Assembly (NCBI GenBank): GCA_015491865.1
Contig: WFVD01000002.1
Span: 1 to 50,625 of the forward strand
Origin: Gammaproteobacteria bacterium
GTDB lineage: Bacteria; Pseudomonadota; Gammaproteobacteria; SZUA-140
Direction: 5' to 3'
Length of the DNA stretch: 50,625 bases
Shown: piece after piece, positions 1 through 50,625 of the stretch
How positions within the stretch are numbered: the first letter of the stretch is position 1
Layout of the letters: the number at the start of each line of letters is the position of its first letter
Notes under the pieces: generated by a model
What the model was told of the DNA's origin: nothing
What the model saw: the letters and a program-made list of their open reading frames with translations, nothing else
The model's database searches: none
Position numbers and translations under genes: made by a program

Positions 1-265
1 CGGCCTCGGCCAGGCGAGCCTCCAGCAGTTCCGGGTGCAGGCGGGCCAGCAGCTGCCCCTTGGCAACACGGTCGCCTTCCTGGACGAGAATCTCCGCGAT
101 GTGCTCACTGCCATTGAAGGCCAGCTGGGCCTCGCGGATATCGATGTTGCCGTATAAGGCGAGCTGCCTGTTGTTCTCATCGTGCCCGGATTGCTGCAGC
201 CAGAAATATCCGCCAACGCCAACAAGAACAGCAGTCACCAGTAAGATAGAAAAAGCCCTCTTCAT
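1..265 (-). CDS. HlyD-family periplasmic adaptor, 5' part only
   Basis: The reverse strand encodes the first 88 residues of a membrane-fusion (adaptor) protein; the rest lies beyond the left edge. A hydrophobic segment at about residues 5-22 anchors it in the inner membrane. It is followed by LYGNIDIRE, close to the start of YbhG-like adaptors, and by the half-motif VQEGDRVAKGQLLARLHPE of the biotinyl-lipoyl domain. Family members link an inner-membrane exporter, often ABC type, to an outer-membrane channel. The ATG at 265 has TGAGGA seven bases upstream. The partner genes must lie outside the window, so the substrate is unknown. Confidence 0.8.
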   Translation of the reverse strand, partial: MKRAFSILLVTAVLVGVGGYFWLQQSGHDENNRQLALYGNIDIREAQLAFNGSEHIAEILVQEGDRVAKGQLLARLHPELLEARLAEA

Positions 266-803
266 CTGTCTGTCCTCAGAAAACTCACAGGTAGTTTGTC
301 ATTGAGTGGAAAATGATTTCTTATCTCGACTCCAGTAAATGATGTTACGTTGATGCGGTATATTCTGTCACTTCATTTCGCTAGTACTGTTTCCTGAGCT
401 GGAATATGATCTGACCCCATAGCTTCATGAGTACAACTCATTCTTTGCCGGTATTTTCTTCTGGAAGCACTTAGTCACAGGTGAGGGAGCGTGTCTGCGA
501 TCGGGTGTGGGGACTATTGTTCTTAAGGGTGCGATGAAAGCCTTTGATAGTATCGCTCAGTAAGCCTCGGCTCCTGTTGAAGGTAATGTAATAAATCCGA
601 AGTGAAACTCTGATTACCTGGAAGGGTTCGATACACACCAGTGGAAAGTAGCGTATGTCGCTGGGGAAGTGTTTGAGAAACTGGTTTCATAAATCTGGTT
701 TATTGGTTAAGGTTGGAATATCATGTGGCATATCACCATCTTAACGCTCTCTGATTAATATGTGGATATGCAGCTTCAATATAAGGTTAGAACGTTTTGA
801 TTT
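266..803. other. 538-base stretch without an intact gene
   Basis: I see no intact gene here. An open frame of 45 codons without a start (426-563, plus strand) could be the degraded tail of a lost gene, but I do not recognise it. At 410-420 the reverse strand reads ATGGGGTCAGATC, a motif whose core recurs at 18713 and 28533. The stretch also holds the promoter region of the Wzz-like gene at 804; no clear -35/-10 pair could be assigned. Confidence 0.5.
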
Positions 804-2504
804 ATGAAATTTAGGCCGCTCGATTCGCGTAACACTTCAAAGATTGTTCCCCCGCCTGAAGCTTATTATCATTCGCAGGATGAGGTTAGTCTGATTGAGC
901 TGTGGGAAATTCTGATAAGAAAAAAGAATATAATCATCATCACCGTGGTGGTCTGTGTTGTCCTGGCGGTTGGTTATCTGCTGACTCAGCCCAAGGTCTA
1001 TAAATCTGAAGTATCCTTTGCTCCACCCTCAGCAACAGACATTCATCCTTTCAACATAATAGAGATAGCGGGTTTTACTGGTTTTACAGCCGAAGCGTTA
1101 TACAGCCGTTTTCTTGGTACAATTTCATCTAATGCTGTTTATAGAAAGGTATTTGATGAAGCGGGAGTAGTCTCTGTTATGGGAGGTGAAGGTCAGGATG
1201 ACAAAAATGTTTTTTTTCAGGGGTTCACCGAGAGCTTACAGCATCATATCCCAACAAAAGAGCAGGGTGCTGATTACAGCCAACCCGCGTCGCTTTCTCT
1301 GGAAGGAACCAATCCAGAGTTAATTAGTCGCTATCTTAATGCTGTTGTCAAAGAGGCAAACAGCCAGGTGATTACAGAAGCGGCTGCTGTTGTTCAGCAG
1401 AAAATAGATGCTCGCTTGCATCAAGTTTTACAGGAGATTGCCCGCAGCAGAGAAATTGCAGTTCGGCAGCGCCAGGATGAGGTTGCTCGTATGATAGAGC
1501 AGGATGGTCTGGCGCGTCAGCAGATCCTGGATGAGATTGCCATCGCCTACGGCAAAGCTGAGAAAAAACGCATTGCTGAAATATCGCGTCTGCAAGAAGA
1601 AGACAACATAAAACGGCAAAAACTACTGGATGAGATAGCCACTCTTCGTGAGCATGAAAATTTAAAGCGTAAAGAAGAGATAGTCCGTCTTGAAGAGGAA
1701 GATCGTATAAAACGTGAACAAATCAAGGAAACCATCAGCACTCTCCGCAGCAATGCAAAAACAAAACGACTGGATCGTATAGCGGCACTTCAAGAGGCAG
1801 CAAATATAGCCCAGAAAATTGAATTAACAGGAGCCATTGTCCAGAGTGATGCCCAGCGCAGGCAAGCCGTTATTGACGGTTTTGGATTGGGGAGCATGCC
1901 TCTATATTTATTAGGAGAAAAGGCGCTGAGAGCTGAAATAGAGGGCCTGTTATCAAGGTCTTCGGACGACCCGTTTATTCCTGGTTTGCGTTCATTACAG
2001 GATCAGCTGAAACAGCTTGAGACTAATGAGAAAATTGAGGCTTTAAAATCCCGGAGGAATCATGACCCTTTTATAGCGGGGCTACCAGAGCTTCTTGATC
2101 AACTCAAACAGCTGGAAACAAATGAAAGGATAGCGGCGCTAAAGTCTCGCAAGAGCAATGCTCCTTTCATTCCAGAATTAATAGAATTAGAGGCGCGCCT
2201 ACAGCGCCTGGAAAATAATCGATTACAGGAAAAATTACAGTCTCGTGTAAACGATGATTCTTTTATTCCTGAACTTCGCGAGCTGGAGCTGGAAGAACAA
2301 AAATTGAGAACATTTCTCATGGATACTAGCCAGACATTCAGCGTGAAGATAGACCAGGCTGCATATCCGGCAGGAGCGCCGCACAAACCCCGAAGTGATC
2401 TGATTCTGATACTGGGTGCCATATCAGGATTGATGCTCGGTGTGTTATTTGCTTTTTTTGCGCACTTTATCGCTACTGTCCGGTTAAAAAAATCGGTTAG
2501 CTGA
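804..2504 (+). CDS. Wzz-type polysaccharide chain-length protein, enlarged
   Basis: A 566-residue polysaccharide co-polymerase (Wzz/FepE-like) of the inner membrane, which sets the length of O-antigen or related polymers made by a Wzy polymerase. The family layout is clear: N-terminal membrane helix at about residues 44-62, periplasmic domain, proline-rich motif YPAGAPHKPRS, and C-terminal helix at about 534-558. Typical Wzz proteins are 320-380 residues. The excess here is a charged coiled coil (about residues 195-345) and four tandem 32-residue repeats (384-511). No wzx, wzy or glycosyltransferase cluster is adjacent, so the target polymer is unknown. ATG at 804 has only a weak ribosome site. 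Membership is well supported; the exact role is inferred. Confidence 0.82.
   Translation: MKFRPLDSRNTSKIVPPPEAYYHSQDEVSLIELWEILIRKKNIIIITVVVCVVLAVGYLLTQPKVYKSEVSFAPPSATDIHPFNIIEIAGFTGFTAEALYSRFLGTISSNAVYRKVFDEAGVVSVMGGEGQDDKNVFFQGFTESLQHHIPTKEQGADYSQPASLSLEGTNPELISRYLNAVVKEANSQVITEAAAVVQQKIDARLHQVLQEIARSREIAVRQRQDEVARMIEQDGLARQQILDEIAIAYGKAEKKRIAEISRLQEEDNIKRQKLLDEIATLREHENLKRKEEIVRLEEEDRIKREQIKETISTLRSNAKTKRLDRIAALQEAANIAQKIELTGAIVQSDAQRRQAVIDGFGLGSMPLYLLGEKALRAEIEGLLSRSSDDPFIPGLRSLQDQLKQLETNEKIEALKSRRNHDPFIAGLPELLDQLKQLETNERIAALKSRKSNAPFIPELIELEARLQRLENNRLQEKLQSRVNDDSFIPELRELELEEQKLRTFLMDTSQTFSVKIDQAAYPAGAPHKPRSDLILILGAISGLMLGVLFAFFAHFIATVRLKKSVS
1953..2336 (+). repeat. Four tandem 96-base (32-codon) repeats in the Wzz-like gene
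   Basis: Units begin at 1953, 2049, 2145 and 2241, exactly 96 bases apart, each opening with Ser-Arg. The consensus contains DPFIPxLxxLxxQLxxLE followed by NExIxALK. Units 1 and 2 are most alike (both contain DQLKQLETNE); unit 4 is the most diverged and runs into the C-terminal part. Spacing is kept without any indel, which points to in-frame tandem duplication of a helical hairpin segment. Confidence 0.9.
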
Positions 2505-2562
2505 TAAAAGCCCCAAGGGACAGGTATTTTGTTGAGTGAGCTGTGAGTGATTTCTCTATCTA

Positions 2563-3135
2563 TTATTTGAGCGGGTTTGGTGGTTTAGATTCTGTTTTCC
2601 ATAAGGGTTCATCTGTTTCTATCTCTCGTGCCAGAATTCGAGCGATGACAAATAGCAGATCCGAAAGACGATTGAGGTAGGCGACGGCATGGGTATGCTC
2701 ACTAAGCCCTGCCTGATTCACCAGGGTAATGACACTGCGTTCAGCGCGACGGCAGATCGTACGTGCCATGTGGCAATGTGCAGCGGCGGGCGTGCCGCCT
2801 GGGAGGATAAACTCTTTTAGTGGGGGGAGTGTCGCGTTTAGTGATGTCAGTACATGGTCTACTCTAGTGATACCCTCTTCAGTGATAAACCCTTGTCCCG
2901 GCATGCTGAGTTCACCACCAAGATCAAACATGCGGTGCTGAATCTCATTCAGCAGTGTTCTGATTTCATCCGGTAGAGGATGTGTCAATATTAACCCGAT
3001 GCTGCTGTTAAGTTCATCGATATCACCCATGGCTGCGATGCGTGGATGATCTTTGTTAATGCGGCTGCCATCGGCGAGTCCGGTGGTGCCGTTATCCCCG
3101 GTACGGGTTGCGATCTTTGAAAGCCGGTGTCCCAT
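2563..3135 (-). CDS. PduO-type cob(I)alamin adenosyltransferase
   Basis: A 190-residue ATP:corrinoid adenosyltransferase of the PduO/MMAB family, which transfers the adenosyl group of ATP to cob(I)alamin to form coenzyme B12. The N-terminal ATP-binding motif is intact (KIATRTGDNGTTGLADGSR, residues 6-24), as are GDIDELNSSIG and the late helix motif with CRRAERSV. Length matches the family (180-195). It is convergent with the Wzz-like gene and is followed upstream by the AsmA-like gene on the same strand after 73 bases. No other B12 genes are in the window, so the adenosylcobalamin-using enzyme is elsewhere. Confidence 0.92.
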   Translation of the reverse strand: MGHRLSKIATRTGDNGTTGLADGSRINKDHPRIAAMGDIDELNSSIGLILTHPLPDEIRTLLNEIQHRMFDLGGELSMPGQGFITEEGITRVDHVLTSLNATLPPLKEFILPGGTPAAAHCHMARTICRRAERSVITLVNQAGLSEHTHAVAYLNRLSDLLFVIARILAREIETDEPLWKTESKPPNPLK

Positions 3136-3208
3136 GAAAATTATTCCCTGGTCAGTACAGAGTGGTCATTGTAGCGTGAGCCGGCAGGGGGGGGTAGGTC
3201 GGGGTCGT

Positions 3209-4948
3209 TTATTGGCTGGAAGGAAGGAGGTCCGCTTTTGCTTCTCCCTGGCCCAGTGCTGAGCTGATCTTTTTAATGATGTGGCCAACCTTCATGCCAA
3301 CGGCTGTACCGACGCCGGGGCCGAGCACTGAGGTACCGATAACGCCGCCGATAATGACATCATTGGTGAGTCTTAAACGCGGATTGTTAACGGTGCCACC
3401 GACCTTCAGTGGTGCGCTGATGATAGAGGCTGTCTTGCGTAGCGCAACGGTGACCTCACCATCGAGCGCATCCTGCGGGTTTATCGTGATGTCGCCGTGA
3501 GCGCTTAGTGAGTCGGAAATAATATCAATGTCGGTGATGGTGATACGGTGATCTGCTATCGTTGCGTTGCCGGTTAGCCGCTGAAAAGGGGTATCACCAC
3601 CCTGTGACCCTTTTGATGACAGGGTAGTGCTTGCCTTTTCGAGGTCGGCTTTATAAAGCTTGCCATCTGTCATTCTAAAGCTTCCGTTTAGATATGGGTT
3701 CTCCAGTAGTTCTTCATTGTCGCGTTCAGTGAGGCTAAATTCAGCAGTGGCGTAGAAAGTGCCGCTGGCGACTTTATCATCAATGAAACCGGCAAGGAAT
3801 TTCTCTGCATCAATCTCGCTGGCGACCACCCAGCCTTCAATCTTCCACTGTGCTTTCCAGAAAAGATGGGTGATCCCCTGAATAGTCCCGCCGGCGGTTT
3901 TAAGGATGTTGTGCTCATTTATGAGCGCCCCTTTCGAGAGATCACCGTTAGCCGAAAACTCATCAAATCTCAGTAGTACGTGACCATCATCTTCTCTCTT
4001 AACGAGACCGTGCGAAATGTGGTATGCCCCCTTTGCTTCCGGATCGGTAAACAGTTGTCCTGGGTTTTTGCCATCAAGCCTGACAGTGAGATCGCTGTGG
4101 AAGCGCCCTTCATAGGTGTTGATGTCGAACTGTTTTAAGATGGGCGCGAGCTGAAGGTTACTGCTGTTGAGCTTTCCCTGGTAGCTCCAGCGTTCGCCCC
4201 AGCTGAGTGTGCCACTGGTTGTTAGTGATCCACCGTAGCCCTTGATCTCTACCCTGGTAAGCTCTGCTTTGCCTCTCTGTATGACTGCCTGTACATTTAA
4301 GCTGTCGAAGTTAAATGCGGGTGACACGGGCAGGCGCCAGTGCTTACCGCTGGCGCGCAGATTAAAAGTGTTATTGGTGTTGGGCCTGAGGATTGCCTGT
4401 AGCGTGTTGTCCATACGTGAAAACGAGATCTCTTTGCTGTTGAAGTCGCTGTCCAGCTGCAGGTTGAAGCGGTAGGGGCCAAGGGTGGTGAGGTCGTCGC
4501 TTCGCAACATCACGTTGCTCCCGCTGATCTGCCGCACGGCAAGCAAACTGCTGTGCGAGGTGTTGTTACCAGCATTTCCGGGAGGGGTGATCAGGGTGTT
4601 GATGAACTTCAGGTTGGTTCCCACGCCGTTAAGGTGAATGGTGGTGATGATGATTTCACCATCGAGCAGAGCCAGTGGATCGAGCGTTGTGCGCATCTGT
4701 TCAACAAATAGCTCACCCGGCTGATCTGGACTATTGAGTATCGATATATTAGTTGCCGTCAGTGCTGGTAGCGGCACTGCATGAGGGGTTAGTGCTCCTA
4801 TTATGACTTTGCGCCCAATACTCTGTGATAGCTGTTCCTCTAAAATAGTTCGAAAGCTATCGAGTGGGACGATGAATGGGATAGAGAAGAGTAGAGTGCC
4901 TAACAGTGTTGTGATGATGAGAAGGTATTTGAGAAATCGCTTAAACAT
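3209..4948 (-). CDS. AsmA-family protein
   Basis: A 579-residue AsmA-like protein with an N-terminal membrane helix (residues about 7-28) and a periplasmic body. The start, with FIVPLDSFRTILEEQLSQSIGRKV, matches the AsmA N-terminal domain, in which the protein begins a long beta-rich groove. AsmA-like proteins are linked to phospholipid transport or outer-membrane assembly. The C-terminus has the usual AsmA_2-type ending (LKVGGTVNNPRLRLT, then a glycine-rich segment). A consensus CRP site lies upstream (5064-5079). The 192-base space to the ABC permease suggests its own promoter. Confidence 0.85.
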   Translation of the reverse strand: MFKRFLKYLLIITTLLGTLLFSIPFIVPLDSFRTILEEQLSQSIGRKVIIGALTPHAVPLPALTATNISILNSPDQPGELFVEQMRTTLDPLALLDGEIIITTIHLNGVGTNLKFINTLITPPGNAGNNTSHSSLLAVRQISGSNVMLRSDDLTTLGPYRFNLQLDSDFNSKEISFSRMDNTLQAILRPNTNNTFNLRASGKHWRLPVSPAFNFDSLNVQAVIQRGKAELTRVEIKGYGGSLTTSGTLSWGERWSYQGKLNSSNLQLAPILKQFDINTYEGRFHSDLTVRLDGKNPGQLFTDPEAKGAYHISHGLVKREDDGHVLLRFDEFSANGDLSKGALINEHNILKTAGGTIQGITHLFWKAQWKIEGWVVASEIDAEKFLAGFIDDKVASGTFYATAEFSLTERDNEELLENPYLNGSFRMTDGKLYKADLEKASTTLSSKGSQGGDTPFQRLTGNATIADHRITITDIDIISDSLSAHGDITINPQDALDGEVTVALRKTASIISAPLKVGGTVNNPRLRLTNDVIIGGVIGTSVLGPGVGTAVGMKVGHIIKKISSALGQGEAKADLLPSSQ

Positions 4949-5016
4949 AGTGCTGCCTGATTCCTGTCAGTTTTTCGCTGCTGTTTTTGAATGATGGGGG
5001 TGAACTGCCCTGACTG

Positions 5017-5079
5017 ATTGTATCGGCCAGAGGTGGCGAGCTGAGTAGCTTTGACAGTTAGGCTGTGATAGCGGTCACA
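5017..5079 (-). promoter_or_regulatory. Putative CRP-dependent promoter of the AsmA-like gene
   Basis: TGTGATAGCGGTCACA at 5064-5079 is a perfect TGTGA-N6-TCACA CRP/Vfr site. Reading on the reverse strand, a TACAAT -10 box lies at 5022-5017 with no recognisable -35 at the right distance. A start site about seven bases further on would put the CRP site centre near -61, the class I activation position. A CRP/Vfr orthologue is encoded at 44492-45130. The site is seen directly; activation is inferred. Confidence 0.65.
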
Positions 5080-5140
5080 CTGCTGGATTGTAAGCGCTCT
5101 GATTGCTTGAATTTTTCAGAGTGATGCTGATAACGGCGCT

Positions 5141-6349
5141 CTATGAAATGGCCCTGGCGATATTGATTTTTGCGGCACGACAGGTGGAACGCAGTGATGC
5201 AAGGATGACAATTCCAATCAGTACCAGGCTGGTTACCAGATAGTGATGCCATGAAATGTAGATAAAAATGGGGTATCCCTCGGTCTTGCCCGGGGGTGCT
5301 GGCATCATTATTTCGGCGAGATTGATGGCGTGAGAGATGGCGTAAGCGAGCAACATGCCCAGCGTGGTGGCAGCGATACTGATGATGAATGCCTCTAGTA
5401 TAAAGTTAGCGTAGATTTGAGGCGGAGGTGTGCCGAGGGCGCTGAGTGTTGCAATTTCACTGCGGCGTTGATAAATGGCAAGTGAGATTGTGTTGGTAAT
5501 CGCGAGAAAGACCACGGTCAATATAATAACGGCCATCACGCCGAAGATGCGATCGTAGAGTGATTTTACCTTGTGATAGAGTGTGGCGCGCTGCTGCCAT
5601 GATTGTACGGTAACGCCATCTATTGACGCCTGTAGCGAATGCTGTAGTGCCGCACTCTCCTCTTTTTTATCGAGATAGATCGACAGCTGACTAATGTTGT
5701 CTGAACCCATTAATGCTGCACTTGTCGAGAGAGTTACCATCAGGGTGTGATTGTCAATGGCGGGTGTTCCGTTCTGATAAAGCCCCACGAGTCGTACGAC
5801 TGCTTCAGCACTCTCTCCATTACTGCGCACTGCGTGTAAGGTGAGCAGGTCGCCGCTGGTCGCATCTAATGTACGGGCAAGCTGCACGCCCAGCATAACC
5901 TCTGCTCTCTGTGATGATGTTGGCCATGGATCAAGTACAGCGGTGGTGCGCAGAAAAGGGCCGTGTACTCGGAATTCCTCTTTTGGGTCAACGCCACTGC
6001 CAAAAAAAACGGCGCTCCTGTTACCCTTTGAGACCACCCCTTCAAAGCGAGCCCTGGGCAAGACGCGCAGTACCCGATCGTCATTCCATAACGACTCACG
6101 GATGGTTTGCCAGTTGCTCAATGAGAGCTGCTGGTGAGAGCCGCCGAGCAACGGGTCAGGGGTGTCGTCGATAACAATGAGATGCCCCTCTGTACGCATC
6201 GTGATCTCCTGTAGTGAATCATAAGTGGAGAGCATGAAGCCGCCACTTACTAATAGCGCCGTAAGTCCGGTTGCAATGATCAGCAGCGTACTGATCACTC
6301 GTGTGCCATCGCGTAAAATATTACGCAGTGCAATGAGTGGCCCGTTCAT
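5141..6349 (-). CDS. ABC transporter permease, FtsX/LolC-MacB type
   Basis: A 402-residue permease with the four-helix FtsX layout: one N-terminal helix (residues about 18-38), a large periplasmic domain (about 40-270), then three helices near 273-295, 320-345 and 368-388. The family handles lipoprotein release, peptide export or cell-envelope signalling rather than nutrient uptake. Its start overlaps the ATPase gene by four bases (ATGA), so the two are translationally coupled. Only one permease gene is present, so a homodimer is likely. The substrate cannot be told from sequence. Confidence 0.85.
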   Translation of the reverse strand: MNGPLIALRNILRDGTRVISTLLIIATGLTALLVSGGFMLSTYDSLQEITMRTEGHLIVIDDTPDPLLGGSHQQLSLSNWQTIRESLWNDDRVLRVLPRARFEGVVSKGNRSAVFFGSGVDPKEEFRVHGPFLRTTAVLDPWPTSSQRAEVMLGVQLARTLDATSGDLLTLHAVRSNGESAEAVVRLVGLYQNGTPAIDNHTLMVTLSTSAALMGSDNISQLSIYLDKKEESAALQHSLQASIDGVTVQSWQQRATLYHKVKSLYDRIFGVMAVIILTVVFLAITNTISLAIYQRRSEIATLSALGTPPPQIYANFILEAFIISIAATTLGMLLAYAISHAINLAEIMMPAPPGKTEGYPIFIYISWHHYLVTSLVLIGIVILASLRSTCRAAKINIARAIS

Positions 6350-7026
6350 ACTGGATCTGCCAAGAAGCCGTGCAGCAGTGTCAGTTTCCGGTCACAGTGG
6401 TTGATCACCAATGGGTCATGGCTTGCGATAAGAAAGCTCGCGCCATACGTCTGGTTAAGTTCCCGCATGAGCTGCAGCCCAGCTTGAGCATGCGTGTGAT
6501 CCAGGCTGGCGCTGGGTTCATCTGCAATGACGAGTTGTGGCCGTTTGATCAATGCGCGCGCGATGCCGACCCGCTGTCGTTCGCCACCAGAGAGCTGATA
6601 TGGGTGGTGGTTACGTCTATGCTCCAGCCCCATTGTAGTGAGCAGCTGTGCCACATCATGCTTGATCTGTTTCGCTTTTACGTTATTGAGCTGGAGTGGG
6701 TAGGCGATATTGTCATACACCGTCATTGCGGGAATTAACTGATGTCGCTGGAAGATAAAGCCTATCTTACGGCGGCGACAGGCGCAGCGTCCGCGGTTAC
6801 TGAGCTGTGATACGGGTGTGCCGTTTAAATAATAGTCGCCATGAGTAGCGTGATCGATTAGTCCGCAAATATTCAGCAGTGTACTTTTGCCGCTACCCGA
6901 TGGCCCTTCTATCGCCAGGAACTCACCTGCATCCAGAGAAAATGAGATATCGCGGAGTACCACCGTCTGGTTGTCCGCCTTGCCAAAAGTTTTGCTAATG
7001 GCGTTTAAGGAGAGCCTCGTTGTCAT
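6346..7026 (-). CDS. ABC transporter ATP-binding protein, LolD/MacB type
   Basis: A 226-residue ATPase that powers the permease encoded just downstream. All motifs are intact: Walker A GPSGSGKST (41-49), Q-loop Gln93, signature LSGGE (145-149), Walker B LVIADE with Asp169-Glu170, and the switch His203. Sequence and length fit the LolD/MacB/FtsE group. It starts one base after the stop of the upstream periplasmic gene, so the three genes form one operon. Confidence 0.92.
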   Translation of the reverse strand: MTTRLSLNAISKTFGKADNQTVVLRDISFSLDAGEFLAIEGPSGSGKSTLLNICGLIDHATHGDYYLNGTPVSQLSNRGRCACRRRKIGFIFQRHQLIPAMTVYDNIAYPLQLNNVKAKQIKHDVAQLLTTMGLEHRRNHHPYQLSGGERQRVGIARALIKRPQLVIADEPSASLDHTHAQAGLQLMRELNQTYGASFLIASHDPLVINHCDRKLTLLHGFLADPV

Positions 7027-7027
7027 C

Positions 7028-7672
7028 TCAGTCGGGCAGCTTTAGTAGCTGGAGTTCAGCCTTCCTGCTATTTTTTCCATTGGGGTCGGTTTCGAGTGTT
7101 AACTCAAGGTATTGTCTGTGCAGTAATGGTTGATGGGATTTGTCGGCCGCAATGGCCGCAGCATAGTAGATCGCAGCCTGTAATCCCGTCGGCATCTCTG
7201 CAAACCGAGGGTGGTTTAGCAGCCCTTTGACCAGGTGGCCACCCTCTCTGAGTCGGTGGAAAATAGCATCAGGCAGATTAATAAAAACATAAGTGGCGAC
7301 CAACTGAGCCTCGACCACTTCAAGATAGTCTCCCCTGTAGGTTGGGAGTCTGCGCAGGGCGCGATCAATAATATTTAACCCCTCCTCTGTTTCACGCATA
7401 CGATCCAGAGGCCGTTTGCCGATCCCTTTTCCTCTTAAGGAGAGTGCGCCTCCCCTGTAGGTAAGGATGAGTGGATTGTCGGGGTACTTTTTATCTAACT
7501 GCCGAATTACTTTTAATGCCCTGCGCACATCGCGTTCATCTCCATCTGTAGCGATTAAATAAGCGTCACGCACCGCTTCTATCTCTTTTTCAGAGGGGGT
7601 GCTGGCGTATGAAGAAGCGGTGCTGATGAATAGTGCTAAAAGCAGAAAAACTGAACGCCAGAGAAATTTCAT
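7028..7672 (-). CDS. Periplasmic alpha-helical (TPR-like) protein of the ABC operon
   Basis: A 214-residue protein with a Sec signal peptide (h-region about residues 5-17, cleavage near SSYA/STP). The mature part is helical, with a pattern such as ALKVIRQLDKKYPDNPLILTYRGGAL that resembles tetratricopeptide repeats. I do not recognise a named family. It is first in a tight operon with the ABC ATPase and permease, so it is probably a periplasmic partner or accessory of that transporter. This role is inferred from context only. Confidence 0.7.
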   Translation of the reverse strand: MKFLWRSVFLLLALFISTASSYASTPSEKEIEAVRDAYLIATDGDERDVRRALKVIRQLDKKYPDNPLILTYRGGALSLRGKGIGKRPLDRMRETEEGLNIIDRALRRLPTYRGDYLEVVEAQLVATYVFINLPDAIFHRLREGGHLVKGLLNHPRFAEMPTGLQAAIYYAAAIAADKSHQPLLHRQYLELTLETDPNGKNSRKAELQLLKLPD

Positions 7673-7922
7673 AGAGATGACTAATTAGTGTTACCAGACC
7701 CTGGGCTGCTATAAGTGTGCCACTATCTTATAGTGGGGGCATGAGGTTGTCTATTGTTGAAGTCATCGCTTAACTCAACGGTTCATCTGGCGTCGAGATT
7801 GCCGCACTGAAGGAGCTGGACTTCCAGTCCATTACACTCTGCCCGGAATGAGAGAGAGGTCAATTAAATAGAGGTTCCTGACGTTTACAGGGCGGCCCCT
7901 GCGGCATTGCCGACAATAGCAG

Positions 7923-8468
7923 TTACCACATCAGGTCGTCCGGGATTTTATAGTCGGCATATGGGTCCTCTTCATCACGTACCATTTCGGCGCTATGATC
8001 ATTGGTAATAATGCAGAGCGCGTCTCGCTGTTTAATTTTATCTGCCACCGGGGTTGGCACTAACTCATAGCCATCGCCCAGTTTGGCGATGGCAAGGCGA
8101 CCAGCCGCGAGATGGCTGCGAATCTTTTCTGAAACGTAGATGCGTTTGATGATATTGGCATCTGTGAAGTTATAGGCGATGTCGCCATCATAGTCCTTAA
8201 CGCTATTGGTTTCGATGAGCTGTTTAATCTGTGCGGCAATGGCGTTTTTCTCAGCCTCTTTTTTTTGTTGCTGGTTTAGCTGGCGGTCACGTTCCACTTT
8301 CTCTGCATGGGTTTTGTTTGCTAATACTGTCGCTTCATCAGGTTGATTCGTAGCCCCTTTTTTACTCTTCTGCTTCTGGTTTTTGTATTGGTTGTGTTTG
8401 CTTTTCTGAGCTCTTGATTTGTCAATCAGACCGCTCTTGTTTAACTGGTCGAAAAGTGAGTTGCCCAT
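7923..8468 (-). CDS. yaiL: YaiL-like DUF2058 protein
   Basis: A 181-residue cytoplasmic protein of the DUF2058/YaiL family. The N-terminus (MGNSLFDQLNKSGLIDKSRA) and the following lysine/glutamine-rich helix are characteristic, and the C-terminal half has the conserved domain ending in DPYADYKIPDDLMW. I chose ATG 8468 because CGGAG lies at the right distance; an upstream in-frame ATG at 8510 would add 14 unconserved residues. E. coli YaiL has been described as ribosome- or nucleoprotein-associated, but function is not settled. Confidence 0.88.
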   Translation of the reverse strand: MGNSLFDQLNKSGLIDKSRAQKSKHNQYKNQKQKSKKGATNQPDEATVLANKTHAEKVERDRQLNQQQKKEAEKNAIAAQIKQLIETNSVKDYDGDIAYNFTDANIIKRIYVSEKIRSHLAAGRLAIAKLGDGYELVPTPVADKIKQRDALCIITNDHSAEMVRDEEDPYADYKIPDDLMW

Positions 8469-8628
8469 GGGTGTGCTCCGAACCGTTGAACTAATTGATA
8501 CGTGAGGCATAGATTACCAATTTCTCTGTGAATGTCACGTTTCAGTGTGTCAGCGGGTTTCTGGATAACGACGACTGACGCCTGCGAGAGAGTCAGGTTT
8601 AATGTTGATTATGGGTGCTGTGGTTAAG

Positions 8629-9705
8629 TCATGATCTGAGTTGACCGATGAGCAGCACTCCATAAAACCACAGCAGTGTTAGTAGTGCCGTGATCACAGT
8701 TGCTGGCCGCGAGTTGATCAACGGGGCGATGCGCCGGTCGTAAAATCTTAGCGTACTCTGCTCACCTTCGCCGGGCGGGTAGCCCGCTTTTCGGTTGTGC
8801 TGGCAATCTCTTTGAAATGCCAGTTGCCATGCGTTCTCAGCTACATAGCGGCCGGTATCGAGCCAGTAACGTAATCCCTGCCTTAGCCCTTTGGTAAACA
8901 CCAGACGATGGATGATTTTAAAAAATGGAACGAGATTTAAGTTCCCGGTCTGATCTTGTTGTCGATAGGCCTCTGTTGCCACATCAAAAAACTGCTGGAA
9001 CCCAATCCTGTCAAAGTTGCAGATAATGGCGTTCAGAGTCTGGCGCTGTTTTAGCCCTTCAATTTCGAAGCGACGTGCTGAGGTACCAACGCGACCGGGA
9101 AGGGTTACCCAGCGACCGTAATCGAAAATTTTATGGGCGAGGCGGGCATCTTCCATAAAGTTGAGTGATTCATCAAAGCCGCCCAACTGCTGTAGAAATG
9201 CTTTTGATAGCCAAAATCCCTGGTCGCCGTTGATGCAGTCCCGACGGTTAAGTCTAGTTTTTGCTTCAAAAAAATAATAGCCGCCGTCGTGATCATCTTG
9301 AGTGCGGATAAAATGGAGTCCGAAGTGTCCCGCAACATGATCGCTACTATTTTTACTGCGCGCTTCATGCATATATTTTTTTGCGTTGGCAAGTAATAGT
9401 GGGTCATCGATGGTGGTGTCCGCATGTAAAAAAAGTAGCTCATCGGCATCTGCATGGTGACTGCCCGCATTCATCTGTCTAGCGCGACCCGGTGGGGTGT
9501 CGATCACCCGAAAGGGAACCTTCACCGCATGAGCGGCAGTGTGGCAGAGGGGGATCGTTTCATCACTACTGCCGCCATCGGTAACAATGATCTCAATCGC
9601 TATCTCCTGTTGTGATCCCAGTGCGGTAATTAGTGCGGGTAGCTGTGCGGCCTCGTTGAGCGCCGGGATAATAATCGAGAGCTCGCAATCTGGTCGGGTG
9701 GTCAT
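8629..9705 (-). CDS. Arsenosugar-cluster family 2 glycosyltransferase
   Basis: A 358-residue GT-A glycosyltransferase of the group called rSAM/selenodomain-associated transferase 2 (TIGR04283). It shows the family 2 start LSIIIPALNEAAQLPALI (residues 9-26), a DGGSSDET nucleotide-binding loop and LLFLHADTTI with the metal-binding aspartate. Typical members are about 230 residues; this one has an extra 120 residues ending in a hydrophobic helix (about 333-353) that may tether it to the membrane. It overlaps the preceding gene by four bases (ATGA). Its sugar acceptor in arsenosugar synthesis is inferred from the neighbours. Confidence 0.85.
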   Translation of the reverse strand: MTTRPDCELSIIIPALNEAAQLPALITALGSQQEIAIEIIVTDGGSSDETIPLCHTAAHAVKVPFRVIDTPPGRARQMNAGSHHADADELLFLHADTTIDDPLLLANAKKYMHEARSKNSSDHVAGHFGLHFIRTQDDHDGGYYFFEAKTRLNRRDCINGDQGFWLSKAFLQQLGGFDESLNFMEDARLAHKIFDYGRWVTLPGRVGTSARRFEIEGLKQRQTLNAIICNFDRIGFQQFFDVATEAYRQQDQTGNLNLVPFFKIIHRLVFTKGLRQGLRYWLDTGRYVAENAWQLAFQRDCQHNRKAGYPPGEGEQSTLRFYDRRIAPLINSRPATVITALLTLLWFYGVLLIGQLRS

Positions 9706-10343
9706 GCCTGTTTTAGCTTATTGATAGGGCCAATTAGCCGTTCGGCCTCAGGGAGATCTTCTGGCCGATCGATATCCTGAAAGGTATCCAGCTCTGTGAG
9801 TGACCACTGGCAGCTGGCGATGCGTTCGCGGGTGGCCTTTAACACTTCGTCTGTTCCCCAGCGGATAGCTGAAAACGGTGCGGGGGAGTAGCGGGAAAGC
9901 CCTATCAGCACATAGCCGCCATCATAAGCGGGGGCGATCACAATGTCGCTGCCACGCGCTAAATGGGTAAAGGCCTCTTCAAGGTCGGTGGCACTGAGTG
10001 CTGGGCAGTCGGTGCCGATGATGACGCTATTAAAGCCCTGTTGCAGGTTATATTGCATCGCATAGGCCATCCGTTCGCCGAGGTTGCCGCCTTGCTGCGG
10101 GTACAGCGTGACCGCTGCGCTGTTTCTACACTGCTCAAAAAACGGATGGGTGGTGTCGGGTGCACACCAAAGCTGTAGCGGGCAGAGTGCCGCCTCAGTG
10201 GCAGTGGCGAGGGTGTGTGTTACCAGCCTCACATGTAGTGCAGCAGCACCGGCTTCACCGAGTGCGGGTATCAGGCGGGTCTTCGCCCTGCCGGCCTCGG
10301 GGGCTTTGGCAAAGATGAGCAGGCGTGCAGTGGGGAAGCGCAT
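9702..10343 (-). CDS. Arsenosugar-cluster transferase 1 (TIGR04282/DUF2064)
   Basis: A 213-residue nucleotidyl/glycosyl transferase-like protein (rSAM/selenodomain-associated transferase 1). The conserved start LLIFAKAPEAGRAKTRL, the central IGTDCPALSATDLEEA and APAYDGGYVLIGL motifs are all present. ATG 10343 lies five bases after the arsS stop, with GGATTAGG as ribosome site; an in-frame ATG at 10370 would overlap arsS and adds unconserved residues. Order arsS, this gene, then glycosyltransferase 2 is the usual cluster, and the three are probably co-transcribed. Confidence 0.88.
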   Translation of the reverse strand: MRFPTARLLIFAKAPEAGRAKTRLIPALGEAGAAALHVRLVTHTLATATEAALCPLQLWCAPDTTHPFFEQCRNSAAVTLYPQQGGNLGERMAYAMQYNLQQGFNSVIIGTDCPALSATDLEEAFTHLARGSDIVIAPAYDGGYVLIGLSRYSPAPFSAIRWGTDEVLKATRERIASCQWSLTELDTFQDIDRPEDLPEAERLIGPINKLKQA

Positions 10344-10348
10344 TGAGC

Positions 10349-11311
10349 CTAATCCAGCGCGCCACCACAACTGCTCCCCTGGCCGGCGGTGCAGCCATAG
10401 CAGTGCGCTTTAACGATGATGGGCTGCCCTTCAATATCAATCATATTGAGTTCGCTGATATGTGTGCGCGGTTTCTGGTCCAGCGGAGCGGGCAGGTTGA
10501 GCATCTGGTTAAAGTCACAGTCGTAAATATAGCCTTGCCAGTCAACGCTGACGGTGGAGCGGCACATGACATCGTTAAGGGTGTCGCCATTGTATGAATC
10601 GCGCAGTAACGTCATATACTCTTCGAATAGTCCTTTGGAAATCAGCATACTGCCAAAGCGTTTGATCGGCATGTTGGTGATGGTGAAAAGCTGGTTGAAC
10701 TGGATCTCGTAATGTTCTTTGAGATGGGTTTTATAGGCGCTTTCAAGTGACGCCTGCGGTGGTGGCAGCACAGCCCCCTGTGGATTGTAGACCAGGTTTA
10801 TGGTGAGGCCACTGCTGGCGCTACCGTAGCCGAGCTGATTGAGTTTTTTAAGCCCCTCAATGCTGCGACGAAAGACCCCTTGGCCTCGTTGCGTATTAAC
10901 ATTATCTTCAAGGTAACATGGTAGTGATGCCACGATCTCGACCTGTTGTTCGGCAAGAAACGCTGCCAGATCATCGTATCCCTCTTCACTGAGGATGGTG
11001 AGGTTACAGCGGTCGATAACCTTGATGCCGAGTGTGCGCGCGCCGCGAACCAGGTCACGAAAATGTGGATTCATCTCGGGCGCACCGCCGGTCAGGTCGA
11101 GGGTTTTGATGTTGCCCTGTGCGAGATAGCTCAGGATTTCGTTGATGGTGTTACGATGCATGAGCTCTTTGCGTGTCGGCCCTGCGTTCACATGGCAGTG
11201 CAGGCAGGACTGGTTGCAGAGATAGCCGAGGTTAACCTGTAGCGTCTCTAGCTGCGCGCGTTGCAGTGGTGGAAAATCGGTGGCTTCAAGTAGCGGAAGC
11301 GTGGCGTGCAT
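10349..11311 (-). CDS. arsS: Radical SAM protein ArsS (arsenosugar biosynthesis)
   Basis: A 320-residue radical SAM enzyme with the CNQSCLHCH cluster motif (Cys32, Cys36, Cys39) and the cysteine-rich C-terminal domain (DUF3641) ending CYGCTAGQGSSCGGALD. Members bind two Fe-S clusters and are proposed to attach the adenosyl-derived sugar to methylated arsenic. In some relatives a C-terminal cysteine is selenocysteine; here all are ordinary codons. I chose ATG 11311, preceded by AAAGGGACC, over an in-frame start at 11410 that adds 33 residues of unlike sequence. No arsM methyltransferase is adjacent. Confidence 0.9.
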   Translation of the reverse strand: MHATLPLLEATDFPPLQRAQLETLQVNLGYLCNQSCLHCHVNAGPTRKELMHRNTINEILSYLAQGNIKTLDLTGGAPEMNPHFRDLVRGARTLGIKVIDRCNLTILSEEGYDDLAAFLAEQQVEIVASLPCYLEDNVNTQRGQGVFRRSIEGLKKLNQLGYGSASSGLTINLVYNPQGAVLPPPQASLESAYKTHLKEHYEIQFNQLFTITNMPIKRFGSMLISKGLFEEYMTLLRDSYNGDTLNDVMCRSTVSVDWQGYIYDCDFNQMLNLPAPLDQKPRTHISELNMIDIEGQPIIVKAHCYGCTAGQGSSCGGALD

Positions 11312-11686
11312 GGTGGTCCCTTTATCTAATACATTAAGTTTAATCAAATTTTTTTGATGCTGTGATACCCGAGGTCTGACTACCTCTCTCTCCGGTGAAA
11401 AGCATACCATGCAAACCAGATGGGGGTGGTGGTTGTACGGGGTGTGAAAGGTAGTCGTGGTGTGAGTCGGAACCTTTCAGTTCATGGCATCGGTTTTGAT
11501 ATGGGTAGTGGTTCAGTTTTTTGTGTGAAATGGCGATATAGCTGCATAGCTTTTTAATTTTATTTTATGGTGGTCAACAGCCAGTCAGAGGTTTCTTAAG
11601 GCGCTTCTGGTGGTATATCCCGTATCCGGTCCGGAATTGCTGGGATCGGGAAGAGAGGCCTGTATGAACATGGGGGTTACTGGGCG
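11312..11686. other. Divergent intergenic region of arsS and the Hpt gene
   Basis: The 375 bases separate arsS (reverse) from the Hpt gene (forward) and must contain both promoters. The part nearest arsS is AT-rich with a run of seven T (11349-11355). I found no convincing paired -35/-10. Near the Hpt end there is an eight-codon reading frame, 11664-11690, with GAGAGG ahead of it; its stop codon overlaps the Hpt start codon as ATGA. Confidence 0.45.
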
Positions 11687-12031
11687 ATGAATATGGACAT
11701 GGAAGGATTTGAACAGGAGTTGCAGGCTTTAAAAGATGCGTATGCTGAGCAGTTGCCCGCAAAGCTGGCGCAGATCGATGAGTTATGGGGTGTGCTGGTC
11801 GATAAGCGCTGGGATGAAGCGGTCTTCAATACATTTCATCGTACAGTACACAGCATGGCGGGTTCCGCGCCCGTGTTTGGCTTTTCGGCGATGGGTAAGT
11901 GTGCGCGTGAACTTGAAATATCGTTAAAGGCGGTTGCGGCGAGTGGCGAACCGTTAAGTGATGCACAATATGAAGCATTTGCTGTACAGGTTGAGGCGAT
12001 ACGGGCATCTGCACAGCTTCCGGATGGTTAG
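11687..12031 (+). CDS. Stand-alone Hpt (histidine phosphotransfer) protein
   Basis: A 114-residue single-domain phosphotransfer protein. The motif FHRTVHSMAGSAPVFGF carries the phospho-accepting histidine (His55) in the usual HxxxGSAxxFG setting, and the predicted four helices fill the whole protein. Such proteins relay phosphate from a hybrid sensor kinase to a response regulator. No kinase or intact regulator gene is nearby, so its partners are encoded elsewhere. The start overlaps an eight-codon upstream frame by ATGA; ATG at 11699 is another possible start. Confidence 0.82.
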   Translation: MNMDMEGFEQELQALKDAYAEQLPAKLAQIDELWGVLVDKRWDEAVFNTFHRTVHSMAGSAPVFGFSAMGKCARELEISLKAVAASGEPLSDAQYEAFAVQVEAIRASAQLPDG

Positions 12032-12034
12032 TGG

Positions 12035-12319
12035 TTAGAGCCGCCTGCGAGGCTCTTTGCTGTTCTCTTCATTTAGCTGCTGTCTGATGTTGCGGTTGAT
12101 ACGTCTTCCCGCCTCCTCTGAAAGTGGTGGCATTCCCGCGCCGTCGCTGGATTGCATTAAGCGCTGTACAGCGTGTGCGATGAACTTCAGTTGCTTCTCA
12201 TAGCAGCGGCATGTTTTGCAGATGAGCAGGTGAAACTTAAGTCTTAACCGCTCTCTGAGCGAGAGCCTGCGGTCTAGTTTCTGTGATAGCAGTTCTCCGA
12301 TCGCTTTGCATGACAACAT
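12035..12319 (-). CDS. Zinc-finger anti-sigma factor
   Basis: A 94-residue zf-HC2-type protein. HLLICKTCRCYEKQL contains the His-x3-Cys-x2-Cys zinc-binding core of ZAS anti-sigma factors. There is no membrane helix, so it is a soluble anti-sigma, possibly sensing redox state or metals in the cytoplasm. Its start codon overlaps the stop of the sigma gene by one base (TGATG), a coupling typical of sigma/anti-sigma pairs. Inhibition of that sigma factor is inferred from family and context. Confidence 0.82.
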   Translation of the reverse strand: MLSCKAIGELLSQKLDRRLSLRERLRLKFHLLICKTCRCYEKQLKFIAHAVQRLMQSSDGAGMPPLSEEAGRRINRNIRQQLNEENSKEPRRRL

Positions 12320-12909
12320 CAGCCTGCCTCCGGGTTCTGCTTATCGCGATCACGATTGAACCAATGTGAATCCAGGCAGTTACGAAGACGCATTCGCCCC
12401 CTCGACAGCATGACCCACATATTGTTTGTCGTAGAGATATCGAGCAACTTACAGATCTCGTTCGAGGAGAGCCCTTTAATCTCACGCAGAATAAACAGAT
12501 CGGCGAGGCGCTCCGGCAGGTGTGCGATACAGGCGGAGAAGACTTGCCAGAACTCCCTGTTCTCATATGCCTGGTCAGGTGCCTGCCAGTGTGACAGTGG
12601 CTCTTTCCAGTGGCCGCTGTGGTCAAACTGCTGGTCGAGCTGTTCGCGGAGTGCTTCGATATCATCACTGTTCTGTTCGCGCTTATGTTTACGAAAGTGG
12701 TCGATGATCTTGTGTTTGAGGATGCCGATTAGCCAGGTTTTCTCGGATGACTGGCCAGAAAATCGTTCGCGTGCCTTGAGCGCGGCGAGAAAGGTCTCCT
12801 GCACCATATCTTCTGCCTGAGACGGGTCGCGCATCTTCATCAGCGCATAGCGATAGAGGGCATCGCCATGTTGTGCTACCCAGGTGGATGGATCTGAGGC
12901 CGCGCCCAT
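12319..12909 (-). CDS. ECF sigma factor
   Basis: A 196-residue extracytoplasmic-function sigma factor. Region 2 (ALYRYALMKMRDPSQAEDMV and following) and region 4 (LPERLADLFILREIKGLSSN, then a helix-turn-helix ending in LSRGRMRLRNCL) are complete. Between them is a longer acidic linker with W-rich DHSGHWKEPLSHW. It resembles the TIGR02943 group, which is usually paired with a small zf-HC2 protein, as here. It would direct RNA polymerase to a small stress regulon. Targets are not visible in the window; autoregulation is likely but no promoter was assigned. Confidence 0.9.
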   Translation of the reverse strand: MGAASDPSTWVAQHGDALYRYALMKMRDPSQAEDMVQETFLAALKARERFSGQSSEKTWLIGILKHKIIDHFRKHKREQNSDDIEALREQLDQQFDHSGHWKEPLSHWQAPDQAYENREFWQVFSACIAHLPERLADLFILREIKGLSSNEICKLLDISTTNNMWVMLSRGRMRLRNCLDSHWFNRDRDKQNPEAG

Positions 12910-12924
12910 ACTGAAGTGCGGCCT

Positions 12925-13821
12925 TTAGCCTGCCCGGGGAAAGATCGCCTCGGCCGGGAACACGGGGCCGTCGACACAGACACGCTTCATCGCACTTGAG
13001 CCATCTTTGTTATGCACCTTGACCACGCAGCCAGCACAGCCGCCAATCGCACAGGCCATAAACTCTTCCAGTGATAGCTGGCACGGCAGATCGAATTCAT
13101 CTGCTACCGCTGCCACCGCTTCCAGCATCGGATGAGGGCCACAGGCGAACAGCTCGACCTCACTGCGTTGATTATCGTCGAGTGTGCTGAGCCATGCGCG
13201 CGCCAGCTCGGTGATGTACCCCTGATAGACACCGGGAAACGCTTGCTGGCTCGCGAGGCGGCTCGGAATCCCCCAGTCCTCCATCAGCGGCATCGCAGCG
13301 ATGGTGTCGTCCGGCAGGCCGGGAATGATGATCTGAGAGGGTCGTGTTTTAAACGGAAAGGGTGTCTCGGAACCCATCAGCACCATCGGCCTGTAGTCGC
13401 CTTTTCGCTTGCGCGCTTCATCGGCGATAAAGATCATCGGCGGAATGCCAACACCGCCGCCCAGCAGTAGTGGGCGGGGGTGCTCGGGGTGCAGTGTAAA
13501 GGGTGTTCCGATTGGTCCCATCAGGTTGATCTGGCTGCCGACCTTATGTTGTGAGAGTAGTGCAGTGCCCTCACCAAAGACGCGGTAGAGGAGTTCGATC
13601 CACCCCTTCTGTCTGTCGCTGCGCATGATGGAGAGCGGGCGACGCATCGGGCGCTGCACATCACATCTAACATGGACAAAGCTGCCGGGTAGCGCATCTC
13701 GGGCAATTTTTGGTGCCTGTAATTTCATGATGAACTGCCTGCCGTCATAAGGCTGGTGCGCCAGTACCTCCGCCTCTTCGACAAAAACTGAATGACGATG
13801 TGGTCTGCTATGTGCGTTCAT
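12925..13821 (-). CDS. pyrK: Dihydroorotate dehydrogenase electron-transfer subunit-like (PyrK)
   Basis: A 298-residue flavin/[2Fe-2S] oxidoreductase. It has an FAD-binding barrel with RPMRRPLSI, an NAD-binding part with LLLGGGVGIPPMIFIAD, and a C-terminal [2Fe-2S] motif with Cys257, Cys262, Cys265 and Cys282, the PyrK pattern. In class 1B dihydroorotate dehydrogenases PyrK passes electrons to NAD. It overlaps the pyrC' gene by 14 bases and closes the pyrimidine operon. The catalytic PyrD is not next to it; it may pair with a distant PyrD or serve another dehydrogenase. Confidence 0.85.
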   Translation of the reverse strand: MNAHSRPHRHSVFVEEAEVLAHQPYDGRQFIMKLQAPKIARDALPGSFVHVRCDVQRPMRRPLSIMRSDRQKGWIELLYRVFGEGTALLSQHKVGSQINLMGPIGTPFTLHPEHPRPLLLGGGVGIPPMIFIADEARKRKGDYRPMVLMGSETPFPFKTRPSQIIIPGLPDDTIAAMPLMEDWGIPSRLASQQAFPGVYQGYITELARAWLSTLDDNQRSEVELFACGPHPMLEAVAAVADEFDLPCQLSLEEFMACAIGGCAGCVVKVHNKDGSSAMKRVCVDGPVFPAEAIFPRAG

Positions 13822-15085
13822 AAACGGTCTTGCCTCCCAGCAATGTGCATGTCACCTCGCCCTTCATCTCCCAGTTGAGAAAGGGGGTGTTGTGGCCGCG
13901 GCTGAGCATCGAACCACTGTCGAGGGTCCAGTAACGTTCAGGGTCGAAGATGCAGATGTCAGCCTGTCGGCCAGGCGATAATGTGCCGGCTTCGATGCCG
14001 AGGATCGTGGCGGGTTGACTGGTCAGGCTGGCGATCATCTGTGTCATCGAAAGCACGCCGTCATCAACGACGCGTAGCGCCAGCGGCAGCAGTGTTTCGA
14101 GTGCCGAGATGCCCGCTTCGGTGGCACCAAAGGGGGCCAGCTTGGCATCGGCCTCGTGCGGTTGATGATCGGAGCAGATTGCCGCGACTGTACCGTCGGC
14201 GATCCCCTTGCGTAGCCCCTCCATATCACGTTGGGTGCGCAGTGGTGGGCGTACATGGCACTGGCTATTAAAGCCGAGCAGATCGATCTCCGTGAGGTGT
14301 AGATGGTGTGCGCTAACATCACAGCTGACCGGCTGACCATCGTATTTTGCACGCGCGACTTTCTGTAACGCGCGCTGACTTGAGAGCATTGGAAAGTGCA
14401 CCCGTGCGCCGGTTTCTTCGACCAGTGCCAGTGTGGCGGCGACTGCAACGGTTTCGGCGGCGATGGGGATACCAGGCAGGCCGAGACGCGATCCGACCGC
14501 CCCCTCATGGACGCAGCCGTTGTTGGCAAGCGCCGCCTCTTCGGCGTGAATGAAGACGGTCATGCCGTGGGTGGCCGCATACTCCATCGCACGGCGCAGG
14601 ATGAGTGTGCTGCCAGGCGGCTGCATCGCATTGCTAACACCGACGCAGCCTGCCGTCTTGAGCGCATGCATCTCGGTGATGGCGCTACCGGCAAGCCCCT
14701 GAGTGAGCGCACCGAGAGGGACTACGCGTGCGAACCCGGCGGCATCGGCGTGGCGCTGAACCAGTTCCGCGACTGCGGGTGTGTCGATGACTGGGTGGGT
14801 GTCGGGTGGGCAGCAGAGGGTGGTGATGCCGCCGCGAGCGGCCGCACGTGTTTCGCTTGCGATGGTTCCTTTGTGCTCTTCCCCCGGTTCGCGCAGATGG
14901 GCGCGTAGATCCACCAGCCCGGGGCAGACAATCTGCCCACTGGCATCGATAATGCTATCGGCATTGAAAGCGGTCGGCGCGGTGCCGATGGTGACGATCT
15001 TGCCGTCGGCAATAAACAGGCTCTGCTCCCCGTCGAGCTGATTAGCGGGGTCGACGATGTGGCCGTTTCTGATTTCGATTTTCAT
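13808..15085 (-). CDS. pyrC': Dihydroorotase-like protein PyrC', probably non-catalytic
   Basis: A 425-residue amidohydrolase of the class I dihydroorotase fold. Several metal ligands are missing: the HxH motif reads RAH (Arg61, His63), the bridging Asp region FTDDG reads GVSNAMQ (about 149-155), and the HxxHxS motif reads HFPMLSS (Met233). His180 and Asp306 remain. This is the pattern of the pseudo-dihydroorotase PyrC' of Pseudomonas, which is needed for assembly of the PyrB dodecamer and does not catalyse. It overlaps pyrB by one base (TGATG), which supports that partnership. An active dihydroorotase should exist elsewhere. Confidence 0.9.
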   Translation of the reverse strand: MKIEIRNGHIVDPANQLDGEQSLFIADGKIVTIGTAPTAFNADSIIDASGQIVCPGLVDLRAHLREPGEEHKGTIASETRAAARGGITTLCCPPDTHPVIDTPAVAELVQRHADAAGFARVVPLGALTQGLAGSAITEMHALKTAGCVGVSNAMQPPGSTLILRRAMEYAATHGMTVFIHAEEAALANNGCVHEGAVGSRLGLPGIPIAAETVAVAATLALVEETGARVHFPMLSSQRALQKVARAKYDGQPVSCDVSAHHLHLTEIDLLGFNSQCHVRPPLRTQRDMEGLRKGIADGTVAAICSDHQPHEADAKLAPFGATEAGISALETLLPLALRVVDDGVLSMTQMIASLTSQPATILGIEAGTLSPGRQADICIFDPERYWTLDSGSMLSRGHNTPFLNWEMKGEVTCTLLGGKTVYERT

Positions 15086-16071
15086 CAGCGCACTCCCCCC
15101 GTGGTCTCTGGCAGGTGGCTCTGTATCGCCATCGACATCACCGCCATGCGCACTGCAATGCCATGTGTCACCTGTTGCAGGATGACGGAACGGGAGCCGT
15201 CGGCGACCGCTGAATCGATCTCAACCCCGCGGTTTATGGGGCCGGGATGCATCACAGTGACATCGGCTTTAGCCAGTTCAAGTTTCTCTTCGGTCAGGCC
15301 AAAGAGCTGGAAATATTCATGCTCACTCGGCAGCGAGGCGCCGCGCATCCGCTCTTTCTGCAGGCGCAGCATGATTACCACATCAACATCACGCAGCCCT
15401 TCGCGCAGATCATGATAGACATGAACACCAAAGGCGTCCGGTTCGGTTGGTAGCAGCGTCTTGGGGGCGATGATGCGGATATCTTCAACCCCGAGCATGC
15501 TGAGTGCGTGGATCTGTGAGCGTGCAACACGTGAGTGGCGGATGTCACCAACGATCGCGACGTTGAGTTTATGGAACTCCCCCTTCTCGCGGCGGATGGT
15601 GAACATATCGAGCATCGCCTGGGTAGGGTGGGCGTGCTGGCCATCACCGGCGTTGATCACGCTGATGTGTGGTGCCGCGTGCTGTGCGATGAAGTGGGCT
15701 GCGCCGCTGTCGGCGTGGCGCACCACAAACATGTCGCAGTGCATCGCTTCAAGATTGCGCAGTGTGTCGAGCAGCGTTTCACCCTTGGCGGTGGCCGAGG
15801 CCTGAATGTTGATGTTGAGGACATCGGCTGAGAGCCGCTTCGCCGCCAGCTCAAAGGTGGTGCGGGTGCGGGTGCTTGCCTCAAAAAAGAGATTTACAAT
15901 CGTTTTACCGCGCAGCAGGGGCACCTTTTTTACGGTCTGTTCGGTGACGCTGGTAAACGATTCGGCGGTGTCGAGGATATCGATCAGCAGCTGACGGTTG
16001 AGCCCTTCAATTGTCAGGAAATGTTTGAGTTTGCCGTTGTCGTCGAGTTGCAGGCGGTTTTTCTTTTTCAT
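15085..16071 (-). CDS. pyrB: Aspartate carbamoyltransferase PyrB
   Basis: The 328-residue catalytic subunit of aspartate transcarbamoylase, which makes N-carbamoyl-L-aspartate in pyrimidine synthesis. The carbamoyl-phosphate site STRTRTTFE (about 65-73) and the [11 protein letters not shown] and [11 protein letters not shown] motifs are intact. The N-terminal extension relative to E. coli PyrB fits the Pseudomonas class that assembles with PyrC' and needs no PyrI. The start overlaps pyrR by four bases (ATGA). Confidence 0.96.
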
Positions 16072-16574
16072 ACGCGGGTAATACTCAGCGTTAATGGTTC
16101 AGGGCCTTGCAATTTGATCTGTTCGCCCTCTGCCAGTGCGACATGCTGGCCGACGGCATCAGCCTGAATCGGCAGTTCACGCCCGTCGCGCTCCACCAGC
16201 ACTGCCAACATGATGGAAGCGGGGCGACCGTAGTCGAAGAGTTCATTCATCGCGGCGCGAATGGTGCGGCCGGTGTAGAGCACGTCGTCAACAAGAATGA
16301 TGTGGCGATCATCGACACTTAAAGGCAGTGCGGAGGGTCTGACCTGTGGGTTGATGCCGACGCGGGTGAAGTCGTCGCGATAGAACGAAATGTCGAGTGT
16401 ACCGAGTGGTTCGTCCAGCCCCAGGCGTCGGTGCAGCTGCTGTGCGATCCAGACCCCACCGGTATGGATGCCGATCATAATCGGGGATTGGATGTTACGC
16501 GCTTCAAGCGTCGTGCTGACTGTTTGTGCGACGTTGCTGAGAGCGAGGTCAATGTCTAATTCTTTTGCGTTCAC
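16068..16574 (-). CDS. pyrR: PyrR-family phosphoribosyltransferase/regulator
   Basis: A 168-residue phosphoribosyltransferase-fold protein with the PRPP-binding motif [18 protein letters not shown]. PyrR proteins control pyr genes and may have uracil phosphoribosyltransferase activity. In gram-positive bacteria PyrR binds RNA to attenuate transcription; in gammaproteobacteria its mechanism is less clear. It sits between ruvX and pyrB exactly as in Pseudomonas. I saw no anti-terminator/terminator pair in the 28 bases before the gene. Confidence 0.92.
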
Positions 16575-16602
16575 AGGCGCTAATGATACCGGTTATTAAT
16601 CA

Positions 16603-17082
16603 TTATTGCTCGCTAAAAAAGGTTTTAAGGATGATCTGAGCGGCGACCGAATCTACCTCCATATGTTGCCTGTGTTGATGGGTGCGCTTCTGGCCACCTC
16701 TGTTGTGAGGGTCATAACAGTCGCGCGCCGCTTCTCGTGTCGTGAGGCGTTCATCGGCGGGATAGACCGGCAGGTGGTAGCGTCCGTGCAGACGATTGGA
16801 GAAGCGCCTTGCTTTGAGCGTCATCTCATTATCGCTGCCATCCATATTGAGCGGAATGCCGACGACCAGCGCATCGGGTTGCCAGGTTTCGATGAGGTGG
16901 GTGATCCCTGCCCAGTCGGGACGTTCATCACGTGAACGCAGCACCGGCAGTGGCGAGGTGCTCTGGGTGAGTTCCTGGCCGACGGCGACGCCGATCTTTC
17001 GGGTGCCGAAATCGAAGGCGAGCAGGGTGCGCTGGCCGATTCGATCGTGGGGCCGGTCGGTGGATTTATCAGGCGTGCCCAA
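16603..17082 (-). CDS. ruvX: RuvX/YqgF RNase H-fold protein
   Basis: A putative Holliday-junction resolvase and pre-16S rRNA nuclease of about 159 residues. LLAFDFGTRKIGVAVG, VVGIPLNMDGSDNEM and PADERLTTREA match the family, with the acidic residues in place. The long upstream open frame is not part of the gene. No ATG or GTG exists between the yqgE stop and the conserved start, so I chose TTG 17082, which overlaps yqgE by 14 bases. The start is uncertain; the gene itself is not. Confidence 0.88.
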   Translation of the reverse strand: MGTPDKSTDRPHDRIGQRTLLAFDFGTRKIGVAVGQELTQSTSPLPVLRSRDERPDWAGITHLIETWQPDALVVGIPLNMDGSDNEMTLKARRFSNRLHGRYHLPVYPADERLTTREAARDCYDPHNRGGQKRTHQHRQHMEVDSVAAQIILKTFFSEQ

Positions 17083-17632
17083 TGTCGTTGGACAGGCGGC
17101 TAAGATCAACCCCCGCAAGCGCAGCCGCCGCTTCCCAGCGTTGGTTGTAGGGGGTGTTAAAAATGATGCCGTCAGAGGCCGGAACGCTAATCCACGCGTT
17201 TTTTGCAATCTCCTGCTCCAGCTGGCCTTCACCCCAGCCGGCGTAACCGAGGGCAACAAGGTGATCTTCTGGCGCTGTTCCTTCGGCGATCGCTTCCAGA
17301 ATATCTTTTGAAGAGGTGACGCAGATAGTGTCGCTGACGGTGAGGGTGGCGTCCCATTCACCGTGCGGACGGTGAATTACAAAGCCACGTTCATTCTGAA
17401 CCGGGCCACCGAGAAAGACGGGGGTGTTATTGATTTCATCGCTGTCACATGGAATGTCGGTTTGGCGCAGGATCTCACCAAGGACGATATCGAGCGGGCG
17501 ATTTATTGTAATTCCCATCGCTCCTTCTTCGTTATGCTCACATATATAGGTGACACTGTGGAAGAAATTGGGGTCATGCAGTGCGGGCATGGCGATCAGG
17601 AACTGGTTGGTTAAGCTAAGTTTTTCGGTCAT
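17069..17632 (-). CDS. yqgE: YqgE/AlgH family protein
   Basis: A 187-residue protein of the UPF0301 (YqgE/AlgH) family. The start LTNQFLIAMPALHDPNFFHS, the central GAMGITINRPLDI and LGYAGWGEGQLEQEI motifs are all diagnostic. In Pseudomonas aeruginosa algH was linked to alginate regulation, but the biochemical role is unknown. It heads the operon yqgE-ruvX-pyrR-pyrB-pyrC'-pyrK, all on the reverse strand with short spaces or overlaps. Confidence 0.94.
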   Translation of the reverse strand: MTEKLSLTNQFLIAMPALHDPNFFHSVTYICEHNEEGAMGITINRPLDIVLGEILRQTDIPCDSDEINNTPVFLGGPVQNERGFVIHRPHGEWDATLTVSDTICVTSSKDILEAIAEGTAPEDHLVALGYAGWGEGQLEQEIAKNAWISVPASDGIIFNTPYNQRWEAAAALAGVDLSRLSNDIGHA

Positions 17633-17834
17633 GGCGTTAGTATCGGTTACAACGGGGTAGATGACAAGGGAAATGGAAAAACACCTTATAAATCATTATG
17701 TTGTTCTGGTTTTTTCGAGGGAGGGTAGGGGCTGGTAGCGCCTCGTATTGTTTGAAGACTGCTTTGTGTTGCAGCGTTTGTAGCACGAAAGCGTTCTTGA
17801 GTTTAATCTGGTTTTATAAAAATTATCTAATTTT

Positions 17835-17863
17835 CACGTTAAACGGCCATGTTTTGCTATAAT
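17835..17863 (+). promoter_or_regulatory. Putative sigma-70 promoter of the coiled-coil gene
   Basis: A perfect TATAAT lies at 17858-17863, 69 bases before the GTG start of the next gene. The -35 is weak (CACGTT at 17835-17840 with 17-base spacing). The surrounding intergenic region, 17633-17931, shows no gene. The call rests on the -10 box. Confidence 0.5.
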
Positions 17864-17931
17864 GTGCCCCCGCAAAGGCCGTCATTGGGGAATTCTCGTG
17901 GTTGTTCGGCCCCACAATTCAGGAGTAATAA

Positions 17932-18687
17932 GTGGATCAAGCAGAGTTTGAACTTCAATTAAAGGTCTGGAAAGATCTTGCAATCAGTAACCAGGTACTC
18001 ATTAAAACCGCGACAGATGCATTAGGGCTAGACCCGGATTGCAGTCGTGATGTCCTCAAGCGTGAGCTTGAGATTGGTGTTAAAAAAATCATCGATGCAG
18101 AAGCAAGTGTTGGCAGCGCACAGCAGCAGGCTGGCCAGGCGATCGCAGTGATGGAAAAAAAGATGGCAGAGAGCGAAAAAGCCAGAAACATCGCTGAAGC
18201 GCAGGCGGCGGCAATGCTGAGCGCCAAACAGGAGGCAGAGAAAGCGATGGCTGTTGAGCGTGATGCGCATTTTAAGGCGATGAAAAGCATCAATGCTCAA
18301 TTAGCTGAAAAAGAAAGAGCAGTTAAGGCGATTAATAAAGCGTTGGCCGATACGCCAGAGAATGTGGTTAAAAAACTAAAAGCGCTGAAAAAGCAGAAGA
18401 TGGATGAAACGGCCGCGCGTAAAATTGTTGAAGGTGAAGCGGCCACACTGCGTAAAGAGAAGCGTAATCAGGAGCAGCGCATTACCGAACTGCAGGCGGC
18501 ACTGGAAGAGAGCGCCAGGTTGGTTGCGCAACATCGCGAACTGCATGAACTATGTACGACCCTGCATAAGCAGCTCAAACCTTTAGTCGATAAGGCTGAT
18601 CTTCCTGCATTGATTAAACTGGATGAAAAGGGGCTTGAGAGTCTCGAAAAGGCAGCAAAGAAGGCTGCAAAAAAGAAAGAGAAATAG
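17932..18687 (+). CDS. Cytoplasmic coiled-coil protein of unknown function
   Basis: A 251-residue protein rich in Ala, Lys and Glu, with no signal peptide or membrane helix. Residues about 60-200 form long heptad-type coiled coils (for example EKKMAESEKARNIAEAQAAA), and the C-terminus is a lysine-rich tail (AAKKAAKKKEK). The GTG start at 17932 has AGGAG six bases upstream, a strong ribosome site. I do not recognise a family. It is a single gene with its own likely promoter, next to an Rhs remnant. Confidence 0.7.
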   Translation: MDQAEFELQLKVWKDLAISNQVLIKTATDALGLDPDCSRDVLKRELEIGVKKIIDAEASVGSAQQQAGQAIAVMEKKMAESEKARNIAEAQAAAMLSAKQEAEKAMAVERDAHFKAMKSINAQLAEKERAVKAINKALADTPENVVKKLKALKKQKMDETAARKIVEGEAATLRKEKRNQEQRITELQAALEESARLVAQHRELHELCTTLHKQLKPLVDKADLPALIKLDEKGLESLEKAAKKAAKKKEK

Positions 18688-18712
18688 TCTATAGCCGGGG
18701 CCTTCTGGGTCA

Positions 18713-18829
18713 ATGGGGTCAGAGAGGATCTCGGGTGCAACCACTGCCTACGCCTATCTTTATGACCTCGATGGATGGCTCGTCGAAGTCAAAATTGATG
18801 GCACTGCCGCCACTTACAGCTATGATACT
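18713..18829 (+). pseudogene. Rhs/YD-repeat gene remnant
   Basis: Thirty-nine codons contain TTAYAYLYDLDGWLVEVKID followed by GTAATYSYD, a complete YD repeat of the kind found in Rhs toxins and wall-associated proteins. Nothing like the rest of an Rhs protein surrounds it; the frame decays after SYDT. It begins inside ATGGGGTCAGA, the motif also seen near 410 and 28533. I read it as a leftover fragment of a lost or imported Rhs gene. Confidence 0.6.
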
Positions 18830-19207
18830 TTATGCCTTTTATTGTTGAAATTAAGTCAACCAAGGGCTCAGGTCTTGAGTTGTGAAGTCCCAATAAGCAA
18901 ATAAGAAGTCAAATTTTGACTTAACATATTAGGTGGCGCCCACTGTCATTATGGCAAGTCCGCCAAGGCGAAAGGGGGCGCTACTTTTTACTTCGGGTTG
19001 CCCTTAAATTAGTGCAGCTACCAACAGTCGCCCAGTTCCGCTAAGGGTTGAGGGGGGTACGTCGAAATATACAAATGCATGATCTATGTCATACTTTAAT
19101 ATAGTTACCTCAAGCAGCAGCTTTATAAGTGTGACGTTAGTCACGCAGCTTCTATCAGTGAATGTGGTAGAGTGCAGTTAGATATGATGAGCCATGGGGA
19201 AGTTGTG
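18830..19207. other. Intergenic region before the lipoprotein gene
   Basis: I see no gene in this stretch. It contains a GTCAAATTTTGAC palindrome near 18908, a longer imperfect inverted repeat with arms CCCTTA and TAAGGG between about 19003 and 19048, and a CRP-like site close to the downstream gene (listed separately). Base composition is less GC-rich than the pyr operon. Confidence 0.4.
19130..19188 (+). promoter_or_regulatory. Putative CRP site and promoter of the lipoprotein gene
   Basis: TGTGACGTTAGTCACG at 19130-19145 matches TGTGA-N6-TCACA at 9 of 10 defined bases. TATGAT at 19183-19188 can serve as -10; no good -35 is present, as expected for an activator-dependent promoter. The site centre would lie near -57 from the inferred start, less ideal than the 5064 site. 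Regulation by the CRP/Vfr protein encoded at 44492-45130 is inferred. Confidence 0.5.
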
Positions 19208-19825
19208 ATGAGACAGTATTTCGTTAGAACGCTGTTGTTGGCAATGTCGATATCATTAATAGGCTGTGGAGGTGGCGGCAATGAAAATACGTCTACTGGT
19301 TCCGTAGCACTTGCAATTAGTGGCTCGCCCACCCCTAGCGTTAAACAAGGTGAAGCTTTCCAGTTTACGCCTGCCACGCTTGGTACTGGTCTAAATTTTT
19401 CTATTCAAAACAAGCCAGACTGGATGAGTTTTGATTCAACGTCGGGTCAGTTATCTGGTATACCGACCAGCGCTGATGTAGGGGTATATACTGGCATCAG
19501 GATTTCGGTGACAAATGGCGACACCACGGCCACGCTTGGTGACTTTAATATCACAGTAAAATCAGCCAGCGTAATCTTGAGTTGGGCAGCTCCAGTATCC
19601 CGAGCAGATGGTGCTGCCATTGATATGACCGAGATCGGTGGTTATAAGGTTTACACTGGGTCTAGCGCTACAGACCTTACCCTCGTTGCCAATGTTTCAG
19701 ACCCATATACAATGAAGTATGAATTCAATGCCCTTGGTGAAGGCATACATTACTTTGCCGTTTCTGCTTACAGCACGAGTGGTGTAGAAAGCAGTATGTC
19801 TGTGGTTGTAAGAAAAACAATTTGA
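19208..19825 (+). CDS. Lipoprotein with putative-Ig and fibronectin III-like domains
   Basis: A 205-residue predicted outer-membrane or surface lipoprotein. The signal peptide ends in lipobox LIGC with Cys20, followed by a glycine stretch. Residues about 38-120 match the He_PIG (putative Ig) type, with NKPDWMSFDSTSGQLSGIPT. Residues about 123-205 match fibronectin type III (VILSWAAPVSRADG, GEGIHYFAVSAYSTSG). I chose ATG 19208, with GGGGAAG upstream, over an in-frame ATG at 19172. It probably forms an operon with the secreted protein 110 bases downstream. Binding partner unknown. Confidence 0.8.
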   Translation: MRQYFVRTLLLAMSISLIGCGGGGNENTSTGSVALAISGSPTPSVKQGEAFQFTPATLGTGLNFSIQNKPDWMSFDSTSGQLSGIPTSADVGVYTGIRISVTNGDTTATLGDFNITVKSASVILSWAAPVSRADGAAIDMTEIGGYKVYTGSSATDLTLVANVSDPYTMKYEFNALGEGIHYFAVSAYSTSGVESSMSVVVRKTI

Positions 19826-19935
19826 AGCGGATTATTATTATATTTGATAAAACGAGATCTTTTCGTGATGCATCTTTATCCATTTGGCTGCATATATCTG
19901 TAATGGGAATTAGCAAGCAGTCAGGAGGGAGAGTT

Positions 19936-21456
19936 ATGAAAACAAGTCATCGATTGATAGCCCCAATTTTTGGAATGGTTATAACTTCAATTATTTCTAT
20001 GCAGCATGCTTGGTCGCGTCCTTTACCCCCGCCCAGCCCACCGCCTGGAGTTCAATTAGATGGTGATTACACCCTAATTCCTTGCAGCATACCTGGTCCG
20101 CAACTACTTAGAACCACTTACCAAAAACCAGTTGTCGTTTTACCTGGCGCTTGCAAGAGCCTGGCAACATACCAGGTAAGGTCTTGCATTGAAAATAGAT
20201 ATACCGAGTGGAAAGGGGTTGCTAATAATTATTTGGTCTGTGAAGAAATAGCAAGTAGTTCAGGGGATGGTCCATTATGGCAGATAAGCTCACTTTCTTA
20301 TAAGGGAGGATTCCGTGTTGACGCAGGACGGCAAGGTGAGACACGATATTCCTCCGCTGACTTTTCTGTTGGTATCTTTACTGTTAGTGAAAATGGGGAT
20401 TCCATATTTCTAGTTGGTAACCCCCGTGAACCACGTATAGCAGAGTTCGACATCCCAGAGATAATTAATACGCGGGATATTCTTGAAATGGTCAGAGCAG
20501 ATAGTTTTTTACAAGAATTCGAAATATTTCATGATCCAGACACAAGGTATGATTCTGGTATAGCTGGCTTCTTTAGGTTTTCAGGTTTAACTGCAATTGA
20601 TGGTAAGCTGATTGTTAATGCATTTAACTGGTATGATGCCAATGGTAGTGAAACTGATACAACTTCAATTATTGTAGATCCAAACAATTTGGCAACTAGT
20701 GAAATAATAGGCCCTTTCCAACTTGAGGGGGCAGCACGCAGCGCAGGCTGGATTACTCCAGTGCCATTAAATTGGCAGCCACGATTGGGGGGTACGCATG
20801 TAAGTGGATGGTCAGATGGATCGATAAACTCACGACTATCAAATGGCCCTTCCGCATATTTCTGGAACCCATATGAAGACGCACTTAATAAGCCGGTACC
20901 AGGTCCAATTTCGGCACGAGTCGGACTTACGTTTCCGCTAGACAATATTCTATTTGATTATGGGTTATATGGGGATTTTTACAATGGTGACTTTTCAGAA
21001 AATGAAGTAATCCTTTTGAATGATCGACTGAATAATGACTTATGGACATATATGAGCGGTGCCACTTACGGTTTTATTGTTCCAGGAACCAATACTTATG
21101 TCACTCTTGGATCCAGTGGTGGACATGAAAGTGGGATTGGATATAAGTGGCAAAAAGCAGATGGCTCATACTGCCCAGGGCACTGCACCAAAGACCCAGA
21201 AGACTATTATAACTACTATTGGTTGTGGAAACTGTCAGATCTTGAGAAAGCTGTTAATGGGGAATCAGAACCACACACAATCAGGCCATATGATTTTGGT
21301 GTTTTTGATACAATTGGATCAAAGGCCTCGTTTGGGGGTGGTCACTACAACCCTGAAACAGGGCGCCTTATTATTTCTTTAAGGGGGGGTGACGATGTAA
21401 GTAGATATGCCAGGCCACCACTCTTTCTAGTATATGATGTAGTCGTTAACCCATAG
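19936..21456 (+). CDS. Large secreted protein of unknown function
   Basis: A 506-residue exported protein with a Sec signal peptide (h-region about residues 6-22, likely cleavage near HAWS/RP) and then a proline-rich stretch (PLPPPSPPPG). The mature part is rich in Gly, Asp, Tyr and Trp with regularly spaced beta-type segments, which would fit a beta-propeller, but I cannot name a family. At least six cysteines (for example LIPCSIPG, YCPGHC) suggest disulfides. ATG 19936 has an excellent AGGAGGGA ribosome site; the frame extends upstream to 19822 without support. It follows the CRP-linked lipoprotein gene. Confidence 0.72.
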   Translation: MKTSHRLIAPIFGMVITSIISMQHAWSRPLPPPSPPPGVQLDGDYTLIPCSIPGPQLLRTTYQKPVVVLPGACKSLATYQVRSCIENRYTEWKGVANNYLVCEEIASSSGDGPLWQISSLSYKGGFRVDAGRQGETRYSSADFSVGIFTVSENGDSIFLVGNPREPRIAEFDIPEIINTRDILEMVRADSFLQEFEIFHDPDTRYDSGIAGFFRFSGLTAIDGKLIVNAFNWYDANGSETDTTSIIVDPNNLATSEIIGPFQLEGAARSAGWITPVPLNWQPRLGGTHVSGWSDGSINSRLSNGPSAYFWNPYEDALNKPVPGPISARVGLTFPLDNILFDYGLYGDFYNGDFSENEVILLNDRLNNDLWTYMSGATYGFIVPGTNTYVTLGSSGGHESGIGYKWQKADGSYCPGHCTKDPEDYYNYYWLWKLSDLEKAVNGESEPHTIRPYDFGVFDTIGSKASFGGGHYNPETGRLIISLRGGDDVSRYARPPLFLVYDVVVNP

Positions 21457-21491
21457 GTTAATAGGTGCTCCCTAATCACTTTAGCGACTCA

Positions 21492-22016
21492 TTAGATAGA
21501 GAATCCATTCGTTAGCCCGCACTCTTCCTGCATCCGTTTTTCAACCCACTGAAGCAGCATCTCTGTTTCGCCGCGCATCAGAGGCCGCTCAAGAGTGTTT
21601 ACCTGTTGATGGTAGTTTGCAACCTCCGGGTATCGTTGCCCACAATCGCTAATCTCAGCTGCCTCTTTTTCTGAAACCGCCTGGAATGCAGGAATGGCTG
21701 TGTCGAGAATCTTGCGTGGTCTTTCGATAATCCTGTTATGCAGGTTGTTTCCGACAAGAAAGATCAGGAAGGTGAGGTAAGGGGTGAAGTAGGCGACGGT
21801 GGCAACAAAGTCCGGGAGCACTGTTGGGTCGTCCAGCATGGGGATGGTGACAGTGAGCATGAAGGTTGCGTATGCGGCGACGATGATCAGGATATAGATC
21901 AGAAAGCGGATGTTTTTTTTGCGCAGCAGCGCGCGCGCTTTAATGGCCTGTTCGAGTGCGGCCTCAATCTCAGTCAGGGGAGGCGGTACGCTGTTGATAT
22001 CGAACTCAAGAGCCAT
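21492..22016 (-). CDS. Small inner-membrane protein, two helices
   Basis: A 174-residue protein with two predicted membrane helices (residues about 38-60 and 72-96) and a soluble C-terminal part with QRYPEVANYHQQV. I do not recognise a family. ATG 22016 has CGGAGAA nine bases upstream; the frame also opens at 22058 without a ribosome site. It is convergent with the secreted-protein gene and lies 104 bases downstream of another small membrane-protein gene on the same strand. Confidence 0.65.
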   Translation of the reverse strand: MALEFDINSVPPPLTEIEAALEQAIKARALLRKKNIRFLIYILIIVAAYATFMLTVTIPMLDDPTVLPDFVATVAYFTPYLTFLIFLVGNNLHNRIIERPRKILDTAIPAFQAVSEKEAAEISDCGQRYPEVANYHQQVNTLERPLMRGETEMLLQWVEKRMQEECGLTNGFSI

Positions 22017-22120
22017 CTTTTTCTCCGGTTTATTTGCTGACAAGTACCAGGCGCTCAATCGCCGTTATTGATAGCACACTCTGGGGGTACGTCAAGCCTC
22101 AGCTATTAGGTGGTTAGCTG

Positions 22121-22675
22121 TTACCAGCTGGTGCAGTGTTCTTCCGGTAGTTGGATATTGGATACTTTCTTCTGCATCACCATTAACTTTTCCGAGAGTT
22201 CGGCGGTGGTTGTGGCTGTGATGAGGCAAAACCGCATCTGCTGGTCGCTCGATTTGACGGTGTAGCGGTAATCCTGGTCGCTAAAGTTGATGATCCTGTT
22301 TTCACCGGGGGGGATGCGAATGTCGTCGAACAGTGTGCGTGGGTGGCTCTGGTTGGGTTCGCTAATCAGCGATATATGCAGTGGCTGGTTGGAGGAGATG
22401 CGAAAACTGATCTGTTCGCCGCTGGTCGGTGTGTGGTCTAATTTTAACCAGTGGCCTGATGGATCTTTTTGAACCATCTCAAACGATAGGTTCGCTCTGC
22501 TCTGTAGCGTGTTTTCCGCTTGCTGTTTTTCGAGTGGGCCTGGTGTCAGTTTGTAAATTAGCACGCCTGATAGTAGAAAAAGCGCGGCACCCAGGAGCGA
22601 TATGATGGTGCTTGAGCGGATGACTTTCCGGTTCTTACGTCGTGCGGCTTCACGGTCAAAATGGTCGTCGTTCAT
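22121..22675 (-). CDS. Single-pass membrane protein of unknown function
   Basis: A 184-residue protein with a basic N-terminus, one membrane helix (residues about 22-42) and an extracytoplasmic domain of about 140 residues containing beta-type strands and two cysteines (RFCLIT, EHCTSW). ATG 22675 is preceded by GGAGG at five bases, so I prefer it to GTG 22687. No family is recognised. It is probably co-transcribed with the two-helix membrane protein downstream. Confidence 0.65.
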   Translation of the reverse strand: MNDDHFDREAARRKNRKVIRSSTIISLLGAALFLLSGVLIYKLTPGPLEKQQAENTLQSRANLSFEMVQKDPSGHWLKLDHTPTSGEQISFRISSNQPLHISLISEPNQSHPRTLFDDIRIPPGENRIINFSDQDYRYTVKSSDQQMRFCLITATTTAELSEKLMVMQKKVSNIQLPEEHCTSW

Positions 22676-22930
22676 CGGTTCCTCCACGGTACCCAGGTGA
22701 ATTCAGGCTTTCCGCTTATGCTGCAGCCTCATAATGAATCCCATTGTTGGTAAAATCGATGTGAATGGCAATTTTTATTGAGACAATTTCGGGGGATAGC
22801 GGTTGAAACGGATGAGAAACTGAAGATTGACAGCGCCTTATATGGAAATTGACTCAAATAGCGTAGAATGGCTCGTTTCGTGCAAGAGTCTGCGTCGTAC
22901 GTACACGGGTTGGAAAAGAGGGCGGTCGAT

Positions 22931-23254
22931 ATGAGTGATGTGCTTAGTCAGATAGCTGATATATTAGAGCAACGAAAGGGGATGGAGCCTGATAGCTCCT
23001 ATGTTGCATCACTCTATGCCAGGGGGATCGATGGCATCCTGAAGAAGGTGGGCGAAGAGGCGACCGAGACGGTTATCGCCGCCAAAGATGGGGATGCAGA
23101 ACAGATTGTCTATGAGACTGCAGATCTGTGGTTCCATACACTGGTGATGCTGGCGCATCAGGGGCTGGGGCCCGATGATGTGCTGGCGGAATTGGCGCGA
23201 CGTTTTGGCAAGTCCGGTCTGCAGGAGAAGGCTGAGCGGGCCGAGAAATTTTGA
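22931..23254 (+). CDS. hisE: Phosphoribosyl-ATP pyrophosphatase HisE
   Basis: A 107-residue enzyme that hydrolyses phosphoribosyl-ATP to phosphoribosyl-AMP, the second step of histidine synthesis. [20 protein letters not shown] and [14 protein letters not shown] carry the acidic MazG-like metal site. ATG 22931 follows GAGGGCGG and matches the family start; an in-frame ATG at 22868 is less likely. hisI is not adjacent, so hisE has separated from the other his genes but keeps its common position ahead of tatABC. Confidence 0.94.
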
Positions 23255-23290
23255 AATAGCTAAACGCAACGTTTTATACGAGGAGTAATC

Positions 23291-23554
23291 ATGGGCGGTA
23301 TTAGTATTTGGCAGTTGTTGATTGTATTGGTGATCGTGTTGTTGTTATTCGGCACCAAAAAACTGCGTGGTATGGGGAGTGATATTGGCGGGGCCGTGAA
23401 GGGTTTCCGTGAATCTGTCAGCGATGGGAAAGGTGATGATAAAGATGAGCTGAAAGCCGACCCGATTCCTGATGAGCTTGCGCACAAAGAGGCTAATCGT
23501 GTCATCGATGGCGAGGCGACCCAGTCTGAAGTAAAAGAGAAAGATAAGGGCTGA
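23291..23554 (+). CDS. tatA: Twin-arginine translocase subunit TatA
   Basis: An 87-residue TatA with one N-terminal membrane helix (residues about 6-21), the FGTKKLRG hinge (21-28) and an amphipathic helix ([16 protein letters not shown]), followed by a charged tail. It forms the pore-like assembly for export of folded proteins. It starts 36 bases after hisE with AGGAG upstream and is followed by tatB and tatC. The ActB1 protein encoded at 29337 carries a Tat signal and is a likely substrate. Confidence 0.95.
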
Positions 23555-23632
23555 GCTGCTACAGCACAGACTTTGATGCTGCTTCGCTTCTTTTATCGAA
23601 AGAACCCCGCACCACAGCGGGGATGAGACACC

Positions 23633-24043
23633 ATGTTTGATATCGGTTTCTGGGAACTCACATTGATCGCCGTTGTGGCGCTTCTGGTCGTCGGGCCGGA
23701 AGAGCTGCCGACGCTTGCACGCACCACCGGCCGCTGGATTAACAAGGCGCGCAACTTTATGGGCGAGATGAAAAACGAGCTTGAGAGCGAGGTCGATCGC
23801 GGTAAGGAGCTCAAAGAGCGTATCGCGGAAGAGAGTAAAATTGCCGAAGCGCATCGCACATTGAGTGAGACGACACGTGCCGTATCTGCGATTAAGCGAG
23901 ATCTTGATGAAGTGATCTCCGGTGATATCTTAAAGCCTGTGCCAAAGGCAGAGCGTGACCGCATCGAGCCTGAATCTGGCTCTGGCTCGGCTGCAGATCG
24001 TCAGCGCAACGAGGCGGCCAGCGACACAGTGGACAAGAAATAA
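23633..24043 (+). CDS. tatB: Twin-arginine translocase subunit TatB
   Basis: A 136-residue TatB with the conserved start MFDIGFWELTLIAVVALLVV, then GPEELP at the hinge and a long amphipathic/charged region (about 25-100). TatB and TatC together bind twin-arginine signal peptides at the inner membrane. It lies 78 bases after tatA and six bases before tatC. Confidence 0.95.
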   Translation: MFDIGFWELTLIAVVALLVVGPEELPTLARTTGRWINKARNFMGEMKNELESEVDRGKELKERIAEESKIAEAHRTLSETTRAVSAIKRDLDEVISGDILKPVPKAERDRIEPESGSGSAADRQRNEAASDTVDKK

Positions 24044-24049
24044 CCCCTC

Positions 24050-24874
24050 ATGGCTAAAGCACGAAAATATCCGCCAGACCCTAAAACACCGCTGGTCACA
24101 CATCTCATTGAGCTGCGCGACCGGATGTTACGGATGCTGGCGGGGATTACCGTTGTCTTTATCTGTCTCTTCCCTTTTGCCAATGATCTTTACACCACAT
24201 TGGCGCAGCCGCTGATCGACCAGTTACCGACAGGTAGCACCATGATCGCGACCGAAGTGGCCTCACCATTTTTAACGCCGTTTAAATTCACCCTGGTAGG
24301 GGCGTTCTTTTTAGCGATCCCCTGGGTACTCTATCAGGTGTGGCGCTTTATCGCGCCGGGGCTGTTTGCCAATGAGCGTAGGATGGTGCTGCCGCTGATC
24401 GTCTCCAGTACGTTACTTTTTTATGCCGGGATGTCGTTCGCCTATTTTGTGGTCTTCCCGTTGATGTTTGAATTTTTTATCGGCACCACCCCGCAGGGCG
24501 TGGCAGTGATGACCGATATCAGTAAATACCTCGACTTTGTACTCAAGCTCTTTTTCGCCTTTGGTCTCGCCTTTGAGATCCCCATCGCCACTATCTTGAT
24601 GGTGTGGGCCGGCATCACCACGCCAGACAGACTGGTTGCCAAGCGACCATTTATTATTGTCGGTGTGTTCGTGATCGGTATGTTACTAACCCCGCCCGAC
24701 ATCATTTCTCAGACGCTGCTGGCGATCCCGATGTGGGCGCTGTTTGAACTGGGCGTGATCTTCTCTCGCATCATGCTTTCAAGGCGGCCTGAGGCTGACG
24801 ACGACACCCCGCCACCAGAACCGCCCCCGCCCTCTGCTGCCAGCCAGGAGGACTTTTACGACCGTAAGCAGTAG
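24050..24874 (+). CDS. tatC: Twin-arginine translocase subunit TatC
   Basis: A 274-residue integral membrane protein with six predicted helices. The N-terminal [14 protein letters not shown] contains the conserved HLxELRxR motif that binds the twin-arginine signal; FxxP-type loop residues and the sixth helix ([20 protein letters not shown]) are present. The C-terminal tail is proline- and acid-rich ([14 protein letters not shown]). It closes the hisE-tatABC operon. Confidence 0.96.
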
Positions 24875-25049
24875 AGGGTTCCAGGAAGCGCTGTGAAGCG
24901 CTGTAGTCTCAGTCTCAGCGGGGGTCGCGGCGACCCACCAGCCCATCTATTTGGCCCGCTCTTTATTTCGTGGCTATTTCTGTTTCTTTCGACCGCTTTT
25001 TATGCGATAACCCGAACAGGCCTGTCTATGATTGATAGGGTGGTTGAAA

Positions 25050-25166
25050 ATGACAGGAATGCTGTCTGTTAATGATGCGATAGCGATACGCAGCATGGTC
25101 AGCTCCGGAAAGCGAGGGTTTTGAAGTGATCAGCGCTCACGATGGTGTTGAAGCGGAGGTTCCTTA
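25050..25166 (+). pseudogene. Fragment of a CheY-like receiver gene
   Basis: In the 370-base space after tatC, two adjacent frames together read LSVNDAIAIRSMVSS-GKR and GFEVISAHDGVEAEVP, which aligns with the first 35-40 residues of a CheY/PilG-type receiver (IxxVDDSxxxRxMV, then GxEVxxAxDGxEA). A frame change lies near 25118 and a stop follows at 25164-25166. The phospho-acceptor half is missing. It is a decayed remnant. The rest of 24875-25244 shows nothing else I can support. Confidence 0.55.
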
Positions 25167-25244
25167 AGTCAATGTGGTGCTGTGATTGTATGGCGCCAAT
25201 AAGGGGGTTTATATGGCGTTGATGCTTTCTGTCGAGCTCCTTCA

Positions 25245-26189
25245 GTGAATACATTTTCAGAAAGGATAGCTAGAAGTGGCGAAGTAAAATGGCTATGTAG
25301 TATAGGGTTGGCGCTTTCGCTAACTTCACTCCCCCTGCTGGCGGAAGAGGGAGGTCGGCACTTCCATTTCCCTGATCGATCTGGCTCCTGCGTGGCGAGT
25401 GGTAGCTGGCTCTCGCCTGGAGAGGCGGAGCCTATCGATGAAGCGGCCCTTATTGCGCGTGCTGGTTCAAATAGCGTGGTGTTGCTGGGCGAGCATCACG
25501 ATAATCCACGCCACCACGAGTGGCAGTTGAGGATGCTGAAACTGCTGCATCAACAGCAGCCTGCGCTTGTGATGGGGCTGGAGATGCTGCCAAAGGTGGT
25601 GCAGCCGAAGATCGACCGCTTTCTGCGCGGTGAGGATACGGTTGAAACCTTTCTTAAAAAGGTGGAATGGTCGCGCCACTGGAGTTTTAGTGCCGACTAC
25701 TACACGCCCTTATTGAGGTATGCGCGCGACAATAAGATCCCGCTGGTTGCGCTGAATATCTCGCGCGATAAGGTTGAGACCACGGTTGAGAGGGGGTGGG
25801 AGGCTGTGCCGACAGGCATGACACAACCGGCGCAGCCGACGCGCGCCTATTTGCGCCACCTTGTGGCGAGCTTTCAGCGCCATAAACTGCCTGGCGCTGA
25901 TATTGATCTGGCGGTAGAGGGGCCTGTATTTCGCCGATTTGTGCAGAAGCAGCTGTTGTGGGACCGAGCCATGGCAGAGGGGATCCGCGCGCAAATAGAG
26001 CCACCACAAAACGCATCGCTAGTAGTCGCCCTTATCGGCAGCGGCCATCTGATGTATGGCTATGGGGTGCCACACCAGCTTCAATCGCTGGGTGTTGAAA
26101 AGGTGATGACGATGATTCCGTGGGATCGTCACCTCGATTGCAGTGTACTTGAAAAAGGTTTTGCGGATCTGGTCTATGGTGCCGAATAG
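25245..26189 (+). CDS. ChaN-like haem/iron-binding family protein
   Basis: A 314-residue exported protein of the ChaN family. VVLLGEHHDNPRHHEWQ, LVMGLEMLP and LIGSGHLMYGYGVP hold the conserved His/Glu residues; in Campylobacter ChaN binds cofacial haems. The signal peptide has its hydrophobic core at residues about 18-33 (cleavage near LLA/EE), with no lipobox cysteine, unlike many lipoprotein members. Start is taken as GTG 25245, which has a weak ribosome site. No haem-uptake genes are adjacent. Confidence 0.85.
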   Translation: MNTFSERIARSGEVKWLCSIGLALSLTSLPLLAEEGGRHFHFPDRSGSCVASGSWLSPGEAEPIDEAALIARAGSNSVVLLGEHHDNPRHHEWQLRMLKLLHQQQPALVMGLEMLPKVVQPKIDRFLRGEDTVETFLKKVEWSRHWSFSADYYTPLLRYARDNKIPLVALNISRDKVETTVERGWEAVPTGMTQPAQPTRAYLRHLVASFQRHKLPGADIDLAVEGPVFRRFVQKQLLWDRAMAEGIRAQIEPPQNASLVVALIGSGHLMYGYGVPHQLQSLGVEKVMTMIPWDRHLDCSVLEKGFADLVYGAE

Positions 26190-26239
26190 CACGCCCCTGT
26201 CCTTGCTCTGGATGCCTCAAATGGTCCTGTTGGGGGGGG

Positions 26240-27409
26240 TTACGGCTGTATTCGGTGGTTCTCAGGCAGTGGTCGACTGCTGGTGTGCGCTGTGATTGAG
26301 AATGGTTTTCCCTGTCGAATGCCGCTCAGGTGTACCTCGCTGCCGGGGGCGGTCTGAGCGATCTGGTTTAGTGCGTCGGTGCCGTCGATGATCGGCCGAC
26401 CATTCATCTGTAAAATGATATCGCCTGTTTGAATGCCGGCATGATCGGCAGGTCCTTGCGGCATGACGCCAGCGATGATGATCCCTCTCGCCTCCAGCAG
26501 CCCAAAGGATTCGGCCAGTGCGGGCGTGATGGTCTGGATTTCGATTCCAAGCCAGCCACGTATTGCACGCCCATACTCCAGGATCTGTTTCATCACCATC
26601 TTTACAGTATTGGCCGGTATCGCAAAGCCCACCCCCTGTGAGCCGCCAGAGCGAGAGTAGATGGCGGTGTTGATTCCGACCAGCTCGCCCGCAGCATTGA
26701 TTAATGCGCCGCCAGAGTTGCCGGGATTGATGGCGGCATCGGTCTGGATAAAATTTTCATACGTCGAGATACCAAGATGGCTCCGTTCGGTGGCGCTAAC
26801 GATCCCCTGAGTGACGGTCTGTCCCACCCCAAAGGGGTTGCCGATGGCGAGCACAACATCGCCGACCCGGAGCACATCGGACTGTCCAAAGGTGATGCTG
26901 GGCAGGTTTTCGATTGAGACCTTAAGCACCGCAACATCGGTTTCCGGGTCTGTCCCCACCACCTTTGCTTCGGCCTGGCGTCCATCGGTGAGAGCCACCT
27001 GGATTTCATCGGCACCGCTAATGACATGGTTGTTGGTTAAGATGTATCCCTGCTCGCTGATGATGACACCAGAGCCCAGGCTATTGTCGCGGCGCTGGCT
27101 GGGGCCGCGTTGCTGGTCACCAAAAAAACGGCGAAAAGTGGGGTCGCTATAGAGAGGGTGGCTGCGCCCGCCAATCAATTTTGTGGTGTTGATGTTGACT
27201 ACACTGGGCGCGGCGATCTCAACCGCATTGGCATAAGAGGCGGGGCCGTCGGTTGGCACCACAGTCGCATTAGTGGATTCTTTGATCTCAACAACGGCGT
27301 GTTGCTGCCTGGTGGCGTTAGGCATCGCAAAGAAATAGAAGATGAGCCCGATCACAAGCCCGATCGCAATGCCTTGAGCAAAATAGGGTAGTAGTTTCCG
27401 TACCAGCAT
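26240..27409 (-). CDS. degS: DegS-type periplasmic serine protease
   Basis: A 389-residue HtrA-family protease. It has an N-terminal membrane anchor (residues about 12-28), a trypsin-like domain with His128 (TNNHVI), Asp158 (DPETDVAVLK) and Ser232 (NPGNSGGAL), and one PDZ domain (about 285-375, GIIIAGVMPQGPADHAGI). One PDZ and a retained anchor indicate the DegS type, which starts sigma-E signalling by cutting RseA. It is divergent from the Nif3 gene, with their starts 64 bases apart. Confidence 0.92.
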   Translation of the reverse strand: MLVRKLLPYFAQGIAIGLVIGLIFYFFAMPNATRQQHAVVEIKESTNATVVPTDGPASYANAVEIAAPSVVNINTTKLIGGRSHPLYSDPTFRRFFGDQQRGPSQRRDNSLGSGVIISEQGYILTNNHVISGADEIQVALTDGRQAEAKVVGTDPETDVAVLKVSIENLPSITFGQSDVLRVGDVVLAIGNPFGVGQTVTQGIVSATERSHLGISTYENFIQTDAAINPGNSGGALINAAGELVGINTAIYSRSGGSQGVGFAIPANTVKMVMKQILEYGRAIRGWLGIEIQTITPALAESFGLLEARGIIIAGVMPQGPADHAGIQTGDIILQMNGRPIIDGTDALNQIAQTAPGSEVHLSGIRQGKPFSITAHTSSRPLPENHRIQP

Positions 27410-27472
27410 GATTTGGGTACTCTAGCACAGAGTTTATTATTCGCGATGCAAAAGATGGGGGCGGTGAAGGCG

Positions 27473-28228
27473 ATGGTAGCGTTGAGTGAATTAGTGCAAT
27501 ACACAAACAGTTTGCTGGAGGTTGAGCGCTTTAGTGATTATGCGCCGAACGGTTTGCAGGTTGAGGGGCGTACGGAAGTGGCTAAAATTGTCAGTGGCGT
27601 AACCGCCAGCCTTGAGCTGGTAACCGCAGCGGTGGAGGCGGGTGCTGACGCATTAATTGTGCACCACGGCTATTTCTGGCGAGGGGAAGGTCGCTGTGTC
27701 ACGGGGATCAGAAAACGTCGTCTACAGGCTTTGTTACAGCATGAGATCAGTTTACTGGCCTATCATCTACCACTGGACGCACACCCAGAATATGGAAATA
27801 ATGCGATGTTGGGTAAGCTGCTGGGGATTGAATACCGCGGCAGTTTTGGGCCGTCATCCCCCCCGCTTATTATGCGCGGCGAGTTTTCTGAGGCCATCTC
27901 TGCGGTAGCGCTCGCGGCGCTGCTGGGTGAAAAACTTGGCCGTACGCCGCTGCATATTTCAGGAGGTGATGGAGAAATCCGATCAGTTGCCTGGTGCAGT
28001 GGCGGCGCGCAGGGTTATATTGAAGAGGCCGCCCTGGCGGGTGTGGATGCTTACATTAGCGGTGAAGCATCAGAGAAAACGACGCATGTAGCACGAGAGA
28101 TGGGGGTGCACTTTTTTGCTGCTGGTCATCATGCAACAGAACGTGGTGGTGTAGAGGCACTTTCAATGCATCTTTCTAAGCGGTTTGATTTGCAATATCA
28201 ATTTATTGATATTGATAATCCTGTGTGA
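27473..28228 (+). CDS. Nif3/YbgI-like dinuclear metal protein
   Basis: A 251-residue member of the NIF3/YbgI family, which forms a hexameric ring with two metals per subunit. FSDYAPNGLQVEG, IVHHGYFW, HLPLDAHPEYGNN and AGHHATERGG contain the metal-binding histidines and glutamate. The function is unsettled; GTP cyclohydrolase-like activity has been proposed for some relatives. ATG 27473 matches the family start; upstream in-frame starts overlap the degS promoter. Conserved synteny with tatABC and degS-type genes is noted. Confidence 0.92.
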   Translation: MVALSELVQYTNSLLEVERFSDYAPNGLQVEGRTEVAKIVSGVTASLELVTAAVEAGADALIVHHGYFWRGEGRCVTGIRKRRLQALLQHEISLLAYHLPLDAHPEYGNNAMLGKLLGIEYRGSFGPSSPPLIMRGEFSEAISAVALAALLGEKLGRTPLHISGGDGEIRSVAWCSGGAQGYIEEAALAGVDAYISGEASEKTTHVAREMGVHFFAAGHHATERGGVEALSMHLSKRFDLQYQFIDIDNPV

Positions 28229-28632
28229 GCCTGGCAGGTCGGCATGCTTGGTGAACAGGGCGGTTTTCATATGAATGCAAGATGAATATCCTGACTAAAA
28301 CAGTAAGAAAATTTTCGTTGACAGTGTTATTGAACTTGTTCTAGGATTCGTAACTTCGTGGCGCCAACAGGCGATGCGATTGAATAATAATAAAAATAAT
28401 AAGAAATATTGTGGTTTTGATTTGGGTTCCACACTCTAACCGCACTTCGCGACCTGGCGCTTTGCTTTGTTGCATGAGTAGTAGAAGTTTTGGAGTGGGC
28501 CAATTGGGGGCTATTTGTTGTAGGCGTTATTGAATGGGGTCATTGGTCCCACTCCTGACCGCTTGCGAGCAAATTACGCAGTTTCTCCCCCTGGCCCTTA
28601 ATTAAAATGAACAACAGTTGTCGAGAGGGTTA
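28229..28632. other. Intergenic region before the act operon
   Basis: No gene is visible. The region carries the likely act promoter (28318-28347), an AT-rich tract (about 28380-28412), and an inverted repeat with 8-base arms GGAGTGGG (28492-28499) and CCCACTCC (28548-28555). The motif AATGGGGTCA lies in its loop at 28533-28542. The long 5' leader could be regulatory. Confidence 0.5.
28318..28347 (+). promoter_or_regulatory. Likely sigma-70 promoter of the act operon
   Basis: A perfect TTGACA lies at 28318-28323 and TAGGAT at 28342-28347, 18 bases apart. It would give a leader of about 280 bases before actA. The match is good at -35 and moderate at -10. Confidence 0.55.
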
Positions 28633-29277
28633 ATGTCGGTTTTACAACATTTGCCACTAGGGCGTTTTATTGAGGCTGCAAGTCGTGGAAGTCGTCAGAC
28701 TAAACAGACTGTGCAGGTGTCTTTTATTGTAATGTTGCTGATGGCTGCAATGGCGCTGTTTTCAGCCAAAGTGAATGCTGAGGTACCGAATGCAGTTCCC
28801 CCTGAGGGGAGCTATTCGGGTATTCATGTCGAGCAACCCATTGAGTTTCCGCACGATACTCATGCAGATATTAATGAAATTAACTGCATGTACTGTCATA
28901 CCTATGCGCGTCGTAGCAAAGTAGCGGGAATTCCCCCAACCAGTAAGTGCATGGGCTGTCATAGTGTGATTGCTACTGATAAGCCACGTATTCAGAAGCT
29001 GACTGAGTATTGGGAGAATAAGCAACCCCCACTGTGGAACAAAGTGCATGATGTCCCAGATTTTGTGCATTTTACCCATGAAAAACACATTAAGCGCTTC
29101 GTGATTGATAACGAAGACCTGGAGGTTGAGAATGTCTCCGAGGTGTGTGCTTTTTGTCACGGGGAGGTCAAGAAAATGACTGTTGCCGATAAAGTGAAGC
29201 CGCTGACAATGGGTTTTTGCCAGCGCTGTCATCAGGCAAACGACGGTCCTTCTGATTGTTGGCACTGTCATAAATAA
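28633..29277 (+). CDS. actA: Alternative Complex III pentahaem cytochrome c, ActA
   Basis: A 214-residue cytochrome with five CxxCH motifs (residues 85-89, 106-110, 172-176, 196-200, 209-213), the ActA haem number. It has an N-terminal membrane helix (about 30-47). In Alternative Complex III, a quinol oxidase unrelated to cytochrome bc1, ActA takes electrons from ActB and passes them on through ActE or to an oxidase. ATG 28633 is four bases after GAGAGGG; a TTG at 28618 is a poorer start. It heads a seven-gene operon. Confidence 0.93.
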   Translation: MSVLQHLPLGRFIEAASRGSRQTKQTVQVSFIVMLLMAAMALFSAKVNAEVPNAVPPEGSYSGIHVEQPIEFPHDTHADINEINCMYCHTYARRSKVAGIPPTSKCMGCHSVIATDKPRIQKLTEYWENKQPPLWNKVHDVPDFVHFTHEKHIKRFVIDNEDLEVENVSEVCAFCHGEVKKMTVADKVKPLTMGFCQRCHQANDGPSDCWHCHK

Positions 29278-29336
29278 AACATTTTTATGATCGTTGAGAT
29301 CACGGAATACGTGACGAAAACGGGGTGATTTTTAAT

Positions 29337-31556
29337 ATGAGTTTTAGCAAGATCAAACGTAGAGATTTTCTCAAAATAATGGGATGGGGCGGTGTCGGCG
29401 CTACGTTGGTAGGTTGTGATTTGCCAACGACGGTGACACTTGAGGAGGGCAAAGAGAAGGTAGTTTCCTACCTGATGCCAGAAGAGTATGTGATTCCTGG
29501 CGTAGGCGTCTGGTATGCTTCTACCTGTCAGCAGTGCCCATCGGGCTGCGGCATTCATGGTCGTGTACGTGAAGGGCGCGTTCTGAAGCTGGAAGGTAAT
29601 CCAGCCTCCTCTGTAAATAAGGGACGTTTGTGCCAGATGGGCCAGGCTAGTCTTCAGGCACACTACAACCCTGATCGTATCGCTAAGCCAAAAATCCGCA
29701 GAGGCTCTTCGCTGGTAGATGCAACCTGGGAAGAGGCTTATGGGCTGATTGCTGAAAAAACGGCCAATATCAGTGGTAGTAAATTTGCGTGGATGACGGG
29801 TTCTGTCAGTGGTCACCAGTCTGTTCTGTTGCAGGCATATCTTGAGTCGATTGGCTCGGGTAACCACTTTGTTCATGAGACCATTAATAACGCAGTCTGG
29901 GCGAAGGTGTGTCAGGATATGCTGGGAGACAGCAATCCTCGTATCCGTTTAGATAAGGCGCAGTCAATGCTTTCATTTGGCGCAGACTTCCTGGGCACCT
30001 GGGGATCACCGCTGCACTTCTCAACAGAGTACGCGAAATTCCGCACATCCCCGCGCGGTACTCTGATTCAGGTTGAGCCAAACATGACGCTGACGGGTGC
30101 AAATGCGGATCTATGGGTGGCGAGCAGACCTGGATCGGAAGGTGCGCTGGCGCTGGGTATTGCTAATCAGCTGGTGAGCAAACAGGGCCTGAGCATGAGT
30201 GGCCTGCCTAACAGCGTTCAGTCGTTGATTCGCAGTTACACGCTTGATGAGACCGTCACCGCGACCGGTGTTGATGCCGATCGCATTGCAGATATCGCCG
30301 CCACCCTGAAACGTCGTTCTCCAAGTGTTGTCCTTGCGGGCGCATCGGCACAGGGACATGAGCACGGCTATCAATGTGTTGCCGCTGCGATGGTACTGAA
30401 TGTCATTCTTGGTAACATTGGTAAGACGATTGAATCTAACGGCGAGTTTGCGTATGCAAGCATGGCACCCGTGAGCGGCAACACGCACTCACTGGTCTCA
30501 TTTTCACAGGCAGCCGCTGACAAACGCTTCGATGTTGTTTTCTTCTCGGGGGTTAACCCTGTTTACACTGCTCCAAAATCGCTTGGTTTGAAAGAGAGTC
30601 TGGCTAATATCCCGTTTAAGGTTGTTTTCTCTCATTTTAATGATGAAACCACCGCAATGGCTGATGTTGTATTGCCACTCGCCTCAACTGAAGAAGACTG
30701 GGGCACTCACGTAGCACCTTATCAGGCAGGTGTAGGTGAAATCAGCATTCAACAGCCACTGATGGAGCCGCTCTCAACAGAGACGCGCGGGTTTGGCGAT
30801 ATTGTGCTGACGCTGCTGAAGAAACGTAAAGAGACTGCTTACGAAGGTTTTGCTGACTACTATGCATACCTGCGTAATGCATTTTCAACCATTCCGGCTG
30901 AGCATAAAAACGGCGCAAGTGACGAGCAGTTCTGGACTGATGTGCTGGCAGCTGGTTTGATTGATGTCGGTGTAAAGAAGACCTCTCTGAAGGTTAAAGG
31001 GGTTGAATTTGATATGCCTAAAGAGATGGGGAACTCATCAGCGATGATATTAGCGCCATCTGCAAGGCTGGGTTTCTGGGATGGCCGACACGCCAATCTT
31101 CCCTGGTTGCAGGAAGCACCCGATCAGATCAGCAAAGTGGTATGGGACTCATGGGCTGAGCTCCACCCTTCTACTGCCAAGAAGATTGGCGTGAAAGAGG
31201 GTGACATGGTCAAGATTGCGTCGGCTTCTGGTGAGATCAATGTGAAGGTTTATATTTACAAAGGTGTGCACCCCGATGTCATCGCCGTTCCGTTGGGTCA
31301 GGGGCATGATGCCGGTTTCAGCCGCTATGCCAAAGACCGTGGTGTTAACTCACTCAGTATTCTTGACCCGAAAGTAGACAAGATGACGGGTGAATTAGCG
31401 CTCTACTCAACTAACGTTAAAGTAACCAAGGCGGCTAAAACAGATGATGTTCTGGTTCGTTTTGGTGGTAGTGAAACACAGGTAGGTCGTAAGCTGGTTT
31501 CAACCATCCCAGCTGATGTCTACGAGCGCACAGAAGGAGGCGATCATGTCGCTTAG
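29337..31556 (+). CDS. actB1: Alternative Complex III molybdopterin-like subunit, ActB1
   Basis: A 739-residue protein with the molybdopterin-oxidoreductase fold. It begins with a twin-arginine signal (KIKRRDFLKIMG) whose end LVGC (Cys27) looks like a lipobox. In solved Complex III structures this fold carries no Mo cofactor. Here the N-terminal four-cysteine site is kept: Cys64, Cys67, Cys71, Cys99 (C-x2-C-x3-C-x27-C). ActB is usually one fused protein; here it is split and actB2 overlaps by 11 bases. ATG 29337 follows GGGGTGA. Export would use the Tat system encoded at 23.3-24.9 kb. Confidence 0.92.
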   Translation: MSFSKIKRRDFLKIMGWGGVGATLVGCDLPTTVTLEEGKEKVVSYLMPEEYVIPGVGVWYASTCQQCPSGCGIHGRVREGRVLKLEGNPASSVNKGRLCQMGQASLQAHYNPDRIAKPKIRRGSSLVDATWEEAYGLIAEKTANISGSKFAWMTGSVSGHQSVLLQAYLESIGSGNHFVHETINNAVWAKVCQDMLGDSNPRIRLDKAQSMLSFGADFLGTWGSPLHFSTEYAKFRTSPRGTLIQVEPNMTLTGANADLWVASRPGSEGALALGIANQLVSKQGLSMSGLPNSVQSLIRSYTLDETVTATGVDADRIADIAATLKRRSPSVVLAGASAQGHEHGYQCVAAAMVLNVILGNIGKTIESNGEFAYASMAPVSGNTHSLVSFSQAAADKRFDVVFFSGVNPVYTAPKSLGLKESLANIPFKVVFSHFNDETTAMADVVLPLASTEEDWGTHVAPYQAGVGEISIQQPLMEPLSTETRGFGDIVLTLLKKRKETAYEGFADYYAYLRNAFSTIPAEHKNGASDEQFWTDVLAAGLIDVGVKKTSLKVKGVEFDMPKEMGNSSAMILAPSARLGFWDGRHANLPWLQEAPDQISKVVWDSWAELHPSTAKKIGVKEGDMVKIASASGEINVKVYIYKGVHPDVIAVPLGQGHDAGFSRYAKDRGVNSLSILDPKVDKMTGELALYSTNVKVTKAAKTDDVLVRFGGSETQVGRKLVSTIPADVYERTEGGDHVA

Positions 31557-32418
31557 TAATCTAATCGATGACTGGTCAAGATATCGTAAAGGCCGTGAAG
31601 AGGGTGGTTTCCACGACTATGAACATATGTGGGGCATGTCGATCGATCTGAACAAATGTATTGGTTGCAATGCCTGTTCAGTGGCGTGTTATGCAGAAAA
31701 CAATCTTGCTGTTGTAGGTAAAGAGAAGTTTGAAAAAGGTCAGGGTATGCACTGGCTACGCGTTGAGCGCTACTGGGATGAGCCGGATCTTGGAGAGGAG
31801 AGAACCAGCGAATTTCAACAGCATGGCGCCAGCTTTTTACCCATGATGTGTCAACAGTGTAATGCAGCGACCTGTGAACCTGTCTGTCCAGTAGCCGCAA
31901 CTTATCACACGCCAGATGGTTTGAATGCACAGGTCTATAACCGCTGTATTGGTTCACGTTACTGTTCCAATAACTGTCCGTTCCGCCTGCGCTATTTTAA
32001 TTTCTGGTCATACTATGAAGATTCATGGCCAGCTCCCTTGCAGATGCAGTTAAACCCTGACATTTCTGTTCGTGATATGGGTGTGATGGAGAAGTGTACC
32101 TTCTGTGTCCAGCGCATTCGTACGGTAAAAGATACCGCCAGAATGGAAGACCGCAAAGTCAGAGATGGTGAAGTTCAGACCGCCTGTTCACAAACCTGTC
32201 CAACAGGCGCGATCGAATTTGGAGACATGCTCGGCATGTACGATCCTGAGACTGGTGTTGCAGAGACCAGGGTGACGAAGATGTGGCGTAAGCATCAAGT
32301 CGAGCTCGGCAAAACTAAACAGAACAAACAGACCCCTGAGATGCGCGGCTATCGGGTCTTCGAATTCCTGAATACTGATCCATGTGTGATGTATCTGGAT
32401 CGTGTTCGCGAAGTTTAG
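31546..32418 (+). CDS. actB2: Alternative Complex III iron-sulfur subunit, ActB2
   Basis: A 290-residue NrfC/DmsB-type protein for up to four Fe-S clusters. The first motif is Cys38, Cys41, Cys44, Cys48 (CIGCNACSVAC); further ones are CQQCNAATCEPVCP, CIGSRYCSNNCP, CTFCVQRI and CSQTCPTG. It would carry electrons from the quinol site in ActC towards ActA. It has no signal of its own and was probably exported together with ActB1. AAGGAGG precedes ATG 31546; an upstream in-frame ATG at 31516 lies inside actB1. Confidence 0.94.
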   Translation: MSLSNLIDDWSRYRKGREEGGFHDYEHMWGMSIDLNKCIGCNACSVACYAENNLAVVGKEKFEKGQGMHWLRVERYWDEPDLGEERTSEFQQHGASFLPMMCQQCNAATCEPVCPVAATYHTPDGLNAQVYNRCIGSRYCSNNCPFRLRYFNFWSYYEDSWPAPLQMQLNPDISVRDMGVMEKCTFCVQRIRTVKDTARMEDRKVRDGEVQTACSQTCPTGAIEFGDMLGMYDPETGVAETRVTKMWRKHQVELGKTKQNKQTPEMRGYRVFEFLNTDPCVMYLDRVREV

Positions 32419-32461
32419 TATGTCAACATCTTTGAGCCTAATAACGAAATCGGTGTAAAAC

Positions 32462-33898
32462 ATGCAAAATAATGAAGTTTACAAAGATATTAATGAAGAT
32501 CTGAAGTGGGCGCAGATCAACAAAGACGTCTTGAAATCGATGGAAAACCCTCGTAAGGGTTACTGGATTTCAGTGGCAGTATGTCTTTTCTTGATCAGCT
32601 TTGCTGTCGTTGGTGAGGTATACCAGTATAACGTCGGCATGGGCGCTGCAAATTTAAACTGGCCACACATGTGGGATTTATACATTGCGACATTTATCTT
32701 CTGGATTGGTATGAGCCATGCTGGAACATTACTGTCAGCGATCCTGCATATTATGAACGCGGATTGGCGTAAACCGATCTATCGATTCGCAGAGGCGATG
32801 ACTACATTCTCGCTGATGACAGCGGGCCTCTTCCCAATGATTCACCTTGGTCGCCTGTGGAATATGTACTGGGTACTACCATATCTGACTGATCGTGGTA
32901 TCTGGCCGAATTTTCGCTCACCGTTGGTGTGGGATGCGTTCGCGATTAGTACCTATCTGACATCATCGGCGCTCTTCCTCTTTATCGGTATGATCCCTGA
33001 TCTGGCGATCTGTCGTGATAACGCAAGAGGCTGGCGTAAGAAGCTGTATACGGCCCTCTCTTTAGGGTGGCGTGGTGATGACCGTCAGTGGAGAAACTTT
33101 CGTCGTACCTATTTAATTATGGCCTGTTTCCTGATTCCACTCGCGGTATCGGTTCACTCGATCGTATCGTCTGACTTTGCAATGTCGATTATGCCTGGCT
33201 GGGCCGTTACCTCTTTCCCACCATACTTTGTTGCGGGTGCGCTTTACTCAGGTTGTGCAGCGATTATCACGCTCTTCATCCTGTTGCGTTACTACTTCCG
33301 CTGGGAAGAGTACATGACCATTGCGATCCTGGAAAAGACCGCCAAACTGACCTTTGCTATCGCAATGGTATGGACTTATCTGAACCTGATCGAGTTCGCT
33401 TCAGTCTGGTACGGCCACTCTGCAGCAGATAAAGAAGTGCTGCTGGCCAAGTTCTTTGGGCCATATGCACCATTTTTCTGGGGCATGATCTTCTGTGGCT
33501 CAGTGGTGCCGTTTGCATTAGCCTTTGAGAAATTACGAAGACATCTTCCAACCATGATGGTTGTTTCAATTCTGTTGAACCTGGGGATGTGGCTGGAGCG
33601 CTGGATGATCGTGACACCTACGCTGTCGCTTTCATACCACCCAATCGCACATGATGTGATGTGGCCGAGCTGGGTTCAGTGGTTTATTGTTGCGGGGAGC
33701 TTTGGCTGGTTCGGTCTACTCTTCCTGGTCTTTGTAAAAGTGTTCCCATCAGTTTCTATGTATGAGTGTAAGGAAATGGTACTGCACCGTCGTGAGCTGG
33801 CTAATAAAGAGATATCACCAGTAATGGCAAATAATCCCGGTGGAGGAGCCCCAGCAACGGGAGTGTCCAGCAAATCACCAGGCGTGGAGGGTTCCTAA
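32462..33898 (+). CDS. actC: Alternative Complex III NrfD-like membrane subunit, ActC
   Basis: A 478-residue integral membrane protein with about ten helices, of the NrfD/PsrC family. ActC holds the quinol-binding site and is thought to take part in proton movement. Recognisable segments include WIGMSHAGTLLSAILHI, SFPPYFVAGALYSGCAA and LRYYFRWEEYMT. The C-terminal tail is glycine/serine-rich and hydrophilic. It starts 43 bases after actB2 and ends one base before actD. Confidence 0.94.
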   Translation: MQNNEVYKDINEDLKWAQINKDVLKSMENPRKGYWISVAVCLFLISFAVVGEVYQYNVGMGAANLNWPHMWDLYIATFIFWIGMSHAGTLLSAILHIMNADWRKPIYRFAEAMTTFSLMTAGLFPMIHLGRLWNMYWVLPYLTDRGIWPNFRSPLVWDAFAISTYLTSSALFLFIGMIPDLAICRDNARGWRKKLYTALSLGWRGDDRQWRNFRRTYLIMACFLIPLAVSVHSIVSSDFAMSIMPGWAVTSFPPYFVAGALYSGCAAIITLFILLRYYFRWEEYMTIAILEKTAKLTFAIAMVWTYLNLIEFASVWYGHSAADKEVLLAKFFGPYAPFFWGMIFCGSVVPFALAFEKLRRHLPTMMVVSILLNLGMWLERWMIVTPTLSLSYHPIAHDVMWPSWVQWFIVAGSFGWFGLLFLVFVKVFPSVSMYECKEMVLHRRELANKEISPVMANNPGGGAPATGVSSKSPGVEGS

Positions 33899-33899
33899 A

Positions 33900-34427
33900 A
33901 TGAAAAAGTGCAGAATTTTAGGTCTGTTTGGTAACTTCGATGATGCTTTTGCAGCGATCGGGGATTTTAAAAACAAAAAAGTAGATGGTATAACCGTTGA
34001 TGATGTGACCTTTTTGTCGCCTATCGAGCACCCAGACATCGATGATGTTCTGGGGCCTCGTCCGAGTGTCATCCCTAAGGTGACACTGTGTGGCGCAGCA
34101 TTTGGTATCACATTCGGTTTTCTCTTCCTGGCATCGGCTCAATCAAATTTTCTGATTCAGCCGCAGGGTGGTAAGCCGGTTGTGCCACTACCATCAAACA
34201 TCGTGCTCACCTATGAGATGATGATTCTCTTTAGTGTGCTCTTTACTGTGGTTGCATTTCTGATCACCACTCGACTTTTCAGGAAGCGTAAGAGCCTCTA
34301 CAGTGAAAAGGTCGGGATCGATCAGGTAGCGATTGAGTTCGAAGTTGATGAAAAATATATCGATCCGATTAAAGGTGTCTTCAAGGATAACCATGCGGTC
34401 GAGGTACGTGAAGAGGTTCAATCATGA
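33900..34427 (+). CDS. actD: Alternative Complex III subunit ActD
   Basis: A 175-residue membrane protein of the DUF3341 family. The N-terminal domain (MKKCRILGLFGNFDDAFAAI) is cytoplasmic; two helices follow (about 64-84 and 108-128). ActD is structural in the complex. ATG 33900 has GGAGG eight bases upstream and follows the actC stop directly. Its end overlaps actE by four bases (ATGA). Confidence 0.92.
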   Translation: MKKCRILGLFGNFDDAFAAIGDFKNKKVDGITVDDVTFLSPIEHPDIDDVLGPRPSVIPKVTLCGAAFGITFGFLFLASAQSNFLIQPQGGKPVVPLPSNIVLTYEMMILFSVLFTVVAFLITTRLFRKRKSLYSEKVGIDQVAIEFEVDEKYIDPIKGVFKDNHAVEVREEVQS

Positions 34428-34972
34428 GAAAGCTACTACTTGCTGGTTTACTACTTCCATCAGTGGCATTTGCATGGCCGTGGTCAACCGATATGATGAA
34501 CCAGCCAAGCATCAAACCGCAGGAAGGTGTCATGGCACCCTTTCCGAAGCGTTCGATTCCCGTTCAAGGAATCCCAACGATGGTGAAAAACAGAGAAGAA
34601 GCAAAGTCACTGGAAAACCCGATTCCGGTCACTACTGCATCGCTGAAAGAAGGGAAGTTCCTGTATAAAGTCTACTGTGGCGCATGTCATGGCAACACGG
34701 GGGCAGCGGATTCCCCTGTAACAGCTAAAATTGGTGCGATTTCTCTGGTCGACGACTATGTCCAGAAGAATCTGACAGAAGGCTGGCTGTTTGGAACGAT
34801 TACCTTTGGTAGTTATGTGATGCCTGCTTATGGCAAGCCATCTGGTCGTGATGACCTGCGTGGCTCTAATGACCTTTCTGTTGAAGAGCGTTGGCATGTA
34901 GTCAACTACCTCAAACACGGTTTGGTTAAAGATAATAACAAAGCGGCAACTCGCACAGCTTCTGCGCAATAA
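34424..34972 (+). CDS. actE: Alternative Complex III monohaem cytochrome c, ActE
   Basis: A 182-residue exported cytochrome. The signal peptide MRKLLLAGLLLPSVAFA lacks a lipobox cysteine, unlike the lipid-anchored ActE proteins known. CGACH at 85-89 binds the single haem, and Met133 (SYVMPAYG) is the likely sixth ligand. ActE is the usual exit for electrons to a soluble cytochrome or oxidase. Confidence 0.92.
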   Translation: MRKLLLAGLLLPSVAFAWPWSTDMMNQPSIKPQEGVMAPFPKRSIPVQGIPTMVKNREEAKSLENPIPVTTASLKEGKFLYKVYCGACHGNTGAADSPVTAKIGAISLVDDYVQKNLTEGWLFGTITFGSYVMPAYGKPSGRDDLRGSNDLSVEERWHVVNYLKHGLVKDNNKAATRTASAQ

Positions 34973-35030
34973 GCGCAGAGACTGTGGTCGTTTTAGAATC
35001 AGAACATAATTAGAGATAGCGAGGCTTCCG

Positions 35031-36101
35031 ATGGATGAAAATTTTGGTAGTTGGTCCGTTTTAACGACTAACTTTCTCATGACGCTCTACATAGCGCTGG
35101 GTGGTGTCACACTCGCCTCTGTATTGCATCTTATAAATGCTCAATGGCGTTTCCAGGTTCGTTATATTGCAGTAGCTACCGCCGCACTGTTCCCGCTTGC
35201 AGGTGTGCTACTGATCATTCTACTGTTGAATGGCGAAAGCACATTCGTATGGCTGGCAACGGCAGATGATCCTAATAACCACCTGCCTGGGTGGCACAAC
35301 TACACTTTCCTGGTCTTCCGTGAAATCGGGGGGTTTATTGGTGTTGCGGCGCTGTATCTGATGTTTATTAAATATCAGCATCTGGCCTCTGTAGATGATA
35401 AGTACAAACGTAAGTTTCGTAACATTGCGTTATTGATCCCGTTTGCTTACTTTCTGTATGGTTCTATGATTGCGTGGGATTTCGAAATGACAATGTACCC
35501 TGGCTGGCATAGTGCTAACTACGGCGCATATCAGTTCGTAAGTGGTTTCCAAATGTTTCTGGCGTTCTTTACAGTGCTGCTCTACTTCCTGGGGCGTTCA
35601 GGTGTGCTGGTGAAGGAACTGCCGATCTACATCTCAAACTTCCTCGCGCAGTTTATGCTGGCAATGACGATTTTGTGGACATACCTCTACTTTACCCAGT
35701 ACCTGATTATGTGGTACGGCCGTCTGCCATCCAACATGGATCGCTTTGATGCGATGATGCATAACGACCTGTCAGTGATCTGGTGGACATTCCTGGCGTG
35801 TAAATTTGTGATTCCATTTCTCACATTTGTGATCACCCCGAATCGCCATAATCCAACCACTGTTATGGTAATTGCATGCTTTATTATCTTAGGCACATGG
35901 TTAGAGCGTTACACCTGGATTTCAGGTTCTGGCGATCCAGCGTTCTATCACATGCCAATGACATCACTCTTTGACATCCTTGTCACCGCGATCGTCATTG
36001 CTGCAGGTTACTTCTCAATGAAGAAAGTGTTACTGCATTACGGGATCATTCGTACTAAGCAGGAAGCTATCGAGAAGAAGAGCGCTGAACAAAGCGCATA
36101 A
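35031..36101 (+). CDS. actF: Alternative Complex III NrfD-like membrane subunit, ActF
   Basis: A 356-residue membrane protein with about ten helices, a second NrfD-like paralogue of ActC. Segments such as WWTFLACKFVIPFLTFVITP and the tryptophan-rich ends of helices fit ActF. It is the last gene of the operon, 58 bases after actE, and is followed by a strong terminator at 36127. No oxidase genes follow. Confidence 0.9.
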   Translation: MDENFGSWSVLTTNFLMTLYIALGGVTLASVLHLINAQWRFQVRYIAVATAALFPLAGVLLIILLLNGESTFVWLATADDPNNHLPGWHNYTFLVFREIGGFIGVAALYLMFIKYQHLASVDDKYKRKFRNIALLIPFAYFLYGSMIAWDFEMTMYPGWHSANYGAYQFVSGFQMFLAFFTVLLYFLGRSGVLVKELPIYISNFLAQFMLAMTILWTYLYFTQYLIMWYGRLPSNMDRFDAMMHNDLSVIWWTFLACKFVIPFLTFVITPNRHNPTTVMVIACFIILGTWLERYTWISGSGDPAFYHMPMTSLFDILVTAIVIAAGYFSMKKVLLHYGIIRTKQEAIEKKSAEQSA

Positions 36102-36126
36102 GTAATACTCACTTGTGAGTCATTAT

Positions 36127-36155
36127 AAAGGGGGCCTTTATGGCCCCCTTTTTTT
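36127..36155 (+). terminator. Rho-independent terminator of the act operon
   Basis: AAAGGGGGCC (36127-36136), loop TTTAT, then GGCCCCCTTT (36142-36151) and a T run. The stem is a perfect ten base pairs, 26 bases after the actF stop. Confidence 0.95.
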
Positions 36156-36261
36156 ATCCTGAATCCAGACTATTTTTTTCTCATATCACGCAGTGCTTTA
36201 TTCGAGCTAATCATTACCCATCAGGCTTAATTCCACTGGTGAGGAATAGAGTCAATAGGTG

Positions 36262-37215
36262 TTATTTTATGACGGTCACGCCACTGGCATGGTGTTTAAG
36301 CCAGCCAATAATGCGTTTACTGAGCAGAGCTTCATGACCTCGGAATGAGTGGTTAGCACCACTGATCAAAAATTTACGGTAGGCAATAAAACCACCTGTT
36401 TTACTAAATGCCCCGGTCGCAGTTGCGGAGCGCTCAAAAGCGGAAAATTGCCTGTTCTTTGAGGCCTTAAGGCCACCGCGTCGTGCTGCGAGGGCACGTC
36501 TATCTGCGGAATTGATGACGCTCGCAAGGTCGTTGCTACCGTAGAGATCCAGCATCGGTAAATTCATCTGTTCGATCGATGTTGTGAGGTCCATCCAGCT
36601 TTCACCCTCTTGATAAGCGGGCATACTGATACCGATAAATGCTGTGACGCCACTATCGGCATTGGTGGCGAGAAATGAGGCCCCAATCACTGAGCCAAGA
36701 CCGTACCCCAACAGGACAATATTACTGTTGTTGATGTTACGAAAATAGTCAATGGCCGCCTTGATGCGTGCAGTGGAAGTGGCGATAGTACCCGCATAGT
36801 CTGAAATCTCCCCCCCCTTCTCCAGGGCGGGTAGCTGAATGGCGAGCGTAGACCAGCCGTGTAGTGGCAGTGATTGTCGCAGTGGCGAGATCACCTCAGG
36901 CCAGTCCGGGTGCCCGCCCATGTCGTGTAGTAAAATAACCCCCCCTCGCAGGGTGCCTGTAAAGTCATCCTGATAAAGTGCGATGAACTTTTCATCGGCT
37001 GCAGTCAACCACTTGGTTTCATCGGGGGGAGATGATTTTAATAGCGCTTTTTCCCACACTTTTTCATGATTTCTGGGCCCGGAGGCAGCCTCACCTGGCG
37101 CACTTGAAAAGAGTGCGATTAATAAGAACAGCAGGGGCGCACACGAGAAAAATGGTGAGAGCCAGCCGGATGAGGACTCTGTGAGCGGGGGGAATGTGGA
37201 TAGTAAACGGGCCAT
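36262..37215 (-). CDS. DUF3530 alpha/beta-hydrolase-like protein
   Basis: An exported protein of about 317 residues with an alpha/beta-hydrolase fold of the DUF3530 type. GVILLHDMGGHPDWPEVISP matches the family. The nucleophile elbow reads GYGLGS, so the usual GxSxG serine is replaced by glycine; activity as an ordinary esterase is doubtful. A hydrophobic signal lies about 35 residues in. Start is uncertain: ATG 37215, ATG 37239 or GTG 37254, none with a good ribosome site. It is divergent from rpe. Confidence 0.72.
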   Translation of the reverse strand: MARLLSTFPPLTESSSGWLSPFFSCAPLLFLLIALFSSAPGEAASGPRNHEKVWEKALLKSSPPDETKWLTAADEKFIALYQDDFTGTLRGGVILLHDMGGHPDWPEVISPLRQSLPLHGWSTLAIQLPALEKGGEISDYAGTIATSTARIKAAIDYFRNINNSNIVLLGYGLGSVIGASFLATNADSGVTAFIGISMPAYQEGESWMDLTTSIEQMNLPMLDLYGSNDLASVINSADRRALAARRGGLKASKNRQFSAFERSATATGAFSKTGGFIAYRKFLISGANHSFRGHEALLSKRIIGWLKHHASGVTVIK

Positions 37216-37340
37216 ATCAAATGCATATATCGGTAACATTAAGAAAAACCGCACGAATATTCGTTGTGAAGAGTGAAAAAAGCGCTGTTTTCGGGTAAAG
37301 TTGCGGGTTCGTTTTTTGAGCTTAATTTAAGAGGTACGCC

Positions 37341-38030
37341 ATGAAAGAGTTCCTGATTGCCCCATCTATCCTGTCGGCCGATTTCGCGCGCCTTGGCGAA
37401 GAGGTAGACAACGTGCTGGCATCTGGCGCAGATATTGTCCATTTTGATGTGATGGACAACCACTACGTTCCAAACCTGACCATCGGCCCGCTGGTTTGTG
37501 ATGCGCTACGGAAACATGGTGTCACCGCTGAAATCGATGTCCATTTGATGGTGAAACCGGTTGATCGTATCATCCCCGATTTTGCTGCTGCAGGGGCAAG
37601 CTACATCACCTTTCACCCGGAAGCCAGCGAGCATATTGACCGCTCACTGCAACTGATCCGTGCGGAAGGGTGTAAATCGGGACTGGTATTTAATCCGGCG
37701 ACCTCGCTTGATTGCCTGAAATATGTGATGGATAAAATCGATATGATTCTGTTGATGTCGGTCAACCCGGGCTTTGGAGGGCAGAGTTTTATACCGGCAA
37801 CACTGGATAAACTGCGCGAAGCACGCAAGTTGATCGATGATAGCGGCTATGACATCCGCCTTGAAATCGATGGTGGCGTTAAGGTTGATAACATCCGCGA
37901 GATTGCCGAAGCAGGCGCAGATACCTTTGTGGCCGGCTCTGCTATTTTTAATGCAGCCAATGAGTCGGATGCCAACGATTACAATAGCGTGCTGGCCGCG
38001 ATGCGCGCAGAGTTAGCAAAGACACAATAA
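37341..38030 (+). CDS. rpe: Ribulose-phosphate 3-epimerase
   Basis: A 229-residue TIM-barrel enzyme that interconverts ribulose 5-phosphate and xylulose 5-phosphate in the pentose-phosphate or Calvin cycle. [33 protein letters not shown] and [10 protein letters not shown] carry the metal and catalytic residues. AAGAGG precedes the ATG by eight bases. It is followed after two bases by gph, a frequent pairing ahead of trpE in gammaproteobacteria. Confidence 0.97.
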
Positions 38031-38032
38031 AC

Positions 38033-38713
38033 ATGAGTCTGAGTCGTCTACCTGGAGTGGTGCTGATCGATCTCGACGGCACCCTGGTCGATAGTGTGCC
38101 AGACCTCGCCTACTGTCTGGATGAGATGATGGTCGCACTAGGACGGGAACCGTGGGGGATCGAAAAGGCGCGCGGCTGGGTCGGCAACGGTGTTGACCGG
38201 CTGATAAAACGTGCGCTGACTGACACCCTGTGGGACGATCCACCGGAAGCGCTGTTTGTCAGTGCGCAGCCGATATTTATGGCGCTGTACAAGGATAACA
38301 CCAGTGGTCGTAGCTGCCTTTACGACGGCGTGCTTGAAGGGCTGGAGTACCTGAAATCCGCTCACTTCAAAACCGGTTGTGTGACCAACAAGGCCGAAGC
38401 CTTTACCGTGCCACTACTTAAAGAGATGGGTATTCACGACTACTTTGAGGTGATTGTCAGTGGCGACACGACTGCAAAGAAAAAGCCAGATCCGATGCCG
38501 CTGCTCTACGCCGCCGAAAAACTGGGGGAAGATGCCGAAGATTGCCTGATGGTGGGTGATTCGATGCATGATGTTGAAGCGGCGCGCAGAGCCAGCTTTC
38601 AGGTGGTCGGAGTGCCATACGGTTATAATCACGGGGTGGATATTCGTGAAGCGGAGCCGGATGCAGTGATCGAATCCTTAGCTGCGTTAAAACCGCTGTT
38701 GGAAAATATTTGA
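38033..38713 (+). CDS. gph: Phosphoglycolate phosphatase
   Basis: A 226-residue HAD-superfamily phosphatase. The nucleophile motif IDLDGTLVDS, the second motif VTNK, the lysine in KKKPDP and the acidic VGDSMHDVEAA are in place. It removes phosphate from 2-phosphoglycolate, formed by Rubisco oxygenation or DNA repair. The glycolate produced could feed the glycolate oxidase-type system whose Fe-S subunit is encoded at 47.1-48.3 kb. It is coupled to rpe. Confidence 0.93.
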   Translation: MSLSRLPGVVLIDLDGTLVDSVPDLAYCLDEMMVALGREPWGIEKARGWVGNGVDRLIKRALTDTLWDDPPEALFVSAQPIFMALYKDNTSGRSCLYDGVLEGLEYLKSAHFKTGCVTNKAEAFTVPLLKEMGIHDYFEVIVSGDTTAKKKPDPMPLLYAAEKLGEDAEDCLMVGDSMHDVEAARRASFQVVGVPYGYNHGVDIREAEPDAVIESLAALKPLLENI

Positions 38714-38718
38714 ATGAA

Positions 38719-38799
38719 TGTCACTGCGAGCAACGCGACGCAATCTCACGCGTAATTAAGCAGTGAGGCTGTTTCGTCACCCAGTTTCTCGCAATGACA
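38719..38799. repeat. Palindromic dispersed repeat between gph and trpE
   Basis: TGTCACTGCGAG (38719-38730) and CTCGCAATGACA (38788-38799) form 12-base arms with one mismatch. The left arm is followed by CAACGCGACGCAATCTC, a form known from short dispersed palindromic repeats of many bacterial genomes (REP/MITE-like). It starts five bases after the gph stop. Confidence 0.75.
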
Positions 38800-38958
38800 G
38801 GTTGTTGAAAGTAATTTGCACGAGTTCAGGATCAAGTTGATGAAGTTTGAAACATTAATGGAGATGATGCCGAAAGGCTGTGGCATACGATGGCGTGGCT
38901 AAAAAACCGCGTACCCGTAACCCCACTCTTTTGATATTAACTTTGATTAGTGATGCAG

Positions 38959-40446
38959 ATGAAACATGAACAACTTGAACGACTGAGCAGTGAGGGGTAC
39001 TCCCGTATCCCGGTGATGCGCGAGGTGCTGGCGGATCTCGATACCCCACTCAGCACCTATCTTAAACTGGCCAATGCCCCTTATACCTATCTGTTTGAGT
39101 CGGTACAGGGCGGCGAGACCTGGGGGCGTTACTCTATTATTGGCCTGCCAGCACGCACCTTAATGCGCATTTTTGGCAATGAGATCCATGTTGAACGCGA
39201 TGGCAGTGAGATCGAGTGCACCCGAGTGGAAGATCCGCTGGCATGGATCGAAACGTACCAGCAACAGTACCACGTGCCGGAACTCGACAACCTGCCGCGC
39301 TTTACCGGCGGCCTGGTCGGTTACTTCGGTTATGACACGATTCGCTACATCGAACCGCGTCTGGCCGAATGCCCCAACCCCGATGAGCTGGGCACACCGG
39401 ATATCCTGTTGATGGTCTCCGATGAAGTGGTGGTGTTCGATAACCTCGGCGGCAAGCTTTATATTATTGTGCATGCAGATCCTGCACAGGCGGATGCGTT
39501 GGCGCAGGCCGAAACACGCCTTGATGAGTTGCAGGGGCAACTGGCACGCGAGATTCCGCGCAAGGATATCTATAGTCGTGAGCCATCGATGTCTGAGTCG
39601 GATTTCATCTCCGGATTTACTCAGGAGGAATTTGAGTCGGCGGTTGAACGCGCCAAGGAGTATATCGTTGAAGGGGATGTGATGCAGGTGGTGTTGTCGC
39701 AGCGGCTGTCCGTGCCGTATCAAGCCGAGCCGCTCGATCTCTATCGTGTGTTGCGTAGTCTTAATCCATCGCCCTACATGTACTTTTTGAACCTCGGTGA
39801 GTTTCAAATTGTCGGTTCGTCACCGGAAATTCTGACGCGTCTTGAAGATGGGGTGGTAGAGGTGAGACCCATTGCAGGCACACGCCCTCGCGGTGAGACA
39901 GTCGAAGCCGATCACGAGCTTGAAAAAGAGCTGCTGGCAGACCCCAAAGAGCTGGCCGAGCATCTAATGCTGATCGACCTGGGGCGCAACGATGTCGGCC
40001 GTGTCGCCGAGACCGGATCGGTTGAATTGACTGAGAAGATGTTGATCGAACGTTATTCACATGTGATGCATATCGTCTCCAACGTGAAGGGTCAGCTGAA
40101 AGAGAATATGTCGGCGATGGATGCGCTGCGTGCCACCTTTCCGGCTGGTACTGTGAGTGGCGCGCCTAAGATTCGCGCCATGCAGATCATCGATGAGCTG
40201 GAGCCGGTGAAGCGCGGCATCTATTCCGGCGCGGTCGGCTACCTCGGCTGGAATGGAAATATGGATACCGCAATTGCGATCCGCACCGCGGTGATCAAAG
40301 ATAACAAACTCTATATTCAGGCCGGTGCCGGTATTGTGGCCGACTCCGTGCCGCGCAATGAGTGGGACGAAACGATGAATAAGGGACGTGCGATGTTCCG
40401 CGCAGTTGCCATGGTAAACGGTGATGGGGGTGAGTCATGTTGCTGA
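38959..40446 (+). CDS. trpE: Anthranilate synthase component I, TrpE
   Basis: A 495-residue enzyme that makes anthranilate from chorismate with TrpG. It has an N-terminal tryptophan-binding domain ([19 protein letters not shown]) and the C-terminal chorismate-binding domain ([39 protein letters not shown]). The start [19 protein letters not shown] aligns best with Pseudomonas TrpE; ATG 38953 and GTG 38950 are alternatives. No clear trp leader peptide is seen (one Trp codon in a short frame at most). It overlaps trpG by ten bases. Confidence 0.97.
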
Positions 40447-41021
40447 TGATCGATAACTACGACTCCTTTACCTACAACCTGGTGCAGTATTTTGGTGAGC
40501 TGGGGGCGCAGGTTGAGGTGCACCGTAACGACCAGATCACCCTGGCAGAGATCGAAGCGCTGAACCCGGCCCGCATCGTTATCTCTCCCGGTCCCTGTAC
40601 ACCCGATAAGGCGGGGATCTCGCTCGAGGTGATCGAACGGTTCGCCGGGAAAGTACCGCTGCTAGGTGTCTGCCTCGGCCATCAAAGTATCGGCCAGGCC
40701 TTTGGTGCAGAGGTGGTTCATGCGAAGACCATCATGCACGGCAAGACCTCAATGGTGAAACATCACGATGTCGGTGTTTTTAAAGGATTGAAAAACCCAC
40801 TGGAAGCGACGCGTTACCACTCACTGGTGATAGCCGCAGAGACGCTGCCGGATTGTCTCGAAGTGACCGCGTGGACTGAAGATGATGCGGGTCATCTTGA
40901 TGAAATTATGGGGGTACGCCATAAAACGCTGGCGATCGAAGGGGTACAGTTCCATCCCGAATCGATCCTCACCGAATGTGGTCATGAGATGCTAAAGAAC
41001 TTTTTAGAGGCGACTCTCTAA
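40437..41021 (+). CDS. trpG: Anthranilate synthase component II, TrpG
   Basis: A 194-residue glutamine amidotransferase that supplies ammonia to TrpE. The triad is visible: Cys in [15 protein letters not shown], and His-x-Glu in [33 protein letters not shown] is the standard start. In many bacteria it also serves PabB for folate synthesis. Its ten-base overlap with trpE shows coupling. Confidence 0.97.
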
Positions 41022-41023
41022 AT

Positions 41024-41113
41024 GTAGCCTGGATGCAGCACCGCGAAACCCGGGGTGGCAACCGCTGTTTTTGCCTCATCTCCTCAGGTTGCACTGCATG
41101 ACACCTAGGCTAC
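41024..41113. repeat. Palindromic dispersed repeat between trpG and trpD
   Basis: The left arm GTAGCCTGGATGCAG starts at 41024, two bases after the trpG stop. The right arm ends in CTAGGCTAC at 41113, with CTGCAT in between at 41094. The form resembles the GTAGCCxGGAT...GGGTTTCGC dispersed repeats of many proteobacteria. The unit differs in sequence from the one at 38719. Confidence 0.7.
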
Positions 41114-41155
41114 TTTAGTGGTCAATAGAAAAGAGAATGTGACGGGGGGATAAAG

Positions 41156-42172
41156 ATGGAGATGCAGGCAGCCATTCGTGCAGTGACCGAGAATCGTAAC
41201 CTCTCAGTTGATGAGATGAGCGATGTGATGCGCACCATCATGACGGGCGAGGCGACGCAGGCACAGATCGGCGGTTTTCTGGTCGGCCTGCGAATGAAGG
41301 GTGAAACGATCGACGAGATCACCGCGGCAGCAAAGATCATGCGCGAGCTGGCGACGCCGGTAGCGCTCTCTGGTGCCCACCTGGTGGATACTTGCGGTAC
41401 CGGTGGTGATGGTGCAAGTACCTTTAACATCTCAACTGCCAGTGCGTTTGTTGTCGCGGCGGCGGGTGGCAAGGTGGCGAAACATGGCAACCGCTCGATC
41501 TCCAGTAAATCGGGCAGTGCCGATGTGTTAGAGGCTGCGGGTGTGCGGCTCGACCTCTCCGCGGAGCAGGTGACGCAGTGTGTTGATGAGATCGGTGTCG
41601 GTTTTATGTTTGCGCCACAACACCACGGAGCAATGAAACATGCGATCGGCCCGCGTAGGGAGATGGGGGTACGTACACTGTTTAATCTACTCGGGCCGTT
41701 GACCAATCCGGCGGGTGCGCCACATCAGGTGATCGGTGTCTTTAGTGCGCAGTGGGTTGCACCGCTGGCCGAAGTGCTGGGTAAGCTCGGCAGCAAACAT
41801 GTCATGATTGTTCATGCCGATGACGGCATGGATGAGATCAGCATCGGTTCCGCAACAGCGGTGGCAGAGTTAAAAGATGGCAGGGTGACCACTTATAAGG
41901 TTGCACCTGAAGATTTTGGCATGACGACAGGCGACTGCGCCGCGCTTGCAGTGAAAGATGCCAACGAGAGCCTGCAACTGATTCGCTCGGTGCTGAGCGG
42001 TGAAAGAGGGGCGGCCTACGATATCGTTGCGCTGAATGCAGGTGCTGCAATCTACGTTGCCGGACTGGCGGACTCTCACGCGGCTGGTGTTAAAAAGGCT
42101 CAGCGGGTGATGAGCGATGGCAGTGCCAATGAAAAACTGGATCAGTTCATCGCGTACAGTCACGCGTTATAA
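41156..42172 (+). CDS. trpD: Anthranilate phosphoribosyltransferase, TrpD
   Basis: A 338-residue enzyme that joins anthranilate and [24 protein letters not shown] and [19 protein letters not shown] hold the PRPP and anthranilate sites. The ATG follows GGGGGGATAAAG. It lies 134 bases after trpG, with a palindromic repeat in the space, and 27 bases before trpC. Confidence 0.97.
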
Positions 42173-42199
42173 ATTGACGTTACAGAAGAGCATTTAAAA

Positions 42200-42994
42200 A
42201 TGTCACAGGCAGATATCCTTAAAAAAATCCTGGCACGTAAACGTGAAGAGGTTATCGAGCGTAGCGCATCAGTCCCGATGGATGCGTTAAAGGGGCAGGT
42301 CGAAACAGCGCCGCCCGTACGTGACTTTGTCGGTGCGATGCAGGCGAAGCTGGCAGCCGGGAAGTCTGCAGTGATCGCCGAAATCAAAAAGGCATCGCCA
42401 AGCAAGGGGGTGCTGCGTGAAGACTTTCAGCCAATGGAGATCGCGCGCTCTTATGAAAAAGGGGGGGCAGCCTGCCTGTCGGTATTGACGGATCGGGACT
42501 TTTTTCAGGGCAGTGAAGCGTATCTGAAACAGGCGCGTGCGGCATGTAGCCTGCCGGTGATCCGCAAAGATTTCATCATCGATGACTATCAGCTCTATGA
42601 GGCGCGCGCGATTGGTGCCGATGCTATTTTGCTGATTGCCACAGCACTCGATGATACACAGCTTGTGTCGCTGGCAAACCTGGCCGAGCAACTCGGCATG
42701 GCGGTACTGGTTGAAGTGCATAATGCGGATGAGCTCGAACGGGCCAAAGCGTTGAAGACACCGCTGTTTGGAGTCAACAATCGTAACCTCAAAACCTTCG
42801 AAGTGTCACTGCAGAATACGATCGAGCTACTGGCAGCGATGCCTGACGGGTGTATCGTCATTGCAGAGAGTGGCATCCATACGCGAGAGGATGTTGAATT
42901 GATGCGCAACAATTGCGTCAACAGCTTCCTGGTCGGAGAGGCGTTTATGCGCTGTGAAGACCCCGGGGGGCGTCTTGCCGAGCTTTTTGTATAG
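42200..42994 (+). CDS. trpC: Indole-3-glycerol phosphate synthase, TrpC
   Basis: A 264-residue TIM-barrel enzyme that closes the indole ring. [29 protein letters not shown] and [12 protein letters not shown] carry the catalytic lysines and glutamates. It is not fused to TrpF. The other trp genes (trpF, trpB, trpA) are not in the window, which matches the split trp arrangement in Pseudomonas. Confidence 0.97.
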
Positions 42995-43105
42995 TCTATC
43001 TGTATGGCTAAAGCCGCTGGTTATTTCGTCGATAACCAACAGAGATATAAAGTAACAGGGGGTAGCTGCTCTGTTTTTCTTTGACTAATAAAAAAGGAAG
43101 GTGTG

Positions 43106-44368
43106 ATGTCTCAGAGAATTCTACAGACGACGGTGTGTGGCATCTTGTTTATGGCGGCGGGTTCAGCCTCTGCAGTCCCATTTAACTCATTTGATCCTCG
43201 TTCATACGCGATGGGGGGGGCGGGCGTTGCCTCGGGTACTAGCGCTAACGCCGGTTATATGAATCCGGCTCTGTTAGCGGTAGCCCATGAAGACGAGGAC
43301 TTTGCACTGGAGTTTCCAGTAATGGGCGTACGCTTTAGAGATCGAGATGATGTGATCGATGAGGTTGATGCATATCAAAATTCAAATTTTGAGTCGAACT
43401 TAACGACCGCAATTGAAATCTACAAAACGACGCCTACAGACGGAAATGCGGCGGCGGTCGCAACGGAAGCAGAGGCACTCTGGTTGCAGCTCAGCAAATT
43501 ATCTAACAAGGCTGTGCAGGGTGAAGTGAATGGCGGCCTGGTGATAGGTATTCCAAGTAAAAGATTTGGCGCCGCGTTAACAGTCAATGCCAGGGCTATT
43601 GGGGGTGGGGTGTTGAATGTGACATCGGCTGATGACTCTCTGGTTAACGCTATTGTTGCTGCGGGTAAAACGTCATCAACTGCCCTGGCTTCAAATGCCG
43701 CGATCAATGACCAGGTTGTGAATGGTAATAATGTAGTTGATAAACTGACATCAAACATGAGTGTACGTGGTGCAGTGATTCAGGAGATTAGCCTATCACT
43801 GGCGCGGGAACTTAATATTGGTGGTCATGAGGTGGCCATTGGGTTAACCCCTAAATATTTAAAAGTGACAACTTTTGATTATCAGGTGGGGGTGAATACG
43901 GCAGACTTTGATGCAGACCAGGGTAAGAAAGCGTATTCCGATTTCAACCTTGATGTTGGTGTCGGCAAAACGTTTGCCAAAGGCTGGAAGAGTGGCCTGG
44001 TAGTGAAAAATCTCATCGCACAGGACTATAAAACAGTACTGGGAAATACGATCAAGATTGAGCCTCAGGCGCGTGTGGGTCTCTCTCACAGCACTGAGTG
44101 GTCAACGGTTGCCGTTGATATTGACCTGAATGAGAGCGAATCGACAGGGTTTGATTCCAGAACACAGTATGCTGGATTTGGGGTTGAGCTTGATGCGTGG
44201 AACACCATACAGTTACGGGCAGGTTATCGCCATAACATGAGTGATAGTGATACCAGCATAATGACGGCCGGCTTTGGCCTCTCTCCATTTGGTGTACACA
44301 TCGATGTGGCTGTAGCGGGTAATGACGATGAAGTGGGCGGCTCATTTCAGCTGGGCTTCCGTTTTTAA
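43106..44368 (+). CDS. TraF-like beta-barrel outer-membrane protein
   Basis: A 420-residue protein with a Sec signal (MSQRILQTTVCGILFMAAGS, cleavage after SASA) and a FadL/OmpP1-like beginning, DPRSYAMGGAGVASG and NPALLA. It matches the group annotated as conjugal transfer TraF (Pfam TraF_2). The C-terminus LGFRF ends in phenylalanine, as needed for barrel assembly. No conjugation genes are nearby, so a role in conjugation is unlikely; transport of hydrophobic compounds is possible. AAGGAAGG precedes ATG 43106. Confidence 0.8.
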   Translation: MSQRILQTTVCGILFMAAGSASAVPFNSFDPRSYAMGGAGVASGTSANAGYMNPALLAVAHEDEDFALEFPVMGVRFRDRDDVIDEVDAYQNSNFESNLTTAIEIYKTTPTDGNAAAVATEAEALWLQLSKLSNKAVQGEVNGGLVIGIPSKRFGAALTVNARAIGGGVLNVTSADDSLVNAIVAAGKTSSTALASNAAINDQVVNGNNVVDKLTSNMSVRGAVIQEISLSLARELNIGGHEVAIGLTPKYLKVTTFDYQVGVNTADFDADQGKKAYSDFNLDVGVGKTFAKGWKSGLVVKNLIAQDYKTVLGNTIKIEPQARVGLSHSTEWSTVAVDIDLNESESTGFDSRTQYAGFGVELDAWNTIQLRAGYRHNMSDSDTSIMTAGFGLSPFGVHIDVAVAGNDDEVGGSFQLGFRF

Positions 44369-44429
44369 CGGCAGTCGCGCCCTGCTGTTTATTGCGAGAG
44401 AAAGTGTTCTAGCAGTTAAGGTGCCCCTC

Positions 44430-44472
44430 AAAACAGAAACGGCGGGACTGAGTTCATCAGCCCCGCTGTTTT
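44430..44472. terminator. Bidirectional terminator between the TraF-like gene and crp
   Basis: AAAACAG (44430-44436) with GGCGGG and CTGA pairs with TCAG, CCCCGC and TGTTTT (44457-44472) around the loop GTTCA. The A run on one side and the T run on the other allow it to end both convergent transcripts. Confidence 0.85.
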
Positions 44473-44491
44473 CTATTGCCACTACTTGTGG

Positions 44492-45130
44492 TTAGCGTGT
44501 GCCAAAGACAACGATTGTTTTGCCCTGCGCGGTAAGCAGGTTCTGCTCTTCCATACTTTTCAGAACGCGCCCCGCCATCTCGCGTGAGCAGCCGACGATT
44601 CGCCCAATCTCCTGGCGGGTGATCTTGATCTGCATGCCGTCGGGGTGGGTGATCGCATCGGGTTCCTTGCAGAGATCAAGCAGGGTGCCGGCAATACGCC
44701 CGGCAACATCCATAAAGGCGAGTCGCCCTACCATGCCGCTGGTGCGGCGCAGTCGAAGTGCCATCTGCGATGAGAGCGCAAACAGGATATCCGGATATTC
44801 GGAGGCGAGACTGCGAAATTTGCTGTAGTTGATCTCGGCCAGTTCGCACTGGCTCTTGGCGCGCACCCATGCGCTGCGTTTTTTCTGATCATCGAATAGC
44901 CCCATCTCACCAAAAAAGTCACCGGCGTTGAGGTAGGCAAGTACGATCTCGTTGCCGTCATCCTCATCTTCGATCAGCACTGTGACAGAGCCTTTGATAA
45001 TATAATAGAGCGAGTCGGGCGCATCCCCCGCGTAGATGATGACGCTTTTTGCAGGATAACGTCGGCGGTGGCAGTGCTGTAAAAAACGCTCAATCGTTGT
45101 TGCAAGTTTGTCTGGTTCTTCTTTGATCAT
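44492..45130 (-). CDS. crp: cAMP receptor protein, Crp/Vfr orthologue
   Basis: A 212-residue cyclic-AMP-dependent transcription regulator, very close to Pseudomonas Vfr. The cAMP pocket has [10 protein letters not shown] and RSAWVRAK; the helix-turn-helix is [20 protein letters not shown], nearly the Vfr sequence, so a TGTGA-N6-TCACA target is expected. Two such sites occur in the window (5064 and 19130). It lies between trpC and osmC as in Pseudomonas, where vfr follows trpC. It is divergent from osmC. Confidence 0.95.
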
Positions 45131-45435
45131 GGCAATACCTTTACTTCTTTTTGCTTCAGGCTGGGATTTTCTCTCGATATGCAGTCATTTCTGCATTGAG
45201 CCCTTTGTGCGAGAAAAAGTTTCTGTTCCAGCAAGGAAGCGTGAGCGAAAAGCGGGTATCTACAGATGTAAATAGAGGCGTTGAGCTCATTTTTCCATGC
45301 TATTCCCTCTGGGCGAACAGCGCGGCTGGGGCGGAAAATATGAATCGTGTTATTCTCTCGCAGCAATATTATGGCTCCCAGGGTGTGTATCATACATACT
45401 TATCGGTAGATTGCGTTATTTGAAGAGGGTTGTTG
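45131..45435. other. Divergent intergenic region of crp and osmC
   Basis: These 305 bases carry the two divergent promoters. I saw no CRP site here, so no evidence for autoregulation. A TATCAT near 45387 could be the -10 for osmC. No gene is supported. Confidence 0.4.
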
Positions 45436-45852
45436 ATGAAGGTTAGCGTTAAGTGGGTGCAGGATATGATGTTCCTGGGCGAGTCCGGCAGCGGCCACAC
45501 AGTGGTGATGGACGGGCCGCCAGAGGCAGGAGGACGGAATATGGGGATTCGTCCAATGGAGATGGTGCTGCTCGGTACCGGTGGTTGCACCGCTTTTGAT
45601 GTGATGAGCATCCTGAGAAAATCGCGCCAGGCAGTGAGTGACTGCGTTGCAGAAGTGACGGCAGAACGTGCCGAGACTGCCCCCAAAGTCTTTACCAAAA
45701 TCCATATCCATTTTGTTGTGACAGGCAAGGCGCTGTCAGAAAAATCAGTGGCACGAGCCGTCTCGCTAACCGCAGAGAAATATTGTTCTGCATCGATCAT
45801 GTTGGCACAGGTGGCTGAAGTAACGCATGATTTCGAGATTGTTGAGGTTTGA
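45436..45852 (+). CDS. OsmC-family protein
   Basis: A 138-residue OsmC/YhfA-type protein. The two redox cysteines lie in GTGGCTAFDVM and AEKYCSASIM, as in peroxiredoxin-like OsmC enzymes that reduce organic peroxides. ATG 45436 follows GAAGAGGG; a TTG at 45430 is less likely. In Pseudomonas the gene next to vfr is of the same family, so position is conserved. Confidence 0.9.
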   Translation: MKVSVKWVQDMMFLGESGSGHTVVMDGPPEAGGRNMGIRPMEMVLLGTGGCTAFDVMSILRKSRQAVSDCVAEVTAERAETAPKVFTKIHIHFVVTGKALSEKSVARAVSLTAEKYCSASIMLAQVAEVTHDFEIVEV

Positions 45853-45891
45853 TAAAATTTTCATGAAAACTATTTATTAAAGGTCGGCAAG

Positions 45892-46299
45892 ATGGAAAAA
45901 CCAGCAGCAACTGGCGGCATGCGCCATGTGGCGCTCTATGTGAGTGATCTTGAGGCGAATGTCCGTTTTTATACTCAGATTCTGGATATGGCGATTGAAT
46001 GGCAGCCAGACCCCGATAACATCTATCTCTGCTCCGGTTGTGACAACCTTGCACTGCACCGTGCGCCAGCCGCATTTGATCCTCTGGAGGGGCAGCAGCG
46101 GCTTGATCACATCGGGTTTATTTTAAAAACCCCACAGGATGTTGACCGCTGGTTTGACTACATGAATAGCTTCGGTGTCAAGATGAAGACGCAGCCGCGC
46201 ACCCATCGCGATGGCGCGCGTAGCTTTTACTGTTTTGATCCGGGCGGTAATCTGGTGCAGATGATCTACCACCCGCCGATCTCGGATAAGTGCGGTTAA
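45892..46299 (+). CDS. VOC (glyoxalase/dioxygenase) superfamily protein
   Basis: A 135-residue protein with two beta-alpha-beta-beta-beta modules. MRHVALYVSDLEANVRFYTQ and RLDHIGFILKTPQDVDRWFD supply the metal-binding histidines. At the last metal position GGNLVQMIYHP has glutamine where glutamate is common, so the metal site may differ. The reaction is unknown. It sits between osmC and coq7, where Pseudomonas has speD. Confidence 0.85.
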   Translation: MEKPAATGGMRHVALYVSDLEANVRFYTQILDMAIEWQPDPDNIYLCSGCDNLALHRAPAAFDPLEGQQRLDHIGFILKTPQDVDRWFDYMNSFGVKMKTQPRTHRDGARSFYCFDPGGNLVQMIYHPPISDKCG

Positions 46300-46355
46300 A
46301 GCGATGGTCGCGCTTACCGTTTGATGGTCTTCTATTCTTTAGGTATCTTTATTTA

Positions 46356-47000
46356 ATGGCAAATCGAAATTACACCCCGCTTGATCGCCTGGTGATGAAC
46401 CTGGATCACGGCGTGCGTACCGTTTTTGGTAAACCGGAAGTGACCGAGCGCCCCAATCCCGCCGACGGGGTTGATGAGGCGGCGCTGAGCGATGCTGAAA
46501 AAGAGCTCGCGATTCGTTTGATGCGGATCAACCACGCCGGTGAGGTCTCCGCGCAGGCACTTTATCAGGGGCAGGCGTTAACCGCGAAGCTGCCGGAGGT
46601 GCGTGAAAAAATGGAACGCGCGGCGCTGGAAGAGAACGACCACCTCGAGTGGTGCGAGCAGCGTGTCACCGAGCTGGGCAGCCACACCAGCCTGCTAAAT
46701 CCACTGTGGTACGGCGGATCTCTGGCGATCGGTGCACTGGCGGGTAAGATTGGGGATAAATGGAGCCTCGGTTTTGTCGCTGAGACTGAGCGTCAGGTAA
46801 TTAGCCATCTCGAAGAGCACCTGGAGCAGATCCCGGAAAAAGATGCCAAAAGCCGCAAGGTCCTTGAGCAGATGAAAGAAGATGAGGCGCATCACGGTCA
46901 TATGGCGCTGGAAGCGGGCGGCGCTGAGCTGCCTGTGCCAGTAAAAGGGTTGATGAAGTTGACCTCAAAGGTGATGACCAAAAGCGCCTACTGGATATAA
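46356..47000 (+). CDS. coq7: Demethoxyubiquinone hydroxylase Coq7
   Basis: A 214-residue di-iron monooxygenase of ubiquinone synthesis. The metal ligands lie in INHAGEVSAQALYQGQAL, EENDHLEW, AETERQVISHLEEH and EDEAHHGHMALEAGG. It implies that the organism makes ubiquinone, the likely electron donor to the Complex III at 28.6-36.1 kb. ATG 46356 matches the family start; the open frame upstream overlaps the VOC gene. Confidence 0.95.
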   Translation: MANRNYTPLDRLVMNLDHGVRTVFGKPEVTERPNPADGVDEAALSDAEKELAIRLMRINHAGEVSAQALYQGQALTAKLPEVREKMERAALEENDHLEWCEQRVTELGSHTSLLNPLWYGGSLAIGALAGKIGDKWSLGFVAETERQVISHLEEHLEQIPEKDAKSRKVLEQMKEDEAHHGHMALEAGGAELPVPVKGLMKLTSKVMTKSAYWI

Positions 47001-47060
47001 AGCGGAAAGTGGGCACCACGCCCTTTACCCTTTTATCTTTCCCATTTCCACTCTCTTATC
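47001..47060. repeat. Palindromic element 1 of the S23-associated family
   Basis: The convergent coq7-glcF space holds AAGTGGGCA followed by CCCTTTACCCTTTTATCTTT. CCCTTTTATCTT (47028-47039) is identical to the right arm of the element with the four-helix-bundle gene (50144-50155). A GGGC-ACCAC-GCCC hairpin with following T tracts may help end coq7 transcription. The purine-rich left arm is missing, so it is a partial copy. Confidence 0.6.
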
Positions 47061-48276
47061 AAATCTGCCGCGCCAGCAGTGTCACCGGGTGAATAACTTC
47101 TATTTTCAGGCCTGCATCACGCAGCCCTGCGGCAATGTGCAGTGCACAACCGATATTAGAGCTGACTAAAATATCGGGGCGGATAATGTCAAGCTGGCGT
47201 AATTTGCCCTCACGCAGGCTATCGGCAAGCGCTGGATGGCGCATCATATAATCACCAGCACCGCCACAGCAGTTTTGATTTTCGGGCAGTGGTATCAGTT
47301 TCACGCCGGGGATCTTTGAGAGCAGCGCCTCGGGCGCAGCGCCCTGATGCAGCAGATGGCTGAGGCTGCACGGCAGGTGGATGGCGATTCGTTTGTCGAG
47401 TGGGCGCAGTTTAACTGCTTCCGGCCATTCGATCTGCGCCAAAAACTGGCCAATCTCCAGAACCGGCGTGCCATTGCTACCGGCCTGTTCCAGCTTTTGC
47501 AGTGTGCTACCGCAACCACTGGCGCAGTAGATTAGCGCATCGATCTTGAGATCGCTAAATGCGGTACGATTCTCGTTGGCCAGCGCTTCCGCTTGTTTTA
47601 AATCTCCCCGGTGCAGCGGTAGCGCGCCGCAGCAGTTCTGATCCTGCGGTAGATGAACGGCGTAGCCAAGATGCGTCAGTAACTGGATCGCCGCGTGCAT
47701 GGTGGTGGTGTCGAGACTGTCGCCCATGCAGCCGACAAAAAGCCCGACATCCCCTTTTTGTTCGCCAATTGGCGGATAGTCATCCTGAGTTGGCAATGCC
47801 GCGCCCAGTTTTGGCACGATGCCTTCAATGCGCGCTAGCCCCAGCGGACGCAACAGCCCGCTGTGGCGCGCCAGCCAGCCAAGCCCACTACTTTGATAAA
47901 CACGCAGCAGGCGGCTGAGATGACGGCGGTGATCACGTTCGGTGACGAAGCGCTGCATCATCTCAGCTACCCGTCCGGCAGGCGCGGCTGTTTCACTGTG
48001 GAGTGCGGCACGCGTCTCTTTTATCAATTCACCGTATTTAACCTCGGATGGACACATCGCCTCGCAGGCGTGGCATAGCAGGCAGCGGTCAAGATGAGTC
48101 TGTACTTTCTCATCGGGCAGCAGTTTTTGCTGCATCAAACCCTGCATCAGCGCAATACGGCCGCGAGGCGAATCACCCTCATCGCTGAGTTGCTGGTAGG
48201 TGGGGCAGTGCGGCAGGCAGAGTCCGCACTTGACGCAACGGTCCGCTTCTTTTTGAATGAATGAGCTGATCTTCAT
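47059..48276 (-). CDS. glcF: Glycolate oxidase iron-sulfur subunit, GlcF-like
   Basis: A 405-residue (Fe-S) protein. Two [4Fe-4S] motifs (CVKCGLCLPHCP from Cys14, and CLLCHACEAMCP) are followed by two CCG domains (DQNCCGALPLH, NQNCCGGAGDYM). This is the GlcF layout; GlcF passes electrons from glycolate oxidation by GlcD/GlcE to the quinone pool. glcD and glcE are not in the window. ATG 48276 is preferred over TTG 48279. Relatives acting on lactate cannot be fully excluded. Confidence 0.9.
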   Translation of the reverse strand: MKISSFIQKEADRCVKCGLCLPHCPTYQQLSDEGDSPRGRIALMQGLMQQKLLPDEKVQTHLDRCLLCHACEAMCPSEVKYGELIKETRAALHSETAAPAGRVAEMMQRFVTERDHRRHLSRLLRVYQSSGLGWLARHSGLLRPLGLARIEGIVPKLGAALPTQDDYPPIGEQKGDVGLFVGCMGDSLDTTTMHAAIQLLTHLGYAVHLPQDQNCCGALPLHRGDLKQAEALANENRTAFSDLKIDALIYCASGCGSTLQKLEQAGSNGTPVLEIGQFLAQIEWPEAVKLRPLDKRIAIHLPCSLSHLLHQGAAPEALLSKIPGVKLIPLPENQNCCGGAGDYMMRHPALADSLREGKLRQLDIIRPDILVSSNIGCALHIAAGLRDAGLKIEVIHPVTLLARQI

Positions 48277-48304
48277 CAATTCAGGGTAAAGCGGGGGGGC
48301 TGCA

Positions 48305-48375
48305 GATACAAGGGAAAAGGGGAAAGATGCAAGGGGATGGATTTCCCTTTGCCCTTGTCTCTTTACTCTTGTATC
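48305..48375. repeat. Palindromic element 2 of the S23-associated family
   Basis: GATACAAG (48305-48312) and CTTGTATC (48368-48375) are perfect outer arms. Inside lie a purine-rich left half (GGGAAAAGGGGAAAG) and a pyrimidine-rich right half (TTTCCCTTTGCCC). The middle, GGGGATGGATTTCCC, resembles the junction at the start of the four-helix-bundle gene (GGCATGGATGCC), as if the gene had been deleted. Confidence 0.75.
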
Positions 48376-48384
48376 TTAGCGCCT

Positions 48385-48690
48385 ATGTATTTTAAATATC
48401 ATGTTTTTTTCTGTACCAATCAGCGCGCCGATGGCCGTGAATGTTGCCAGCGCTTCGGTGCGGCGGAGATTCGCGACTATGCCAAGCAGCGCATCAAGGC
48501 GCTGGGCGTTTCGGGTAAAGAGGGGGTGCGGATCAACTCTGCGGGCTGTCTCGACCGCTGTTCTGAGGGGCCGGTACTGGTGGTCTACCCGGAAGGGGTC
48601 TGGTATGGCTATATTGATAAAGAAGATGTCGATGAGATCATCGATGAACATCTCACCCACGGCCGAGTGGTAGAGCGGCTTAAAATCTGA
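48385..48690 (+). CDS. Thioredoxin-like [2Fe-2S] ferredoxin
   Basis: A 101-residue protein of the thioredoxin-like [2Fe-2S] family. Cysteines in FFCTNQRADGRECCQRFG and NSAGCLDRCSEGP supply the cluster ligands (C-x8..12-C ... C-x3-C). Such ferredoxins are found as separate proteins or in NuoE-like subunits; the partner is unknown. ATG 48385 fits the family start but has no ribosome site; the frame continues upstream into palindromic element 2, where an in-frame ATG at 48337 would add 16 residues. Confidence 0.88.
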   Translation: MYFKYHVFFCTNQRADGRECCQRFGAAEIRDYAKQRIKALGVSGKEGVRINSAGCLDRCSEGPVLVVYPEGVWYGYIDKEDVDEIIDEHLTHGRVVERLKI

Positions 48691-48695
48691 CAGCA

Positions 48696-48784
48696 GATAC
48701 AAGGGCAAAGAGCAAAGGGAAAAGATATTGAAAGTGAAGGAGTGGGCATTTCCCTTTCTCCTTGTATTTTTTCCCTTTACCCTG
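48696..48784. repeat. Palindromic element 3 of the S23-associated family
   Basis: It begins with GATACAAGGGCAAAGAGC and ends with CTTGTATTTTTTCCCTTTACC. The middle TGAAGGAGTGGGCATTTCCC resembles the sequence just after the four-helix-bundle gene (TGAAGTGGGCTTTTCC). Its right end reaches into the likely -35 region of the rplM promoter. Confidence 0.75.
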
Positions 48785-48804
48785 AGATGTAATTTCTGTA
48801 GAAT
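48776..48804 (+). promoter_or_regulatory. Putative promoter of rplM-rpsI
   Basis: TTTACC (48776-48781) and TAGAAT (48799-48804) are 17 bases apart, leaving a leader of about 70 bases. The -35 lies in the last bases of palindromic element 3. A short GGCTGGGGAAGGCC hairpin is in the leader. Confidence 0.45.
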
Positions 48805-48880
48805 TTCCGCTCTTACAGATTTTAGGGTTCCTTGGTAAAGGCTGGGGAAGGCCAGATACCCGTTTTGGAGTTGGAAACAG

Positions 48881-49309
48881 ATGAAGACTTTCAGTGCAAA
48901 AGCAGAGAGCGTAAGGCGCGATTGGTATGTTGTGGATGCCGCAGAGAAGACCCTTGGTCGTCTTGCGTCCGAGATCGCCCTGCGTCTGCGTGGTAAACAT
49001 AAAGCGGAATACACGCCCCATGTGGATACCGGCGACTATATTGTTGTAGTGAACGCAGAAAAAGTACGTGTGAGCGGTAATAAAACAACCGACAAGATCT
49101 ATCATCGCCACACCGGTTATATCGGCAGCCTGAAGTCGATCAGCTTTGACAAGCTGCAGGCCGAGAAGCCTGAACAGATTATCGAACTGGCCGTTAAGGG
49201 GATGTTGCCAAAAAACCCACTGGGTCGCGCAATGTTTCGCAAGCTGAAAGTGTATGCGGGTGCTGAGCACAATCATGCCGCGCAGCAGCCAAAAACACTC
49301 GAAATTTAA
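48881..49309 (+). CDS. rplM: Ribosomal protein uL13
   Basis: The 142-residue large-subunit protein L13. [40 protein letters not shown] and [20 protein letters not shown] are diagnostic. GGAGTTGG precedes the ATG. It is followed after 19 bases by rpsI, the universal pairing. Confidence 0.98.
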
Positions 49310-49328
49310 GCAGTTAGGAATTAAGTAA

Positions 49329-49721
49329 ATGACAGATAAAGTACTTTGCACCACCGGACGACGTAAAAGTTCAAGTGCGCGCGTATTTCTTAAGCCTGGC
49401 AGCGGTCAGATCACCGTAAACAAGCGTACGCTAGAAGAATACTTCGGCCGCGAGACCTCTCGCATGGTTGTACGCCAGCCGCTAGAGACCGCAGATCTGC
49501 TCGGTAGCGTTGATCTTAACATTACAGTAAAAGGCGGTGGTAACACCGGTCAGGCCGGCGCGATTCGCCACGGTATCGCACGTGCACTGCTTGCATACAA
49601 CGAAGAGCTGCGCAGCCCACTGCGTCGCGCAGGGTTCTTAACCCGCGATGCACGTGAGGTTGAGCGTAAAAAAGTTGGCCTGCACAAAGCGCGCAAGCGT
49701 CCCCAGTTCTCTAAACGCTAA
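49329..49721 (+). CDS. rpsI: Ribosomal protein uS9
   Basis: The 130-residue small-subunit protein S9. It has [19 protein letters not shown], the [19 protein letters not shown] motif and the C-terminal [11 protein letters not shown] tail that reaches tRNA in the P site. In Pseudomonas rpsI is followed by petABC; here it is followed by a palindromic element with a four-helix-bundle gene. Confidence 0.98.
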
Positions 49722-49743
49722 TTCTGCTGCGCGTCATTAGCGT

Positions 49744-50168
49744 AGGGCAAAGGGCGTAAGGGAAAAGATAAAAGGGAAGGCATGGATGCCTTTGGAAAAT
49801 TAGCAGTCTGGAAACGTAGTTGTCGATTATCAGTCGAGCTATATAAGCAATTTCGCGATTGCCGGGGTTTTGGATACCGAGATCAGGTAACTCGGTCTGC
49901 ATTATCAGTTCCCTCCAATATTGCTGAAGGTTACGAACGGAATTCCCGAAAAGAGTATCTGCGCTTTCTAAAGATAGCGAAGGGTTCAAGTGGTGAATTG
50001 CGGACCCAGCTCTATATTGGATTTGAAGCGGGTTTTTTATCAAAAGAGGTCTATATCGCTTCCAGGAAAGAAGCTGAAGAAATCTCCAGGATGCTGCAAG
50101 GCGTTATCAGCAAGCTGCAGGAATGAAGTGGGCTTTTCCTTTCCCCTTTTATCTTGTGCCTTTCCCCT
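49744..50168 (+). mobile_element. Palindrome-bounded element carrying a four-helix-bundle gene (element 4)
   Basis: Purine-rich left arm AGGGCAAAGGGCGTAAGGG (from 49744) and pyrimidine-rich right arm ending near 50168 enclose the four-helix-bundle gene. The core arms AAGATAAAAGGG (49765-49776) and CCCTTTTATCTT (50144-50155) are perfect 12-base inverted repeats. Three smaller relatives without a gene lie within 3 kb. No transposase is present, and target duplications cannot be judged from this window. Mobility is inferred from repetition. Confidence 0.6.
49782..50126 (+). CDS. Four-helix-bundle protein, S23/IVP family
   Basis: A 114-residue protein of the family first seen in intervening sequences of 23S rRNA genes. 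FGKLAVWKRSCRLSVELYKQ, RSALSVPSNIAEGYERNS, EYLRFLKIAKGSSGELRTQL are diagnostic. It is related to the Avd accessory protein of diversity-generating retroelements. Here it is free-standing, not in rRNA. Its ribosome site AGGGAAGG is part of the left repeat arm, so gene and repeat form one unit. Function unknown; nucleic-acid binding is suspected for the family. Confidence 0.88.
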   Translation: MDAFGKLAVWKRSCRLSVELYKQFRDCRGFGYRDQVTRSALSVPSNIAEGYERNSRKEYLRFLKIAKGSSGELRTQLYIGFEAGFLSKEVYIASRKEAEEISRMLQGVISKLQE

Positions 50169-50175
50169 GCATTTA

Positions 50176-50249
50176 TGGGAAATCGTCCAACGGTAGGACT
50201 ACGGACTCTGACTCCGTCAATCCAGGTTCGAATCCTGGTTTCCCAGCCA
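50176..50249 (+). tRNA. tRNA-Gln, anticodon CTG
   Basis: A 74-base cloverleaf: acceptor TGGGAAA/TTTCCCA, D arm around CCAACGGTAGG, anticodon stem ACGGA/TCCGT with loop CTCTGAC (anticodon CTG, codon CAG), T arm CAGG-TTCGAAT-CCTG, discriminator G and encoded CCA. The weak U1-A72 pair is typical of bacterial tRNA-Gln. Confidence 0.96.
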
Positions 50250-50257
50250 AATAAAAC

Positions 50258-50283
50258 AAGCCCGCAGTTAGCGGGCTTTTTAG
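50258..50283 (+). terminator. Rho-independent terminator after tRNA-Gln
   Basis: AAGCCCGC (50258-50265), loop AGTTA, GCGGGCTT (50271-50278) and a T tract. It ends the tRNA transcript nine bases after the CCA. Confidence 0.92.
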
Positions 50284-50599
50284 TTTTCAAGGTTTCAAGG
50301 AGTATTATAATGATGAAAGGAGGGAGACGAGATAAGTATTTACTTTTATTCTTTTGCGCCTTAAGGCTTTTAATTTATAGGGTTATTGATTATAGTGTCG
50401 CCAGCATTAAAGGGCGGATTGCGGAATGCAGGCGTTGCCAATTTACAACATAAATTAGAGGTTCGTTGTAAATCATGGTTATTACAATAAAAAAACGTTG
50501 CGTTTCTGTTAGTGTCGTTGTATATAAGTACACTGTTGTTTAACGTTAACCAGCATTGCAGGTTTAGCGACCTGAATTATCTTAGGGGAGAGTTATAAA
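50284..50599. other. Intergenic region before the last gene
   Basis: No gene is supported; short frames near 50310-50453 look random. A TATATAAG near 50521 and the perfect palindrome TTAACGTTAA (50540-50549) may belong to the promoter of the gene at 50600. GGGGAG at 50585-50590 is its ribosome site. Confidence 0.45.
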
Positions 50600-50625
50600 A
50601 TGAATAAAAAACTAATTGCTTTGGC
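50600..50625 (+). CDS. Start of an exported protein, cut by the window edge
   Basis: ATG 50600 follows GGGGAG with nine bases between. Only MNKKLIAL is visible, a basic start running into a hydrophobic core, as in a Sec signal peptide; porins often start like this. The family cannot be told. Confidence 0.55.

What the first reader, a model, noticed from the sequence alone, without database searches (positions are those of the whole stretch)
804..2504. Oversized Wzz with four exact 32-residue repeats and an expanded coiled coil
The protein is about 200 residues longer than typical Wzz. The 96-base repeats start at 1953, 2049, 2145 and 2241 without indels. They would lengthen the periplasmic helical stalk. 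Repeat number could tune polymer length, as a molecular ruler set by DNA slippage.
Basis: partly seen in the sequence, partly recalled or inferred. Interest (0 to 1): 0.5.

Follow-up and report, generated by a model that had tools for sequence, protein, structure and literature searches.

The report
Wzz regulator built in paired storeys
A protein that sets the length of bacterial surface sugar chains is much taller than usual because two matching sets of four repeats, one in each arm of its helical stalk, have grown in step; relatives with one, two or three such pairs give a natural series for testing whether its size measures the sugar chain.

Summary
The 566-aa Wzz gene at 804-2504 is real, but its repeats are not exact copies. 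The 96-bp spacing is exact; the copies share only 36-57 of 96 bases and 11-23 of 32 residues. In 223 measured Wzz frames (174 distinct below 90% identity) the two limbs lengthen in lockstep: 1A/1B 75, 2A/2B 96, 3A/3B 1, 4A/4B 2, no mismatched case. P. aeruginosa Wzz1 (long O antigen) is 1/1; Wzz2 (very long) is 2/2. AlphaFold predicts one continuous 168-residue helix (102 in a 2/2 relative; difference 66 = 2 x 33) and a B limb broken every ~32 residues. Best reading: each A+B pair adds one storey (~50 A) to the periplasmic cylinder, enlarging the lumen proposed to set chain length. DNA slippage is not supported: copies are diverged, match one-to-one with a congener's copies, and that congener also has four. 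A new variant (4/4) of a known family with a quantised construction rule. Polymer length was not measured; the ruler step is inference.

The parts
804..2504 (+). wzz-like gene, 566 aa (PCP-1 polysaccharide co-polymerase, 4A/4B form)
   Evidence: PF02706 E 3.8e-9; Foldseek ranks 1-14 are all WzzE/WzzB/FepE chains
924..983 (+). first transmembrane helix, aa 41-60
   Evidence: helix H41-60 in the AlphaFold2 model; hydrophobic segment; membrane role inferred from the family
1314..1817 (+). ascending helix (alpha6 equivalent), aa 171-338, predicted as one continuous 168-residue helix
   Evidence: model pLDDT mostly 70-85 along it
1419..1814 (+). A array: four 33-residue modules, aa 206-238, 239-271, 272-304, 305-337
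   Evidence: hydrophobic period 3.64-3.66 (close to 11/3, hendecad)
1815..1934 (+). tip region (L4-like), aa 338-377, between the arrays
   Evidence: (landmark distances)
1935..2318 (+). B array: four 32-residue modules, aa 378-409, 410-441, 442-473, 474-505, each a helix with an S-x-D-D-P-F-I-P-like break
   Evidence: helix breaks at 385-394, 420-426, 451-456, 483-488
2343..2495 (+). C-terminal linker and second transmembrane helix (GNVR-like aa 514-552; helix 531-564)

Best explanation
The gene encodes a Wzz-type (PCP-1) polysaccharide co-polymerase. Its periplasmic stalk is built from paired modules: each 33-residue A module in the ascending long helix is matched by one 32-residue B module in the descending limb. 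Adding one A and one B adds a storey of about 50 A to the ring-shaped periplasmic cylinder and keeps the helical hairpin in register. This protein has four storeys where E. coli WzzB aligns as one. Shown here: the two arrays, their strict 1:1 stoichiometry across relatives, and a low-to-moderate-confidence structure prediction with a long continuous helix. Inferred: that the protein forms a ring like WzzB, that the extra storeys enlarge the lumen in which Wzy's product grows, and that this sets a longer modal polymer (in the measuring-cylinder picture of published work). An extrapolation from published WzzB dimensions gives about 23-32 five-sugar repeat units more per storey.
For: Lockstep: limb A = 45 + 33k exactly in 172 of 174 distinct proteins and limb B = 55 + 32k within 3 residues in 172 of 174; classes 1/1 75, 2/2 96, 3/3 1, 4/4 2, no off-diagonal case; r = 0.998, against r = 0.64 for limb A and the tip loop (first pass, 139 proteins, r = 0.9985). 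Copy number changes at least 7 times by parsimony on a 139-protein tree built without the extra modules, and 3/3 sits with 2/2 proteins in a supported clade. AlphaFold2: helix 171-338 here and 173-274 in the 2/2 Thiothrix protein. VIA-align fits WzzE 8c0e_F (263 of 277 residues, 4.0 A) to model residues spanning 47-545, so the model returns to its base with the extra modules left over in between. P. aeruginosa Wzz1 is 1/1 and Wzz2 is 2/2; Wzz1 regulates long and Wzz2 very long O antigen (PMC6381286 passages). Seven genomes carry both a 1/1 and a 2/2 copy. Residue K321 of Wzz2, whose change shifts modal length (PMC10030265), lies in the first B module. Lumen volume was proposed to set chain length (PMC13161533 sections 5, 8, 9). 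No extra storey appears in the alignments of WzzB and FepE to the profile.
Against: FepE makes very long chains in an alignment with no extra A module, by a wider rather than taller lumen (PMC13161533), so height is not the only determinant. Model confidence is modest (pLDDT 66.5, pTM 0.37; 63.3 and 0.38 for the 2/2 protein) and it is a monomer; long-helix folds give high Z by default. B modules counted by profile agree with limb length in only 106 of 139 proteins (25 of the 2/2 class show one recognisable B, 4 show three, 4 of the 1/1 class show none), so in many Pseudomonas-like proteins the second B module is recognised by length, not by sequence. In P. aeruginosa Wzz2 the 33-offset signal is fair (3 of 500 shuffles as high) but the 32-offset signal is not significant alone (41 of 500). 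No Wzy, oligomer or polymer was studied.
Confidence: 0.62

Rival explanations
1. Oligomer-stability reading: extra A/B pairs add protomer-protomer contacts that keep the ring closed longer, so longer chains come from time or stability, not from height or volume.
For: PMC10030265 names oligomer stability as a third factor; PMC13161533 credits Huszczynski et al. with a stability argument. Lockstep growth is equally expected if A of one protomer packs on B of a neighbour.
Against: Does not by itself explain the exact 33/32 quantisation better than the storey reading; stability could rise without adding height.
Confidence: 0.17
2. Reach or bridge reading: the four-storey form is tall enough (about 250 A by extrapolation) to approach the outer membrane or cross the peptidoglycan and works as a trans-envelope spacer or docking tube, in the manner of Wzc-Wza.
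For: Extrapolated height: about 100 A for WzzB plus 3 x 49.5 A. The distance between membranes matters for trans-envelope proteins (PMC5736177 passages).
Against: The tip region is L4-like and Pfam shows no partner-binding module there; no polysaccharide-export gene was seen among the 17 neighbouring ORFs scanned; most relatives have only one or two storeys.
Confidence: 0.1
3. Neutral elongation of a coiled coil: duplications drifted in and do not change polymer length; lockstep only reflects folding constraint.
For: Folding constraint alone could give lockstep.
Against: The 4/4 number and all eight modules are kept between two species at 88% identity; 1/1 and 2/2 paralogues coexist in 7 genomes and in P. 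aeruginosa they regulate different chain lengths.
Confidence: 0.08
4. Repeat number varies by DNA slippage and tunes chain length rapidly.
For: Tandem in-frame arrays exist.
Against: Copies at most 59% identical in DNA, longest common run 11 nt, no tandem-repeat call, one-to-one orthology with a congener and the same number; a change would need matched events in two separate arrays.
Confidence: 0.02

Closest known systems
Pseudomonas aeruginosa Wzz2 (very-long O-antigen regulator)
   Same: Wzz family; 2A/2B by landmark lengths (78 and 87 against 45 and 55); gene not inside an O-antigen cluster, as here
   Different: two storeys, not four; second B module weakly recognisable. Its unique regions were described as essential by Huszczynski et al. 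2019, which I could not read (only title and citing remarks seen)
E. coli/Shigella WzzB and E. coli FepE
   Same: domain order, TM1-base-long helix-tip-descending limb-TM2; profile matches; best fold matches
   Different: one storey in the profile alignment; FepE enlarges the lumen by widening (PMC13161533) and is about ten residues shorter in the B limb in the alignment
WbdD coiled-coil ruler of E. coli O9a
   Same: coiled-coil length sets O-antigen length (PMC5082667 passages)
   Different: capping enzyme of the ABC-transporter pathway, three-stranded parallel coiled coil, unrelated protein
Wzc and KpsE co-polymerases
   Same: distantly related folds
   Different: kinase or ABC-transporter partners; the window protein has no kinase domain

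Membership tests
Wzz / PCP-1 co-polymerase | N-terminal Wzz domain (PF02706) | tested here: met
   E 3.8e-9, 37.2 bits, cut-off 25.5
Wzz / PCP-1 co-polymerase | TM1 and TM2 flanking a periplasmic alpha/beta base with a long helix | tested here: met
   predicted secondary structure; fold matches to WzzE, FepE and WzzB, low-confidence model
Wzz / PCP-1 co-polymerase | no cytoplasmic tyrosine-kinase domain (separates it from Wzc) | tested here: met
   566 aa end just after TM2; Pfam lists no kinase
Wzz / PCP-1 co-polymerase | ring oligomer around Wzy | not testable with these tools
   only monomer prediction available
Wzz / PCP-1 co-polymerase | controls modal polymer length | not testable with these tools
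   needs an LPS or polymer assay
Multi-storey (n>=2) Wzz, Wzz2-like | matched extra A and B modules (limb A 78+, limb B 87+) | tested here: met
   144 and 151 in the window protein
WbdD-type ruler | kinase/methyltransferase plus coiled coil | tested here: not met
   no such domains; works alike at most by analogy
Slippage-driven (phase-variable) repeat gene | near-identical tandem DNA copies with varying number among close relatives | tested here: not met

The most novel reading that the evidence does not exclude
Wzz proteins form a natural series of one to four storeys in which A and B modules are always added in pairs, each pair adding a fixed height and lumen volume and hence a fixed increment of polymer; the four-storey form would make an O antigen of order 100 repeat units and span most of the periplasm.
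Probability: 0.35. Interest if true: 0.8.

Novelty: new variant of a known kind. Interest (0 to 1): 0.6.

Why it matters
How Wzz sets polymer length has been argued over for decades; recent cryo-EM work favours a filled-lumen model. A family in which height changes in discrete, matched steps gives a clean natural series (1, 2, 3, 4 storeys, sometimes two sizes in one genome) to test whether polymer length rises by a constant amount per storey. It also shows an unusual rule of protein evolution: a hairpin tube that seems able to lengthen only by paired insertions in two separated places of the gene.

Tried and rejected
Rejected: exact repeats and slippage. Rejected as the main measure: counting A modules by a short profile, which recognised only one of the three inferred from limb length in the 3/3 protein; I used landmark distances instead, and a B-profile count disagrees in 33 of 139. 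A weak Pfam hit to bDLD1 over the B array (E 0.0025, under its cut-off) was put down to coiled-coil composition. Led nowhere: genome contigs with the eight-row alignment (no conserved stretch), and with three rows only one locus; viral contigs with the window protein and Wzz2 (no relatives); plasmids gave only four P. aeruginosa records. Papers on extra modules: searches listed none whose title or abstract start describes paired modules, in a library that lacks Huszczynski 2019 and Hagelueken 2015; Kintz and Goldberg 2011 was never looked up. This is no claim of absence from print. Structures: no chain matched by the Wzz profile carries a title suggesting an extra-storey Wzz; only WzzB and FepE were read residue by residue. 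PslE (9v6l) matches over a longer stretch than the profile and was not followed up. Odd rows kept in the counts: L049 (limbs 52 and 68), L093 (41 and 54), L226/L227 (B limb 92).

Rows dropped before counts: 14 frames not measurable, 9 of them cut by a locus end; the other five are L139, L156, L164, L281 and L282. Frames scoring under 15 bits on the base or cap profile, or lacking one of them, were not considered. The sample is not random: it follows profile hits in 1569 genomes, only returned loci plus 80 regions chosen by hand from the hit lists, and one family (f160) supplies most 2/2 cases.

Full report
Observation. The ORF 804-2504 (+) encodes 566 aa with a Wzz domain at aa 26-118 (E 3.8e-9) and a near-threshold GNVR match at 514-552. 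They are nevertheless real at protein level: self-score at offset 32 is 220 against a maximum of 48 in 500 shuffles.

A second array. The same test on the preceding helix gives a second period, 33 residues, self-score 176 against a shuffle maximum of 60. It covers aa 206-337 as four modules (A1-A4). The A array has a hydrophobic period of 3.64-3.66 residues, close to 11/3, and 33 is three hendecads, so every module presents the same face. B modules carry an S-x-D-D-P-F-I-P-like break.

Relatives. Among 94 genomes a congener (G006) has a 570-aa protein at 88% identity with 4A/4B; others are 1/1, 2/2 or 3/3. I searched 1569 genomes in 12 searches. In the class sample 53 of 369 genomes had a match at E <= 1e-10; in the order of G060 33 of 143 had a match at E <= 1e-20 and the measured ones were all 1/1; in the Pseudomonas-like family f160 88 of 298 had a match at E <= 1e-25.

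Lockstep. I measured limb A (base landmark to the conserved cap of the long helix) and limb B (start of the descending limb to the proline before TM2) with three separate profiles that leave the extra modules out. Of 237 frames with base and cap hits, 223 could be measured and 14 could not, 9 of these because the locus ends inside them. All 223 fall on the diagonal: 1/1 77, 2/2 143, 3/3 1, 4/4 2; after reduction below 90% identity, 174: 75, 96, 1, 2. Limb A is 45, 78, 111 or 144 in 172 of 174; limb B departs from 55 + 32k by more than 3 in 2 of 174. A first pass with 139 proteins gave the same picture. The tip loop varies more on its own (r = 0.64 with limb A, against 0.998 for B). Against this: counting B modules by sequence profile agrees in 106 of 139 proteins; 25 of the 2/2 proteins show only one recognisable B, 4 show three, and 4 of the 1/1 proteins show none. 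So in part of the family the second B is inferred from length.

Evolution. On a 139-protein tree made from the common parts only, copy number changes at least 7 times by parsimony. The 3/3 protein sits in a supported clade with 2/2 proteins; the 4/4 pair is one supported clade; 2/2 occurs in several families. Many forks are open and starred branches alone force only two changes for the 2/2 class. Between the window and G006 each module is most like its same-numbered counterpart (A 27-29/33, B 24-30/32) and much less like the others (A 9-18/33, B 11-22/32), and the flanks are collinear at 89%. The arrays are old and stable, which speaks against recent slippage.

Structure. AlphaFold2 with a two-row alignment (mean pLDDT 66.5, pTM 0.37) gives one helix 171-338 and B helices broken at 385-394, 420-426, 451-456 and 483-488. 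The 2/2 Thiothrix protein (pLDDT 63.3, pTM 0.38) gives helix 173-274: 102 against 168 residues, a difference of exactly two modules. Foldseek ranks 1-14 are all WzzE, WzzB or FepE. VIA-align fits 263 of 277 residues of WzzE 8c0e_F at 4.0 A to model residues spanning 47-545 (Z 12.2), so the chain returns to the base with the extra modules unmatched in between. Helical bundles score high by default and the model is a monomer, so packing of B on A is supported mainly by the lockstep, not by the model.

Function. P. aeruginosa has Wzz1 for long and Wzz2 for very long O antigen (PMC6381286, passages). The Wzz1 and Wzz2 genes here (identified by context: beside polysaccharide genes after ihfB, and beside relA-mazG-lpxO2; the link of these contexts to Wzz1 and to PA0938/Wzz2 is recalled, though K at residue 321 fits the published K321T) are 1/1 and 2/2. 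Seven genomes likewise hold a 1/1 and a 2/2 copy (G450, G487, G501, G465, G1152, G1216, G1233). K321 of Wzz2, whose change shifts modal length (PMC10030265 discussion), lies in its first B module. WzzB is about 100 A tall with an inner width of 30-35 A (PMC7809406 passages). PMC13161533 (abstract and sections 3, 5, 8, 9) gives WzzB 39,571 A3 and about 26 repeat units, FepE 143,033 A3 and about 95, and proposes that lumen volume sets chain length. With 49.5 A per storey and that width, each storey adds 35,000-48,000 A3, or 23-32 five-sugar units; four storeys would be about 250 A tall and hold of order 100 units. This is extrapolation; that 250 A is about the depth of an E. coli periplasm is recalled. 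FepE shows that width can do the same job as height, so height is one means and not the rule.

Verdict. The protein is a Wzz by the tested features and a new variant by its four matched storeys. The structural statement (paired storeys) I hold at about 0.85, the measuring function at about 0.6.

Noticed in passing
window 8629-11410 (-): Cluster that looks like arsenosugar biosynthesis: TIGR04283 glycosyltransferase (just under its cut-off), DUF2064 protein, radical SAM protein with DUF3641.
   Followed up: no
window 3209-7026 (-): AsmA/YhdP-like protein next to a LolC/E-like permease and LolD-like ATPase; scores below the equivalog cut-offs, so possibly a different exporter.
   Followed up: no
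window 29325-33898 (+): Molybdopterin oxidoreductase followed by an NrfD-like subunit, polysulphide-reductase-like.
   Followed up: no
L204, L206, L208, L209, L219, L222: Pseudomonas-like family f160 often carries two divergent 2/2 wzz genes close together, several pairs falling in two different subclades.
   Followed up: partly
L190 (G1233): A 1/1 and a 2/2 wzz gene lie in the same fetched stretch of about 3-4 kb.
   Followed up: partly
L049 (G079): Odd Wzz with limbs of 52 and 68: both longer than one storey by less than a module; the profile match holds an internal stop.
   Followed up: no
PDB 9v6l/9v75 (PslE): Matches the Wzz profile over a stretch about 110 residues longer than the profile; could be another tall co-polymerase.
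   Followed up: no
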